The notes beneath the pieces are model-generated. The model made no database searches. It was given only the letters and a program-made list of their open reading frames with translations, and had not been told where the DNA came from. The position numbers and the translations under genes were made by a program. 64,000 bases of DNA from Strigamia acuminata (taxonomy: Eukaryota; Arthropoda; Chilopoda; Geophilomorpha; Linotaeniidae): contig CASHSZ010000007.1 in the NCBI GenBank assembly GCA_949358305.1, positions 62,001 to 126,000 of the forward strand, read 5' to 3'. Shown here piece after piece: positions 1 through 64,000 of this stretch. How positions within the stretch are numbered: the stretch's first letter is position 1; every line of letters begins with the position of its first letter.

Positions 1-204
1 TTTGATCATTTTAAGACAAATATTATTCAGAAAATAATATTATTATTGTTCCAAATAAATTACATAGGTGGTTTACGATTTAAAGTTTGATGGGTATTTG
101 TTACTTGGTATTAATGCAATTAAACGGTGACGAAATTCAATAATAATTTTTCGCACTTTTACATATTGTCACTGGTGGGATTTCGCACCGACGAACCAGT
201 AAAA

Positions 205-309
205 ATGGCCGGATATAACAATCCTTTCGGTGACACCAACAGTTTTCAATCGACGCCAAATAAATGTCTTATTTTATTAAATCATTTGCTTATACGTGTT
301 TCCTCTTAA
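205..309 (+). pseudogene. 5' fragment of the NUP98-RING gene (array copy 1)
   Basis: The ATG with its AAAATGG context and the first 18 codons (MAGYNNPFGDTNSFQSTP) are identical to the intact gene at 10249. The frame then runs into unit DNA and stops after 16 unrelated codons. It keeps the 5' flank of the real gene, so it may be transcribed, but the 34-residue product has one FG-like motif and no GLEBS or RING. Confidence 0.85.
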
Positions 310-1816
310 TATTAGTCACATAATTAAAATTTTTGTTATTAAAAGAGAAATGAACGGAGTCATTGACTGATTTGTCATCAACGGACTCACTTCACCGAAT
401 GATGAGGTCAATTAAACTTTTTGTTATTTGAAATTTTTTTCAGTTGTTATTAAAAGAAAATGAAATTGTATTTGCATAAACTCTTCTAATTACAATAAAT
501 GTGTGAATTAAATGTCATATTTTATTTAATCACTTGCTTAATACGTGTTTCCTCAAAATATATAATTAAAATTTTTGTTATTTGAAAATTCTTTCAGTTA
601 TTAAAAGAGAAATGACGGTTTCCAAGTGATAATTTGGACTGCCAAGTCCAAATTAGATTGAAAATAAAGTTTATGTCCGCTCTAATTCGTATTTGCACAA
701 GTTTGGAGGTTTACAAACCTCCAACCGCCATGTTGGATAATAACGGGCGTCGGCCCTTGTATCTTTTGTTCCTCGTTCGATTTTGTTTGTTTTAGCGGCT
801 ATTTAAGTTTATTAGGCCAGAACTAGCCTTGGATTAAATTCTCATAAGGATCTGTTCAGTATTTGTGAAGGAAAACGATCTTTTCCGCCGTCGTCCTTTT
901 TCCAATGATTTGGCTCGTTTGAATCGTCATTTCGAGCGACCCAACGAACGTTTTGTATACGCCGAGTTCGAGGCGCTGGTTTGACTATTCCTGACCGTTT
1001 CAACCGTACATATTGTTGTTTGACTGTTTTGCAGTCAGTTGCAAATTTGTTTTTGTTGAATAAACACACGTTTGTGTTTATTCTCTCTTTTGTGTTTCTT
1101 TGTGGTTTTGGCCAGCTTCCAGCCGGACTTCGCCATCAAATCCGAACCTCCATGTTACTGGATGAGAGTAGAAACACAATCTGCTCTCCATCCCGATCCC
1201 AGGGGCCAGGGACAAGTGACGACGAGAAGTTTGATTGCCATTTGAACCAGCGCCATGCAGTCTCGCCAGTCGCGTCGTTCCTTGGGCTCGCTGACCGCGG
1301 GCGTCTGCAGTTCACCCCAACCATTCCTAAATGTTAGCCAGCGGTCGTCCACACGGCCGGACGCCGACAGCAACAGCTGTTTTGATTTGCAAAAATTTTC
1401 AACTTCCTTGTGGACTATCTTTTTTTAAAAAGATAATACTAAATGTTGTTTATTTTTTATTTATAGTTTTGTGCTTATCAAATTTTTTTAGCCAGTAAGA
1501 ATTACAATATTTTTATTCCCAGCTTTTCATTTGTAAATTGAATTTTCTTATTTTTGTTTTTAATTTGTTAGAAGACTCAATATTGGCTTTTTGCCAAACT
1601 CAAGCTTGTATTTCTTTCAAGCAGAAAACGTCAGCTTTTCAATATTGGCCCACAGCAAATTCTCTTCGTTCCCCTTCTCTCTTTTGACAAAAATCCACTT
1701 TATTTATTTATTTATTATTTACAATATTTAAAACCTTACATTCTTATTTAGTAATTTTGTGCACCGAGAATTAGAAAAAAAGAGAAAAATTAAAGAAATT
1801 TTCTCAGTTTACATAA
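259..1816. other. hairpin-rich non-coding part of the repeat unit
   Basis: This segment recurs in every unit. It has an imperfect internal duplication (about 263-353 and 510-614, both with TTGCTTA-ACGTGTTTCCTC). It also has perfect or near-perfect inverted repeats at about 632-655 (AATTTGGACT/AAGTCCAAATT), 703-724 (TTGGAGGTTT/AAACCTCCAA) and 1059-1082 (AATAAACACA/TGTGTTTATT). A TATTTAAG box lies near 801 and an AATAAA near 1060, which would suit a second LTR-like or promoter sequence, but I found no ends or target duplication. Short frames on both strands look non-coding. Confidence 0.6.
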
Positions 1817-1820
1817 ATAT

Positions 1821-2325
1821 TGTTACGCGGTGGGCGAGCACGCTGTGAATCAGCTGTCGCCACCTCGCTTCCGTAGTTAATCATTAGAGAATAACCCCTA
1901 AAACTCTCACTAGAGTCCGCCTTAAGCGGATGAGGTAATGACTTTACCTATCACTGAATAATAGAACGATCGAGCTCTATTTAATGTTTGACAAGAGCCA
2001 AATTGGGACAGAGGTTGTCAGGCAGTTATTGCAGTGGCATCTCAAGGTTTTCCCATCCCAAAAGTTATTCATGCTTATTTAGTCTTAGGTTATTTTTAAG
2101 ATAGTTTTAGAATTTAGTTTAAGTTAAATTATATTTGTTTTCAGATTGTATTTATGGTTTAATAAACATACTGTTATATTTTAATAATAATACAATGAGT
2201 CCTCTTCATTTCCTTCTTATTAGCAACATAGTTTAAATGCTAGTTTAACTTAATGCAATTGCAAACCCCCAGTCTAATATAAAGTATTTACGTGGTCAAA
2301 CAGTAGTCAGTCTGGCCACGTAACA
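1821..2325 (+). mobile_element. solo LTR, Gypsy-type (array copy 1)
   Basis: A 505-bp segment starts TGTTACG and ends CGTAACA, perfect 7-bp inverted ends of the TG...CA type. It is flanked by ATAT on both sides (1817-1820 and 2326-2329), a 4-bp target duplication as made by Ty3/Gypsy elements. An AATAAA lies near 2161. No internal coding region adjoins it, so it is a solo LTR left after recombination between two LTRs. It was present before the array expanded because every unit carries it at the same place. Confidence 0.85.
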
Positions 2326-2715
2326 ATATTTCCAACTTATTTCATTAAATTTTCACATGATAGGAAATTCAAATTTTCCATATCAATTTTCAACTTGAAA
2401 ATGTTTTGAAATTTGCATTTTTTTCCAGTGTATTGTACGAGATTTTCGAATATATTACTTTCGACTTAGGCAGCAAAATCAAATCAAATTATCATCACTT
2501 ACTGTATGACATTTGATCATTTTAAGACAAATATTATTCAGAAAATAATATTATTATTGTTCCAAATAAATTACATAGGTGGTTTACGATTTAAAGTTTG
2601 ATGGGTATTTGTTACTTGGTATTAATGCAATTAAACGGTGACGAAATTCAATAATAATTTTTCGCACTTTTACATATTGTCACTGGTGGGATTTCGCACC
2701 GACGAACCAGTAAAA

Positions 2716-2820
2716 ATGGCCGGATATAACAATCCTTTCGGTGACACCAACAGTTTTCAATCGACGCCAAATAAATGTCTTATTTTATTAAATCATTTGC
2801 TTATACGTGTTTCCTCTTAA
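2716..2820 (+). pseudogene. 5' fragment of the NUP98-RING gene (array copy 2)
   Basis: Same 34-codon frame as at 205-309, one period downstream: 18 codons of the RING gene followed by 16 codons of unit DNA and a TAA. Confidence 0.85.
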
Positions 2821-4331
2821 TATTAGTCACATAATTAAAATTTTTGTTATTAAAAGAGAAATGAACGGAGTCATTGACTGATTTGTCATCAACGGACTCA
2901 CTTCACCGAATGATGAGGTCAATTAAACTTTTTGTTATTTGAAATTTTTTTCAGTTGTTATTAAAAGAAAATGAAATTGTATTTGCATAAACTCTTCTAA
3001 TTACAATAAATGTGTGAATTAAATGTCATATTTTATTTAATCACTTGCTTAATACGTGTTTCCTCAAAATATATAATTAAAATTTTTGTTATTTGAAAAT
3101 TCTTTCAGTTATTAAAAGAGAAATGACGGTTTCCAAGTGATAATTTGGACTGCCAAGTCCAAATTAGATTGAAAATAAAGTTTATGTCCGCTCTAATTCG
3201 TATTTGCACAAGTTTGGAGGTTTACAAACCTCCAACCGCCATGTTGGATAATAACGGGCGTCGGCCCTTGTATCTTTTGTTCCTCGTTCGATTTTGTTTG
3301 TTTTAGCGGCTATTTAAGTTTATTAGGCCAGAACTAGCCTTGGATTAAATTCTCATAAGGATCTGTTCAGTATTTGTGAAGGAAAACGATCTTTTCCGCC
3401 GTCGTCCTTTTTCCAATGATTTGGCTCGTTTGAATCGTCATTTCGAGCGACCCAACGAACGTTTTGTATACGCCGAGTTCGAGGCGCTGGTTTGACTATT
3501 CCTGACCGTTTCGACCGTACATATTGTTGTTTGACTGTTTTGCAGTCAGTTGCAAATTTGTTTTTGTTGAATAAACACACGTTTGTGTTTATTCTCTCTT
3601 TTGTGTTTCTTTGTGGTTTTGGCCAGCTTCCAGCCGGACTTCGCCATCAAATCCGAACCTCCATGTTACTGGATGAGAGTAGAAACACAATCTGCTCTCC
3701 ATCCCGATCCCAGGGGCCAGGGACAAGTGACGACGAGAAGTTTGATTGCCATTTGAACCAGCGCCATGCAGTCTCGCCAGTCGCGTCGTTCCTTGGGCTC
3801 GCTGACCGCGGGCGTCTGCAGTTCACCCCAACCATTCCTAAATGTTAGCCAGCGGTCGTCCACACGGCCGGACGCCGACAGCAACAGCTGTTTTAATTTG
3901 CAAAGATTTTCAACTTCCTTGTGGACTATCTTTTTTTAAAAAGATAATACTAAATGTTGTTTATTTTTTATTTATAGTTTTGTGCTTATCAAATTTTTTT
4001 AGCCAGTAAGAATTACAATATTTTTATTCCCAGCTTTTCATTTGTAAATTGAATTTTCTTATTTTTGTTTTTAATTTGTTAGAAGACTCAATATTGGCTT
4101 TTTGCCAAACTCAAGCTTGTATTTCTTTCAAGCAGAAAACGTCAGCTTTTCAATATTGGCCCACAGCAAATTCTCTTCGTTCCCCTTCTCTCTTTTGACA
4201 AAAATCCACTTTATTTATTTATTTATTATTTACAATATTTAAAACCTTACATTCTTATTTAGTAATTTTGTGCACCGAGAATTAGAAAAAAAGAGAAAAA
4301 TTAAAGAAATTTTCTCAGTTTACATAAATAT

Positions 4332-4836
4332 TGTTACGCGGTGGGCGAGCACGCTGTGAATCAGCTGTCGCCACCTCGCTTCCGTAGTTAATCATTAGAG
4401 AATAACCCCTAAAACTCTCACTAGAGTCCGCCTTAAGCGGATGAGGTAATGACTTTACCTATCACTGAATAATAGAACGATCGAGCTCTATTTAATGTTT
4501 GACAAGAGCCAAATTGGGACAGAGGTTGTCAGGCAGTTATTGCAGTGGCATCTCAAGGTTTTCCCATCCCAAAAGTTATTCATGCTTATTTAGTCTTAGG
4601 TTATTTTTAAGATAGTTTTAGAATTTAGTTTAAGTTAAATTATATTTGTTTTCAGATTGTATTTATGGTTTAATAAACATACTGTTATATTTTAATAATA
4701 ATACAATGAGTCCTCTTCATTTCCTTCTTATTAGCAACATAGTTTAAATGCTAGTTTAACTTAATGCAATTGCAAACCCCCAGTCTAATATAAAGTATTT
4801 ACGTGGTCAAACAGTAGTCAGTCTGGCCACGTAACA
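4332..4836 (+). mobile_element. solo LTR (array copy 2)
   Basis: Copy of the 505-bp LTR at 1821, with the same ends and ATAT flanks, carried along by duplication of the unit rather than by separate insertion. Confidence 0.85.
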
Positions 4837-5226
4837 ATATTTCCAACTTATTTCATTAAATTTTCACATGATAGGAAATTCAAATTTTCCATATCAATTT
4901 TCAACTTGAAAATGTTTTGAAATTTGCATTTTTTTCCAGTGTATTGTACGAGATTTTCGAATATATTACTTTCGACTTAGGCAGCAAAATCAAATCAAAT
5001 TATCATCACTTACTGTATGACATTTGATCATTTTAAGACAAATATTATTCAGAAAATAATATTATTATTGTTCCAAATAAATTACATAGGTGGTTTACGA
5101 TTTAAAGTTTGATGGGTATTTGTTACTTGGTATTAATGCAATTAAACGGTGACGAAATTCAATAATAATTTTTCGCACTTTTACATATTGTCACTGGTGG
5201 GATTTCGCACCGACGAACCAGTAAAA

Positions 5227-5331
5227 ATGGCCGGATATAACAATCCTTTCGGTGACACCAACAGTTTTCAATCGACGCCAAATAAATGTCTTATTTTATT
5301 AAATCATTTGCTTATACGTGTTTCCTCTTAA
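5227..5331 (+). pseudogene. 5' fragment of the NUP98-RING gene (array copy 3)
   Basis: Third copy of the 34-codon truncated frame, with the same 5' flank and the same junction after codon 18. Confidence 0.85.
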
Positions 5332-6842
5332 TATTAGTCACATAATTAAAATTTTTGTTATTAAAAGAGAAATGAACGGAGTCATTGACTGATTTGTCAT
5401 CAACGGACTCACTTCACCGAATGATGAGGTCAATTAAACTTTTTGTTATTTGAAATTTTTTTCAGTTGTTATTAAAAGAAAATGAAATTGTATTTGCATA
5501 AACTCTTCTAATTACAATAAATGTGTGAATTAAATGTCATATTTTATTTAATCACTTGCTTAATACGTGTTTCCTCAAAATATATAATTAAAATTTTTGT
5601 TATTTGAAAATTCTTTCAGTTATTAAAAGAGAAATGACGGTTTCCAAGTGATAATTTGGACTGCCAAGTCCAAATTAGATTGAAAATAAAGTTTATGTCC
5701 GCTCTAATTCGTATTTGCACAAGTTTGGAGGTTTACAAACCTCCAACCGCCATGTTGGATAATAACGGGCGTCGGCCCTTGTATCTTTTGTTCCTCGTTC
5801 GATTTTGTTTGTTTTAGCGGCTATTTAAGTTTATTAGGCCAGAACTAGCCTTGGATTAAATTCTCATAAGGATCTGTTCAGTATTTGTGAAGGAAAACGA
5901 TCTTTTCCGCCGTCGTCCTTTTTCCAATGATTTGGCTCGTTTGAATCGTCATTTCGAGCGACCCAACGAACGTTTTGTATACGCCGAGTTCGAGGCGCTG
6001 GTTTGACTATTCCTGACCGTTTCGACCGTACATATTGTTGTTTGACTGTTTTGCAGTCAGTTGCAAATTTGTTTTTGTTGAATAAACACACGTTTGTGTT
6101 TATTCTCTCTTTTGTGTTTCTTTGTGGTTTTGGCCAGCTTCCAGCCGGACTTCGCCATCAAATCCGAACCTCCATGTTACTGGATGAGAGTAGAAACACA
6201 ATCTGCTCTCCATCCCGATCCCAGGGGCCAGGGACAAGTGACGACGAGAAGTTTGATTGCCATTTGAACCAGCGCCATGCAGTCTCGCCAGTCGCGTCGT
6301 TCCTTGGGCTCGCTGACCGCGGGCGTCTGCAGTTCACCCCAACTATTCCTAAATGTTAGCCAGCGGTCGTCCACACGGCCGGACGCCGACAGCAACAGCT
6401 GTTTTGATTTGCAAAGATTTTCAACTTCCTTGTGGACTATCTTTTTTTAAAAAGATAATACTAAATGTTGTTTATTTTTTATTTATAGTTTTGTGCTTAT
6501 CAAATTTTTTTAGCCAGTAAGAATTACAATATTTTTATTCCCAGCTTTTCATTTGTAAATTGAATTTTCTTATTTTTGTTTTTAATTTGTTAGAAGACTC
6601 AATATTGGCTTTTTGCCAAACTCAAGCTTGTATTTCTTTCAAGCAGAAAACGTCAGCTTTTCAATATTGGCCCACAGCAAATTCTCTTCGTTCCCCTTCT
6701 CTCTTTTGACAAAAATCCACTTTATTTATTTATTTATTATTTACAATATTTAAAACCTTACATTCTTATTTAGTAATTTTGTGCACCGAGAATTAGAAAA
6801 AAAGAGAAAAATTAAAGAAATTTTCTCAGTTTACATAAATAT

Positions 6843-7347
6843 TGTTACGCGGTGGGCGAGCACGCTGTGAATCAGCTGTCGCCACCTCGCTTCCGTAGTT
6901 AATCATTAGAGAATAACTCCTAAAACTCTCACTAGAGTCCGCCTTAAGCGGATGAGGTAATGACTTTACCTATCACTGAATAATAGAACGATCGAGCTCT
7001 ATTTAATGTTTGACAAGAGCCAAATTGGGACAGAGGTTGTCAGGCAGTTATTGCAGTGGCATCTCAAGGTTTTCCCATCCCAAAAGTTATTCATGCTTAT
7101 TTAGTCTTAGGTTATTTTTAAGATAGTTTTAGAATTTAGTTTAAGTTAAATTATATTTGTTTTCAGATTGTATTTATGGTTTAATAAACATACTGTTATA
7201 TTTTAATAATAATACAATGAGTCCTCTTCATTTCCTTCTTATTAGCAACATAGTTTAAATGCTAGTTTAACTTAATGCAATTGCAAACCCCCAGTCTAAT
7301 ATAAAGTATTTACGTGGTCAAACAGTAGTCAGTCTGGCCACGTAACA
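6843..7347 (+). mobile_element. solo LTR (array copy 3)
   Basis: Copy of the 505-bp LTR in the third unit; one substitution (AACTCC for AACCCC) is visible near 6916. Confidence 0.85.
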
Positions 7348-7737
7348 ATATTTCCAACTTATTTCATTAAATTTTCACATGATAGGAAATTCAAATTTTC
7401 CATATCAATTTTCAACTTGAAAATGTTTTGAAATTTGCATTTTTTTCCAGTGTATTGTACGAGATTTTCGAATATATTACTTTCGACTTAGGCAGCAAAA
7501 TCAAATCAAATTATCATCACTTACTGTATGACATTTGATCATTTTAAGACAAATATTATTCAGAAAATAATATTATTATTGTTCCAAATAAATTACATAG
7601 GTGGTTTACGATTTAAAGTTTGATGGGTATTTGTTACTTGGTATTAATGCAATTAAACGGTGACGAAATTCAATAATAATTTTTCGCACTTTTACATATT
7701 GTCACTGGTGGGATTTCGCACCGACGAACCAGTAAAA

Positions 7738-7842
7738 ATGGCCGGATATAACAATCCTTTCGGTGACACCAACAGTTTTCAATCGACGCCAAATAAATGT
7801 CTTATTTTATTAAATCATTTGCTTATACGTGTTTCCTCTTAA
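7738..7842 (+). pseudogene. 5' fragment of the NUP98-RING gene (array copy 4)
   Basis: Fourth copy of the 34-codon truncated frame. The next period brings the intact gene at 10249. Confidence 0.85.
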
Positions 7843-9353
7843 TATTAGTCACATAATTAAAATTTTTGTTATTAAAAGAGAAATGAACGGAGTCATTGAC
7901 TGATTTGTCATCAACGGACTCACTTCACCGAATGATGAGGTCAATTAAACTTTTTGTTATTTGAAATTTTTTTCAGTTGTTATTAAAAGAAAATGAAATT
8001 GTATTTGCATAAACTCTTCTAATTACAATAAATGTGTGAATTAAATGTCATATTTTATTTAATCACTTGCTTAATACGTGTTTCCTCAAAATATATAATT
8101 AAAATTTTTGTTATTTGAAAATTCTTTCAGTTATTAAAAGAGAAATGACGGTTTCCAAGTGATAATTTGGACTGCCAAGTCCAAATTAGATTGAAAATAA
8201 AGTTTATGTCCGCTCTAATTCGTATTTGCACAAGTTTGGAGGTTTACAAACCTCCAACCGCCATGTTGGATAATAACGGGCGTCGGCCCTTGTATCTTTT
8301 GTTCCTCGTTCGATTTTGTTTGTTTTAGCGGCTATTTAAGTTTATTAGGCCAGAACTAGCCTTGGATTAAATTCTCATAAGGATCTGTTCAGTATTTGTG
8401 AAGGAAAACGATCTTTTCCGCCGTCGTCCTTTTTCCAATGATTTGGCTCGTTTGAATCGTCATTTCGAGCGACCCAACGAACGTTTTGTATACGCCGAGT
8501 TCGAGGCGCTGGTTTGACTATTCCTGACCGTTTCGACCGTACATATTGTTGTTTGACTGTTTTGCAGTCAGTTGCAAATTTGTTTTTGTTGAATAAACAC
8601 ACGTTTGTGTTTATTCTCTCTTTTGTGTTTCTTTGTGGTTTTGGCCAGCTTCCAGCCGGACTTCGCCATCAAATCCGAACCTCCATGTTACTGGATGAGA
8701 GTAGAAACACAATCTGCTCTCCATCCCGATCCCAGGGGCCAGGGACAAGTGACGACGAGAAGTTTGATTGCCATTTGAACCAGCGCCATGCAGTCTCGCC
8801 AGTCGCGTCGTTCCTTGGGCTCGCTGACCGCGGGCGTCTGCAGTTCACCCCAACCATTCCTAAATGTTAGCCAGCGGTCGTCCACATGGCCGGACGCCGA
8901 CAGCAACAGCTGTTTTGATTTGCAAAGATTTTCAACTTCCTTGTGGACTATCTTTTTTTAAAAAGATAATACTAAATGTTGTTTATTTTTTATTTATAGT
9001 TTTGTGCTTATCAAATTTTTTTAGCCAGTAAGAATTACAATATTTTTATTCCCAGCTTTTCATTTGTAAATTGAATTTTCTTATTTTTGTTTTTAATTTG
9101 TTAGAAGACTCAATATTGGCTTTTTGCCAAACTCAAGCTTGTATTTCTTTCAAGCAGAAAACGTCAGCTTTTCAATATTGGCCCACAGCAAATTCTCTTC
9201 GTTCCCCTTCTCTCTTTTGACAAAAATCCACTTTATTTATTTATTTATTATTTACAATATTTAAAACCTTACATTCTTATTTAGTAATTTTGTGCACCGA
9301 GAATTAGAAAAAAAGAGAAAAATTAAAGAAATTTTCTCAGTTTACATAAATAT

Positions 9354-9858
9354 TGTTACGCGGTGGGCGAGCACGCTGTGAATCAGCTGTCGCCACCTCG
9401 CTTCCGTAGTTAATCATTAGAGAATAACCCCTAAAACTCTCACTAGAGTCCGCCTTAAGCGGATGAGGTAATGACTTTACCTATCACTGAATAATAGAAC
9501 GATCGAGCTCTATTTAATGTTTGACAAGAGCCAAATTGAGACAGAGGTTGTCAGGCAGTTATTGCAGTGGCATCTCAAGGTTTTCCCATCCCAAAAGTTA
9601 TTCATGCTTATTTAGTCTTAGGTTATTTTTAAGATAGTTTTAGAATTTAGTTTAAGTTAAATTATATTTGTTTTCAGATTGTATTTATGGTTTAATAAAC
9701 ATACTGTTATATTTTAATAATAATACAATGAGTCCTCTTCATTTCCTTCTTATTAGCAACATAGTTTAAATGCTAGTTTAACTTAATGCAATTGCAAACC
9801 CCCTGTTTAATATAAAGTATTTACGTGGTCAAACAGTAGTCAGTTTGGCCACGTAACA
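9354..9858 (+). mobile_element. solo LTR (array copy 4)
   Basis: Copy of the LTR in the last unit, 390 bp upstream of the intact gene start. It has the most private changes of the four (near 9538, 9800 and 9844). It is the LTR best placed to supply promoter or enhancer sequence to the intact RING gene. Confidence 0.85.
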
Positions 9859-10248
9859 ATATTTCCAACTTATTTCATTAAATTTTCACATGATAGGAAA
9901 TTCAAATTTTCCATATCAATTTTCAACTTGAAAATGTTTTGAAATTTGCATTTTTTTCCAGTGTATTGTACGAGATTTTCGAATATATTACTTTCGACTT
10001 AGGCAGCAAAATCAAATCAAATTATCATCACTTACTGTATGACATTTGATCATTTTAAGACAAATATTATTCAGAAAATAATATTATTATTGTTCCAAAT
10101 AAATTACATAGGTGGTTTACGATTTAAAGTTTGATGGGTATTTGTTACTTGGTATTAATGCAATTAAACGGTGACGAAATTCAATAATAATTTTTCGCAC
10201 TTTTACATATTGTCACTGGTGGGATTTCGCACCGACGAACCAGTAAAA

Positions 10249-11316
10249 ATGGCCGGATATAACAATCCTTTCGGTGACACCAACAGTTTTCAATCGACGC
10301 CATTCGGGTTCGGGTTCGAGAATGCGCCATTTTGCTCGGCGACCGATACAAACGGGACCACGATCAAGTTTAATGCAGTGGATGGAATCGATACGTTGAT
10401 GAAGAACGGCATAAACACGACGATTAACATAAGGCATCAATGCATAACGGTCATGAAGGAATACGAAACGAAGAGCTTAGAGGAACTAATGTTGGAAGAT
10501 TATCAGAGTAATCGGAAGGGACCTCAACCGGGGACTTTTGGGGGTTTCAGTGTGGCGCAACCGTTGTTTTTTTGTAGCAGTACAACCACTCCGACAACCG
10601 GCTTGTTTCAAAATCTGAATGAACCTTTATGTTGGTCCACGAATCCTTTTGATGTGATGGCGAATACTACGTCCATCTTCGGGCCAAAGATGCAGCAGCA
10701 AAATAACACACCTTTTGGTGCGGCGAAACCCCTGACGTTCGGTACACCCTTCCTGTCTACGGCCGAGTCGAGTTTTAATTTCAATTATCCCGCAGGTGGC
10801 GCGAATAATTTTGGAAGTACACTTGCGAATCAGAATAAATCGATGTTTGGAACGACAACAAATCAACCGGCGCCGGACTGGTTTCTCTCGAGCATGCTCG
10901 GAACGATGCCATTCACGACTCAAAATCAACCGGGTATTTTAGGGAATAAAACAGGATTTAGAGCCACCACGACAGCCCCGAAAGTGTTTCGGTCCGCCAA
11001 TCTGACCAACACGACTAATCCCTTCCGTTTGAAGCCAAACACCAGCTTTGGAGCGCCGTCTGGAACCACCAGCAGCACTTCCGGGGGGTTTAATCCAAGA
11101 TCTTCGAATGTAGTGGATGCGAAGGAGGGGGTACAGGCTAAGTGTATAGTCTGTCTTGTTCAGGACAGAAACACACTGATGCTACCTTGTTTGCACGCTT
11201 ATTTCTGCGCTACTTGCAGCGCCCGTGTGTTAGACGATGCCCGCCGTGCGCAAGCAACTCCACAGTGCCCCTCCTGCAGGCATGGTGTAACCTCTACTCT
11301 CCGCATTTTCATGTAA
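10249..11316 (+). CDS. NUP98-like FG/GLEBS protein with C-terminal RING finger
   Basis: This 355-aa intronless frame starts at an ATG in strong context (AAAAATGGCC). Residues 1-30 and 95-280 carry FG, GLF and FGxP-type repeats like nucleoporin NUP98. Residues about 36-93 match the NUP98 GLEBS segment, which docks the mRNA-export factor Rae1/Gle2: TTIKFN, then HQCITVMKEYETKSLEEL, LEDYQ-NRKGPQ. The C-terminus is a C3HC4 RING with C299, C302, C314, H316, C320, C323, C340 and C343, followed by a short hydrophobic tail ending LRIFM, much as in IAP-type RINGs. The autoproteolytic domain of NUP98 is absent. Known of the families: GLEBS binds Rae1 at nuclear pores, and RINGs recruit E2 enzymes for ubiquitin transfer. 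I infer an E3 ligase aimed at Rae1 or pore-bound partners. The lack of introns suggests a retrogene or viral capture. Confidence 0.85.
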   Translation: MAGYNNPFGDTNSFQSTPFGFGFENAPFCSATDTNGTTIKFNAVDGIDTLMKNGINTTINIRHQCITVMKEYETKSLEELMLEDYQSNRKGPQPGTFGGFSVAQPLFFCSSTTTPTTGLFQNLNEPLCWSTNPFDVMANTTSIFGPKMQQQNNTPFGAAKPLTFGTPFLSTAESSFNFNYPAGGANNFGSTLANQNKSMFGTTTNQPAPDWFLSSMLGTMPFTTQNQPGILGNKTGFRATTTAPKVFRSANLTNTTNPFRLKPNTSFGAPSGTTSSTSGGFNPRSSNVVDAKEGVQAKCIVCLVQDRNTLMLPCLHAYFCATCSARVLDDARRAQATPQCPSCRHGVTSTLRIFM

Positions 11317-11439
11317 AATAGTACAGCTGCATTAAAAAATTAAACATTTTGTGTTTAAGTTTATTTTTAAAACAAAAAACAAAATCATTTCCTGTCTATA
11401 AAACTAAAATTTGTAAAAGTACAAATTAAAATACAATTT

Positions 11440-11445
11440 TAATAA
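11440..11445 (+). terminator. poly(A) signal of the NUP98-RING gene
   Basis: AATAAA about 125 bp after the stop codon, in an AT-rich 3' flank; the nearest canonical signal to the gene. Confidence 0.5.
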
Positions 11446-12433
11446 ACTCCAGTTTACTTCTTCAATTTTAAGTGCAGTTTTGCTGTATGTTTTCTCCAAA
11501 CTCTGCAAAAATCTTTATCTGTACAACAGAGACTCTGAAAAGGATTAAATGCTTTAATAAAAATAGAAAATGAATATTAGTAATTTATTTATTTATAAAA
11601 AAAGATACAATTTCGAATTTTTACGTGAACATTTTAAACATTTAACTGGATTTTGCTTCAATTTTAATAAAACATATAAGACAAATGTAATGCAATAACA
11701 ATCTTAAAACATAACATAAACTAAATCACAGAGCGGAAAAGCTCTCAAAGTGGTGCGATTTCAGACTTAAAAACTCTGTTTAATATGTTTTATGTTAGCT
11801 TTCAGAGAGAGAAAACATGTTTACAATGACGAGCGAAGGTTTTCTTCACTTGTCTCACGAAAGGCCCTGAAGGTCACTTGACATTTTAAAACTAAAGAAT
11901 TGTTATGTGTAGTTCTCCAGAGCCACACATAATAATGTAGAAAATAAAAAAAGGTGAATTGAAGGTGAATTGTCAGAAATAAGACCAAGTTTAATCAGAC
12001 CTTATTAGTCATGTAACTCACATGTCTGTGAATTTTGCAATTTTGTTTAAAAATTCAATTAAATAATAAAGCAATAAATAGTTGTAGTTGTTTATTCTTA
12101 GAAACACAATTCCACTTTCATAAAACAATTGACAAATAAGGATAATAGAAATGGGAAAATATAAATTGTTAATTTAATATTTCCTTTTTTATTTAAATTG
12201 AAAAAGGGAAATTAGCATTTCTTAATATCACTGACAAATAGTTGGCATTTCTTAATACAATTGAATAATGCGTTTCATAATACTATTGTAAAATGCATTT
12301 GATAATAAAATAAATTAAATGGATGGGTAAAAATCTAATTTGATGGAACACACATTTAATTGACCTCATTTTTATTTTAAATAAACAACTGCTCTCTAAT
12401 TTAAAAAGTGAACAAATGATGAAATGGGAGCTT
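11446..12433. other. AT-rich intergenic DNA
   Basis: No coding frame is seen. The only structure is the dispersed repeat listed at 11971-12130 and simple AT-rich runs. Confidence 0.6.
11971..12130 (+). repeat. dispersed repeat family A, copy 1
   Basis: Begins TGTCAGAAATAAGACCAAGTTTA and includes ACATGTCTGTGAATTTTGCA. The first ~115 bp recur in direct orientation at 14256-14384 and partly inverted at 17671-17745. The last ~40 bp, around TTCTTAGAAACACAATTCCA, recur inverted near 19083-19115. The spacing of direct and inverted copies suggests ends of a non-autonomous transposon, now broken up. Confidence 0.6.
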
Positions 12434-12441
12434 CAATCCAT

Positions 12442-12510
12442 GTGAATCATGGATTCATCCATGATTCATCCATGATTCATCCATGATTCATGGATGAATC
12501 CATGATTCAC
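12442..12510. promoter_or_regulatory. 19-bp-arm hairpin with 11-bp repeats, upstream of a TATA box
   Basis: Arms 12442-12460 (GTGAATCATGGATTCATCC) and 12492-12510 are perfect inverse complements. The 31-bp centre repeats an 11-bp unit, ATTCATCCATG. The structure ends 17 bp before a TATA box and 62 bp before the next ATG. It could form a cruciform or hold clustered sites for a dimeric regulator; it could also be only a decayed simple repeat. Confidence 0.6.
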
Positions 12511-12527
12511 AAAGCAACAAACTGTAA

Positions 12528-12535
12528 TATATATA
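12528..12535 (+). promoter_or_regulatory. TATA box for the 159-codon gene
   Basis: TATATATA 45 bp upstream of the ATG at 12573. Transcription starting about 30 bp further on would give a very short 5' leader. Confidence 0.45.
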
Positions 12536-12572
12536 GCTCAACATTATTTCACCTCTTCAGAACGTTTCCTAA

Positions 12573-13052
12573 ATGCAGAACATGACGACAGATAATTCTC
12601 AGCACACGTGCATCTTAGGCGATACCCAGCTTCACCAGGGCAATAACGATACACCCAATAACCCATGCGGAATCAAAGATTGTGATCTTCATCTTTTTTG
12701 TTTATGGCAAAGATATTTTGAATCCAATCCATACAGTAATATGTCAGACAGTAGCATTGACTCGATTATTGAAGCAGTTTTGAGGAAGTTCGAGAAAGAA
12801 TTCTACTCCCCGTCAACACAGACCCCCACAATTACGAATCCTAATGCTGAACAACTGACAAGTTCAACAGGCAGTCAACAGGATGCAGCAACACCACTCA
12901 ATCACAGTTGTGTGGCTACACAACTGTGTTTGGAACCTTACGTCCCGATGGCCTTATTGGACGATATTAGCGCTGCTAGAGATAAATTGACGGCAGCCAT
13001 ATTTGCGCTAGAACGTTTTTACAAGGCGAATCCATCTGTTTCCTCACATTAA
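12573..13052 (+). CDS. hypothetical protein, 159 aa
   Basis: Not recognised. The frame is intact from an ATG 45 bp after a TATA box to a TAA, and AT-rich 3' DNA follows. The protein is polar and rich in Asn, Thr, Ser and Gln. It has six cysteines in the first half and near residue 115, including CGIKDCDLHLFC (about residues 33-44), which could bind metal or form disulphides. Two predicted amphipathic stretches lie near residues 60-75 (DSIIEAVLRKFEKEF) and 125-150 (LLDDISAARDKLTAAIFAL). There is no signal peptide or membrane segment. The last helix could dimerise. Codon use and length support a real gene, but it has no assigned function. Confidence 0.5.
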   Translation: MQNMTTDNSQHTCILGDTQLHQGNNDTPNNPCGIKDCDLHLFCLWQRYFESNPYSNMSDSSIDSIIEAVLRKFEKEFYSPSTQTPTITNPNAEQLTSSTGSQQDAATPLNHSCVATQLCLEPYVPMALLDDISAARDKLTAAIFALERFYKANPSVSSH

Positions 13053-13594
13053 CAACCTAAATGTCCTGTCCTGTATTTCCTCTTTTATGTATTTATATAT
13101 ATATATTTTATATATTTTACGTAATGTATTATTAAAATTTCTGCTTGTAATTTCATGTTTTCTAAATAATTATAATGTAAGTAAATGTGATGTAAAATTT
13201 GTATTTACTTGAATTAAAATTGGGATAGTTAGGCTTATAGGACATCTCATTTCTCTCTTCGTTTTTTTTCAGAACAAAATCTTTTTAGCACCCCGTTTTT
13301 TCACACACATAAACCCTTGACTCCAAAAATTTTTTTTCCGAATTGCAAAGTTTAAGTCTAAACTGTTATCAGATTGGGCAGTATCCAAGGCCCCACGCGT
13401 CTAAGGGCCCGGAAAAATATTTTTTTAACTAATTCAAACTAATTTCAACACGTATTTACAGGAAAAGTCAGCAGGAAGAGGAAAACAATTAGATACTTTG
13501 AATAATTTTACACAAATCCTAGATAGCGTATTAAAAAGTCTGACGTTTTCTTTTGCATTGAATAGAAGCGACGGCTAAACACTTAACATTCACG
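13053..13594. other. intergenic DNA
   Basis: AT-rich, with a TA-dinucleotide run at about 13092-13112. No gene or clear promoter is seen. Confidence 0.5.
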
Positions 13595-14068
13595 ATGCTG
13601 GCCTTGATTATACTCGAGTTTGCTTCGTCCTTTTTAACTCTGTGCACCCTGTTTGTGGCAAGACTGCAGGAATATTACCAATCGACGGAAGAGGAAAAGA
13701 GAGCTCAAATAGGAACCCCGAGAGACATACCGTTGAATCAATTTAAAATTTCTGTGTCGGACGAAGGAGTAAGGTCTGTTCATTACGAAATGGTGCCCCG
13801 AGGAGTGCGGGTGGCGCCTGAGGAACGAGACTGGGCCATTGGACGGGGCCGAGCAGTTGGTAGATATGGCCCGACCCCAAGACCGGGTAGAATCATCGCT
13901 GAAGTGGCTCCGTCAAACCCACGTGAAACGATATCAGTAGAGCGGAGGAGGCAGGAGCACCGACAAGAGGAAGAGCGGATCCAGATCGAGCAAGACGATG
14001 CTCTGGCCGCCTATGAGCTAGCCTTGGAGGAGGAAGAAGAAGACTATCTGTGGGGGCAGGAACAATAG
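13595..14068 (+). CDS. hypothetical membrane-anchored acidic protein, 157 aa
   Basis: Not recognised. Residues 1-23 (MLALIILEFASSFLTLCTLF) are a strongly hydrophobic N-terminus that would act as a signal peptide or signal anchor. The middle holds a basic, Gly/Arg/Pro-rich stretch (about 70-105). From about residue 110 the protein is highly charged and likely helical (ERRRQEHRQEEERIQIEQ), ending in an acidic tail with a run of six Glu and a Trp near the C-terminus. AATAAA signals follow at about 14187. The gene is clearly more GC-rich than its flanks, which supports coding. A type II membrane protein with a coiled-coil tail is the best reading; no family is assigned. Confidence 0.5.
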   Translation: MLALIILEFASSFLTLCTLFVARLQEYYQSTEEEKRAQIGTPRDIPLNQFKISVSDEGVRSVHYEMVPRGVRVAPEERDWAIGRGRAVGRYGPTPRPGRIIAEVAPSNPRETISVERRRQEHRQEEERIQIEQDDALAAYELALEEEEEDYLWGQEQ

Positions 14069-14255
14069 AAGAATAGTATGTGTTTCCAAGTGTAAATCCA
14101 AAATACGAGTAGCTTCTGTGTTATGTTTCTCCAGTGTTATAAACGTAAACCTCTGTTTAAATCGTGGATAACTAATTGAGATTACAATAAATAAATTATT
14201 AAATCGATTTTTGCATTACTGATTCTTTTACTCCTTAACCTGATGTGCAAGCACG

Positions 14256-14384
14256 TGTCAGAAATAAGACCAAGTTTAGTCAGACCTTATTAGTCATGTA
14301 ACTCTCATGTCTGTGAATTTTGCAATTCCATTTAAAAGTTCAATTAAATAATAAAACAATAATAAATAGTTGTAGTAGTTTATT
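14256..14384 (+). repeat. dispersed repeat family A, copy 2
   Basis: Direct copy of 11971-12090: starts TGTCAGAAATAAGACCAAG and ends with AAATAATAAAACAATAATAAATAG. About 35 bp of it (CTGTGAATTTTGCAATTCCA onward) is the exact inverse complement of 17671-17705. Confidence 0.7.
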
Positions 14385-15564
14385 CATTGCAATATTCATT
14401 GACATGAAAAAAAAGTGTGTTTTTTTTAGACAGATAAGTGAATTACTGTACATAAAAACGTCAATTTTGCATATTTTAAAATGAAGGATGTATAATTTAA
14501 CATAAAAAATGCATAAATTAACAAAAAATGCAAAAATTGACACGAAAAATGTATAATTTCACGTGACAAATGCATTTTGACTCGCAAAATGCAGTTTTTA
14601 CACGCAAAATGCCTTTATGACACAAAAATACATTTTTTGACAAAAGGAAAAATCACATTTTCGGCATTGATAAATCACTTTTAAGTGTATAATTGTATAA
14701 CTTTACACTTTTTTCCTTGATATCAATTTTGGCAGGTTAAATATGCATTTGTGCATGTAAAAATGCATTTTTGCTGTTAATATAAGATTTTTTTTTAAAG
14801 TAATGCAATTTTGCAGGTTAAAATGTGTTTTGCAAGTAAAAATGCATTTCTACACCTAAAATGAATTGGTGCTGTCGAGCAGACTTTACTTCACTTCACT
14901 TCACGCTAGTTTGAAGGCCAGGTGTAATTTGCAGGATAACATGCATACGGTCAACCGGATTGACGTCTTAAGTCGTCTTTCGATAATTTCATACATTAGA
15001 AACGTGCCTTGTAAATAAAAGGATGAATTCAAAGTGTGTTATTAATGTTTTAATATATTTTTTATATTAATTACAAATCATTTATATATTCTTAACCAAT
15101 TAATCGAGCATTCCTCAATATTATAACGCAATGTTTACTAGTTTTTCCGCTTGTTTTTATCAAACAATTCGCACCTAAAACGACATATTTATTAATTTAT
15201 TTATTTACATATTTTTGTTTTTTCTTGTAAAATATATATTTTTTAAATTTTCGTTATCTAATTGGCATTTCCAAAGAATAAAATGGATTTTTAAGTGCAA
15301 AATCCACATATATTTCGTATATCCGCTTCAAAAGAACGTCTATACCCATTTGTTTCGGATCGGTAACGACGATAAATCTAATTCCTGAAATAAAAAAGCG
15401 AAAGAAAGAAATAAAATACAAATTTGGGATCAAATCTAACCAGTTAATATCTGAAAACAATGAACTTTGAACGTGTCTGCTTCCAAAACTTCGATTCCTG
15501 ACGACTGCACTTCTGGGTTCAGTTGCGACGCAAAGCCGTACAATCTGTTAACGAAAAATTACTG
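14385..15564. other. AT-rich non-coding DNA with degenerate TGCATTTT-type repeats
   Basis: Between about 14470 and 14860 the motif AAAATGCA or its complement recurs many times at irregular 20-30 bp spacing, mostly with CAC or TAC before it, like a worn minisatellite. Two short minus frames here are low-complexity and unconvincing. The rest is AT-rich. Confidence 0.5.
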
Positions 15565-16123
15565 TGAACTTTGCTCTGCAACAAAGTTCAATTTTACCCC
15601 TTAATTACTCTGTATTTGTAGATTTAGGCCCAGTTTACAACAACTGAGTCGTTTGGCCATTTTTTTTTCATCGATTACTTTTTTTGGGGGCGTTTTCCTG
15701 GATGGATAAGTTCTATTTCAGGTTTGGCCTTGCTTGTCACCTGCTCAGGCCGTAGCAGAAATGTGTATGTGACAGAAATTGCTAATACAATTTCTGCAGT
15801 TGATCACATGGCTGTTTTTATCCTATCACGAATTAGCAAAATTGGATTAACCAATGGCACGAATTAAGTTTTTATCAATTATGACTCACTATTTTCGTGC
15901 GTCATCTAGTTGCATTAAGCGAGGCCGTTACAATTGAGAAAAACCTTAATTCGTGTCATTTATTAATAAAATTTTGCTAATACGAAATATGATTTAAAAA
16001 CCAGCCATGTGAATCAATTGTAGAATTTGTATTTCAAATTTGTGTAATGAATTTATTTGCTTTTTAAATATTGCAACTTTTATTGTTCTTTATTAAATTT
16101 CAATTTATTTAGTTTTTATTGCT

Positions 16124-16537
16124 TTAACCCTTCCCAATCCAACCTAGGGTCAATTTTGACCTCCAAAAATGTTTTTATTTTTTTTCTCATTGCATTCAAA
16201 GGTAGTGAGTAAACAAAGGAATTTTTTTTGAAAATTTTTATTTGCAATTTTTTAATCTATTATTTTTTTATTGTTTGTTATGATGTTCAATGCAAATACA
16301 TGAAATTTCAGAATGAAAATCCCAATAGTTTTTGAGAAAAAAATAAAATGTCAATTATTTTTGTCGCTATCTTCTGACAAATGCCGAATTGCAGAAATTT
16401 CTTCATAAACATGAAATTCTCAGAGAATAAAATCATTTTCACTCCTCATTTTGGGAAAATTTTTTTCGGCTAGGGGTTAAAAATGACCCGGGTTGGGTGA
16501 GTAAGAAATTTTTTTAAGTTGGGGCTGCGAGGGTTAA
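16124..16537 (+). mobile_element. TTAA-flanked MITE, piggyBac-like (copy 1)
   Basis: A 414-bp element bounded by TTAA on both sides, with ends TTAACCCTTCCC and CTGCGAGGGTTAA. The TTAA target and the CCCT...AGGG ends fit piggyBac-type cut-and-paste elements. Both ends also hold related internal motifs (CCTAGGGTCAATTTTGACC on the left, AAAATGACCCGGGTTGGG on the right). It has no coding capacity, so it would need a transposase from elsewhere. Confidence 0.7.
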
Positions 16538-17144
16538 GCAATGTTAAGCTTTAGAAATGAAATGCAAACTGTTTTTTTATGTATTTGAGAACTTTGCTCT
16601 GCAGCAAAGTTTAATTTTACCCCTTAATTACTCTGTATTAGTAGATTTAGGCCCAGTTTACAACAACTGAGTTGTTTGGCCATTTTTTTTTTCATCGATT
16701 ACTTTTTTTTGGGGTGTTTTCCTGGATGGATAAGTTCTATTTCAGGTTTGGCCTTCCTTGCCACCTGCTCAGGCCGTAGCAGAAATGTGTATGTGACAGA
16801 AATTTCTAATACAATTTCTGCAGTTGATCACATGACTGTTTTATCCTATCACGAATTAGCAAAATTAAATTAACCAATGGCACGAATTAAGTTTTTATCA
16901 ATTATGACTACATATTTTCGTGCGTCATCTATGCATTAAGCGAAGCCATTACAATTGAGAAAAACCTTAATTCGTGTCATTTATTAATAAAATTTTGCTA
17001 ATACGAAATATGATTTAACAACCAGCCATGTGAATCAATTGTAGAATTTGTATTTCAAATTTGTGTAATGAATTTATTTGCTTTTTAAATATTGCAACTT
17101 TTATTGTTCTTTATTAAATTTCAATTTATTTAGTTTTTATTGCT

Positions 17145-17560
17145 TTAACCCTTCCCAATCCAACCTAGGGTCAATTTTGACCTCCAAAAATGTTTTTATT
17201 TTTTTTCTCATTGCATTCAAAGGTAGTGAGTAAACAAAGGAATTTTTTTTTAAAATTTTTATTTGCAATTTTTAAATCTATTATTTTTTTTATTGTTTGT
17301 TATGATGTTCAATGCAAATACATGAAATTTCAGAATGAAAATCCCAATAGTTTTTGAGAAAAAAATAAAATGTCAATTATTTTTGTCGCTATCTTCTGAC
17401 AAATGCCGAATTGCTGAAATTTCTTCATAAACATGAAATTCTCAGAGAATAAAATCATTTTCACTCCTCATTTTGGGAAAAATTTTTTTCGGCTAGGGGT
17501 TAAAAATGACCCGGGTTGGGTGAGTAAGAAATTTTTTTAAGTTGGGGCTGCGAGGGTTAA
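17145..17560 (+). mobile_element. TTAA-flanked MITE, piggyBac-like (copy 2)
   Basis: The same element in the second 1024-bp unit, with a few base changes and length differences in A/T runs. It was copied with the tandem duplication, not inserted separately. Confidence 0.7.
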
Positions 17561-17670
17561 GCAATGTTAAGCTTTAGAAATGAAATGCAAACTGTTTTTT
17601 TTATGTATTTGAGAACTTTGCTCTGCAGCAAAGTTCAATTTTACCCCTTAATTACTCTGTATTTGTAGAT

Positions 17671-17745
17671 TTAATTGAACTTTTAAATGGAATTGCAAAA
17701 TTCACAGGGATGTGAGTTACATGAATAATAAGGTCTGATTAAACT
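17671..17745 (-). repeat. dispersed repeat family A, copy 3 (inverted)
   Basis: Reads as the inverse complement of 14256-14345 (AATTGAACTTTTAAATGGAA onward). With copy 2 it forms inverted arms around the 1024-bp tandem block. Confidence 0.7.
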
Positions 17746-17799
17746 GCCATATTCATGCTGATTTCTCGTAGATGTGTACTATACTTAGATGAAAAACGC

Positions 17800-17873
17800 A
17801 AGTAAATTTAACCAATTGTCTGACTTCTAACGCCATCAGTTGATAGCATTTGACACTCGGAGGAAGAAAGTTG
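17800..17873 (+). repeat. 74-bp direct repeat, copy 1
   Basis: Matches 19145-19218 with few changes; core GACTTCTAACGCCATCAGTT and ending GGAGGAAGAAAGTTG. Its nature is unknown. Confidence 0.7.
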
Positions 17874-18356
17874 CTTAAATCTAAAATTTCTAGAAAAACA
17901 AAAACTAAACAAAAATTAAATTCATTTATTTTATGTGTTTAAAAGAAAACAAAATACTCTAAAATAAACTTCATGGTTATTAATGTAAATTATTAAAACG
18001 AAATAAAATAATTCAAATTTCAAACTCATAATTCATAATTAATGAAAAATACACGAAAATAAATAATTAAAACACCGATTCAGCTCGTTTCGCTTTATCG
18101 GGTCGGTCGTTTCTTTGCGTTGCATCGCATTTCCTGGGTGAAAAACACACAAAATACTACTTTTAAATGTATAAATGTAAATTGAATTCAAAACACATTT
18201 AGAGCAGACAGCTTAAATTCAACCAATGGGAATAAAGCTTTTGCTCATGACCAAAATTACAGGAAGGACTCTTTAATAAATACAAATGATATGTAATCAA
18301 TACATTACAAAATCCAAACTTATCAACTAACATAGCAAAGGTAAAAGAATATCCTA
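17874..18356. other. AT-rich intergenic DNA
   Basis: Runs of A and T, no gene or repeat of note. Confidence 0.5.
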
Positions 18357-18869
18357 TTAAACATTTATATTTAAATCACAACAGCATTCAAAGACCACAC
18401 ACAAACAAGATGGCTTCCTGACAACTCGCTGCGGGAGCAAGGAGTGAGAAAACGGACGGTAACAGTACCAAATGGCTGCTGCATGACTCCAAGGATCCCC
18501 CACAACAGGTAGGACACTTAATAAACACAACTGAGCACAAATGACCGCTTGAGTCGTTGCAGATCGCGCCCGGGACCTGCCACAACTTGCACGCATGTTG
18601 CGCATACTAGGGACAGCGATGATCACATAAAACGCATGTTTCAGTAGGGTTACGAGCCTCCCAAGCACCCAGCAGATGTCCATGACTAAAAACAAGGTAT
18701 ATAAATTGATAATAAGCCGCTGGGATGCACGAAATGTGTCCGAACACTCTTTTGACAGTCTCTCCTCTTCCAGTTCATTTTCGAGGCAGCCAGATGCTCC
18801 AAGCAGGTCATACAGCCCGCACAAGTGAACTGGAACGGGACAGCATTTAAATACATGTAAAAATGACAA
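18357..18869 (-). CDS. possible membrane protein or exon remnant, 170 codons
   Basis: Not recognised. An ATG-started frame lies in a patch more GC-rich than its surroundings. It encodes a Cys-rich start, an acidic stretch (ENELEEERLSKE, about residues 30-41) and two hydrophobic segments (about 55-75 and 80-95), then another near 115-130. Two other frames are also open over part of the same DNA, which weakens the case. It could be a decayed exon of a multi-pass receptor or a chance frame. Confidence 0.25.
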   Translation of the reverse strand: MSFLHVFKCCPVPVHLCGLYDLLGASGCLENELEEERLSKECSDTFRASQRLIINLYTLFLVMDICWVLGRLVTLLKHAFYVIIAVPSMRNMRASCGRSRARSATTQAVICAQLCLLSVLPVVGDPWSHAAAIWYCYRPFSHSLLPQRVVRKPSCLCVVFECCCDLNINV

Positions 18870-19721
18870 AAAAGCATTTTAAAACAACAACAAAATTATC
18901 AAAGCTCTGATATATCATTGCAGGAAGCACCTACACTGATGTTGACACAGAAAGACCCTACAAAAAGCCACTTAAAGCTGGGAAAAAATTCAGATATGTG
19001 ATAAATGAATAAATTAACTGTAAGAATGAAATTCAAAACTTTTCTTTGCATTTTCAGATAACAACTAATTCAAATTGCAATCAGTTTTATGAAAGTAGAA
19101 TTGGGTTTCTAAGTGAAAATCAGAAATCAGAAATAGACGAAAACAAGTAAATTTCGCCAATTGTCAGACTTCTAACGCCATCAGTTGAGAGCATTTGACA
19201 CTAGGAGGAAGAAAGTTGTTTCTATCTAAAAATTCTGGACAAAATTGGATGGAGAAGAGTTTAGAAACGGAAAGACTAAAGTGAAAGACTAAGAATGGGA
19301 AGAGAGCTTTTACAAAAGACATTCTTTAGGCTTATGTGCAAATTTGTATGTTGAATTATAAATTATATTTGGATTCATTCCAGCAAAATCAGGAGGGGCA
19401 TTTGGATTTGTTTTTTTTTGAATAATTAGTGAATCAGAAAAATAAAAAGTTCTTTAGCAGTGTTAGTCATAAAAGAAAATGTTTATTTTAATCTAAGGAA
19501 AGACTAATATATTTTAAATGTTCTTTAAATTATTTTTTAAGATAAAAAAGCTGACATATTTTAAATGTCGTCATTTCATTCTTTTTAATAATGGAAAGAG
19601 TATTACAGTGCAGAATATATTCTGTGGAAAAGGTTTTATGATTTCCTTTCTAGTCGCAAGAGAGAACAAATTATGCACATTTCTGCATCCAGCTTAGAAA
19701 TGCTAATTTCCCTTTTTCAAT
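18870..19721. other. intergenic DNA with scattered repeat pieces
   Basis: AT-rich. Contains the inverted piece of repeat family A near 19083-19115 and the second 74-bp direct repeat at 19145-19218. No gene is seen. Confidence 0.5.
19145..19218 (+). repeat. 74-bp direct repeat, copy 2
   Basis: Copy of 17800-17873, about 1345 bp downstream, with a handful of substitutions. Confidence 0.7.
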
Positions 19722-20627
19722 TTAAGTAGAAAAAGGCTGTTCCAATTCAATAAGTCCCTTGTCTATTAGCATTTTTCGTCTATTAGTTATTTTCTCCAAC
19801 AACTCCATGTAGATCCAGTCTTGCGCACATTCTTGCAATACCAATGTTGCTAGTGGAGAATTTGACAATAAAATATTCTGTTCCAGTTTACTCATTAGTA
19901 AGAACAAAAAACAGTAGGGAATTTTACAGCTACGCTTAACAAACGGTAACAATCTTGAAAAATCTTCGGAAAGGATAAAAATTTTTTCTTCATTCGAAAA
20001 TTTGGACCATACGAATTTTATTGCACTTTCGTTTCCGACTGTTGCAAACAACATCAACAACAGAAACTTGCTCCCCACGTCAACTGCTTCACGTTTGATG
20101 ACAGCAATCCAAAATGTTATTACTTGTACTTTGATGTTATCTGCTTGTATTTCGTTGATGATGGTGGTGAGTGCCTCGGGAACTCGTTGCCATGCAATTT
20201 TATCTTGATCTATGATGAAATACTTGAAAGCGATTTTGGATCTCGTAATCACTTTTAATTTTTCGTCTGACACCATCAGGCGTGCTGTTTTTTGATAATT
20301 TATTTTACCATGTGATGTCCACTCAGCGTATTTGTAGTGGCACATCATTTCATCCAAATTATTAAATATGTCAGATATATTAATTAGCCATTTGCGTAGT
20401 TCTATTCCAGTTAAGTTCACAATTTTAACCAACGATTGTTTTAAAAATGGAGGCAAAGGTAATTTATCCACGTTTTTAGAAATTATTGTGTCAACATCTT
20501 GCCAATTCGCGTTGGTTGCTTTAGTGGCGTTGATAGTGTAAAAAATATCGTTAGTTTTCCATAAAATTGTGGCAATTTTGATTAATGCCGCACGTTCCAG
20601 CAGTGGGACCGAAAGTGTTATTTGCAT
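19722..20627 (-). CDS. hypothetical all-helical protein, 301 aa
   Basis: Starts at ATG (20627 on the minus strand) and is intact to TAA. The protein is rich in Leu, Ile, Lys and aromatic residues, with repeated W-containing helices such as ALIKIATILWKTNDI (about residues 13-27), ITFWIAVIKREAVDVGSKFLLL and IKFVWSKFSNEEKIFIL (about 200-220). The pattern of amphipathic helices with recurrent W-x2-F/L resembles degenerate ankyrin/HEAT-like helical repeats found in large lineage-specific families of arthropods. That resemblance is from memory and is weak. There is no signal peptide and no catalytic motif. A cytoplasmic helical scaffold is a fair guess. It is transcribed away from the caspase-like gene at 21042. 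Confidence 0.55.
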   Translation of the reverse strand: MQITLSVPLLERAALIKIATILWKTNDIFYTINATKATNANWQDVDTIISKNVDKLPLPPFLKQSLVKIVNLTGIELRKWLINISDIFNNLDEMMCHYKYAEWTSHGKINYQKTARLMVSDEKLKVITRSKIAFKYFIIDQDKIAWQRVPEALTTIINEIQADNIKVQVITFWIAVIKREAVDVGSKFLLLMLFATVGNESAIKFVWSKFSNEEKIFILSEDFSRLLPFVKRSCKIPYCFLFLLMSKLEQNILLSNSPLATLVLQECAQDWIYMELLEKITNRRKMLIDKGLIELEQPFST

Positions 20628-20818
20628 TTTGCGATCGACTCTGTTTGTAGAAGCTAGAAGAATGTAAAATAGCTAGTTGTCTTTTAAACATCTTATTCAA
20701 TTTAAAAAATAGGTGAAAAAACGTGTGTTTGAGCATAATTCAATTGCAATTCCTACTGTTTAATATTTATTGAAAGTTAATTCCTATTTGCTAAAATACA
20801 ATTCAAAATTTTTGACTG

Positions 20819-20884
20819 TCAATTCAAATTTACAGAAAATTAATTCAAATTTACAGAAAATCAATTCAAATTTACAGAAATTCA
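20819..20884 (+). repeat. 21-bp minisatellite, about three units
   Basis: Unit TTCAAATTTACAGAAAATCAA repeated about three times, fading into related AATTCAA-rich DNA on both sides. It lies between the divergent genes at 20627 and 21042. The frames that cross it on both strands are repeat artefacts. Confidence 0.8.
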
Positions 20885-21041
20885 ATTTAAATTTATTGGA
20901 ATTATATTCAAGTTTATTAAAATTCAATGCAATTTTGTTGTTAATAAAAGAACCCAATGTATATAGGATAATAAACATTTTAAAAAACCGTCGACAGCTG
21001 ATTACTGGTTTTAAAAGCCTTTTGCCAGCTGGTAACCAAGC

Positions 21042-22434
21042 ATGAACACAGAATTGAAACTCGATTTCGATTACCGGATGAATTTTCAGAGAAGGGGAAG
21101 AGCTGTCATATTTAATCATTACATTTATGACATTCCCGGTCTGGCACCACGGGAGCAAGCAGATTTAGACGAATGTCTATTTACTGATATTTTATTGCAT
21201 TGGGGTTTCACTAGGTCTGATATTATTATTGTTCGAAATGCGAGCTACGCCGAGATTATGGATGTATTATACGATTGTAATTAATAAGTTAGATTAGTTT
21301 GTGACGTCATTTATTCTATCTTTTTTTTGTTTTTGTTATTTAGTGGCGAAACGGGAGAATCACAAAGATTACGACGTATTTGCTTGTGCAGTTTCCTCAT
21401 ATGGTGATCAAAACCTGCTTTATTCACGGGACAAACTATTCCCCATTTCAGAGCTGTGGAAAAATTTCACAGACGCCGAGTGTACATCACTTAAAGGCAA
21501 GCCGAAACTCTTCTTTATTCAGGCAGATCCCAAAGCTGAGTTGGATGCGGGGATCAAAATGCAAGATACGAACATCATTCAAGGAAAGGTTCCATGCTTA
21601 AACAAGGAAGCTGAAGACGGCACAAACTTGAAGACTGAGATGGAGATGTCCTCAAATTGTGATAAAAAATCGCCGGATAAAATTCTTGTGATGACTTCAA
21701 ACGACAAAATCGTATTGAAAGACATTGTAGACCCCGAGGACAACAATGAATTGATCACCAACACGCTAACGGATACCAAACAGACGAACGAGAGTAGCCG
21801 AAGAAGTAGTGACGGGAGTATTCGCAGCATGTCGTCGTCATCGCATGATGATTATGATGATTATTATGATGATGATAGTGGTGATGATGATAGCGACAAC
21901 TCCATCCAGTGCCTGAAAAAAGCATCAAAATATCTATTCCGGCAATCACAGAACCGTGAAGCTTTCAGGACTGGCGAGAGTCAGTCTGCGTTCATTGGCT
22001 TGCTGGGGACATGTAAAGGAAACGACGAAGCTATCAAAATCAATCAGATTTTGAAGAATTACCAAAACGAGGCGCTTGCGTTTGATTCCAAGTTGATCGA
22101 GCAGAGTGGAGCGTTTCAAGGACCCCAATATGCTGACATTCTTGTCGCCTTTTCTACGGCTGAGGGTAATTTAAATTTTGGATTTTTAGATTGTTGTTTT
22201 ACTCTTTTTTGTTCTATCACAGATTATTTTTATATACTTTATCATGTTGTGATCGGAGTAAGTGACGTGGATTTATTGAATATTTTGACCATCGTGAATT
22301 CACGGACGTTCAGAAAGGAAGATCGAATCTCTTGTTTCCGTTCCTCATATACAAAATGTATTTCTTGTTTACAATCCACACTCACAAAATTTGTTTATTT
22401 TTGCAATGATTGCCACTTGTATAATCATAAATAA
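21042..22434 (+). CDS. caspase-like protein lacking both catalytic residues (spliced)
   Basis: Exon 1 is 21042-21276, a 67-bp GT-AG intron is 21277-21343, and exon 2 starts at 21344. Joining them (phase 1) keeps a caspase p20 frame. Exon 1 has the p20 start (Y-RM-FQRRGRAVIFNH and LAPREQADLDE, keeping the substrate-binding Arg). Exon 2 has YDVFACAV and GKPKLFFIQA. The catalytic His of SHG is Tyr (SSYG, codon 21400). The catalytic Cys of QAC is Asp (QADP, codon 21526). About 200 residues follow, Ser/Asp-rich with an acidic run near 21845-21900, before p10 begins at ADILVAFSTAEG. The p10 SWR substrate pocket is missing; DLLNILTIVN and LTKFVYF remain. A second in-frame 57-bp intron (22166-22222) is possible. 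Length is about 420-440 aa. Known inactive caspase homologues act as decoys or scaffolds in cell-death pathways; that role is inferred here. A pseudogene is the alternative. Confidence 0.75.
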
Positions 22435-22597
22435 CTTTTGCAGTTAGTCACAGTATACTAAACACACCTGAGAACTCATAAACAAATGCTGTTTCAATAC
22501 GGTAATTACTATTAATTGATTAAATACATTTTAAATTTTTTCTTAAATATTTAAAAGCAATGCCGTTATTTTCCAAATTTAAACAAACATTTTTTAA
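22435..22597. other. short AT-rich spacer
   Basis: Lies between the caspase-like gene and the left edge of the duplicated Copia block. No feature is seen. Confidence 0.5.
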
Positions 22598-22796
22598 AAG
22601 GACAATTAAATAAATTTCACTTTTCAAATCTAACGTTTGTTGTAAAATTGTTGTTATTGTGATGCTTCCATTTAACTTTCTTTATCATTTGACCAGTATT
22701 GCACATATGTCAGGTTTTAAATATGTTATTCAAGATGTGTGCGTGTTAAAACAACTTATATAATCGATTTCCTCTTCAATTTTTTGTTTCCATGAT

Positions 22797-23040
22797 GCGC
22801 AGTTCGCAGCTCATTCGATCAGCGCATGCGCAGCTCTTAGCTCTTTGGCTTAGCGCATGATGCGCAGTTCGCAGCTCATTCAGTCAGCGCATGTGCAACT
22901 CGCAACTCATTCGGTCAGCGCATGCCTCGGCGCATGCGCAGCTCGCAGCTCATTTGGTCAGCGCATGCGCAGCTCGCATCTCATTGGCACAGCGCATGCG
23001 CAGCTCATTGGCACAGCGCATGCGCAGCTCATTGTGTGGC
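22797..23040 (+). repeat. GCGCATGCGCAGCTC minisatellite, copy 1
   Basis: Irregular repeats of about 20-30 bp built from CGCATGCGCAGCTC and CAGCTCATTCGGTCAG. The CATGCGCATG cores are palindromic. The overlapping frames (72 and 74 codons) only read the repeat and are not genes. Confidence 0.85.
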
Positions 23041-24477
23041 GCCTGACACAAAATATTGTACTGCGTCTCAAATAAGAGACCCCCCCTATGTGTTTTCAGC
23101 ACTGGTACAAAAACTCCTCGGTTTTGGAACATTTAGATCGAGGTAACATGATAAAATACCAGGTAACGTTTCGGTAGCGTTTGGCCTTAAGGCCTGGCCA
23201 AAAGCCGCCGGACCGGAAATATAGGGCTTCAATGCTCCGTTGCACAGCCCCAATCCTTCCTTCCAAGTCAGATTTGTCCATGACCATAAGTTGCAGTGGT
23301 GGTATCCCCCAAAATGTATGATCAGAAAAACAACTTAAACCCACTCCAAAAATTCTTAATCAATAGAGTACAATTTAGTCTTCTCTTCTAAGTTGAATGC
23401 TGACTCAAATGATTGTCCACCACTCGTCCTGGAACCTCCAAAAATCTGCGTTGTGTCTAACCTTCGGGACGTTTGAACTTGCTTAACGACGCTCCTCTTG
23501 GCCACCTCTCTCTTAGATGTACAGGCTTGAAAAATCAGTCTACTCACACGTCGTTCAGCTCGGCTCCGGCTCCGTCCCCGCAATAACCCAGGAATGTGCA
23601 GGAAATTCTGATGAAAATCCTGTGGCATCGGCACCAAAAATGTAGCAAGCTGCCCTCTGAATGGAATGGAATTCGTGTTGATGCGGCAACTTTCCCACAA
23701 TAAGGAGAGACTTGCAAAAACTTGATGATTCTCTCAATTGTCACTGGAATTGTGTGTATGTTTCTATGCTTGACACAATAAACCAATCTTTCTGCACTGA
23801 ATTTCACACCTCCTTTATCATCAAAGTCATGATTACAAGTGGCTAAACAAGAGCCAAAACTACAAATAACAAAATTTTCAATAATGGGTCAGCATGTGAC
23901 CAACAATAATAACCAAGGATAATGTCACATAACAAGAAAAAGAACAAGCAATTACAACAATAACATTGCATCAGACAGCATACCGCATGGGTCTATTTTT
24001 AACCTCAAATTTCTAAATAGAACACTAAACACATCATTGTTTTAAAATAACCCTTCTTTTTCAACTTAGGGTTAAAAATCAGGTTTACATAAGTTTTTTC
24101 AATGAGAACAATATTATTTTAACATCAAAGGCAACTCTAAAACCTCCTTGACTCGAAATACACTTTATTCAATAATAAAAACCTCGTAATAAATTTACCC
24201 CTGTTAATCTTACAAGTATAGGCAAAAAACCGTTGTTAAAAACCAGCAGGAAATACAAATTCGGATATAAATTGATGATGCAAATCTTTATTAGTTTTTC
24301 TCAAACCTAACTAGGTAAAAACTATATTGAAATGAAAAACGAACACCTGCTTGAACAAGGAATTGAATTATTTCATCATCTCCGACTTAACAATGCATTC
24401 GGCATTACAATTGACTCAATTACGTGCGGAAAGCCCAAGACCAAAATACTCTGAGTTAAAAATCTTATGTGACGTAA
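23041..24477. other. Copia 5' region without a recognisable gag or 5' LTR
   Basis: Several 60-114-codon frames exist on both strands but none shows a gag zinc knuckle. On the minus strand at about 23628-23645 there is TTTTTGGTGCCGATGCC, which resembles a primer-binding motif, without a matching LTR. DNA near 24350-24470 has a short open stretch (LRLNNAFGITIDSI) that could be worn gag. The sequence of the 3' LTR (28952) does not occur here. Confidence 0.5.
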
Positions 24478-27400
24478 TTGGACCTCAAACCAACTTTCCA
24501 AATTGTTGCTCGCAACAAAAGCAAGAAACGTGGCAAGAACTCGGCATCCAAACCCGAGGACAATCGCCCGAGAGGAAGTTCCCATCCGGTTCGCAACGCA
24601 GTATTTTTCGTCAATGCCCCACAGATTTTTGAACGTCCTGTCGCCCACCTAATGCAATCCAATGAATGGATCGTTGATTGCGGTGCCACAGATCACGTCT
24701 CCCACGTGAGGTCGTGGTTTTCTGAGTTCATGAACATTGTCCCATTTGACATCGAATTGGGACAGGGAAAATCACAGGTGACCGGAAGAGGAACTGTTGC
24801 ATTGCAAACACGCGTGGACAATTCTCATTGTAATGTGACGTTGACGAATGTACTTTATGCGCCAAATTTTGAGGCGAATTTGATCTCAGTATCGAAAATC
24901 GATAAGACACGTCACCATATTCACATCTTTAACGGAGAAATCAACGTCTATCAAACGGATATTACGAATGCTATTTTACGAGCAAAGGAAAAGGGAGGAC
25001 TTTATTATGTGGATGGGTTGTGCACTAATCCGACAATTGCTACTGTGACTTCACCGATTATTCAACAATCACCCGTTCAGACATTTGTCACGACGGAAGA
25101 GGACTTCGTGCACATTCCGAAGCCAAAGAAGCAGAAGCCACAGCAACGAAATATCTCGGATTTCAGGATTCAAATGCCGTCATTACCTGCGACAGAGGCC
25201 CCGATGTCAATTCCGGTTGCCACCAATCCTTTACCTCCTCCACAATCCTTGCCTGTCCTCACCAATCCTCCAACCCCATCCTATGCTGATGTTATCCAAC
25301 ACATCCCAAGCAATCCTTTGCCTATTCCATCTCCTCCTTCCGTCCAATCCACCAATAATTCTTCTCAATCACAAAAGAAGATTATTGCTAATCCTGTCCA
25401 ATTGCCAAAGAAAGTCCTAGCCAATCCCGTTTCTGTCAAGGATGCAACCGGGTTGTGGCATAGTCGCCTTGGACATCTCCATACCAACGCGATGCGGTTA
25501 TTAGCCAATAATGACCATGTTTATGGACTTGAACCGGCGGAAGTGTCACAAGAATTAGCATGCAATGACTGCCGGATTGCGAAATCTATTAGGGCTTCTC
25601 ACAAGCCGGATCCTCATCCTTGTACCTCCAAACCTCTTGACCTCTTACATATGGATGTTTGGGGGCCATATCCAGTTCCTTCATTTGGTGGTGCTCGCTT
25701 CGTTCTCACCGTTATTGACGATGCAACGAGATACACCTGGATCACCCCCTTAGCACAAAAATCTCAAGTCTTCTCGTGTTTCAAAGAAATTGTCGCCAGG
25801 GTTGAGCGTGTCGCCAACACACGTGTCAAAGCCATACGCACTGATAGGGGCGGCGAATTCTTATCGAATGAATTCCAACAGTATTTGAAGGACAAAGGGA
25901 TCCAGGGTCAGCGAACAAATCCTTCGAGCCCTCAAATGAACGGCACAGCCGAGAGGATCAACCGGACAATGGCTGACCACATTCGGGCTGTACAAGAGGA
26001 AACGAAACTTCCAGCCGCTTTATGGGCAGAGATCGCTGTCAATTTCGCATACATCAAAAATCGTAGCCCACATTCTCGGCTGAACAATCAGGTGCCATAT
26101 ATTCTTTGGCGACAGCGTGCTCTTTCCTTGCGTCATCTGAGAAAAATTGGATCTAAGTGCTGGGTGCACTTCACTGCACCGGGACGCAGGAAACTCGACC
26201 CAAGAGCCTGGGAGGGATTTCTCGTGGGTTACGCCACTGGCACGCGTGGTTACCGTGTCTGGAATCCTATAGACAATAGCGTAACGGAGTCAATTCACGT
26301 GCGCATTGATGAGCATCAGTCTTACAAAAAGACACTGCGGAACCAAAACGGCAACCACTATCCAATTTACGAAGAACCCGACGTTGGTCAACAACCTCGA
26401 GTCACTTTTGACGATAGTGTCCAATATCTGGACTGGCCCAAGAATGATTCTGATGAAGATTCATCTAATGCATCGGATGATAGCAATAATGACCCCGATG
26501 ATGACGATGACGATGGAAATGGAGAAGTTTCGAGGTCAATATCCATTCCTTTGGTACATCTATCGCCACTTGCGACGCCTGAACGTCAATTACTTGAAGC
26601 GTGCGCACTGGCATTACCGGGTTCAGCAGATATGCGACGTTCGGTATCACATTCTACCTTTTTTCAAGAGGAGCAGGACACCGATGAAGATATCGATCAA
26701 CTCAATGATGATGCCATTCGGTCGTACGCAGAATCACAACAGTTTGATTCACCCAATATTTCATCAGCTCCTGTCACCTCTCCTGATCTTTCTCCACCAG
26801 GCACGCCGAGCCGCTTCGTTACATTACGCAGAAGGCAAGGTGAAAATATTCTTCAGCACACCCTACCCATATTCGATCAAGGAGCAATGTCACCATTGCC
26901 AACTGGTTCGACGCTGGTTCCAGCTCATGGGAACAGGACATCTTTCATGTGGCGTTATGTGGGTGGAGATACTGTCTTTAGAAGATGGGTTCGCGAAGAA
27001 CACTTAAGGAAAGATCAACGACCAGGATCGATTGACGCGGACGTCTATTATTTTCCGCAACCTGGCATGAGACTTCGATCCCGCAACGAAATTGAAGCAT
27101 TCTGTCTAGTGAACGAACTCCCTTACAATCCTGAATTGTTCTTCTTCGGTGTTATGGAACATTCATTACCGTTAATACCTCCGGCCCGACATGCAGCTCA
27201 CCTTTGCCGTACGGAGCCGTCATCATATTCCGAAATATCGACTTTTCCTGATGCTCCGAAATGGCGTGAGGCCGTTGATTATGAATTGAACATCTTTAAA
27301 GAAAGACAAGTCTATCAAGAAGTTCCAAAGCCGCCCAACGCTACAGTCTTAGGCTGTAAATGGATTTTTAAGTTAAAAACAGATTTAAGCGGCAAAATAT

Positions 27401-28737
27401 CGTGTTATCGTGCTCGACTTGTTGCACAAGGCTTTCGCCAAACCATCGGGGTAGATTACGACGAGGTCTTCAGCCCAGTCGTGAATTTCGTGTTAATCCG
27501 ACTTTTCTTCTGTCTTCTGGTCGTCCTCAGAGGATGGAAGGATGCCCACCTCGACGTCAAGAGTGCATACCTGTATGGGGACCTGAAGCACAAGGTATAC
27601 ATGCGCATCCCCGCAGGTGCAACCTGTTCGACTCCCGGCAACATTTGGTTGCTTGTTAGATCCCTCTACGGTCTCCACCAATCAGGGAGGGAGTGGTACG
27701 AAAAGTTGGATGGAACCCTTCGAGCCCTCGGTTTTCGGAAGATGCCCGCGTGCAATTGTGTGTACATTTACGGCAATTGCGCCATCATGCTTATCTACGT
27801 GGATGACATCGTTCTATTCTACGCTTCCGACACCGTATTGACTCGAATTATCCGACTTATCTCGTCCAAATTCGACATTGTTAATCTTGGTCCCATCACG
27901 AAATTATTGGGAGTCGAATTTATTCGCGACGCCGGACGGACTTTCATCACACAACGAGGCTACATCACAAAGCTCGTTAAGAAGTTCGAAGTTTCCATCA
28001 ACCGTCTCGTAAAAGTTCCCGTCACACCTGGGACGACACTCGTGAAGGGGTCAACCGATAATCTACCGGACTTTCCATACCGATCCCTAATCGGTTCTCT
28101 TTTATTTCTCGCGTCGAGAACACGCCCCGATATCTTATTTTCGGTTATTTCACTGAGCCAATTCAACACGTGTTACAACAAAACACACATCCGAGCCCTC
28201 TCGCAAGTTCTCCAATACGTGGCTAACACCGTGGATTACCGAATCGAACTTTCAAACTGCAATTCTAGCCAGTTGTGGGCCTTCACGAATGCGTCGTGGG
28301 CAAGTGAACCGACAACGTCTCTAAGTTTCGGTGGTTATGTCAACTTTATCGGAAATGTGCCTATTGGCTGGTCGTGCCGAAAACAATCAACGGTTGCATG
28401 TTCTACTATGGAAGCGGAATTCCTCGCCCTAGTAGAATGTGTAAAGGAATCCTTCTGGCTCGACCACATTTACTCCGAATTTCCCGTTCTCGACAGGCAA
28501 TCCCGACCAATGATCTATTCCGACGCTCTCTCGGCCATCCAGTTTACTGAGAATGACGTGGAAAATTCCAAGACCAAACATATCCGCGTCAAATATCATT
28601 GGCTGCGAGAGTGGTATAAGGCGGGATGTTTCGACCTTCATAAAGTATCCGGTGAACAGAACATTGCGGACATTTTCACCAAATGGCTTAGTTCCGAACG
28701 TTTAAAGTCGTTGATTTCCAAGATCTTCCGGCACTGA
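24478..28737 (+). CDS. Ty1/Copia pol polyprotein (PR-IN-RT-RH), copy 1
   Basis: A 1420-codon open frame following directly on a TAA, so its N-terminus is not native and no ATG occurs before about residue 59. Domains in order: aspartic protease with DCGATDH (residues 67-73; the usual motif is DSG or DTG); GAG-pre-integrase HHCC (LWHSRLGHLH ... CNDCRIAK); integrase with D in LLHMDVWG, D456 in RTDRGGEF and E in NGTAERINRT; RT with LDVKSAYLYGDL and YVDD (1107-1110); RNase H. In RNase H the DADW-type motif reads TNASW (N1271), so a metal-binding Asp is lost. The element makes DNA copies of its RNA and integrates them, but without gag, 5' LTR and an intact RNase H this copy is probably not autonomous. 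Asp/Ser-rich spacer DNA lies at about 26420-26520. Confidence 0.9.
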   Translation: MDLKPTFQIVARNKSKKRGKNSASKPEDNRPRGSSHPVRNAVFFVNAPQIFERPVAHLMQSNEWIVDCGATDHVSHVRSWFSEFMNIVPFDIELGQGKSQVTGRGTVALQTRVDNSHCNVTLTNVLYAPNFEANLISVSKIDKTRHHIHIFNGEINVYQTDITNAILRAKEKGGLYYVDGLCTNPTIATVTSPIIQQSPVQTFVTTEEDFVHIPKPKKQKPQQRNISDFRIQMPSLPATEAPMSIPVATNPLPPPQSLPVLTNPPTPSYADVIQHIPSNPLPIPSPPSVQSTNNSSQSQKKIIANPVQLPKKVLANPVSVKDATGLWHSRLGHLHTNAMRLLANNDHVYGLEPAEVSQELACNDCRIAKSIRASHKPDPHPCTSKPLDLLHMDVWGPYPVPSFGGARFVLTVIDDATRYTWITPLAQKSQVFSCFKEIVARVERVANTRVKAIRTDRGGEFLSNEFQQYLKDKGIQGQRTNPSSPQMNGTAERINRTMADHIRAVQEETKLPAALWAEIAVNFAYIKNRSPHSRLNNQVPYILWRQRALSLRHLRKIGSKCWVHFTAPGRRKLDPRAWEGFLVGYATGTRGYRVWNPIDNSVTESIHVRIDEHQSYKKTLRNQNGNHYPIYEEPDVGQQPRVTFDDSVQYLDWPKNDSDEDSSNASDDSNNDPDDDDDDGNGEVSRSISIPLVHLSPLATPERQLLEACALALPGSADMRRSVSHSTFFQEEQDTDEDIDQLNDDAIRSYAESQQFDSPNISSAPVTSPDLSPPGTPSRFVTLRRRQGENILQHTLPIFDQGAMSPLPTGSTLVPAHGNRTSFMWRYVGGDTVFRRWVREEHLRKDQRPGSIDADVYYFPQPGMRLRSRNEIEAFCLVNELPYNPELFFFGVMEHSLPLIPPARHAAHLCRTEPSSYSEISTFPDAPKWREAVDYELNIFKERQVYQEVPKPPNATVLGCKWIFKLKTDLSGKISCYRARLVAQGFRQTIGVDYDEVFSPVVNFVLIRLFFCLLVVLRGWKDAHLDVKSAYLYGDLKHKVYMRIPAGATCSTPGNIWLLVRSLYGLHQSGREWYEKLDGTLRALGFRKMPACNCVYIYGNCAIMLIYVDDIVLFYASDTVLTRIIRLISSKFDIVNLGPITKLLGVEFIRDAGRTFITQRGYITKLVKKFEVSINRLVKVPVTPGTTLVKGSTDNLPDFPYRSLIGSLLFLASRTRPDILFSVISLSQFNTCYNKTHIRALSQVLQYVANTVDYRIELSNCNSSQLWAFTNASWASEPTTSLSFGGYVNFIGNVPIGWSCRKQSTVACSTMEAEFLALVECVKESFWLDHIYSEFPVLDRQSRPMIYSDALSAIQFTENDVENSKTKHIRVKYHWLREWYKAGCFDLHKVSGEQNIADIFTKWLSSERLKSLISKIFRH

Positions 28738-28939
28738 TTTCACCGTGACTTTATTGCGACTTCCTTTATTTATTATTCCCGATTGTGAGGATCATCGAGT
28801 TCCAGTGGGAATATTCGGGCTTCCGTAGCGTTCTTCAATTATAGTACCCGGCTTGATGATTCGACTTTATTGTTTATTTTATCCGATATACACTGTAATT
28901 CCAGTGTCTGTTCACGATTTCCCCGATCCTATTTCCATC

Positions 28940-28950
28940 GAAAGGGGGAA
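28940..28950 (+). promoter_or_regulatory. Copia polypurine tract
   Basis: GAAAGGGGGAA directly before the TG of the 3' LTR, where plus-strand DNA synthesis would be primed. The matching site in copy 2 is near 63573-63583. Confidence 0.75.
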
Positions 28951-28951
28951 T

Positions 28952-29346
28952 TGTTGGTTTTGAGAAACCCAAATCATATGTGTCGATGTGATATAGGATC
29001 ACTTTTGATCATTGATTTATTTTTTATCTCGATATATTTATCACATTTATTTAATTAACTGTCTATTGAATATTGTTCCGACATTTATCTGTATTTATAA
29101 GTTTAAGCATGAGGTATCATGCATTCTCCAGTCGAATCTTATGTTATCACATGTTTATTTATATTTGTAATGCTTAATGCCGACACTAGGTGTCGTTGTT
29201 TACTGTTCTCTTGTTTTTCAATATGGCGGCACACAGTGCTTCTCTGCTCTGCCTTTTCTCAACTCCAGAATGGAGCCAATTTGTAAGTTGTTTCATTTCA
29301 ATTAAACATATTATTGTTTTAGTTGTTAGTGTTCATCATTAGAACA
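28952..29346 (+). mobile_element. Copia 3' LTR, copy 1
   Basis: Begins TGTTGGTTTTGAG right after a polypurine tract and ends ...TTAGAACA, giving TGTT/AACA ends and 395 bp. A TATTTATAAG box lies at about 29091. The right end is set by the inverted termini only, since no 5' LTR exists to compare. The next 21 bp are the same in both copies of the block. Confidence 0.65.
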
Positions 29347-29649
29347 CCTTTTGTGTTTTGTTCAAGCGCATATAAGCGGCCTTAAGCCGCGCGCTCTTGT
29401 CTCGGCAATTAACGTCGTCCTTACGTCCGTGTCGGCGACACGGCGCCTTGCCAATTCGCTTCCACACTCGGTTATCGCCGAATTTGCGCCGTTTGCCTCT
29501 GCTACTAATGTTCAGAGACAGTAGTTGACGACCAACAAGCCATCGTTTCACCTGGAGCTGACCTTGAGGTAGCACAGAGACCGAGGACACGAGCAACAAG
29601 GAACGTCGAGGTCAACTATAAAGACCTGTCGTCGGGGGAGGAGGCTACC

Positions 29650-29925
29650 ATGGCGAACTACCACAACTTGCCCCCGTCAAGACCACCGAAGCGAGGTTTA
29701 AAAGTGTCCGAGACGGTGCGTATGGAACCAGTAGTCGACCAAGCACAGCCGGGTCCAAGTGTTGCAAACACTCATCCAGTAGGAGAGACGGTAAACGTTA
29801 ACTTACCTGCAAAGAAGGCTGGAAGAGGTGGCACCAGCCAAACTCAACTCTACAGCAAGGAGGACGCAGAGCACACTCGTTTATTGCTAAAGCGGATGGC
29901 TGATAAGAAAATTAGCAAGCAATAA
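29650..29925 (+). CDS. hypothetical 91-aa ORF, possibly the last exon of a larger gene
   Basis: Not recognised. The ATG frame is open further upstream to a good 3' splice site: TACTAAT followed by TTCAG, exon from 29516. This would add about 45 residues, including RPRTRATRNVEVNYKDLSS. The protein is polar, with Pro/Lys/Arg-rich segments (PPSRPPKRGLK) and a Lys-rich C-terminus (RLLLKRMADKKISKQ). The Arg-rich then NYKDL pattern recalls the tails of some retroelement polyproteins, but that is weak. An AATAAA follows at about 30034. Confidence 0.35.
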   Translation: MANYHNLPPSRPPKRGLKVSETVRMEPVVDQAQPGPSVANTHPVGETVNVNLPAKKAGRGGTSQTQLYSKEDAEHTRLLLKRMADKKISKQ

Positions 29926-30104
29926 TGTAACGATAGCAAAGCTTAATTGATTGTAATTAGCAACAATGATTTTGTGTAATAATGCTCACTGCTATAGCAA
30001 CAGCAGTTCTGGAATGCAGAATGATTTAAGATGAATAAATGTACAGACGTGTGAGAGTTTCTCCCAAACCAATGGCTGGTTATTTGTGTATACAGAACAC
30101 ATCA

Positions 30105-30799
30105 TCAGCAATTTAATTAATCCCACAGCAGCTTTGTCACATTACATTAGAACAGCAGAGAATATCGTGTTATCGGACGATAAATCAATTTGGTTGACGT
30201 GCCGTCAGACGCGCAGCGCATATCCCATAGAAGCTGAATTAGCTAGCATGAATGAGAATTTACACGCAGAAATCATGTTCACACAAGATGATTTTAAAAC
30301 TCCTTGTGACAAAACAAAAATACAATGTTTGAATTCAGAAAAACTTCAACATTTCAATTCGTTGATGCTTACTTACGTCGCCGGAATGAGGCAATTAATT
30401 GTAAGTAGACAGATGGGTTTTGTTTCATACTACGAGGACAAAAGGCGAATAGACAGCAATTACTCTGCATCGGGATTACATATTGCTAGCTTCTGTATCC
30501 CGTCTATTATTAAACACGGTAATGTTGTCTACCGACAATACGCCAGCAATGTTCAATGGATCGAAGGTTTAGGACTTATTTCGACTGCGGATATATGCCG
30601 CGGCGACGTTTTGGTTATCAACGAATCAGTTGACTTGGATGATTTTGTAAGAGCTGACATGAGCAATTTTGAAAATGCATTAAATTATGAGATGCCAAAT
30701 TTAGACGACACTCTTATGAAAAGTGGCGGCGAGTTAAGCTATCAGTATGAGAACAGGCGCGCTTACAGACCCAAAATGTGTTTGTACGCGCCACTCTAA
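30105..30799 (+). pseudogene. truncated copy of the orphan gene at 31705-33642 (3' part)
   Basis: From ATCAGCAATTT onward this matches 32945-33642 at roughly 95% by eye and shares the same stop and the next ~12 bp. It covers the last ~230 codons, from SNLINPTAALSHYIRT to MCLYAPL. The frame is open with no stop, but there is no native start: upstream DNA is unrelated. A splice-acceptor-like TATACAG at 30089-30095 could attach it to an upstream exon, so expression is not excluded. It keeps its frame better than the parent copy. Confidence 0.65.
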
Positions 30800-31704
30800 A
30801 ATCAATAAAACCACTAAAAAATTCTGATTAAAAACACTAGCATGTGAAATCGTTAAAAAAATTAAATGAAAGTGCGTTTATAGTGTCTGGAGCCTGATTC
30901 TGATACTGATACTTCTGCTTTTACATCCTCCGAGTGCTTCATTTTCAGATCTTCTATGATCTCTTTGGTTGTTCCTTTGGGACGCTCTGCTTGCGTTTAA
31001 TTTCCATTTATTCCCTTTGTCTCTGATGATGTCTACTCTGATTCTGATTCTGAAGAAATAAAATGTACAGTTGTTACAAAAGAATCGTCACCCTCTTAAT
31101 CATTTGAGAAATCTTCTCCTCCCTCCTTTTCTCTTGGGAAGTATCCACTTCGGTCAGTATGATCAGTTTTGGCTGTTATATGTAGGGAGAAATTCCGGCC
31201 GTTCTAATGTTAGTCTGGACAATTATGAAATGACCGATTTTACTCTTGTTCGACTCGAAAAGGTGACCTTCTCCCATTGGCCGAGCCGCATTACTCTTAA
31301 CCCAAGTCTGTATTATTACAACAACTAGGAAAAGTAGTTTTTATTTTTATTATATCTGTACATTGTAATGTATTTCTGGTGTTTCGGTCTATATTTTTTG
31401 ATCACTGCACCAGTGATACGGATCGGCCAGTCGGAGAAGGACACCTTTTTGAGTGGAACAAGAGTGTAGAAGCATTTACTAAGGTTCTGGATTCTTAATC
31501 TAGATGATACTCTGTGATAGCGTCTTCCAGATTAAATGAAAATAGAATATAATTTTAATTTTATTGAGGTTTGATATTGAAATTTATTTACTTATTTTAA
31601 AAAAAAGACACTTTTAAAATTGTTAAAATATTGACATTCATTTTTCATTCATTTAAACTAATTTCAATTTTCATTTTTCAGTATTATTATTATTATTTAA
31701 AAAA
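30800..31704. other. intergenic DNA between the two orphan-gene copies
   Basis: AT-rich, with a TCTGATTCTGATTCTGA run near 31035-31052. An 85-codon frame at 31071 lacks a convincing start and has no recognisable content. Confidence 0.5.
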
Positions 31705-33642
31705 ATGTCTTCCGTGAACTCAGATGACAATCATTTATTGACAAATGACAATCATTTATTGGCAAATTTTGCAAAATCGGCTGTTTGTGTCAATACATCC
31801 TGTGTTTTAAGTCATAAACTGGCAGAAATAGATAAATATAATTTTGGTAAACAATACACAAACACAAATTCTCATAACACGAACGTATTTCCTCGAATTG
31901 GCGCCAACTGCTTAGCTATTAAATTCGGTTTATACGAAACATTGCAAGAAAAAACGACGACTTTTATGAACTGCATAATCAACAAAACGCAGGGATCAGA
32001 CAGTGTTCGCAGAAACGAAGGTCCTTATTTATGTGCTTTCAAATCCGTCAAAAATATAATAGAAGATGAACACGTAGTTTTTCCTAAAAATTGCTTGATT
32101 TTAGCCTCGGGACAAATTCTAACGGACATTTTAATGAGTGATTCAAATAATTTATTCAATGTAAGTAAATCCATTCCTAAACTGTGTATTAAGACGTATA
32201 ATCCGAATCCCGATTTCGTCAAGAAAGTTGATCAGGTAAAAGGCAGGAAGAAAATACTTCGAGACACGTATGATAAAGACGTGAAGAAAGAAAAACTCAC
32301 ATTGGAAAGAAAAAAAACACTAGCCATTTACAATGAAAAAAAGAAATGTAAAGATGAGTGCAGAGATGTGAATAACAGATCGATAGCTGATATTGAAAAA
32401 GATAACAACGAACAAACAAAAAATAGAATAGTATTAGAAAAAGAGCTGTATGATGGTCAAATGAGTGAATTGGTCAAAAATCATGGCAGATCCAGATTAT
32501 AATGATAGAAAGAATAAATTAACAGAGGACTTTAACAAGGAGCTTAAAAAAATAAAAATGGAGCAATCTGTAGCATTTAAGCATGACCGTGACTGTGTGG
32601 AAGCCATTTGGCAAAAAAAATAAAACACAATTTAATAAATATAATTAAATCATTAACTGATGAAACAGAGGGAAAAATTCAAAAGTTATCAACAGTTTTT
32701 GAAAAGAAAAATGCAATGCTTCGTGACAAAATTTTAGATACCTATAATAAAACTGTTACCGCACAACAAACTTTCTATACCTTAAATCCGTACATCTATT
32801 CATATTTCAAACACTTACACGATCAGTTTACATCTTATACGAAAACCAAACGAGAATTTAAAAGACTGGAACAAATACTTTGCGACGATGAGGACACTCC
32901 AGTAAGTTCATACCTGGAAGCGACTTACGAGGCCGATTTACTGTTAATCAGCAATTTGATTAATCCCACAGCAGCTTTGTCACATTACATTAGAACAGCA
33001 GAGAATATCGTGTTATTGGACGATAAATCAATTTGGTTAGAGTGCCGTCAAATGCGCAGCGCATTTCCCACAGAAGCTGAATTAGCTAGCATGAATGAGA
33101 ATTTACACGCAAAAATCATGTTCACACGAGCAGATTTTAAAACTCCTTGTGACAAAACAAAAATTCAATGCTTGAATTCAGAAAAACTTCAACATTTTAA
33201 TTCGTTGATGCTTACTTACGTCGCCGGAATGCGGCAATTAATTGTAAGTAGACAGATGGGTTTTGTTTCATACTACGAGGACAAAAGGCGAATAGACAAC
33301 GTTTACTCTGCATCTGGATTACACATTGCTAGCTGCTGTATCCCGTCTATCATTAAACACGGTAATGTTGTCTACCGACAATACGCCAGCAATGTTCAAT
33401 GGATCGAAGGTTTAGGACTTATTTCGACTGCGGATATATGCCGCGGCGACGTTTTGGTTATCAACGAATCAGTTGACTTGGTTGATTTCGTAAGAGCTGA
33501 CATGAGCAATTTTGAAAATGCATTAAATTATGAGATGCCAAATTTAGACGACACTCTTATGAAAAGTGGCGGCGAGTTAAGCTATCAGTATGAGAACAGA
33601 CGCGCTAACAGACCCAAAATGTGTTTGTACGCGCCACTCTAA
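31705..33642 (+). pseudogene. orphan gene of about 645 codons broken by two frameshifts
   Basis: Not recognised. The 5' frame (31705-32502, ATG after an A run) encodes 265 aa ending in a Lys/Glu-rich coiled coil. Reading continues without stops in the next frame from about 32480 to 32620 (NDRKNKLTEDFNKELKKIKM and EAIWQKK). It returns to the first frame at an A8 run (about 32612-32619) and runs to 33642. So one long gene has two length changes, the first near AAAAA at 32477. Its C-terminal ~230 aa match the copy at 30105. The middle is predicted coiled coil. The C-terminal part is a mixed, probably globular domain with HIAS, VYRQYASNVQWIEGL and GDVLVINESVDL. There is no signal peptide. Errors in A runs could be sequencing errors, in which case the gene is intact. 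A structural protein of a large DNA virus is one possibility. Confidence 0.6.
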
Positions 33643-34271
33643 AATCAATCAAACTACATTTATCATCACAGAAACCTACATTATTATTATATTCATCGGT
33701 TTGTTTGTGATAATTTTAAATATGTTTTTGTTTTAAGAAACTCGATTTAAGCATATCTTTTCGTGAAATGAAATGATTGGTAAAAAAAAAGATTAAGACA
33801 AGAAAAATGATATTTCATACGTATTAAAATTCATTATTAATTTTGTGTGCGTAAACAATAAAATGGGTTGCTATTACGGAAATACTATGAAGAATAAAGC
33901 AAAACAAAGAATAAAGCAAACAAAGAATAAAGCAAAACAAAGATGTTTTGTCGCAGATTTCTGTTCTGTTGCTGTCACATATAGTAATCTAATTTAAACA
34001 TGTTTAATTGTTTATGAGCGGATACTTTACTAAAGAAAACCCGCATGTAAGTTTTTTCAATTTTATGCAATTTTTTAGCCCATTTTATATATGTGTTTTA
34101 ATGTAACAAAAAAAAACATAATTGTGTGATGTTTTTATCATACATATATACCTAAGGATTTACGTATGTACACCGGCAGCGTATTTTTATTGTTAAAATA
34201 AGTACACTATAATTAAAAAAAGAAAATTAAACTAATACATATAGCTTTGTTTAAAATACTGGAATATAAAA
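33643..34271. other. AT-rich intergenic DNA with a short 17-18-bp repeat
   Basis: AGAATAAAGCAAAACAA is repeated about three times at 33891-33952. The rest is AT-rich with no gene. Confidence 0.6.
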
Positions 34272-35207
34272 ATGGAAATAAAAAATATAAAACTAAATTC
34301 CCGGCAAAGTAAAAAGGTTCATGATACATATTTAGCTGCGCAGAATTTGCTTGATACAAATTATTATACTTTGTTTCAACCATCACAATGTCAAGAGGAA
34401 CAAGGGACTGCCACAGATGAAGAAATACCCAAAGATATTGAAAAAAACTTAAAATTCTATTCTTTCGGTGTGAATCAGAGATCCATATTTATTAAAATGT
34501 TACAAGATATGCAGCAGGTGGGTTTGGTGGAAATAGGCAATAAACCATCCATGCTCACATTAGGAAAATCAAGAAAGAATACAAAAGTTCCAACACGTTT
34601 TGTAATAGATACAAAGGAAAACAATTTATATAATAAACATGGGAAAGTCGTTGTTACAAACATAGATAATACAGGATCTGAGATAAAATTTAATCTGAAC
34701 AATTTAAATGGTCTCTTGGTATCCTATTGTAGCCGATGTAAAAAGGAATCAAAATCTCTGCTAGCATTTTACCAATTAATGCCAGTGATTTTTATTAGTG
34801 GCAATGAATTAAATACAGTTGGAATTTTTAAAAATGCTAAATATCTAAAACACGTAGAAGGAGAATTCAAAAGTGAATTCTTAGATTATTTACGGTTTCT
34901 GTGGCAAGAAGTAGATATTTTAAATGATGACACTCATCTGCAGAGAATACCTTACCTAATTTTTTATTTGATACTTGAAAATATACAAGAAATACATCCT
35001 GATAAAGTAGACTTACCTGTCGATATATATAAACAATGTGAACAATCCATAGAGCCAATGCTGAATGTACACCAACTGTTAGTACAAAATGTACGCGAAA
35101 ATGTAAAGAGTTCATTTGAACTAGATCCTGACGATGTAATCTTAGAAATTATACAAATATTTGATAAAAACTATCAAACAGGACTAAAACGCCCGTATCC
35201 TATTTAA
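34272..35207 (+). CDS. hypothetical protein, 311 aa
   Basis: Not recognised. The intact frame starts at an ATG in AAAAATGG context. The start is basic (KNIKLNSRQSKKVHDTY), then comes a mixed alpha/beta-like body with ITVTN-type strands near residues 110-145 (KHGKVVVTNIDN, EIKFNLNNLNG). A CSRCKK pair of cysteines lies at about 153-158. A helical, acidic C-terminal half follows (LRFLWQEVDILNDD, LILENIQEIHPDK). There is no signal peptide or transmembrane segment. It follows the broken orphan gene by 630 bp in the same direction, and both share AT-rich codon use, so they may share an origin. Confidence 0.5.
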   Translation: MEIKNIKLNSRQSKKVHDTYLAAQNLLDTNYYTLFQPSQCQEEQGTATDEEIPKDIEKNLKFYSFGVNQRSIFIKMLQDMQQVGLVEIGNKPSMLTLGKSRKNTKVPTRFVIDTKENNLYNKHGKVVVTNIDNTGSEIKFNLNNLNGLLVSYCSRCKKESKSLLAFYQLMPVIFISGNELNTVGIFKNAKYLKHVEGEFKSEFLDYLRFLWQEVDILNDDTHLQRIPYLIFYLILENIQEIHPDKVDLPVDIYKQCEQSIEPMLNVHQLLVQNVRENVKSSFELDPDDVILEIIQIFDKNYQTGLKRPYPI

Positions 35208-35567
35208 ATACCAATTGCTATAAAGTAGAGCAGAGTCTCAATATTCCAACTCTTAGCCCAATTCTTCGATAATCCGACCCTTGTCCGACATGTCTTCATG
35301 TCATTAAAACTCATAGATTTTCTATGTAACTTGGTAAACTTAAAAACTTTACCCAAAGGAATTTTTTGTTAATGAGCTTACATAGTTATTGCTTCTTAAA
35401 ACTCTGTACTGCCAAACATTAGGGATTGGGTTTGCCAACATTTCGCTTTGTGGACGACCTTTCATGACAGCGTCTAAGTCATACAAACGAGGGGGAAACA
35501 CTATAAATATTATGGATTATGTTGACATGGCAGCAGTAACAACCAATGTCAAGAAATGCCACTTGGA
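35208..35567. other. intergenic DNA
   Basis: No gene is seen; the 60-codon frame at 35389 has nothing to support it. Confidence 0.5.
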
Positions 35568-35945
35568 TTAATCCTTGTAGTCCCAACCTAAAAATAATCC
35601 CTTACTCACCCAACCCTGGTCATTTTTTATCCCAAGCCGAAAATGAGTAAAAATGATTTTATTCTCTGAGTATTTCATGTTTCTGAAAAAAATTAAGCAA
35701 TTCGGTATTTGTCGAAAAGAGCGACAAAAATAATTGACATTGCATTCAAAAGTAGTGAGTAAACAAAGGAATTTTGTTAAAAAGAAATTTGTGATTTTTA
35801 AATCTATTATTTTTTTTATTGTTGTTATGATGTTAAATGAAAATACATGAAATTTCAAAATGAAAATCCCAATATTTTTTTAGAAAAAAAATAAAAACAT
35901 TTTGGAAGTTAAAAATTGACCCTAGGTTGGTGTGGGGAGGGTTAA
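35568..35945 (-). mobile_element. TTAA-flanked MITE copy 3 with a flipped centre
   Basis: Bounded by TTAA (35568-35571 and 35942-35945). Its two ends are the inverse complement of the elements at 16124 and 17145, but the central ~160 bp (TTGCATTCAAAAGTAGTGAG to about GAAAAAAAATAAAAACA) lie in the original direction. The centre was therefore inverted within the element. It is more diverged than the other two copies. Confidence 0.75.
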
Positions 35946-36440
35946 ACAACTTTCTGCTAGAAATTATTCACATTCCTCGACTAATCCTTGTCATCTCAGT
36001 TGTGTCCATGGAATAATATTTCACCTCATTCGAAATGTGTATGTAAACGCAGTAGTACTTATTTACATATAAAAACATGTTTTTTTTCAATTGTTTATTT
36101 TTTTATTGATTATACAAAGTTAATTATTGGTTATTATACTTTAAATATATGAAACAAGCAGGGTGTTATAACTGCTATCTATTAAAACGATTTTACAACA
36201 AGTATATTGAATTATTTTTTCAATGTCTTAGTTGAGGCAAGACAATTGATTACATATTATATTCATGAGATGTGAACAAGCTGATGTTATCGAATCCAGA
36301 TTGATTTTTATGTCACTTGAAAGATAAACTCAAAACAGCAAACAGAAGGACCTATAATATATTCCCCTGTAATTGTTGTTCCCTGTTCAAGTGTGGTAGA
36401 GGGTGAGATTATCTCCAAGAAACACTATGATTCTTCAGAT
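35946..36440. other. 3' flank of the BEN-domain gene
   Basis: AT-rich DNA downstream of the minus-strand gene; nothing else is seen. Confidence 0.5.
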
Positions 36441-38679
36441 TTAAATATGCTTGTTGGGGCGTATTCGAGTTTTGGCAACTCTTGCTTTTGCACCTTGATT
36501 CTGTAGTTTGCTCATATAAGAGGCGAGTGATTTTCTGAGTTGTTGTACTGACGATGCCGATATTGCAGTGCAAACTTGTAATGTGTATTCTGTAATCGTA
36601 TATATTAATTTTTTTTTGATAACAAAGATTATAGTTACTTACCGATAATAACGTTTAATTTGTTTTCATCTAAAACAGATAATTGTTGGTTGGAATTATT
36701 TAGTGTACTCGATTTCCAAGCTTTACATCTTTTTGAAAGAACTGAATTTTGTAATTCTTCTTCGGAAAATACCAGTTTCAGCAATGAAATTACATATAGA
36801 GTTGGTCTGTTTTTATCATAGTCACAACGAGATAGCTTTTTCTGGTCTATGTATACGTCATGCCCGATGTGAACAAGTTCCTACAAATTAAATTTTTTGC
36901 ATAATAAAATGGATACTATTATTCAAAAAGAAATGAAGTTTTTTTACAAATGCCGCAGTTTGACTTTATATTCATTCAAGAGTTAATATTATATTGATCT
37001 CTACGATAACATGTGGTATTGAAGGAATATTACCATGGATAGCACCTAAAGTGTTGGTCTCAGATACAAGATTTATCTGTATTGAAACATGTTATCCAAC
37101 AACAAACTACACTGGTAATTGGGGTCGTTGTACTGGGCGCAACATAGCAAAGCGAGAGATCGCGTTTCAGGATGCGTATGCGATTTCGTAGCGCGACGTT
37201 GCGTTTCGGGAAGCGTACGCAATTTTGTGCGTTGCGTCATAAACATAAAACAGCCCCTATAAACATACATTTTATGCGACTAGGTCTACTTTGTCCAAAA
37301 ATAATGTGTAAACATCCTGAACTTAACTAAGAGTCTATAAACGTCCTTACGTTAATTATCCTCGTTATACTACACACGTAAGTAAGAAATTAAAAAATTT
37401 AACACATGGTTTTTATAAAATTCGCGCAAAAGTTGCATACCGGCAAAATTTCCCACTAGCGATCTCGCCTGGCGACTTTGCAGAGTGGAAAGAAACGGTT
37501 CAATTCGTTGTAAGCAACATGAGGCACATTCAAAATCTTTTCAAAGCAAAATGTGTCATCATTCTGTACGTGTTTACACTTGGAATAGAGGCGGGAAAGA
37601 GAATGTTATGCCAATTTACCGCCCTTTTATTAGCCCTTGTAGTGCCAAATTATTCAAACGTTTTGCGCCACGTTATTCTGGAACACTACAGGGACAACAT
37701 GTCGCGTTTAGCAATTGCAAACAATGTAATACAGATTGCTAGGCGCGAAAAACAATGCCGTTTCTAGGCGTGTCGCGCCCTAAATACATCACCGGTAATT
37801 GTTTAATTGATTATCCTGTCTGATTTGATTAACTTGCCTGATTTGTTACTTTTTTTTCATGATTGTTTTATAATTAATTATCTTATGGGGTTTGGTTGCC
37901 ATGACTGTCTCGATTGCCGTGTCTGGTTTGGTTATTTTGTTTGATTTGGTTACCTTTTCATGACTGTCTTCTTTGTCAGTATTGACAGATTTGAGGGAAT
38001 TGATTACTTCACTAGAAGATCTTTTAATACAATTATTGGATTCAAATTTGACACCGTCATCAGAATCAGAATCAGTATCTGCAGCATCAACAGTGTCCTT
38101 AAACACCAAGCTGTCATTGTGCTTAGATTCCAATTTGCCATTGTCTTTAGAGCATTTTAACTTTGAATCATCTTTTATGTCAACCAATACAGAATGATTT
38201 GATCGTGCATTGGTGATTTCCTCTAAAAAAAAGTGTAAATTATAAATGTGCATGTTATTTGGTGCTATCTATTTGGCAGGACTCTGAGGTCCATAATAGA
38301 AAGAAAATTTATTAAAGGAAAAAAAATGATTTTTTTTTGGGCACTACCAATTTTCTGGAATAAGTGTTAATTCTTTTGACGGGTGCTTACTTGGGATGCC
38401 TGATACAATCAGATGTCCCAAATATTAAAGCTTCTCACATTTTTTCATCCCAATGATAGCATTCTAAGCGTGTTGCTTAGTTTACATAATGGTACCACCG
38501 ACTCTACGATTTGACAAAAAGTTATTTGGACAAATGTTACCTATTTTTTCTCGAAGTTTGTTAATTGTTGCTTTTAACAGGTTATTTTTTTGTTTATGCG
38601 TTTCACAATTCTCACAGGCAGCATCGGAGTCAAGTTGTTGTAATAGCGGTGATCCAGGAGATTCAGCTATCGGGATAGG
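36441..38679 (-). CDS. BEN-domain protein, at least four exons
   Basis: Minus strand, exons (genome order reversed): A 38679-38541, B 38222-37954, C 36880-36643, D 36589-36441 with a TAA. All introns are GT-AG and the phases agree: A to B phase 1, B to C phase 0, C to D phase 1. Exon A has SPGSPLLQQLDSD then CENCETHKQKNNLLKATINK, a likely coiled coil continued into exon B, which then becomes acidic and Ser-rich (DTDSDSDDG). Exons C and D form a BEN domain: ELVHIGHDVYIDQKKLSRCD, SLLKLVFSEEELQNSVLS, LDENKLNVII and a final VQQLRKSLASYMSKLQN helix. BEN domains bind DNA or chromatin proteins in animal nuclei and in some insect DNA viruses. The first exon or exons with the start codon lie above 38679 and were not found. 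Introns and layout argue for a host gene. Confidence 0.75.
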
Positions 38680-39986
38680 CTTTAGGGCAGGTAAATGTTA
38701 ATAAGTAAAAAAAAACTTTTATTTTAAATAAAAGCATTCACCTCTCGCCAATCCATCTGCATTTCATCATGATGCTGAACTTGTAGATATTCTTTTCATT
38801 AGTTTTAACCGTTTTGGATATTTCAGAAGTTCGCTTTTGTCTGTAAATGGCAAATTAAATTATCACATTATTATTATACTAGGTTTCATTATATGAATGA
38901 TTTTGCAATTTTGTGATTTTGCATTAATCACAGAATCATTATTCTTTGATGTCTCCAAAATGAGATTACAATGAATTAACTTAGTCAAATTTTCAATTGT
39001 GTGATCTGGACAACTTTGTGATTTTTGAGTATTGTCATGTGATATCTGTTCTACCAATCACATTCACATTCACTAAAGTACAAGAGAGCAAAAATATAAA
39101 ATCCCAAAAACATCTAAAAGGTAGTTTTGTGATTTTGTTAAGAAGCGATTTTGAGGCTTGTGAAACTCAAAACAAAATGGAGGCATCCAAGCTCTATCTA
39201 AGTAGCTAACTTGTATCCTTGCATATCATCAATATGGTGATGCATCCATGACTGTATTACAGCTAGGAAACTCAATTAATGGCTCTGGTGCGATCTGTGA
39301 AACTTATATTTATTAAAATGCACCTTATTAAAAGAAATTTTGTTCCATCACACAAATAGAACTAGTTATTTTGCATAACATTTTAAAATTGGTTGGGTAT
39401 AATAACTAAAACCCAATATAGTAGATAGGAAGTCATGTGACTATTTAAATAATTGCAAAATTGCAAAATCATGAGATTTGTTTTGCAATTAATTGGTCAT
39501 CACAATTTGTGATGACCACTTGGATTCAGCTTGGCTGCTGTCATTTTGTCAAAATAGCAAAACTACTTTTGATTTTGTGATTGTGTATTTTTTCTGTTTT
39601 GTGTTTTTGTAATTATGCACATGATTGGTGGAACTGATACCATGTGACAAATCCAAAAATGCAAAATTGCTAAAGTTGCAAAATTACAAAATTTGCTTAA
39701 TTAATTAAACCCCCTAGTGTTTACTGGCCTAAGAATGAGTTTTAGTAATTTTGTGAGGAGACGGGAATAGATGAAAAGGATGTGAAATGTTCAATTTCGT
39801 GTGCTGATAAATTTAGAATTCAGAACACACCAATATAAAAAACATCGGGAAAGGTTGAAATACAGAATAATGTCTGAAATATACGCTCAATTCCAAAATG
39901 AAAAAAAAAAAATTTTTTGATTTTCCCTGGCGGAAATTACCGTTATAATAAGCTTTTTCGTGGCAGAAATGGCCATTATAATACAC
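38680..39986. other. 5' region of the BEN gene and AT-rich intergenic DNA
   Basis: A possible further minus exon lies near 38760-38842 (between AG and GTGAAT) but its phase does not fit exon A. Many GCAAAATTGCAAAATC-like words occur near 39440-39700. No other gene is seen. Confidence 0.4.
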
Positions 39987-40191
39987 GCGTTCAATTCCAA
40001 ATTCAAATAACTACCCTTTCAAATTTTCCTGACGGAAATAATGCCAAACGCGTCATATTTCAAGAATCAGGTTCTTGAAAACCCGATTCTCAAAATCTAT
40101 ATAGGGGTGGATTCTTGGGATTTCAACACGTTTTTTTAAAACAGATTCTGGTTTTTGTAGTCGGATTTTGGTAATTTGGAATTGAATGCGC
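39987..40191. mobile_element. possible small MITE
   Basis: Ends GCGTTCAATTCCAAATT and AATTTGGAATTGAATGCGC are near-perfect inverted repeats of about 17 bp enclosing 205 bp without coding capacity. A further half-copy of the end (CTCAATTCCAAAAT) lies at about 39888. No target duplication could be fixed. Confidence 0.45.
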
Positions 40192-40761
40192 CTATTGGTA
40201 TAGCATATGATTACAGCAGAACCTCGATTATTCAGACTAATTAGAAGACATGCATGTTCATAAAACCTAATTTTCTTAAAATCGAGCATTAGGTTTATAA
40301 ACATACTGTACTATATATGAAAAAAATGGAAAAAAACGCTTAATGCTGTTTGTGTAACTGATTGTTCGAGGACAATCGAAGTTCTACTGTACTTAACAAT
40401 TACTTCCTATACCGGATGTTCGAGATTCATCACTATCATCAGAGCTGCTGTAAGTATTATCACAGGACGCCATTTTATGATGTTTAAAATCTGTGTTGTC
40501 CTATGAATAATGGAGTTAAGTCTAACTACTCTCAATCTCAGCAAGTACTAATTAAGGGTTTCTTTATTTTATATAGCAGATACTGATTTCAAATAAATAA
40601 ACTTTGAAATATGATATAACAAATTTAATTATAATATCTCATTATATTTCAATTAAGAAAATATATTATTACAGTTTACATTAGAAAATCTCAAATATGT
40701 TAAAAAATTTTATCATATCATCATTACAAAATTATGTTTAAAATCAAGTCGCTTCAATGAA

Positions 40762-40889
40762 ATTTGACGGATTTTGACGGATTTTGACGGATTTTGACGA
40801 ATTTTGACGGAATTTGACGGAATTTGACGGAATTTGACAGAATTTGACGGAATTTGACAGATTTTGACGGATTTTGACGGATTTTGAAA
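40762..40889 (+). repeat. 10-bp tandem repeat, about 13 units
   Basis: Units AATTTGACGG and ATTTTGACGG in tandem, with occasional GACAG or GACGA variants. A 66-codon minus frame (NPSKSVKIRQ repeats) simply reads the array and is not counted as a gene. The unit is too short and has no spacers, so it is not a CRISPR array. Confidence 0.9.
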
Positions 40890-41960
40890 CAATATCGTTG
40901 AAAAACTATTCAAATTAGTGTTTATTAAATAAAATAAACCTAATTTTTACAACTAAACGACATAATAACTAAACAACCTGTCAAAATACTGAAAAATATT
41001 TTTGCAGTGTTTTTAGTATCTGACAATATACATGATTTTTTAACTGTACGAATAACTCTATAATTCGTCCGAGTAAAAATCTATCACCGACATCTGGTGG
41101 CGTTTGTTATTATCATACACGTGACTTGTTAACACATGTATGCTTACCAATTTCAAAGGAATTTAAGCGACATTTTTATCTTTCGTAAAATAAACACTTA
41201 CGAACTAGGTGGAGTCCTAGAAGGGTATATTTGGCTAGTTTAACGTCTAGCTTCGCGTATTTGCGAGGGCTGCTCGGTTCCGGCGATGTCGGCCGATAAA
41301 AACGTTGTGCGGCGCGTGCGAATTCTAGGTCCGCCGTAATGAACACTTAACCAAAATAAATGTTGTCAATTAATGTCAAAATATTATAAATTTTGACAAA
41401 ATATTGCTTAAATATTTACCGGGAATTCACTTAGTGAGTTCGCGAAAGGCTTACTCGCGATTTGTCCACGAGATGGTTTCGATAATCAACGTCGTGTTGA
41501 TAATTTCTGAATTTGAACTGATATTCGTCAAATGAAAAAATCAGTAAAATAATCAATAAGTGTTCAAAATCATCTAGATTTTAACTCACTAAATTTCAGC
41601 GAAAATCCGTTAAAGCGTCGAAAAGTCGAGAATAATCCTTGATTCCAGTCCAGTACAAAACTTGGCGAACAAGTGAGTGATAATCTCAAACCAGGAGTTA
41701 AGGGGAGTTTCGAGGAGTAATTTGATTGGTTTGTAATTACTCATCTCGAAGTTTCTATTAACCCAAAGGGGGAAACATAGTTTCAAGTAAATGTTTACAC
41801 GTAGATTAATTTAAATACAATCGGCCGTGTAAAAATAACTCAAACATTTGTTAAATTTTATCTACATTGGTGAAATGTTTTTATTAATAAAATTTAACAA
41901 TCTTCGTGAATATGATTGGAAATATTTATTTAAAATAAAATATTTTCAATATATTGTGTC
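40890..41960. other. 3' flank of the Gypsy element, no matching LTR found
   Basis: Holds an LTR-like patch around 41080-41350 (GACATCTGGTGGCGTTTG, then AAAATAAACACTTACG), a TTGGCGAACAAG motif at 41664 and a purine tract AAAGGGGGAAA at 41764. None matches the 5' LTR at 55642. These could be remains of a different LTR element in plus orientation. A reliable element boundary cannot be set. Confidence 0.35.
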
Positions 41961-44900
41961 CTAACCCAACTTGACTTGTTTTAAACAATTTATGAGTTGT
42001 ACAAAATCGGTCACGTATTTTGTGTTCGGCTTGGGTCTACGTTTAGACTGTCGAACGGGAGATGGAAATCTTTTCCTCTTTTTAGACGGATTTTGAGGAG
42101 TTTCATCCTCTTTGGGAGAAATCTGAGAAGTTTCCTCCTCTTTCTCTTCAACTAAATCCTCTGTTTTCATGGATACGGGCTCATTTATTAATTCTGGAGA
42201 ATTAATAACTTGATCCGCCATCCAATCTGGAGTCGGGTGTGACTCGTTGGTGCCGACTTTCTGATCTAATGTCCATTCCTCAATCGGGTAACTTGGGATA
42301 TAAGGCATTAAATCCTGTATGTTGATCGCTTTTGCTTTCGTGTTATCAGAAAGCTTACGTAGTGTGTAGGAACCTCCGCCGAGAACAGCCGTAATTTCCC
42401 AAGGTCCATCACGTTTCTCAGCGAATCCTGCCGAAATCCCTTTATCTTTATTTGATAAAATATGTGTGGCTTTCCACACGAGATCTCCTTTGGCAAATTG
42501 ACAAATATAATATTTGTCTTTATGTAGTCGATCATGCTTTTCGTAATTCGATTGAATTTTCCGATGCATTTCGCTGTGTGCCCGTCTAATTACGTCTAAA
42601 ATGCTATAGACATAAGCTTCGGGATTCTCTTTGTCGAATTTGATGGCGTGTTTAGTAATACGCGGGTCAAATGGCAAAGGGACGATTCTTCCCGTATTAA
42701 GAATCATCGGTGAACAATTTGTTGCCTCGGACTTAGCGGTGCGCATCGCAAAGGCAAAAGAATTTAAATATTTTGGCCAGTGGGAGTGAATGTCCGAGTA
42801 TAAAGCTAACATCATCTTTAAAGTCCTGTTTGCTCGCTCTGTAATATTAGCGGCAGCGTGATATGGGCTAATGTGAGCAATATCTACGTGATTTTTTCGA
42901 CAAAAATCATTAAATATTGTCGACACGAATTGTTTGCCGTTGTCGGAGATTATTTTTTTTGGATATCCCCAACGGTGGAAAACTTCGCTCATCTTATTAA
43001 CAATGCATTCACTTGATGCAGTTGCTAGTGGGAAGACTTCAATCCATTTTGTACAATTATCAATGATTACTAAAATCCATTTTAATTGTGAACGACCGGC
43101 TGGCTTTGGTCCCATCAGGTCAATGCTTATTGTCTCCCACGGGTTGGTCATGTTGTGGGGTGTATAGCTTGCCCGATGCTTTTGGTGTTGACTAGGTTTG
43201 TATTGCTGGCAATGAGTGCAACTGCGAACGTAGTTTCGAGTGTCTTTGCTCATTCTAGGCCAGAAATACATCTTCTTTGCTCTATCTAGGGTTTTACTCA
43301 TGCCAGCGTGTCCCGTAAGTGGATGGCCATGGCATGCGAATAATGCACGTCTCACAAGAGAGCGTGGAATTACCGCCTTAAACCCATTGCCGGAGTCGTT
43401 TAACTCTTCCTCATCGGTCGGAGCAAAATAAATTAGCATAACACCTTTATTTTCTTCCGGTTCGTCGAGAGTGTAGCCACGAATCGCGTTTAACCAATGT
43501 TTATCCGTGACACGATTTTTTAATTTTTCGTCTCCTTTTAGGTAAACAAGGATTTTACTACATGCTGGATCTTTAAGCTGCGCTTCGATAATTTCGTCTC
43601 GCGTCGGCGGAACTACTTTTAGGATATCTGTTAGCGCAGTGTGTACATTTTCGTGATTACAATTGTGGACATCTATATGTCTGCAATTTTCTCTCGTACA
43701 TCCTTCTTCCTCCCCCTTTTCTCCAGAATCATGAAATCTAACCGGATTATATGATTCTGAGAAAAAATCTAAACTAAGGCCAACATTTGTAAGAAAATGT
43801 TTGCGTTCAGTTTCCGTCACTTGTAAAGATGCACACCTGTTTCCATTCCAAGTTGGATAGAAATGTGTGATTTCCTCTGGTTCGATATAATCATAATCCG
43901 GAGTGTCTAGTGCAGACAGTGGAGCGCGTGATAATGCGTCCGCTACTTGGTTCATTGCGCCACGTCTAAAAATAATTTTAAACGCGCCACATTGTATTTT
44001 TACGGCCCAACGACCAAACCTTCCGGATGGTTCCGGCGTACTCATCAACCAGCTAAGGGCTTTAGCATCGGACTCGAGAGTGAAAGTCGTGTATTCTATA
44101 TATGGGCGAAATCTCTCGATTGCCCATACAACGGCCAAACACTCCAATTCCGGCGTAGAATACCTCACTTCGGCCCCATGCAACACTCGACTGGCGTACG
44201 CGACTGCCTTTGGAACCATGATTAATTTCTGTTTCTTTTCACAGAATAACTCGACATCTTGGCAGAGTACTGCACCTAAGCCTGAATGAGAAGCATCTGT
44301 CAAAATGACAAAAGGCTTATTCATATCTGGCATGTGGAGAAGGGCTTGGTCCTTGTCACACAAAATATCTTTGATAGTTTCGAATGCAGTTGTTTGTGAA
44401 TCATCCCACACAAACTTTGCTTGATCATGCATAATATTGGTCAATGGACGAGCAATATTTGCGATGTTAGGAATAAATTTTCGGAAAAAATTTGCCAGTC
44501 CTATAAATCTCTGAATGTCTTTAGAACAAGTCGGTTTGGGAAAATTCCTTACAGCCGAGACTTTGTCCGGGTCTGGAAGAAGAGATCCCTCGGAAATTAA
44601 ATGGCCTAAAAATCGTAATGATGTTCGACCAAATTTTGACTTGTCTTTATTGATAGTTAGATTTGCGGCATCTAACTTCTCAAGTACGTCTTTAATATGT
44701 AATAAATGATTTTCCCATGTGTCAGAAAAAATAATTATATCGTCTAAATAGACCAGAGCATGTTTATATAAAGAGTCACCCAATACAGTAGTCATGAGGT
44801 GTTGAAAAGAACTAGGTGCATTACAAAGGCCAAATGGCAATCTCTTGAATTGAAATTTGCCTTTTGGGGTGTAAAAAGCAGTTTTGCTCTTATCCTCCTC

Positions 44901-46196
44901 CTCCATTTCCATCTGATGATAACCTTTAGTTAAATCAATGGACGTAAAGTACTTGGCCTGATTAGTATGATGAATTAACAGGTCAATACTTGGCATTTGA
45001 ATTGCATCAACTTCTGTGATCGCATTCAACCAGCGGTAGTCGATACATAATCGATACTTCCCGCCGGGTTTAGCCACTATGACGGGGTGACTTATATAAG
45101 GGCCAGTGGCAGGTTCGATCAACCCATCGGCCTCCAATTCCTCGACCAATTCCGTCATAATCGCCTTCTTGGCCGGATTGTACATTCTATATGGCTGGTG
45201 TTTCCAAGTAGCACCAGGTTTAAACTTGATGCTGTGCTTGGCCACCTTCGTACAGCCCAATTGGTCTCGAAATACGTTTTTTAATTTCACAAGAACGTTT
45301 ACGAGTAACTGTTTTTCTTCCGCCGAGCTGTTGCAGCCTTCAACGAGTTTTTCTGCCCAGTCAGGTGAAATGGGAGTTCCTTCACCCTGGAGATCCAAAG
45401 TCCTAATGCTTGCTAAGCAACAGTTAAGTTCAGTGGTCTCGTATGGCGCTGTCCATCCGGGCATGTCATCACAGGTGAACACAGCCCGTCGGGGATTAGG
45501 GTTTATCCCCGTTCTACGCATAAAATTGTGACCCAAAATCAACCCACATACATTCTTGTGTAGAATTATGAAGGTCATAGGTGTAACTCTCCTTTTATCG
45601 GCCCATTTGACACAAAGACAAACTTGACCGATAGGTCGGTGATCTATTCCGACCGCGCAGACACGCATTCCCCGGGGACATTCTTGTATGAATTCCACCG
45701 GAATTTCTGTGTTTGAGAGGAGTTGTACTCCAATAAAACATTGGGTGGCTCCAGAGTCCATTAGTGCGTTGTAATCCAAACCTCCAATTTGGACATTCAT
45801 ACGCGGATCATCTTTGCCACCATTAATTAATTTGCTATTGCAAAGTTTGCCAAGAAATACTTTTCGTTCTTTCTTGTTCCATTTTTCAAGTTTAAGAAGT
45901 TTTCTTAACTTGAAAACCTTGGGTACAAGCGGTTTCTTTGGTGCATTCCAACTTCCACTGAAAATACTCAAATTTTCTAGTTGGTCTGTCATGATTTTTA
46001 AATTCTCATCGACACCACCAGTGGAACTACTCGCTTTCCGACAGACAGGTACTGCTTCGTAAGAAATGACCAACGATGGTGGTTTATTCTTCGAATCATC
46101 AACATAAGGCACTGTGAGATGACTAGGCTTATGTCTTATTTTAATTTCTTTTTTATGAAAAAATAAATCATTGGACAATTCCGAGAGAGGAAACAA
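41961..46196 (-). CDS. Gypsy pol polyprotein (PR-RT-RH-IN)
   Basis: 1411 codons counted from a TTG at 46196. The frame is in fact open back through the end of gag, so it is made by -1 frameshifting and has no start codon of its own. Domains: aspartic protease ALMDSGATQCFIG (D147); RT with the LPFGLCNAPSSFQ motif and YLDD (483-486); RNase H with LTDASHSGLGAVL; integrase with the zinc-binding HGHPLTGHAG ... CTHCQQYKP, then the DDE triad in SIDLMGP, ISDNGKQF and NITERANRT. A C-terminal GPWEI/SYTLRKL segment resembles the GPY/F module, and a Lys/Arg-rich tail follows (KKRKRFPSPVRQSKRRPK), possibly a nuclear-localisation signal. All catalytic residues checked are present. Confidence 0.9.
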   Translation of the reverse strand: MFPLSELSNDLFFHKKEIKIRHKPSHLTVPYVDDSKNKPPSLVISYEAVPVCRKASSSTGGVDENLKIMTDQLENLSIFSGSWNAPKKPLVPKVFKLRKLLKLEKWNKKERKVFLGKLCNSKLINGGKDDPRMNVQIGGLDYNALMDSGATQCFIGVQLLSNTEIPVEFIQECPRGMRVCAVGIDHRPIGQVCLCVKWADKRRVTPMTFIILHKNVCGLILGHNFMRRTGINPNPRRAVFTCDDMPGWTAPYETTELNCCLASIRTLDLQGEGTPISPDWAEKLVEGCNSSAEEKQLLVNVLVKLKNVFRDQLGCTKVAKHSIKFKPGATWKHQPYRMYNPAKKAIMTELVEELEADGLIEPATGPYISHPVIVAKPGGKYRLCIDYRWLNAITEVDAIQMPSIDLLIHHTNQAKYFTSIDLTKGYHQMEMEEEDKSKTAFYTPKGKFQFKRLPFGLCNAPSSFQHLMTTVLGDSLYKHALVYLDDIIIFSDTWENHLLHIKDVLEKLDAANLTINKDKSKFGRTSLRFLGHLISEGSLLPDPDKVSAVRNFPKPTCSKDIQRFIGLANFFRKFIPNIANIARPLTNIMHDQAKFVWDDSQTTAFETIKDILCDKDQALLHMPDMNKPFVILTDASHSGLGAVLCQDVELFCEKKQKLIMVPKAVAYASRVLHGAEVRYSTPELECLAVVWAIERFRPYIEYTTFTLESDAKALSWLMSTPEPSGRFGRWAVKIQCGAFKIIFRRGAMNQVADALSRAPLSALDTPDYDYIEPEEITHFYPTWNGNRCASLQVTETERKHFLTNVGLSLDFFSESYNPVRFHDSGEKGEEEGCTRENCRHIDVHNCNHENVHTALTDILKVVPPTRDEIIEAQLKDPACSKILVYLKGDEKLKNRVTDKHWLNAIRGYTLDEPEENKGVMLIYFAPTDEEELNDSGNGFKAVIPRSLVRRALFACHGHPLTGHAGMSKTLDRAKKMYFWPRMSKDTRNYVRSCTHCQQYKPSQHQKHRASYTPHNMTNPWETISIDLMGPKPAGRSQLKWILVIIDNCTKWIEVFPLATASSECIVNKMSEVFHRWGYPKKIISDNGKQFVSTIFNDFCRKNHVDIAHISPYHAAANITERANRTLKMMLALYSDIHSHWPKYLNSFAFAMRTAKSEATNCSPMILNTGRIVPLPFDPRITKHAIKFDKENPEAYVYSILDVIRRAHSEMHRKIQSNYEKHDRLHKDKYYICQFAKGDLVWKATHILSNKDKGISAGFAEKRDGPWEITAVLGGGSYTLRKLSDNTKAKAINIQDLMPYIPSYPIEEWTLDQKVGTNESHPTPDWMADQVINSPELINEPVSMKTEDLVEEKEEETSQISPKEDETPQNPSKKRKRFPSPVRQSKRRPKPNTKYVTDFVQLINCLKQVKLG

Positions 46197-46206
46197 CTCT
46201 TTAGGC

Positions 46207-46247
46207 GGGGGTTGGGCAACTTGAACAACCCCCTGAATCAGTTTTTT
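46207..46247 (-). promoter_or_regulatory. -1 ribosomal frameshift signal between gag and pol
   Basis: The gag frame ends ACA AAA AAC TGA. A_AAA_AAC (46247-46241) is a standard slippery heptamer and the TGA follows at once. After a 7-nt spacer comes a perfect 8-bp stem, GGGGGTTG with CAACCCCC (46233-46226 with 46214-46207), loop 11 nt. Slipping back one base leads straight into the pol frame. Spacing and stem fit known -1 sites that set the Gag to Gag-Pol ratio. Confidence 0.85.
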
Positions 46248-48107
46248 GTCTCGTCGGGAGTGACTGAATCCGTGGCTGCTGGTAAATGCTTAATTAACAG
46301 GTCAACCATGTTTTTCTGGAAGTCAGTAAATTTGGAGTCTAACGTTTCTGACGTAACCCAATTTTGTTTGGGTCGTTTAAACTCGGGGTTGGGAGCAGAG
46401 TGGTTAAATCTTTTATTTGAATTTAACGAGTCTGTTTTCCCTGCTAATTTTTTGGCAAGAGCGGGACATTCTCTTTTAAAATGTCCAGGCTCGTGACAGA
46501 AAAAGCATTTTCCAGTAGTCTTTTCATACTGAGCGGCAAATAATCGCTCCATTGAACCATCGTCAGTTGAGTCGTCATTTTCCGACTCGTCTTCATCTTC
46601 AACCTCATCTTGCGTTTGTGTTAAACGTAGTGCAGTTTTAGATGGAAAAATCTTAGATTTTTCGTGAAGTTTGGGAGTAGGATGATTCTCTCGATTATCG
46701 TACTCCAACTTTGCTGCAAGTTGAGAACTTTCAAACTTAGAGCGATTTGCTCCTACATATTGTAGAATGTCATCTACTGTAAAGTCACCATACATTCCTT
46801 GTGTACATAACGCCGTGAAACTTTCTTGAGTTAGATTGTCGAATAATTGCGCACGTCCAGTTTTATCACCTGGCGGCACTTCACCTTGTTCTTGCGTATA
46901 ACGCAGAAGAAAACTATAAAGTGACTCGTCGGCTCGTTGTTTTACATTAAGAAGTCGCCTTTCTCTTGTAAGTGGGACGAGATCGAAACAATCAAGAAAA
47001 GAGGCTTCGAAAGTTCGCCAACTGTTAAAAGTATGGCGTTGCTTATGGAACCAACGTTGTGCATGGCCTAATAGTCGTCCAGGTACAGCAGTGTGTACCA
47101 TGTCGTCTAAAGGGATGCCTTTCCCGAGTGCGACAGCTTTGACGATTTCAAGGAATCGCGCAACCTCTGTCTGTTTCCCGTCAAAAATAGGAATCTCGAT
47201 TCCTTTCCCAAAATTCTGACTGGGATTACTCGGGCTTCGGATTTGACCTACTAAACCCTGAATAATTTGTTTTACATTTTCGTCCGACAAATTAGAGGCA
47301 GAGTTCGAATTGGGTGTAGACCGACTTTCTTGGTCTCTGGGTGGCGGATTTGGCTCTCCTTGAAAATTTTGATGTCTATCAGGTGGCGGTGGAGAACGCG
47401 AATTATTTCGTCGGTGGAAATTATTGTTATAATTTCCCCCTCCACCAGCGTGAGATTCGTCACTACTCGAGTTAGGATCGGAGTCACGAGGATCACCAGG
47501 AGCTCCGGGAAATCGTTGATTTCTCGGCGGAGCTCGTCCACCTTGAGAGCGGGAATTTCTATAATTCCTAAAATCTCCATCAGATTGGGTGTGAGATTGA
47601 AAATTTTGATAATTCTCATTTCTCCCCCTTGGTTGGACCGACAGATTAGTTCGAGGCTGTGGAACTCTGAAAGAATCATTCAAATTCCCAGTGGGAGCGG
47701 GTAAATTATTATTTACTGCCGTCGCACTTGGCAAATTTCGGGAAATTGGCGCAGAAATATTTCCTTGTCCGGAATTTCCCATTCTTTCGGCCGAATTCGA
47801 TCGCCAAGAGCTAGCTGGTAACTGAATCGAAGGTTGAACAGATAGTGAAGAATTTAACTGCCCATTGTCGTCACGAGCAACATTCATTCGCCATCCAGGC
47901 AATTGCTGGTAACGATATGTGGCCGGTGAACGAGGGCCAGTTCGATCTACAGAAACACTTCGTTCGTTGGTTACAACTACATCGGGAGTAATTACACGAT
48001 TTCTCTCGTGATGATTATTCGCCGTGTATTGTTGAGCTTCGCACAAAGAGGAAAACTGCGTCACTTCCAATTGGTAATGGCGACAGTAAACTTCTAAATC
48101 ATGCGGG
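46238..48107 (-). CDS. Gypsy gag, 3' part
   Basis: The frame runs from the BEL junction (48107) to the TGA at 46238. It encodes a Gln/Asn/Arg/Pro-rich linker, a capsid-like region (about 47250-46750, with GRLLGHAQRWFHKQRHTFNSW and the later RADESLYSFLLRYTQEQGE) and a CCHC zinc knuckle, CFFCHEPGHFKREC, near 46465-46506. Gag packages the element RNA. The frame appears to start within the BEL LTR only because the insertion happens to be open; the true start of gag is at 54777. The reading frames on the two sides of the insertion agree once one target duplication is discounted. Confidence 0.85.
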
Positions 48108-48685
48108 TGTGAAAATCGAGTGATTTTACGCGTGATATAAACTATTATTTGAATTGCTATTCTCATTTTTGAATTGTTGTTATCTTTTATATTTCAATGT
48201 GTTGATTTGTCTTGTGGTTTTAGTTGTTATTTGTGTTTCATTTACATTGCTTTATCATTGTATATTTTTATTGATAATTTACCATTTTATTAGATTGAAT
48301 AGTTTAATATTGTTGTAATATTTCTTATTTTAATGCTTCAATATATTTGTATTTCTTATTTGAGTGTTTGACCTGTTCCTCATTTGTAGTACCTTGCCCT
48401 GTTAATCCCTTAATTGGTGTGGGTTTTTCCTACCTCTTGAGCGCCGTCTCATTGGCGCTCTGAACGCGTCATCCACATTCCTCTACCCCTTTTCCCATTG
48501 TGTTGAAAATAGAATAAACTTTTAGTGTACTTTTTACCTCTAAAACGTGTGGTTGTGCTTTTACTTTGCTCCAACGCCATCTTTGAATTTCAACACAACC
48601 TCAACTTTATCCATCATTTGTATCCAGGAACTTTTAGAAACTTGTTGCTAAGTTTGTATTATTTTTATCTTATGCAAATTTAACA
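48108..48685 (+). mobile_element. BEL 5' LTR
   Basis: 578 bp, starting TGTGAAAATCGAG and ending TTTAACA. It contains an AATAAA at about 48511 and would drive the polyprotein at 48741. Its first ~60 bp happen to be open in the gag frame of the host Gypsy element. Confidence 0.92.
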
Positions 48686-48686
48686 T

Positions 48687-48704
48687 TGGTGCCGAAACCC
48701 GGGA
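48687..48704 (+). promoter_or_regulatory. BEL primer-binding site (tRNA-Phe type)
   Basis: TGGTGCCGAAACCCGGGA begins 1 nt after the LTR. It is the complement of the 3' end of animal tRNA-Phe (...TCCCGGGTTTCGGCA plus CCA), as far as I recall that tRNA. Confidence 0.8.
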
Positions 48705-48740
48705 GCTACTTAATTTCCCATCTAATCCAAATTATTCAAA

Positions 48741-51700
48741 ATGGTGAGAGTATTTGAGCTGAAGAACAGGGCGTTCCGAGCGGCCATATTGGTCACCGAG
48801 ACGCTCTTAACCACAATAACCGCCGCGCTGACCGGACGAGCAGCGATACCGCAAGCCACGATTGAACTGTGGATGCAGCAGCTCGAGCAGAAACACAAAC
48901 GAGCTCAAACAACGTTCGACGCCACCTTGGATCAAGCCAAATCTGATCAGGAAATCGACACCACGGTGCAGGCACTCGACGCGTTGGAGGACCGTTTGGC
49001 AGCAGCAAGAGCGGAGTTAGCAAGGTACATTCAAACATATTTTCCACCTTTACCGCCCCAAAACTTGCGACCGGACGCGGAGGCGCAACCGACGGCGAAC
49101 ATCGACGCACTAGCGGCGGCCATTACCGCAGCAGTGTCGGCGGCGACGCCACGAGTGACCCCAACAAACGGCCAGCCATTCATCAAACGCAAACCGCTGG
49201 AGATTCCCAAATTCGACGGGCGCAAACCTGAGGAGTGGGGAGGATTTTGGAAAACATTTTCCATTCAGGTTGGCGACGACGAGCAACTGGATGCAACACA
49301 TAAACTGTTGCATTTGAGGACATATTTGGTAGGAGACGCGTTAGATGACATCAAAGCGTTGGAGATTACAGCTGGCAATTATAATACTGCGGTCACACGC
49401 CTACAAAAAAAATATGGCGACAAGATCGTGCTTGAAAACAAATATTTGTCAAATTTAATTAACCTACCTTTAGTCAACAGCGATCGAGATAGGATGGGGC
49501 TCCAGAAACTGCACAGACACGTAGAAATCAACATCGAGAATTTGGCGAACATCGAGGTACCATTGGCCGAAATTCAGCGTACCATTTTCCCCGTGCTGTC
49601 GTCCGCCATACCACGCAACGTGATTATGGAGTACGACAAAGACTGCGACGGAGAGAGGTCGGTAACGAGGCTAATGGATTGGCTGAGCAGTTACATCGCT
49701 AAACACGCCAAATACGACATGATGAAAACTCAAACAAAACCTGATGCAGCAACAAACAAATCGTCATTCACGGATAACGCCCACAACAATAAGGGAAAAT
49801 TCAAACGAAAAGAAAAGGAGCCTCGATCTGGATCAGCGTCACAACTTTCGGTAATAATAATAAAATGCCAATTTTGTGATTCCACAGAACACAACCGAAA
49901 GCGATGTCCACTCTCGATGGAAGAGAGACGTAAAAAGTTGCAAAAAAAGGGAATTTGCTTGCGATGCTTGGGAAAAGCACCCCACAAAACTGAGGAGTGC
50001 AGGACTCGCATGAAATGCTACAGCTGCGAGGGAGCGCACCACACACACGTGTGCGACACGCCAAAATCTACGGAGGTCGTCGAGGGAGTCACCCATTCGA
50101 ACTCAGTAGTCACCACCTGTCCTCCCAAGTCCGAATTTTTGATGGTCCAGATGGTGAAAATGGCCGGACCAAAACTGTCGACGTCGGGAGTGTGTTATAT
50201 CGACGGGGGAGCTCAACGCACATTCATACGGTCCGAATTGGTAAAAAAACTGAACTTAAAAATTTTAGGGACAGAAACCATCAACTTGGCCGTGTTTGGA
50301 CAAGAGCCGAAGTCAGAAATACGCAACAGAGTCGAATTAACTCTCAGCCCCGCCAATTCGAAGTCACCAGCTGTCACAATCGAGGCCATTGAAACTGCCC
50401 ACGTCACGTCCACGCCCGGAGAGCAGCCAAATGCGCAACTTAAAGCCGAACTACATCGAAGAAAAATCGAGGTGGCCTGTAAACAAGTCGCATTGCATTC
50501 GAAGGAAGTGGACCTATTAATTGGAGTAGACCATTACTGGCGTGTAATGACAGGCCAAACGGAATTTTTGGAGGAGAATTTGATTGCAGTAAAGACCAAA
50601 TTCGGTTGGACACTGCACGGACAGACCACGAATGGGACAAGAGTCATTGCTGCGCCGGTAAGAATTAACAAAATTACGCTTACCCCATCGACAGATGACC
50701 TTTTACGCCGGATGTGGGAACTGGAACCGATTGGAGTGCGCCACGAGTCGGTCGAAGACAGCGACGACGCTGAAACGCTGCAGAAGTTCGAAAAAACTAT
50801 CAAATGGACGGGTTCAAAGTATTCCGTGGAACTGCCGTGGATCGTGGACACCAACGAGCTCGACGACAATTATCGAGGAGCAGAACAACGCATCATGTCG
50901 CTGATTCGTCGCTTCCGAAAACAACCAAACCTCTACTTAGAATATAAAAAGGTTATCGACGAGCAGTTGAAAATGGGAATTGTCGAAGAAATTCCGAACC
51001 AAACTTCGACAGGGCCGGTCTACTACATGCCACATAGTCCAGTGATCAAAGAGGAACGAATTACCACAAAGTTGCGAGTCGTATTTGATGCATCATCACA
51101 CCGAAAAGGCCACCTTTCCTTGAACGATTGCCTATCAAAAGGTATAAACTTTCTACCTTCACTAATTTTCGTATTGTTAGGATTTCGTCTTGGGAGAGTG
51201 GCCATGATGGGTGACATTAAAAAGGCATTTCACATGATCGAGATCGCTCTAAAGGACCGCGACGCAACGAGATTTTTCTGGATTGATGAGTGCTGGGACG
51301 GTATAGGAAAGGCATTGTTAAAAGTATTGCGACAAACTCGAGTGTTATTTGGCGCCACACCAAGCCCATTTTTGTTGAGCGCCACCATTCGACATCACTT
51401 GCGCAAATACGAGAAGAAATATCCAGAAACTGTAAAACTGTTGTTAAAGTGCCTGTACGTGGACGACTTCATCTCATCCCTCAAAACCGTCGCTCAAGCA
51501 CTGGTAACATTTCGCCAGTCTAACCTGATTTTTACAGAAGCCGGCATGGAACTCGCCAAGTGGCAAACCAACTCACCGGAACTCAGAGCCAAATTTCGCG
51601 AGGAATGCCCCTCTGACACACTGCTGACATCAGATGAAGATACAAAAGTGCTGGGAATCAGATGGAATCCAAACTCGGACGAATTGGGACTGGCGGTGGA

Positions 51701-54020
51701 GAAAACTTGCTCACCTTACCAAAAAGCGACAAAGAGGGAGGTAATAAAATTAACAGCGCAAATTTTCGACCCCTTAGGATTTGCCACACCATTCACCGTG
51801 ACAGCACGCATGTTTTTCCAGTCCCTATGGCTCAGGAATTTGCCATGGGACGACGAATTAGACATCGAGTTGCGCGCTGATTGGAAGAAATGGACCGACC
51901 AAATTCCCACTCTGAAAAATATTGCAATTCCACGATGGTTGGGATTGGACGAATTTGACCAATGCGAAGTACACATATTCTGCGACGCGAGTCCGAAGGC
52001 ATATGGGGCGGTGGCATACATCCAGAACTCTAATGGTGATTTGATTGAGACTAATTTCATTTTATCAAAGTGTCGTGTAGCTCCTGTCAAACCACTTACG
52101 CTGCCACGACTCGAACTCATGGGAGCACTGGTTGCTGTACGCCTCGCCGATCAAATCAAGGAACTGGTGACGCCAAACGAGATATTTTTTTGGACGGATT
52201 CGCAGATTTGTCTGCATTGGATAAAAAACACGTCCAAACGACCGCCAACCTTCGTGCACAATCGGGTACTGGAGATAAGAGAGAAGTCAAGAGTAGACGA
52301 GTGGAGACACGTGCCAGGCGTCGAAAATCCTGCCGACCGCCTGACAAGAGGAATGGACGCAGAGGCGATGATTGTCGAGCGACTTTGGTGGAAGGGACCA
52401 GACTGGCTGCGCGGAAGTCGTCAGGATTGGCCAAACCTACCGACAGAGACGGTCGAAGAACCGGACGAGATGACTGAAATCCACGTCGAGGCGGTACAGA
52501 CGACAATAACTAATGTTTTTCCGTTTGCCAAGTTTGGATCGCTTTCAAAGGCTATCCGAACGTTGGCATGGGTTTTCAGATTCGCTGACAACGCTGGGAA
52601 GCGACAACAAGACGCCAACCAGCGAGGTCGAGGTCCATTGGTCGCAACTGAGTTGAAACGCGCGAGATTCGGCCTAATTCGAATCGCGCAAGCAGAGGTT
52701 TATGGCCAGGAAATAAACCAATTGAGGGATGGAAAACAAATTCAGAGGGATTCGAAATTGCGAGACCTGAATCCACAGCTGAACGATATGGGGTTGATTG
52801 AACTGCAAACTCGACTGCAAAAATCACGAGATTTGCACACAGCTGTGCAACCTTTGATTTTACCTCCAAACCATAAACTCACGAAATTAATTTTACAACA
52901 CTCTCATTTACAGGTCCTTCATTGCGGATTGACAGCCACATTGTCGAAATTTCGAGACTTATACTGGACACCATCCGCAAGGAGGACCTTAAAATCGATT
53001 TTGGACAAATGCGTCGTCTGCAAAAAGATTCAAGGACGGTTGATGCGAGAAGTGCCAGGCCCCCTCCCAGCAGACAGGACGACTAAGTGCCAACCATTCG
53101 CGGTTACTGGGGTCGATTTTGCTGGACCGATAATAATAAAGGGACGAACAACCAAAGCTTACATAGCCCTTTTCACGTGTGCAACCATTCGAGCGGTCCA
53201 TTTGGAACTGGTTCCCTCATTGTCAACAACAGACTTTTTGGGAGCTTTTGAACGATTCATCAGTCGTAGAGGCCTCCCAAAGACGATGTACAGCGACAAC
53301 GGGTCCACCTTTCGCCGCGCTCATTTAGAACTTTCATCTCTTTTACGCTCCACCAAAGACGAGGCGTTCCAAAATTATCTGGCTCAAAAGGGAATAGAGT
53401 GGAAGTTCATCGTGGAAAATGCACCATGGTGGGGAGGGTTTTGGGAGAGGATGGTACAGACAGTTAAACGTTGCTTGAAAAAAGTAATCGGATCTGCACA
53501 CCTCAACTTTTATCAATTTGGAACTTTCTTGGCACAGACGGAAGCGGTCATCAACCGTAGGCCCATCACATACGTGTACGAGAAGCCAAGCGAAGCCGAA
53601 CCACTTACTCCAGCACATTTCTTGACGGGAATCATGCAAACGCACTTGCCGGATTCAGGGTCGACTGAAATACTCGAACCGACTCAAAAGGAATTCGTTC
53701 GACAGTGGCAATATCAACAACGCATGTTGTCAACATTTTGGTCACGCTGGTCCCGTGAATATTTAAAGGACCTGAAGGTGCAAACGGGAAAATCAGACAA
53801 ACGTGAGCTGCAAATTGACGACGTTGTGATAATTGAGGAGCAATTTAAACCCCGTTTGAAATGGAAGATGGGGAGAGTGGTCGAAGTCAGACGAGGTCGC
53901 GATGACAAAGTTAGGTCATGTGAACTCGTGCTCGCGGATGGGGGAAAATTACGTCGACCAGTTCAACGTCTCGTGCGTTTGGAAGTGGGGTCAGACATCC
54001 CCTCCCCGCCGGCAGTGTGA
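48741..54020 (+). CDS. BEL/Pao Gag-Pol polyprotein, 1759 aa
   Basis: ATG 36 bp after the primer-binding site; the TGA lies in the first bases of the 3' LTR. Order: a gag-like region (DUF1759 type; [17 protein letters not shown]), three CCHC-like knuckles ([42 protein letters not shown]), an aspartic protease ([11 protein letters not shown]488; the usual second residue is S or T), RT ([28 protein letters not shown] at 906-909), RNase H ([16 protein letters not shown]), an integrase zinc domain ([10 protein letters not shown] ... CVVCKKIQG), the catalytic DDE ([28 protein letters not shown]) and a C-terminal DUF5641-like module. Length is typical of a full BEL element with gag and pol in a single frame. 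No env is present. Confidence 0.95.
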
Positions 54021-54593
54021 AAATCGAGTGATTTTACGCGTGATATAAACTATTATTTGAATTGCTATTCTCATTTTTGAATTGTTGTTATCTTTTATAT
54101 TTCAATGTGTTGATTTGTCTTGTGGTTTTAGTTGTTATTTGTGTTTCATTTACATTGCTTTATCATTGTATATTTTTATTGATAATTTACCATTTTATTA
54201 GATTGAATAGTTTAATATTGTTGTAATATTTCTTATTTTAATGCTTCAATATATTTGTATTTCTTATTTGAGTGTTTGACCTGTTCCTCATTTGTAGTAC
54301 CTTGCCCTGTTAATCCCTTAATTGGTGTGGGTTTTTCCTACCTCTTGAGCGCCGTCTCATTGGCGCTCTGAACGCGTCATCCACATTCCTCTACCCCTTT
54401 TCCCATTGTGTTGAAAATAGAATAAACTTTTAGTGTACTTTTTACCTCTAAAACGTGTGGTTGTGCTTTTACTTTGCTCCAACGCCATCTTTGAATTTCA
54501 ACACAACCTCAACTTTATCCATCATTTGTATCCAGGAACTTTTAGAAACTTGTTGCTAAGTTTGTATTATTTTTATCTTATGCAAATTTAACA
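54016..54593 (+). mobile_element. BEL 3' LTR
   Basis: Matches the 5' LTR base for base as far as I compared. It begins TGTGAAAATCGAG and ends TTTAACA, then the GCGGG duplication. Confidence 0.92.
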
Positions 54594-54777
54594 GCGGGAC
54601 TGATAGTGGATCTGTTCGAGAACTACCTGGGTTGGAAACGTCTCTAGGAACATTTTCTTCCCCCTGGCTTTCTAAATCAGACTCCACAATTCCTCTTGGT
54701 GTTTCACACATACCACCCCGTCGTCGTGCTCCACGATTTCCTCGTGTTCCACGAACTCTTACAGGTCTACGGGCCAT
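54594..54777 (-). CDS. Gypsy gag, 5' part
   Basis: ATG at 54777 (minus) begins MARRPVRVRGTRGNRGARRR, an Arg/Gly-rich start suited to RNA binding, followed by an acidic stretch (ESDLESQGEEN). It is cut by the BEL element at 54594, within the GCGGG target duplication. The other part of the gene resumes at 48107 in the compatible frame. Confidence 0.8.
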
Positions 54778-55621
54778 AATACTCAAAGAAATACACGTAC
54801 AAAATAAAATTTAACTGAACTAGCGTAAATGTAACACGCTTAATATTAAACTAAGAAATAATTTGAAAAAATACAACCTTAGCTGCTGAAGCTGAAGTGG
54901 CTTCGGGAAAGAACTGTCCTGTTGCGTGGTCAAGAATGGTCCAAACGGGCACTGGTCACAAAGGCACAACTGGATGGTCGCACTGTCGAAAAGCAAGTGT
55001 GGCTGAATATTGGTTGTCAAACTAGCTTCCGGAAAACCTCCTTTGTCAAGACAGTCTGTTGTGATTGGTGATGTTGAAAAATTCCTGATAATTTCTAATC
55101 CGAAACTCTCAACAATGTCACATCTGGATGACCTACTCCGAGCTGCATCGTGAGTGGCTCTCTTTGGCACATTCTTTACCTTGTCAAAGATTAAAATAAT
55201 AATCCAAAACGTTGAACAGAACAATGGAAACTTGGTCAAGTCTTTTAACCAGCAAAATAAAATATTTTAACTTTTATTCTTTCGTTAGCAGAAATTCTGG
55301 TCAAAATCGTTTTTTGATCAAAATTTAGGGTTTCAAAATTTTCCAGAATATAGCCGAATATTCTGGGAAACTCAACAAAATCAAAATAGATTTTTTGTAC
55401 GAAATTCGGAATTATAATGAGTTTTCAAAATAATCCAAAAATTCGACTTCAAATATTTCCAAAAGATAATGAGAATTTTTTGAAAACAAATGAATATTGC
55501 GCAGTAAATTCAAGGAGAAAATCGGAAATTTTCTGATTATAATATTTACATAAATAATCAAAAATTCGCTTTTCAATTTTTACACTTTGATCACAGAGTT
55601 CACTTCGATAAAATGCAACCT
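54778..55621 (-). other. Gypsy 5' leader
   Basis: Lies between the primer-binding site and the gag start. It is unusually long (about 845 bp). It contains a 139-codon minus frame (54820-55239, CDQCPFGPF among others) of unknown meaning, then AT-rich DNA to 55621. Confidence 0.5.
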
Positions 55622-55639
55622 ATCTCGGTGGAACCTCCA
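55622..55639 (-). promoter_or_regulatory. Gypsy primer-binding site (tRNA-Gln type)
   Basis: On the minus strand TGGAGGTTCCACCGAGAT starts 2 nt after the LTR. It is the complement of the 3' end of tRNA-Gln (...ATCTCGGTGGAACCT plus CCA), from memory of that tRNA. It fixes the LTR edge and the direction of the element. Confidence 0.8.
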
Positions 55640-55641
55640 CG

Positions 55642-57231
55642 TGTGACGATTACCTTCTGGAGATAGCAATTGCTAAACTAAAGTGTGAACTATCTGTGTG
55701 AAAGTGTAAAATATGCAAACCTGATGTTTTCTCAAAACATATAACATTTATTCCGGTTGAAACTTATATAACTATTATGCCTACAAGTGGCTAAAATGAC
55801 GATAAGTTAAACTATACAGTTATGTGGCAAAAGCCCTGAAATAATATCATTTGAAGGCTTCAGTCATGCAATAAGAATTTGTAACGGTCTTATTGCTGTG
55901 ACGTAAAAGATGTCATCTATGAATGGCTTTGGCTTCTAAATGGTCCGGGGTTTGGTTCTAAAAGGCGTGTAAATGGTTAGGCTGGGTGGGTTATATCCGA
56001 GAGGTGCGGTTGACTTTTCTGTATCGTCACACACATCGCATCGCAGATAATTATTGTAATCAATAATTACCGCGAGATGTAACAATGTGAGAATAAATAT
56101 TCATATTAATTCTATGGAATTAATCATGATATTTTAGAGTCACAAACTTAACTTAAACTGTGAAAATAAGTAAAATATATTAAAATAGCGCCGAGCTATT
56201 TTTTGCCCCGAGTGCAATCAACATCTAAGTTAGACTTAAATGTTCCGTCAAACCAATAACGAATTGAATCGAAATATCTCGCAGGAAAGGTTATCCATCG
56301 CCGGGAAATTACTCCACTCGGTCCTGGCTGGCGGGAGAGTAACCGGGAAATTACTCCGCGTCGATTACTCTGATAATGTGTCTGTGGAATATTAAATACT
56401 CCACTCTAGATGCTACATTACCAATGCGTCTGTGAATTTTACTCCACTCTAGATTCTGCATTCTACAACGGAATGTTGGCATGAAGCTGGAGGGAGTGTG
56501 TCTGTGGGTTGTACCCCACTCTAGATCCTACACTTAAATGTGTCTGTGAATTACTCACTCTAGTTACGACATTTCTACAACGGAATGTTGGCATGAAGAG
56601 GCGGGCAGTGTGTCTGTGAGTCTTCTACCCACTCTAGATACTTACACTAAATACAAGGTATTTCTACAACGGATTGTCGGAACGCAGAGAAGTATAATAT
56701 GTGCTCAAGTAATATCAGTATCAAACAAAAACAGAACAAGAGCGAGCTATATCCGTTTTGCAGGGGGATATATACTCGGTGAGGAGAATAGCTGTTCAGT
56801 GATCCAATGGGATCACTGGGCAGTCAAATCCATCCAATCCCAGATCAGAGGAAGTGGATACTCAGGGCATAGTCTTCTACTAGGTCCAAAACCGGAACTG
56901 GATACGCAGGACACATTTTGGATTAAGTCCCTTTGACTATAATCCGAAAGGAGTCCAACTCACAGTGGGTGATGAAGGGTGACTTCACCAGGTATAAAGT
57001 TTGCACATAATTCAATAGAATTATGTGACAAATAAATCAACTAGTTTTTAAACATCCAAAAGTATTTAAAAGTGTCTAAAGTTGCAGTGGAATAAAATAT
57101 AAATAGTAATTTATATTTTATTCACTCAAAAATTGTCGAAATTTGAAATTACCGCTAAAACGTATCAGCGCCATCTATTGGTGAAATAATCGTCCTATAC
57201 TAGCAAAGTGTATGACAGTGTAACCGTCACA
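55642..57231 (-). mobile_element. Gypsy 5' LTR, 1590 bp
   Basis: Ends TGTGACG and CGTCACA are perfect 7-bp inverted termini, and the inner end sits 2 nt from a tRNA-Gln primer-binding site. It is long for an LTR, partly because of an internal minisatellite. Its outer end coincides with the left edge of duplicated-block copy 2. No second copy was found near the other end of the element. Confidence 0.75.
56380..56690 (+). repeat. minisatellite inside the Gypsy LTR
   Basis: A unit of about 110 bp, TCTACAACGGAATGTTGGCA followed by GTGTGTCTGTGNNT and CCACTCTAGAT, occurs about 2.5 times. A half-unit of about 50 bp (GTCTGTG ... ACTCTAGA) repeats further. The 108-codon plus frame at 56610 starts in this repeat and is not a credible gene. 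Confidence 0.75.
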
Positions 57232-57429
57232 AGGACAATTAAATAAATTTCACTTTTCAAATCTAACGTTTGTTGTAAAATTGTTGTTATTGTGATGCTT
57301 CCATTTAACTTTCTTTATCATTTGACCAGTATTGCACATATGTCAGGTTTTAAATATGTTATTCAAGATGTGTGCGTGTTAAAACAACTTATATAATCGA
57401 TTTCCTCTTCAATTTTTTGTTTCCATGAT

Positions 57430-57673
57430 GCGCAGTTCGCAGCTCATTCGATCAGCGCATGCGCAGCTCTTAGCTCTTTGGCTTAGCGCATGATGCGCAG
57501 TTCGCAGCTCATTCAGTCAGCGCATGTGCAACTCGCAACTCATTCGGTCAGCGCATGCCTCGGCGCATGCGCAGCTCGCAGCTCATTTGGTCAGCGCATG
57601 CGCAGCTCGCATCTCATTGGCACAGCGCATGCGCAGCTCATTGGCACAGCGCATGCGCAGCTCATTGTGTGGC
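57430..57673 (+). repeat. GCGCATGCGCAGCTC minisatellite, copy 2
   Basis: Same array as at 22797-23040, with the same number and order of units, so no repeat-number change has occurred since the duplication. Confidence 0.85.
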
Positions 57674-59110
57674 GCCTGACACAAAATATTGTACTGCGTC
57701 TCAAATAAGAGACCCCCCCTATGTGTTTTCAGCACTGGTACAAAAACTCCTCGGTTTTGGAACATTTAGATCGAGGTAACATGATAAAATACCAGGTAAC
57801 GTTTCGGTAGCGTTTGGCCTTAAGGCCTGGCCAAAAGCCGCCGGACCGGAAATATAGGGCTTCAATGCTCCGTTGCACAGCCCCAATCCTTCCTTCCAAG
57901 TCAGATTTGTCCATGACCATAAGTTGCAGTGGTGGTATCCCCCAAAATGTATGATCAGAAAAACAACTTAAACCCACTCCAAAAATTCTTAATCAATAGA
58001 GTACAATTTAGTCTTCTCTTCTAAGTTGAATGCTGACTCAAATGATTGTCCACCACTCGTCCTGGAACCTCCAAAAATCTGCGTTGTGTCTAACCTTCGG
58101 GACGTTTGAACTTGCTTAACGACGCTCCTCTTGGCCACCTCTCTCTTAGATGTACAGGCTTGAAAAATCAGTCTACTCACACGTCGTTCAGCTCGGCTCC
58201 GGCTCCGTCCCCGCAATAACCCAGGAATGTGCAGGAAATTCTGATGAAAATCCTGTGGCATCGGCACCAAAAATGTAGCAAGCTGCCCTCTGAATGGAAT
58301 GGAATTCGTGTTGATGCGGCAACTTTCCCACAATAAGGAGAGACTTGCAAAAACTTGATGATTCTCTCAATTGTCACTGGAATTGTGTGTATGTTTCTAT
58401 GCTTGACACAATAAACCAATCTTTCTGCACTGAATTTCACACCTCCTTTATCATCAAAGTCATGATTACAAGTGGCTAAACAAGAGCCAAAACTACAAAT
58501 AACAAAATTTTCAATAATGGGTCAGCATGTGACCAACAATAATAACCAAGGATAATGTCACATAACAAGAAAAAGAACAAGCAATTACAACAATAACATT
58601 GCATCAGACAGCATACCGCATGGGTCTATTTTTAACCTCAAATTTCTAAATAGAACACTAAACACATCATTGTTTTAAAATAACCCTTCTTTTTCAACTT
58701 AGGGTTAAAAATCAGGTTTACATAAGTTTTTTCAATGAGAACAATATTATTTTAACATCAAAGGCAACTCTAAAACCTCCTTGACTCGAAATACACTTTA
58801 TTCAATAATAAAAACCTCGTAATAAATTTACCCCTGTTAATCTTACAAGTATAGGCAAAAAACCGTTGTTAAAAACCAGCAGGAAATACAAATTCGGATA
58901 TAAATTGATGATGCAAATCTTTATTAGTTTTTCTCAAACCTAACTAGGTAAAAACTATATTGAAATGAAAAACGAACACCTGCTTGAACAAGGAATTGAA
59001 TTATTTCATCATCTCCGACTTAACAATGCATTCGGCATTACAATTGACTCAATTACGTGCGGAAAGCCCAAGACCAAAATACTCTGAGTTAAAAATCTTA
59101 TGTGACGTAA
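57674..59110. other. Copia 5' region, copy 2
   Basis: Same content as 23041-24477: no gag zinc knuckle and no 5' LTR. Confidence 0.5.
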
Positions 59111-62100
59111 TTGGACCTCAAACCAACTTTCCAAATTGTTGCTCGCAACAAAAGCAAGAAACGTGGCAAGAACTCGGCATCCAAACCCGAGGACAATCGC
59201 CCGAGAGGAAGTTCCCATCCGGTTCGCAACGCAGTATTTTTCGTCAATGCCCCACAGATTTTTGAACGTCCTGTCGCCCACCTAATGCAATCCAATGAAT
59301 GGATCGTTGATTGCGGTGCCACAGATCACGTCTCCCACGTGAGGTCGTGGTTTTCTGAGTTCATGAACATTGTCCCATTTGACATCGAATTGGGACAGGG
59401 AAAATCACAGGTGACCGGAAGAGGAACTGTTGCATTGCAAACACGCGTGGACAATTCTCATTGTAATGTGACGTTGACGAATGTACTTTATGCGCCAAAT
59501 TTTGAGGCGAATTTGATCTCAGTATCGAAAATCGATAAGACACGTCACCATATTCACATCTTTAACGGAGAAATCAACGTCTATCAAACGGATATTACGA
59601 ATGCTATTTTACGAGCGAAGGAAAAGGGAGGACTTTATTATGTGGATGGGTTGTGCACTAATCCGACAATTGCTACTGTGACTTCACCGATTATTCAACA
59701 ATCACCCGTTCAGACATTTGTCACGACGGAAGAGGACTTCGTGCACATTCCGAAGCCAAAGAAGCAGAAGCCACAGCAACGAAATATCTCGGATTTCAGG
59801 ATTCAAATGCCGCCATTACCTGCGACAGAGGCCCCGATGTCAATTCCGGTTGCCACCAATCCTTTACCTCCTCCACAATCCTTGCCTGTCCTCACCAATC
59901 CTCCAACCCCATCCTATGCTGATGTTATCCAACACATCCCAAGCAATCCTTTGCCTATTCCATCTCCTCCTTCCGTCCAATCCACCAATAATTCTTCTCA
60001 ATCACAAAAGAAGATTATTGCTAATCCTGTCCAATTGCCAAAGAAAGTCCTAGCCAATCCCGTTTCTGTCAAGGATGCAACCGGGTTGTGGCATAGTCGC
60101 CTTGGACATCTCCATACCAACGCGATGCGGTTATTAGCCAATAATGACCATGTTTATGGACTTGAACCGGCGGAAGTGTCACAAGAATTAGCATGCAATG
60201 ACTGCCGGATTGCGAAATCTATTAGGGCTTCTCACAAGCCGGATCCTCATCCTTGTACCTCCAAACCTCTTGACCTCTTACATATGGATGTTTGGGGGCC
60301 ATATCCAGTTCCTTCATTTGGTGGTGCTCGCTTCGTTCTCACCGTTATTGACGATGCAACGAGATACACCTGGATCACCCCCTTAGCACAAAAATCTCAA
60401 GTCTTCTCGTGTTTCAAAGAAATTGTCGCCAGGGTTGAGCGTGTCGCCAACACACGTGTCAAAGCCATACGCACTGATAGGGGCGGCGAATTCTTATCGA
60501 ATGAATTCCAACAGTATTTGAAGGACAAAGGGATCCAGGGTCAGCGAACAAATCCTTCGAGCCCTCAAATGAACGGCACAGCCGAGAGGATCAACCGGAC
60601 AATGGCTGACCACATTCGGGCTGTACAAGAGGAAACGAAACTTCCAGCCGCTTTATGGGCAGAGATCGCTGTCAATTTCGCATACATCAAAAATCGTAGC
60701 CCACATTCTCGGCTGAACAATCAGGTGCCATATATTCTTTGGCGACAGCGTGCTCTTTCCTTGCGTCATCTGAGAAAAATTGGATCTAAGTGCTGGGTGC
60801 ACTTCACTGCACCGGGACGCAGGAAACTCGACCCAAGAGCCTGGGAGGGATTTCTCGTGGGTTACGCCACTGGCACGCGTGGTTACCGTGTCTGGAATCC
60901 TATAGACAATAGCGTAACAGAGTCAATTCACGTGCGCATTGATGAGCATCAGTCTTACAAAAAGACACTGCGGAACCAAAACGGCAACCACTATCCAATT
61001 TACGAAGAACCCGACGTTGGTCAACAACCTCGAGTCACTTTTGACGATAGTGTCCAATATCTGGACTGGCCCAAGAATGATTCTGATGAAGATTCATCTA
61101 ATGCATCGGATGATAGCAATAATGACCCCGATGATGACGATGACGATGGAAATGGAGAAGTTTCGAGGTCAATATCCATTCCTTTGGTACATCTATCGCC
61201 ACTTGCGACGCCTGAACGTCAATTACTTGAAGCGTGCGCACTGGCATTACCGGGTTCAGCAGATATGCGACGTTCGGTATCACATTCTACCTTTTTTCAA
61301 GAGGAGCAGGACACCGATGAAGATATCGATCAACTCAATGATGATGCCATTCGGTCGTACGCAGAATCACAACAGTTTGATTCACCCAATATTTCATCAG
61401 CTCCTGTCACCTCTCCTGATCTTTCTCCACCAGGCACGCCGAGCCGCTTCGTTACATTACGCAGAAGGCAAGGTGAAAATATTCTTCAGCACACCCTACC
61501 CATATTCGATCAAGGAGCAATGTCACCATTGCCAACTGGTTCGACGCTGGTTCCAGCTCATGGGAACAGGACATCTTTCATGTGGCGTTATGTGGGTGGA
61601 GATACTGTCTTTAGAAGATGGGTTCGCGAAGAACACTTAAGGAAAGATCAACGACCAGGATCGATTGACGCGGACGTCTATTATTTTCCGCAACCTGGCA
61701 TGAGACTTCGATCCCGCAACGAAATTGAAGCATTCTGTCTAGTGAACGAACTCCCTTACAATCCTGAATTGTTCTTCTTCGGTGTTATGGAACATTCATT
61801 ACCGTTAATACCTCCGGCCCGACATGCAGCTCACCTTTGCCGTACGGAGCCGTCATCATATTCCGAAATATCGACTTTTCCTGATGCTCCGAAATGGCGT
61901 GAGGCCGTTGATTATGAATTGAACATCTTTAAAGAAAGACAAGTCTATCAAGAAGTTCCAAAGCCGCCCAACGCTACAGTCTTAGGCTGTAAATGGATTT
62001 TTAAGTTAAAAACAGATTTGAGCGGCAAAATATCGTGTTATCGTGCTCGACTTGTTGCACAAGGCTTTCGCCAAACCATCGGGGTAGATTACGACGAGGT

Positions 62101-63370
62101 CTTCAGCCCAGTCGTGAATTTCGTGTTAATCCGACTTTTCTTCTGTCTTCTGGTCGTCCTCAGAGGATGGAAGGATGCCCACCTCGACGTCAAGAGTGCA
62201 TACCTGTATGGGGACCTGAAGCACAAGGTATACATGCGCATCCCCGCAGGTGCAACCTGTTCGACTCCCGGCAACATTTGGTTGCTTGTTAGATCCCTCT
62301 ACGGTCTCCACCAATCAGGGAGGGAGTGGTACGAAAAGTTGGATGGAACCCTTCGAGCCCTCGGTTTTCGGAAGATGCCCGCGTGCAATTGTGTGTACAT
62401 TTACGGCAATTGCGCCATCATGCTTATCTACGTGGATGACATCGTTCTATTCTACGCTTCCGACACCGTATTGACTCGAATTATCCGACTTATCTCGTCC
62501 AAATTCGACATTGTTAATCTTGGTCCCATCACGAAATTATTGGGAGTCGAATTTATTCGCGACGCCGGACGGACTTTCATCACACAACGAGGCTACATCA
62601 CAAAGCTCGTTAAGAAGTTCGAAGTTTCCATCAACCGTCTCGTAAAAGTTCCCGTCACACCTGGGACGACACTCGTGAAGGGGTCAACCGATAATCTACC
62701 GGACTTTCCATACCGATCCCTAATCGGTTCTCTTTTATTTCTCGCGTCGAGAACACGCCCCGATATCTTATTTTCGGTTATTTCACTGAGCCAATTCAAC
62801 ACGTGTTACAACAAAACACACATCCGAGCCCTCTCGCAAGTTCTCCAATACGTGGCTAACACCGTGGATTACCGAATCGAACTTTCAAACTGCAATTCTA
62901 GCCAGTTGTGGGCCTTCACGAATGCGTCGTGGGCAAGTGAACCGACAACGTCTCTAAGTTTCGGTGGTTATGTCAACTTTATCGGAAATGTGCCTATTGG
63001 CTGGTCGTGCCGAAAACAATCAACGGTTGCATGTTCTACTATGGAAGCGGAATTCCTCGCCCTAGTAGAATGTGTAAAGGAATCCTTCTGGCTCGACCAC
63101 ATTTACTCCGAATTTCCCGTTCTCGACAGGCAATCCCGACCAATGATCTATTCCGACGCTCTCTCGGCCATCCAGTTTACTGAGAATGACGTGGAAAATT
63201 CCAAGACCAAACATATCCGCGTCAAATATCATTGGCTGCGAGAGTGGTATAAGGCGGGATGTTTCGACCTTCATAAAGTATCCGGTGAACAGAACATTGC
63301 GGACATTTTCACCAAATGGCTTAGTTCCGAACGTTTAAAGTCGTTGATTTCCAAGATCTTCCGGCACTGA
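59111..63370 (+). CDS. Ty1/Copia pol polyprotein, copy 2
   Basis: Same 1420-codon frame as 24478-28737, starting after the same TAA. The only amino-acid change I saw is Pro for Ser near residue 233. It shares the protease DCGATDH form and the RNase H TNASW change, so both were present before the block was copied. The frame is intact. Confidence 0.9.
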   Translation: MDLKPTFQIVARNKSKKRGKNSASKPEDNRPRGSSHPVRNAVFFVNAPQIFERPVAHLMQSNEWIVDCGATDHVSHVRSWFSEFMNIVPFDIELGQGKSQVTGRGTVALQTRVDNSHCNVTLTNVLYAPNFEANLISVSKIDKTRHHIHIFNGEINVYQTDITNAILRAKEKGGLYYVDGLCTNPTIATVTSPIIQQSPVQTFVTTEEDFVHIPKPKKQKPQQRNISDFRIQMPPLPATEAPMSIPVATNPLPPPQSLPVLTNPPTPSYADVIQHIPSNPLPIPSPPSVQSTNNSSQSQKKIIANPVQLPKKVLANPVSVKDATGLWHSRLGHLHTNAMRLLANNDHVYGLEPAEVSQELACNDCRIAKSIRASHKPDPHPCTSKPLDLLHMDVWGPYPVPSFGGARFVLTVIDDATRYTWITPLAQKSQVFSCFKEIVARVERVANTRVKAIRTDRGGEFLSNEFQQYLKDKGIQGQRTNPSSPQMNGTAERINRTMADHIRAVQEETKLPAALWAEIAVNFAYIKNRSPHSRLNNQVPYILWRQRALSLRHLRKIGSKCWVHFTAPGRRKLDPRAWEGFLVGYATGTRGYRVWNPIDNSVTESIHVRIDEHQSYKKTLRNQNGNHYPIYEEPDVGQQPRVTFDDSVQYLDWPKNDSDEDSSNASDDSNNDPDDDDDDGNGEVSRSISIPLVHLSPLATPERQLLEACALALPGSADMRRSVSHSTFFQEEQDTDEDIDQLNDDAIRSYAESQQFDSPNISSAPVTSPDLSPPGTPSRFVTLRRRQGENILQHTLPIFDQGAMSPLPTGSTLVPAHGNRTSFMWRYVGGDTVFRRWVREEHLRKDQRPGSIDADVYYFPQPGMRLRSRNEIEAFCLVNELPYNPELFFFGVMEHSLPLIPPARHAAHLCRTEPSSYSEISTFPDAPKWREAVDYELNIFKERQVYQEVPKPPNATVLGCKWIFKLKTDLSGKISCYRARLVAQGFRQTIGVDYDEVFSPVVNFVLIRLFFCLLVVLRGWKDAHLDVKSAYLYGDLKHKVYMRIPAGATCSTPGNIWLLVRSLYGLHQSGREWYEKLDGTLRALGFRKMPACNCVYIYGNCAIMLIYVDDIVLFYASDTVLTRIIRLISSKFDIVNLGPITKLLGVEFIRDAGRTFITQRGYITKLVKKFEVSINRLVKVPVTPGTTLVKGSTDNLPDFPYRSLIGSLLFLASRTRPDILFSVISLSQFNTCYNKTHIRALSQVLQYVANTVDYRIELSNCNSSQLWAFTNASWASEPTTSLSFGGYVNFIGNVPIGWSCRKQSTVACSTMEAEFLALVECVKESFWLDHIYSEFPVLDRQSRPMIYSDALSAIQFTENDVENSKTKHIRVKYHWLREWYKAGCFDLHKVSGEQNIADIFTKWLSSERLKSLISKIFRH

Positions 63371-63584
63371 TTTCACCGTGACTTTATTGCGACTTCCTTT
63401 ATTTATTATTCCCGATTGTGAGGATCATCGAGTTCCAGTGGGAATATTCGGGCTTCCGTAGCGTTCTTCAATTATAGTACCCGGCTTGATGATTCGACTT
63501 TATTGTTTATTTTATCCGATATACACTGTAATTCCAGTGTCTGTTCACGATTTCCCCGATCCTATTTCCATCGAAAGGGGGAAT

Positions 63585-63979
63585 TGTTGGTTTTGAGAAA
63601 CCCAAATCATATGTGTCGATGTGATATAGGATCACTTTTGATCATTGATTTATTTTTTATCTCGATATATTTATCACATTTATTTAATTAACTGTTTATT
63701 GAATATTGTTCCGACATTTATCTGTATTTATAAGTTTAAGCATGAGGTATCATGCATTCTCCAGTCGAATCTTATGTTATCACATGTTTATTTATATTTG
63801 TAATGCTTAATGCCGACACTAGGTGTCGTTGTTTACTGTTCTCTTGTTTTTCAATATGGCGGCACACAGTGCTTCTCTGCTCTGCCTTTTCTCAACTCCA
63901 GAATGGAGCCAATTTGTAAGTTGTTTCATTTCAATTAAACATATTATTGTTTTAGTTGTTAGTGTTCATCATTAGAACA
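63585..63979 (+). mobile_element. Copia 3' LTR, copy 2
   Basis: Copy of 28952-29346, with one substitution seen near 63695 (TTTATTG for TCTATTG). It is followed by the same flank as copy 1 up to the last base of the window. Confidence 0.65.
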
Positions 63980-64000
63980 CCTTTTGTGTTTTGTTCAAGC

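Follow-up and report, generated by a model that had tools for sequence, protein, structure and literature searches.

The gene at positions 10249-11316 of the window, by which we mean the whole 64,000-nucleotide stretch of the Strigamia acuminata genome that was analysed (C18:62001-126000), encodes a protein in which the Rae1-docking GLEBS hairpin and FG sequence of the nucleoporin Nup98 are followed by a RING finger, and it is, to judge from its sequence, a processed retrocopy of a fusion lineage born beside Nup98. Several retrocopies of this fusion travel with a dispersed segment, which goes beyond what an earlier sequence-only reading of the same DNA had proposed. The architecture of the gene, its parentage, its loss of introns, its dispersal and its least-changed parts can be read directly in the genome. 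Its function is a more tentative matter: that a mobile segment here carries a RING ligase aimed at Rae1, derived from a retroposed Nup98-RING fusion, seems to us quite possible, if somewhat short of probable.

The open frame holds 355 amino acids and a terminal stop, with no internal stop, and is laid out as follows:

10249-11316, forward strand: intronless coding sequence of the 355-aa GLEBS-FG-RING protein (translation, Pfam, phmmer against the PDB, four other full-length open copies).
10354-10527, forward strand: GLEBS region, residues 36-93, including E78 and E79 (Pfam; identity to human GLEBS).
10528-11088, forward strand: FG-containing middle, residues 94-280, decaying (FG counts; branch changes).
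11143-11313, forward strand: RING finger, residues 299-343, and C-terminal tail, residues 344-355 (Pfam; alignment of seven RINGs).

The sequence-only reading had recognised a Nup98 Rae1-binding signature at residues 36-93 and a complete C3HC4 RING at residues 299-343, and had suggested a Pfam profile search of both, in which the two domains are indeed found above their cut-offs. Nup98_GLEBS matches residues 48-85 (2.1e-21; 76.1 bits, cut-off 27), and of residues 35-90, 38 of 56 are identical in human GLEBS; the host's own Nup98 reaches 41 of 56. In a phmmer search of the PDB, human Nup98 aligns to residues 8-207 (1.2e-21), a match that thus covers both GLEBS and the flanking FG sequence. At the other end of the protein, zf-C3HC4_3 matches residues 297-349 (3.3e-10; 40 bits, cut-off 27); the eight zinc ligands, in C3HC4 spacing, are invariant across seven aligned RINGs from the host genome, and in all seven the last ligand is followed by an arginine, which we take to be the linchpin residue in E2-dependent transfer. 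Neither Nucleoporin2 (PF04096) nor a BIR domain is among the Pfam matches of the protein. Chance or artefact as the origin of the frame is ruled out by the Pfam and PDB matches and by the four other loci at which it recurs in full length and open. Nor have two genes been read as one, since an intron-bearing gene on contig C11 has the identical junction, and the two domains do belong to a single gene as had been claimed.

Taken alone, the RING stretch finds its best PDB match in MEX3C (2e-5), with weak matches to BIRC2 and BIRC3 (0.03-0.05); its predicted fold is of low confidence (mean pLDDT 57.8), which makes the model too poor for a fold search. The window protein shares a C-terminal C3HC4 RING with the IAP- and MEX3C-type ligases, but has GLEBS in place of their BIR or KH domains. 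Five other RINGs of the host have 41-54% identity to it where they align, including one at the end of a MULE transposase. Such a transposase with a C-terminal RING lies at L026:5682-7541 and in L027 (MULE 7.9e-12, RING 6.8e-9, FLYWCH under cut-off), and MULE-RING frames of 639-640 aa occur at four places in the genome; one oomycete MULE with a C3HC4 RING has also been reported (PMC6446971).

A search of the host genome (237.5 Mb, 157 contigs) with the window protein gave 86 matches, mostly to the RING part alone. Coding remains of the gene itself are present at nine loci, five of them full-length and open and four broken or partial (genome protein search):

C18 (window), C5:11914312, C5:11376669, C3:16331496 and C9:10452780: full-length open copies.
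C12:8855569: broken copy, with a stop and a frame change.
C13:1008885: fragmented copy with stops.
C5:16466738 and C5:16488569: 3' part alone.

The open copies are 0-19 codons apart. A further place, C13:7396870, was considered as an empty insertion site and rejected: it keeps the first approximately 28 nt of the gene and rejoins approximately 200 nt past the stop codon, and is thus a deletion.

A genome search for the GLEBS family returned ten matches, seven at retrocopy loci and three on C11. It is on C11 that the true Nup98 lies, recognised by its PF04096 domain, as the genome profile search matches only there. Directly before it stands the intron-bearing GLEBS-FG-RING gene (L019:4423-5966), the spliced model of which encodes 371 aa (GLEBS 6.8e-18, RING 3e-10); the exon limits on C11 are purely sequence-based models, drawn from similarity and splice signals. 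Up to the junction, the exon order of this fusion lineage is the same as that of Nup98, and the junction from Nup98 to RING is common to the C11 fusion and the window copy. Homologues with the same fusion, for which the sequence-only reading had suggested a search, are thus found within the host genome, in the C11 gene and at the retrocopy loci. A third GLEBS gene of the Nup98 locus, with two GLEBS units, lies before the fusion gene (L019:2400-3263); its five-exon model, whose end is uncertain, matches at 5.5e-24 over the whole protein and contains no RING within the modelled part.

That the window gene is intronless, as had been noted, is explained by its being a processed retrocopy. When the modelled exons of both C11 genes are compared with it, six introns are precisely gone from the window copy, namely one in the 5' untranslated region and five in the coding part, and a seventh, also coding, is gone together with approximately 30 nt of exon. 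Moreover, the alignment with the C11 genes continues on both sides of the coding sequence:

10113-10248, forward strand: retrocopied 5' leader, without the 5' untranslated intron that both C11 genes have (alignment with the two).
11317-11385, forward strand: retrocopied 3' trailer, containing an A-rich tract close to where the parent has its poly(A) signal (alignment).

No target-site duplication above chance was found around the window copy (the longest shared word, of 6, was matched in 1000 of 1000 shuffles), and it may have decayed. Synonymous distances are 0.31 between the fusion and Nup98, 0.20 between the window copy and the fusion, and 0.38 between the window copy and Nup98, values that fit duplication and fusion first and retroposition later. 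In the history that we propose, the 5' part of Nup98 would have been duplicated beside Nup98 and then joined to a RING exon, after which an mRNA of the fusion lineage would have been reverse-transcribed into the later dispersed mobile segment, which then spread. Duplication, fusion, retroposition and spread would thus be readable within one genome.

Compared with Nup98 and Nup98-Nup96, the window protein retains GLEBS with its Rae1-contact glutamates, FG sequence and the exon order up to the junction, but has a RING instead of the autoproteolytic Nucleoporin2 domain, dwindling FG motifs and no introns. Indeed, the window protein has 10 FG motifs, none of them GLFG, as against 16 for the C11 fusion and 35 for residues 1-509 of Nup98. 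Between retrocopy and C11 fusion, dN/dS is 0.40 for the RING, 0.58 for GLEBS and 1.18 for the FG part. With Nup98 as the third sequence for assigning changes to branches, the FG part shows 9 synonymous and 47 nonsynonymous changes on the retrocopy branch; the Nup98 branch has 18 and 12 there (p = 5.9e-5). On the retrocopy branch, then, this part has shed the constraint that the Nup98 branch shows; the retrocopy and fusion branches do not differ in it (p = 0.34).

These data bear on whether the copies do anything at all. They might be functionless retrocopies that ride along with the segment and have not yet had the time to decay, which we consider unlikely, albeit worth serious weight: the five open copies are so few codons apart, the remaining copies are broken or partial, one segment copy is deleted for the gene, and several selection contrasts fail to reach significance. 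Among the latter, synonymous against nonsynonymous changes do not distinguish GLEBS from FG within the retrocopy branch (p = 0.37), and in the retrocopy-fusion pair FG against GLEBS plus RING gives p = 0.11, or p = 0.08 by nonsynonymous rate. However, fewer codons have changed on the retrocopy branch in GLEBS (7 of 58) than in FG (47 of 179; p = 0.03), where the 179 codons are those of the aligned retrocopy-fusion pair, a slightly larger set than the three-way alignment; the RING has the low dN/dS given above, and five open frames persist. GLEBS carries 3 synonymous and 7 nonsynonymous changes on this branch, all seven at residues 43-60 and none at residues 61-93, for which p = 9e-5 is too good a value, as the limits were picked after seeing the data. 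Twelve nonsynonymous sites are found among the open copies, none in the RING (chance 0.085) and one in GLEBS. On balance we lean towards constraint on both the GLEBS and the RING end, short of proof, and part of that constraint may be older than the retroposition.

Rae1 acts in mRNA export and in the formation of the spindle and is also bound by viral proteins (PMC9376891 for the viral binding). In human Nup98, E201 and E202 form salt bridges to Rae1 (PMC3783196), and in our alignment E78 and E79 of the window protein match these two residues (counting from residues 157-213). In the reading of a Rae1-directed ligase, a protein that has GLEBS but not the pore-anchoring end of Nup98 should reach Rae1; its GLEBS hairpin would dock there in competition with Nup98, its RING would recruit a charged E2, and Rae1, or the cargo of Rae1, would receive ubiquitin, which would remove it or draw it away from pores and spindle; the FG middle would now be chiefly a linker. 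Rae1 binding, ligase activity and this outcome are what we infer. Were it so, the gene would be a natural targeted ubiquitin ligase made from a nucleoporin's own docking peptide, and the use of GLEBS decoys against Rae1, by cells or by mobile DNA, becomes testable.

The ligase step could be dispensed with if GLEBS merely titrated Rae1 off Nup98, the RING serving just for dimerisation or self-turnover, and we rate this decoy as rather unlikely. GLEBS overexpression in HeLa cells mislocalises Rae1 and keeps poly(A) RNA in the nuclei (PMC3783196), and the two-GLEBS gene, RING-less in its model, sits in the same C11 cluster. TRIM34, a RING protein reported to interact with RAE1, as the window protein would, has effects on mRNA export for which its ligase activity is said to be dispensable, and the decoy thus stays in play; no GLEBS fusion is mentioned for TRIM34 in the accessible text of that paper (PMC13189347). 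Against the decoy, all the RING ligands are kept in the window protein, and the dN/dS of its RING against the C11 fusion lies below that of GLEBS.

TRIMCyp and kindred chimeras of a bait and a RING arose through retroposition, which joined a RING to a host binding module. Here the bait would be the Rae1-docking peptide of Nup98 and, unlike TRIMCyp, the fusion by all signs came first and was then retroposed whole. It is conceivable that GLEBS-held Rae1 attracts viral proteins that target Rae1-Nup98 and that these are then marked by the RING, on the model of TRIMCyp; the binding of Rae1-Nup98 by viral proteins and the multiplication of GLEBS copies at the Nup98 locus speak for such an antiviral bait, but ORF6 tails contact no part of GLEBS in the structural account available to us (PMC9376891), and we find it very improbable. 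A selfish role, in which the protein would help the segment to be passed on through the germline, is more improbable still, in spite of the gene's lying among other host-like genes on a segment that multiplies and of the involvement of nuclear transport in a Drosophila male drive system (PMC8645118), as the copies are spread over several contigs and some are broken.

In Drosophila, nuclear-transport genes such as Ran, Ntf-2 and importins have been duplicated through RNA; for the genes studied, other dipterans were reported to have few such retroduplications and the remaining insects none, and Nup93 was the sole duplicated nucleoporin of 30, Nup98 being unnamed in the main text (PMC8645118). 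The centipede gene resembles these retrogenes in being a nuclear-transport gene duplicated via RNA, but it derives from a nucleoporin, was fused to a RING before retroposition and occurs in several copies on a mobile segment. It would thus be a nucleoporin retrocopy outside the pattern described there, at least as the consulted part of that study presents it. Among the open-licence papers found by our literature search, as far as their accessible text goes, no GLEBS-RING protein is described.

The retroposed fusion is embedded in a segment whose features in the window are:

1-10302, forward strand: tandem array of period 2511, each unit ending in the gene's upstream region and first 54 coding nt.
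12573-13052, forward strand: 159-aa open reading frame in the dispersed segment (no Pfam match; colinear in other copies).
13595-14068, forward strand: 157-aa open reading frame in the dispersed segment (no Pfam match over cut-off; colinear in other copies).
19722-20627, reverse strand: 301-aa open reading frame of a large host family (genome search).
21301-22434, forward strand: caspase-like open reading frame (Peptidase_C14 1.7e-16; caspase-7 3.8e-18), its start coordinate being provisional.
22795-23034, unstranded: minisatellites adjoining the segment end (repeat analysis).
23185-23224, forward strand: exact end common to the segment copies, ...GGAAATATAG, found again at 57857 in a 34,633-bp duplication.

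Queried with the last 125 bp before position 23224, the genome holds this end at 18 places, 15 of which reach the last base while three stop short. All 15 complete ends were read and have unlike flanks, with exceptions at the window, whose two ends belong to one duplication, and at C5, where two ends lie in similar repeats. The end stands on the proper side and strand at seven of the nine gene loci, approximately 4 to 33 kb from the gene; none matching was found at the C5:11376669 and C5:16466738 loci. The C12 copy follows window positions 10250-20580, with gaps, at 93.6-99.0% and continues to 23007, and in the C3 and C9 copies the matching parts are 10249-11699 and, after it, 20600-23224. Over 10,198 bp these two copies differ by a single mismatch, and their left flanks are dissimilar; the right side of the C3 copy runs into N, so that an assembly fault is possible there. 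One precise terminus recurs in unlike flanks, and we call the segment mobile or dispersed; part of the dispersal picture is explained by segmental duplication, as for the inverted pair at C5:16.46-16.49 Mb.

A second terminus and a mobilising enzyme were not found among the segment copies examined. An apparent second end in C9 (L016:4972) proved to be a local boundary, beyond which other copies continue; near the known end, a comparison that could miss a short or diverged repeat showed no inverted partner. Pack-MULEs and Helitrons are gene-carrying DNA transposons, and the 3' end of a Helitron is CTRR followed by T. A Helitron was rejected here, given that the segment ends in ATAG with a varying base after it, which does not fit CTRR; Helitron-type domains have 11 matches elsewhere in the genome. 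The segment shares dispersal, host-derived genes and one exact end with gene-carrying DNA transposons as presented in PMC6446971, but differs in that its known end is not CTRR and has no inverted partner that we could find. An endogenous virus is unsupported, neither the gene nor four other open reading frames of the window having relatives in viral contigs, in a scan that finds close relatives only.

The family of the 301-aa frame has 133 matches in the genome, seven at 96-100% and the others at 21-92%, and the contigs of the seven near-identical copies all contain the segment end as well; many members are located at C8:10.2-10.7 Mb and on C1, and the 301-aa frame has no Pfam match. The caspase-like frame has SYG and QADPK in place of the catalytic motifs SHG and QACRG of caspase-7. 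Its counterpart frame in C9 had no Pfam match, and a 280-aa frame upstream in C9, like the 159- and 157-aa frames, could be assigned to no known kind. A wider proposal, that the segment carries host-derived effectors, including the Rae1-directed RING ligase and the altered caspase-like protein, which would disturb nuclear export, mitosis or cell death for its own advantage or for defence, strikes us as distinctly doubtful. If it were true, an arms race would centre on Rae1, something of which the additional GLEBS genes of the Nup98 locus give a hint.

A piece similar to the unit of the 2511-bp array is also present at C5:11891033-11891775, and thus the array is not merely a product of assembly at this place. 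Within the unit, the approximately 300 bp at 9560-9864 have 95-98% matches in many places, often paired some kilobases apart, and are probably a long terminal repeat. Elsewhere in the window, 24478-28737, 41961-48166 and 48741-54020 are retrotransposons of the copia, gypsy-type and BEL/Pao kinds, with long open frames. Four open reading frames of 237-344 aa at 30086-35207 have no Pfam match over cut-off, and two of them have no relatives in viral contigs; within this region, 30104-30811 and 32947-33654 are 96% identical. Finally, 22598-29367 and 57231-64000 form a tandem duplication of period 34,633 bp, 99.9% identical, which continues past the window.
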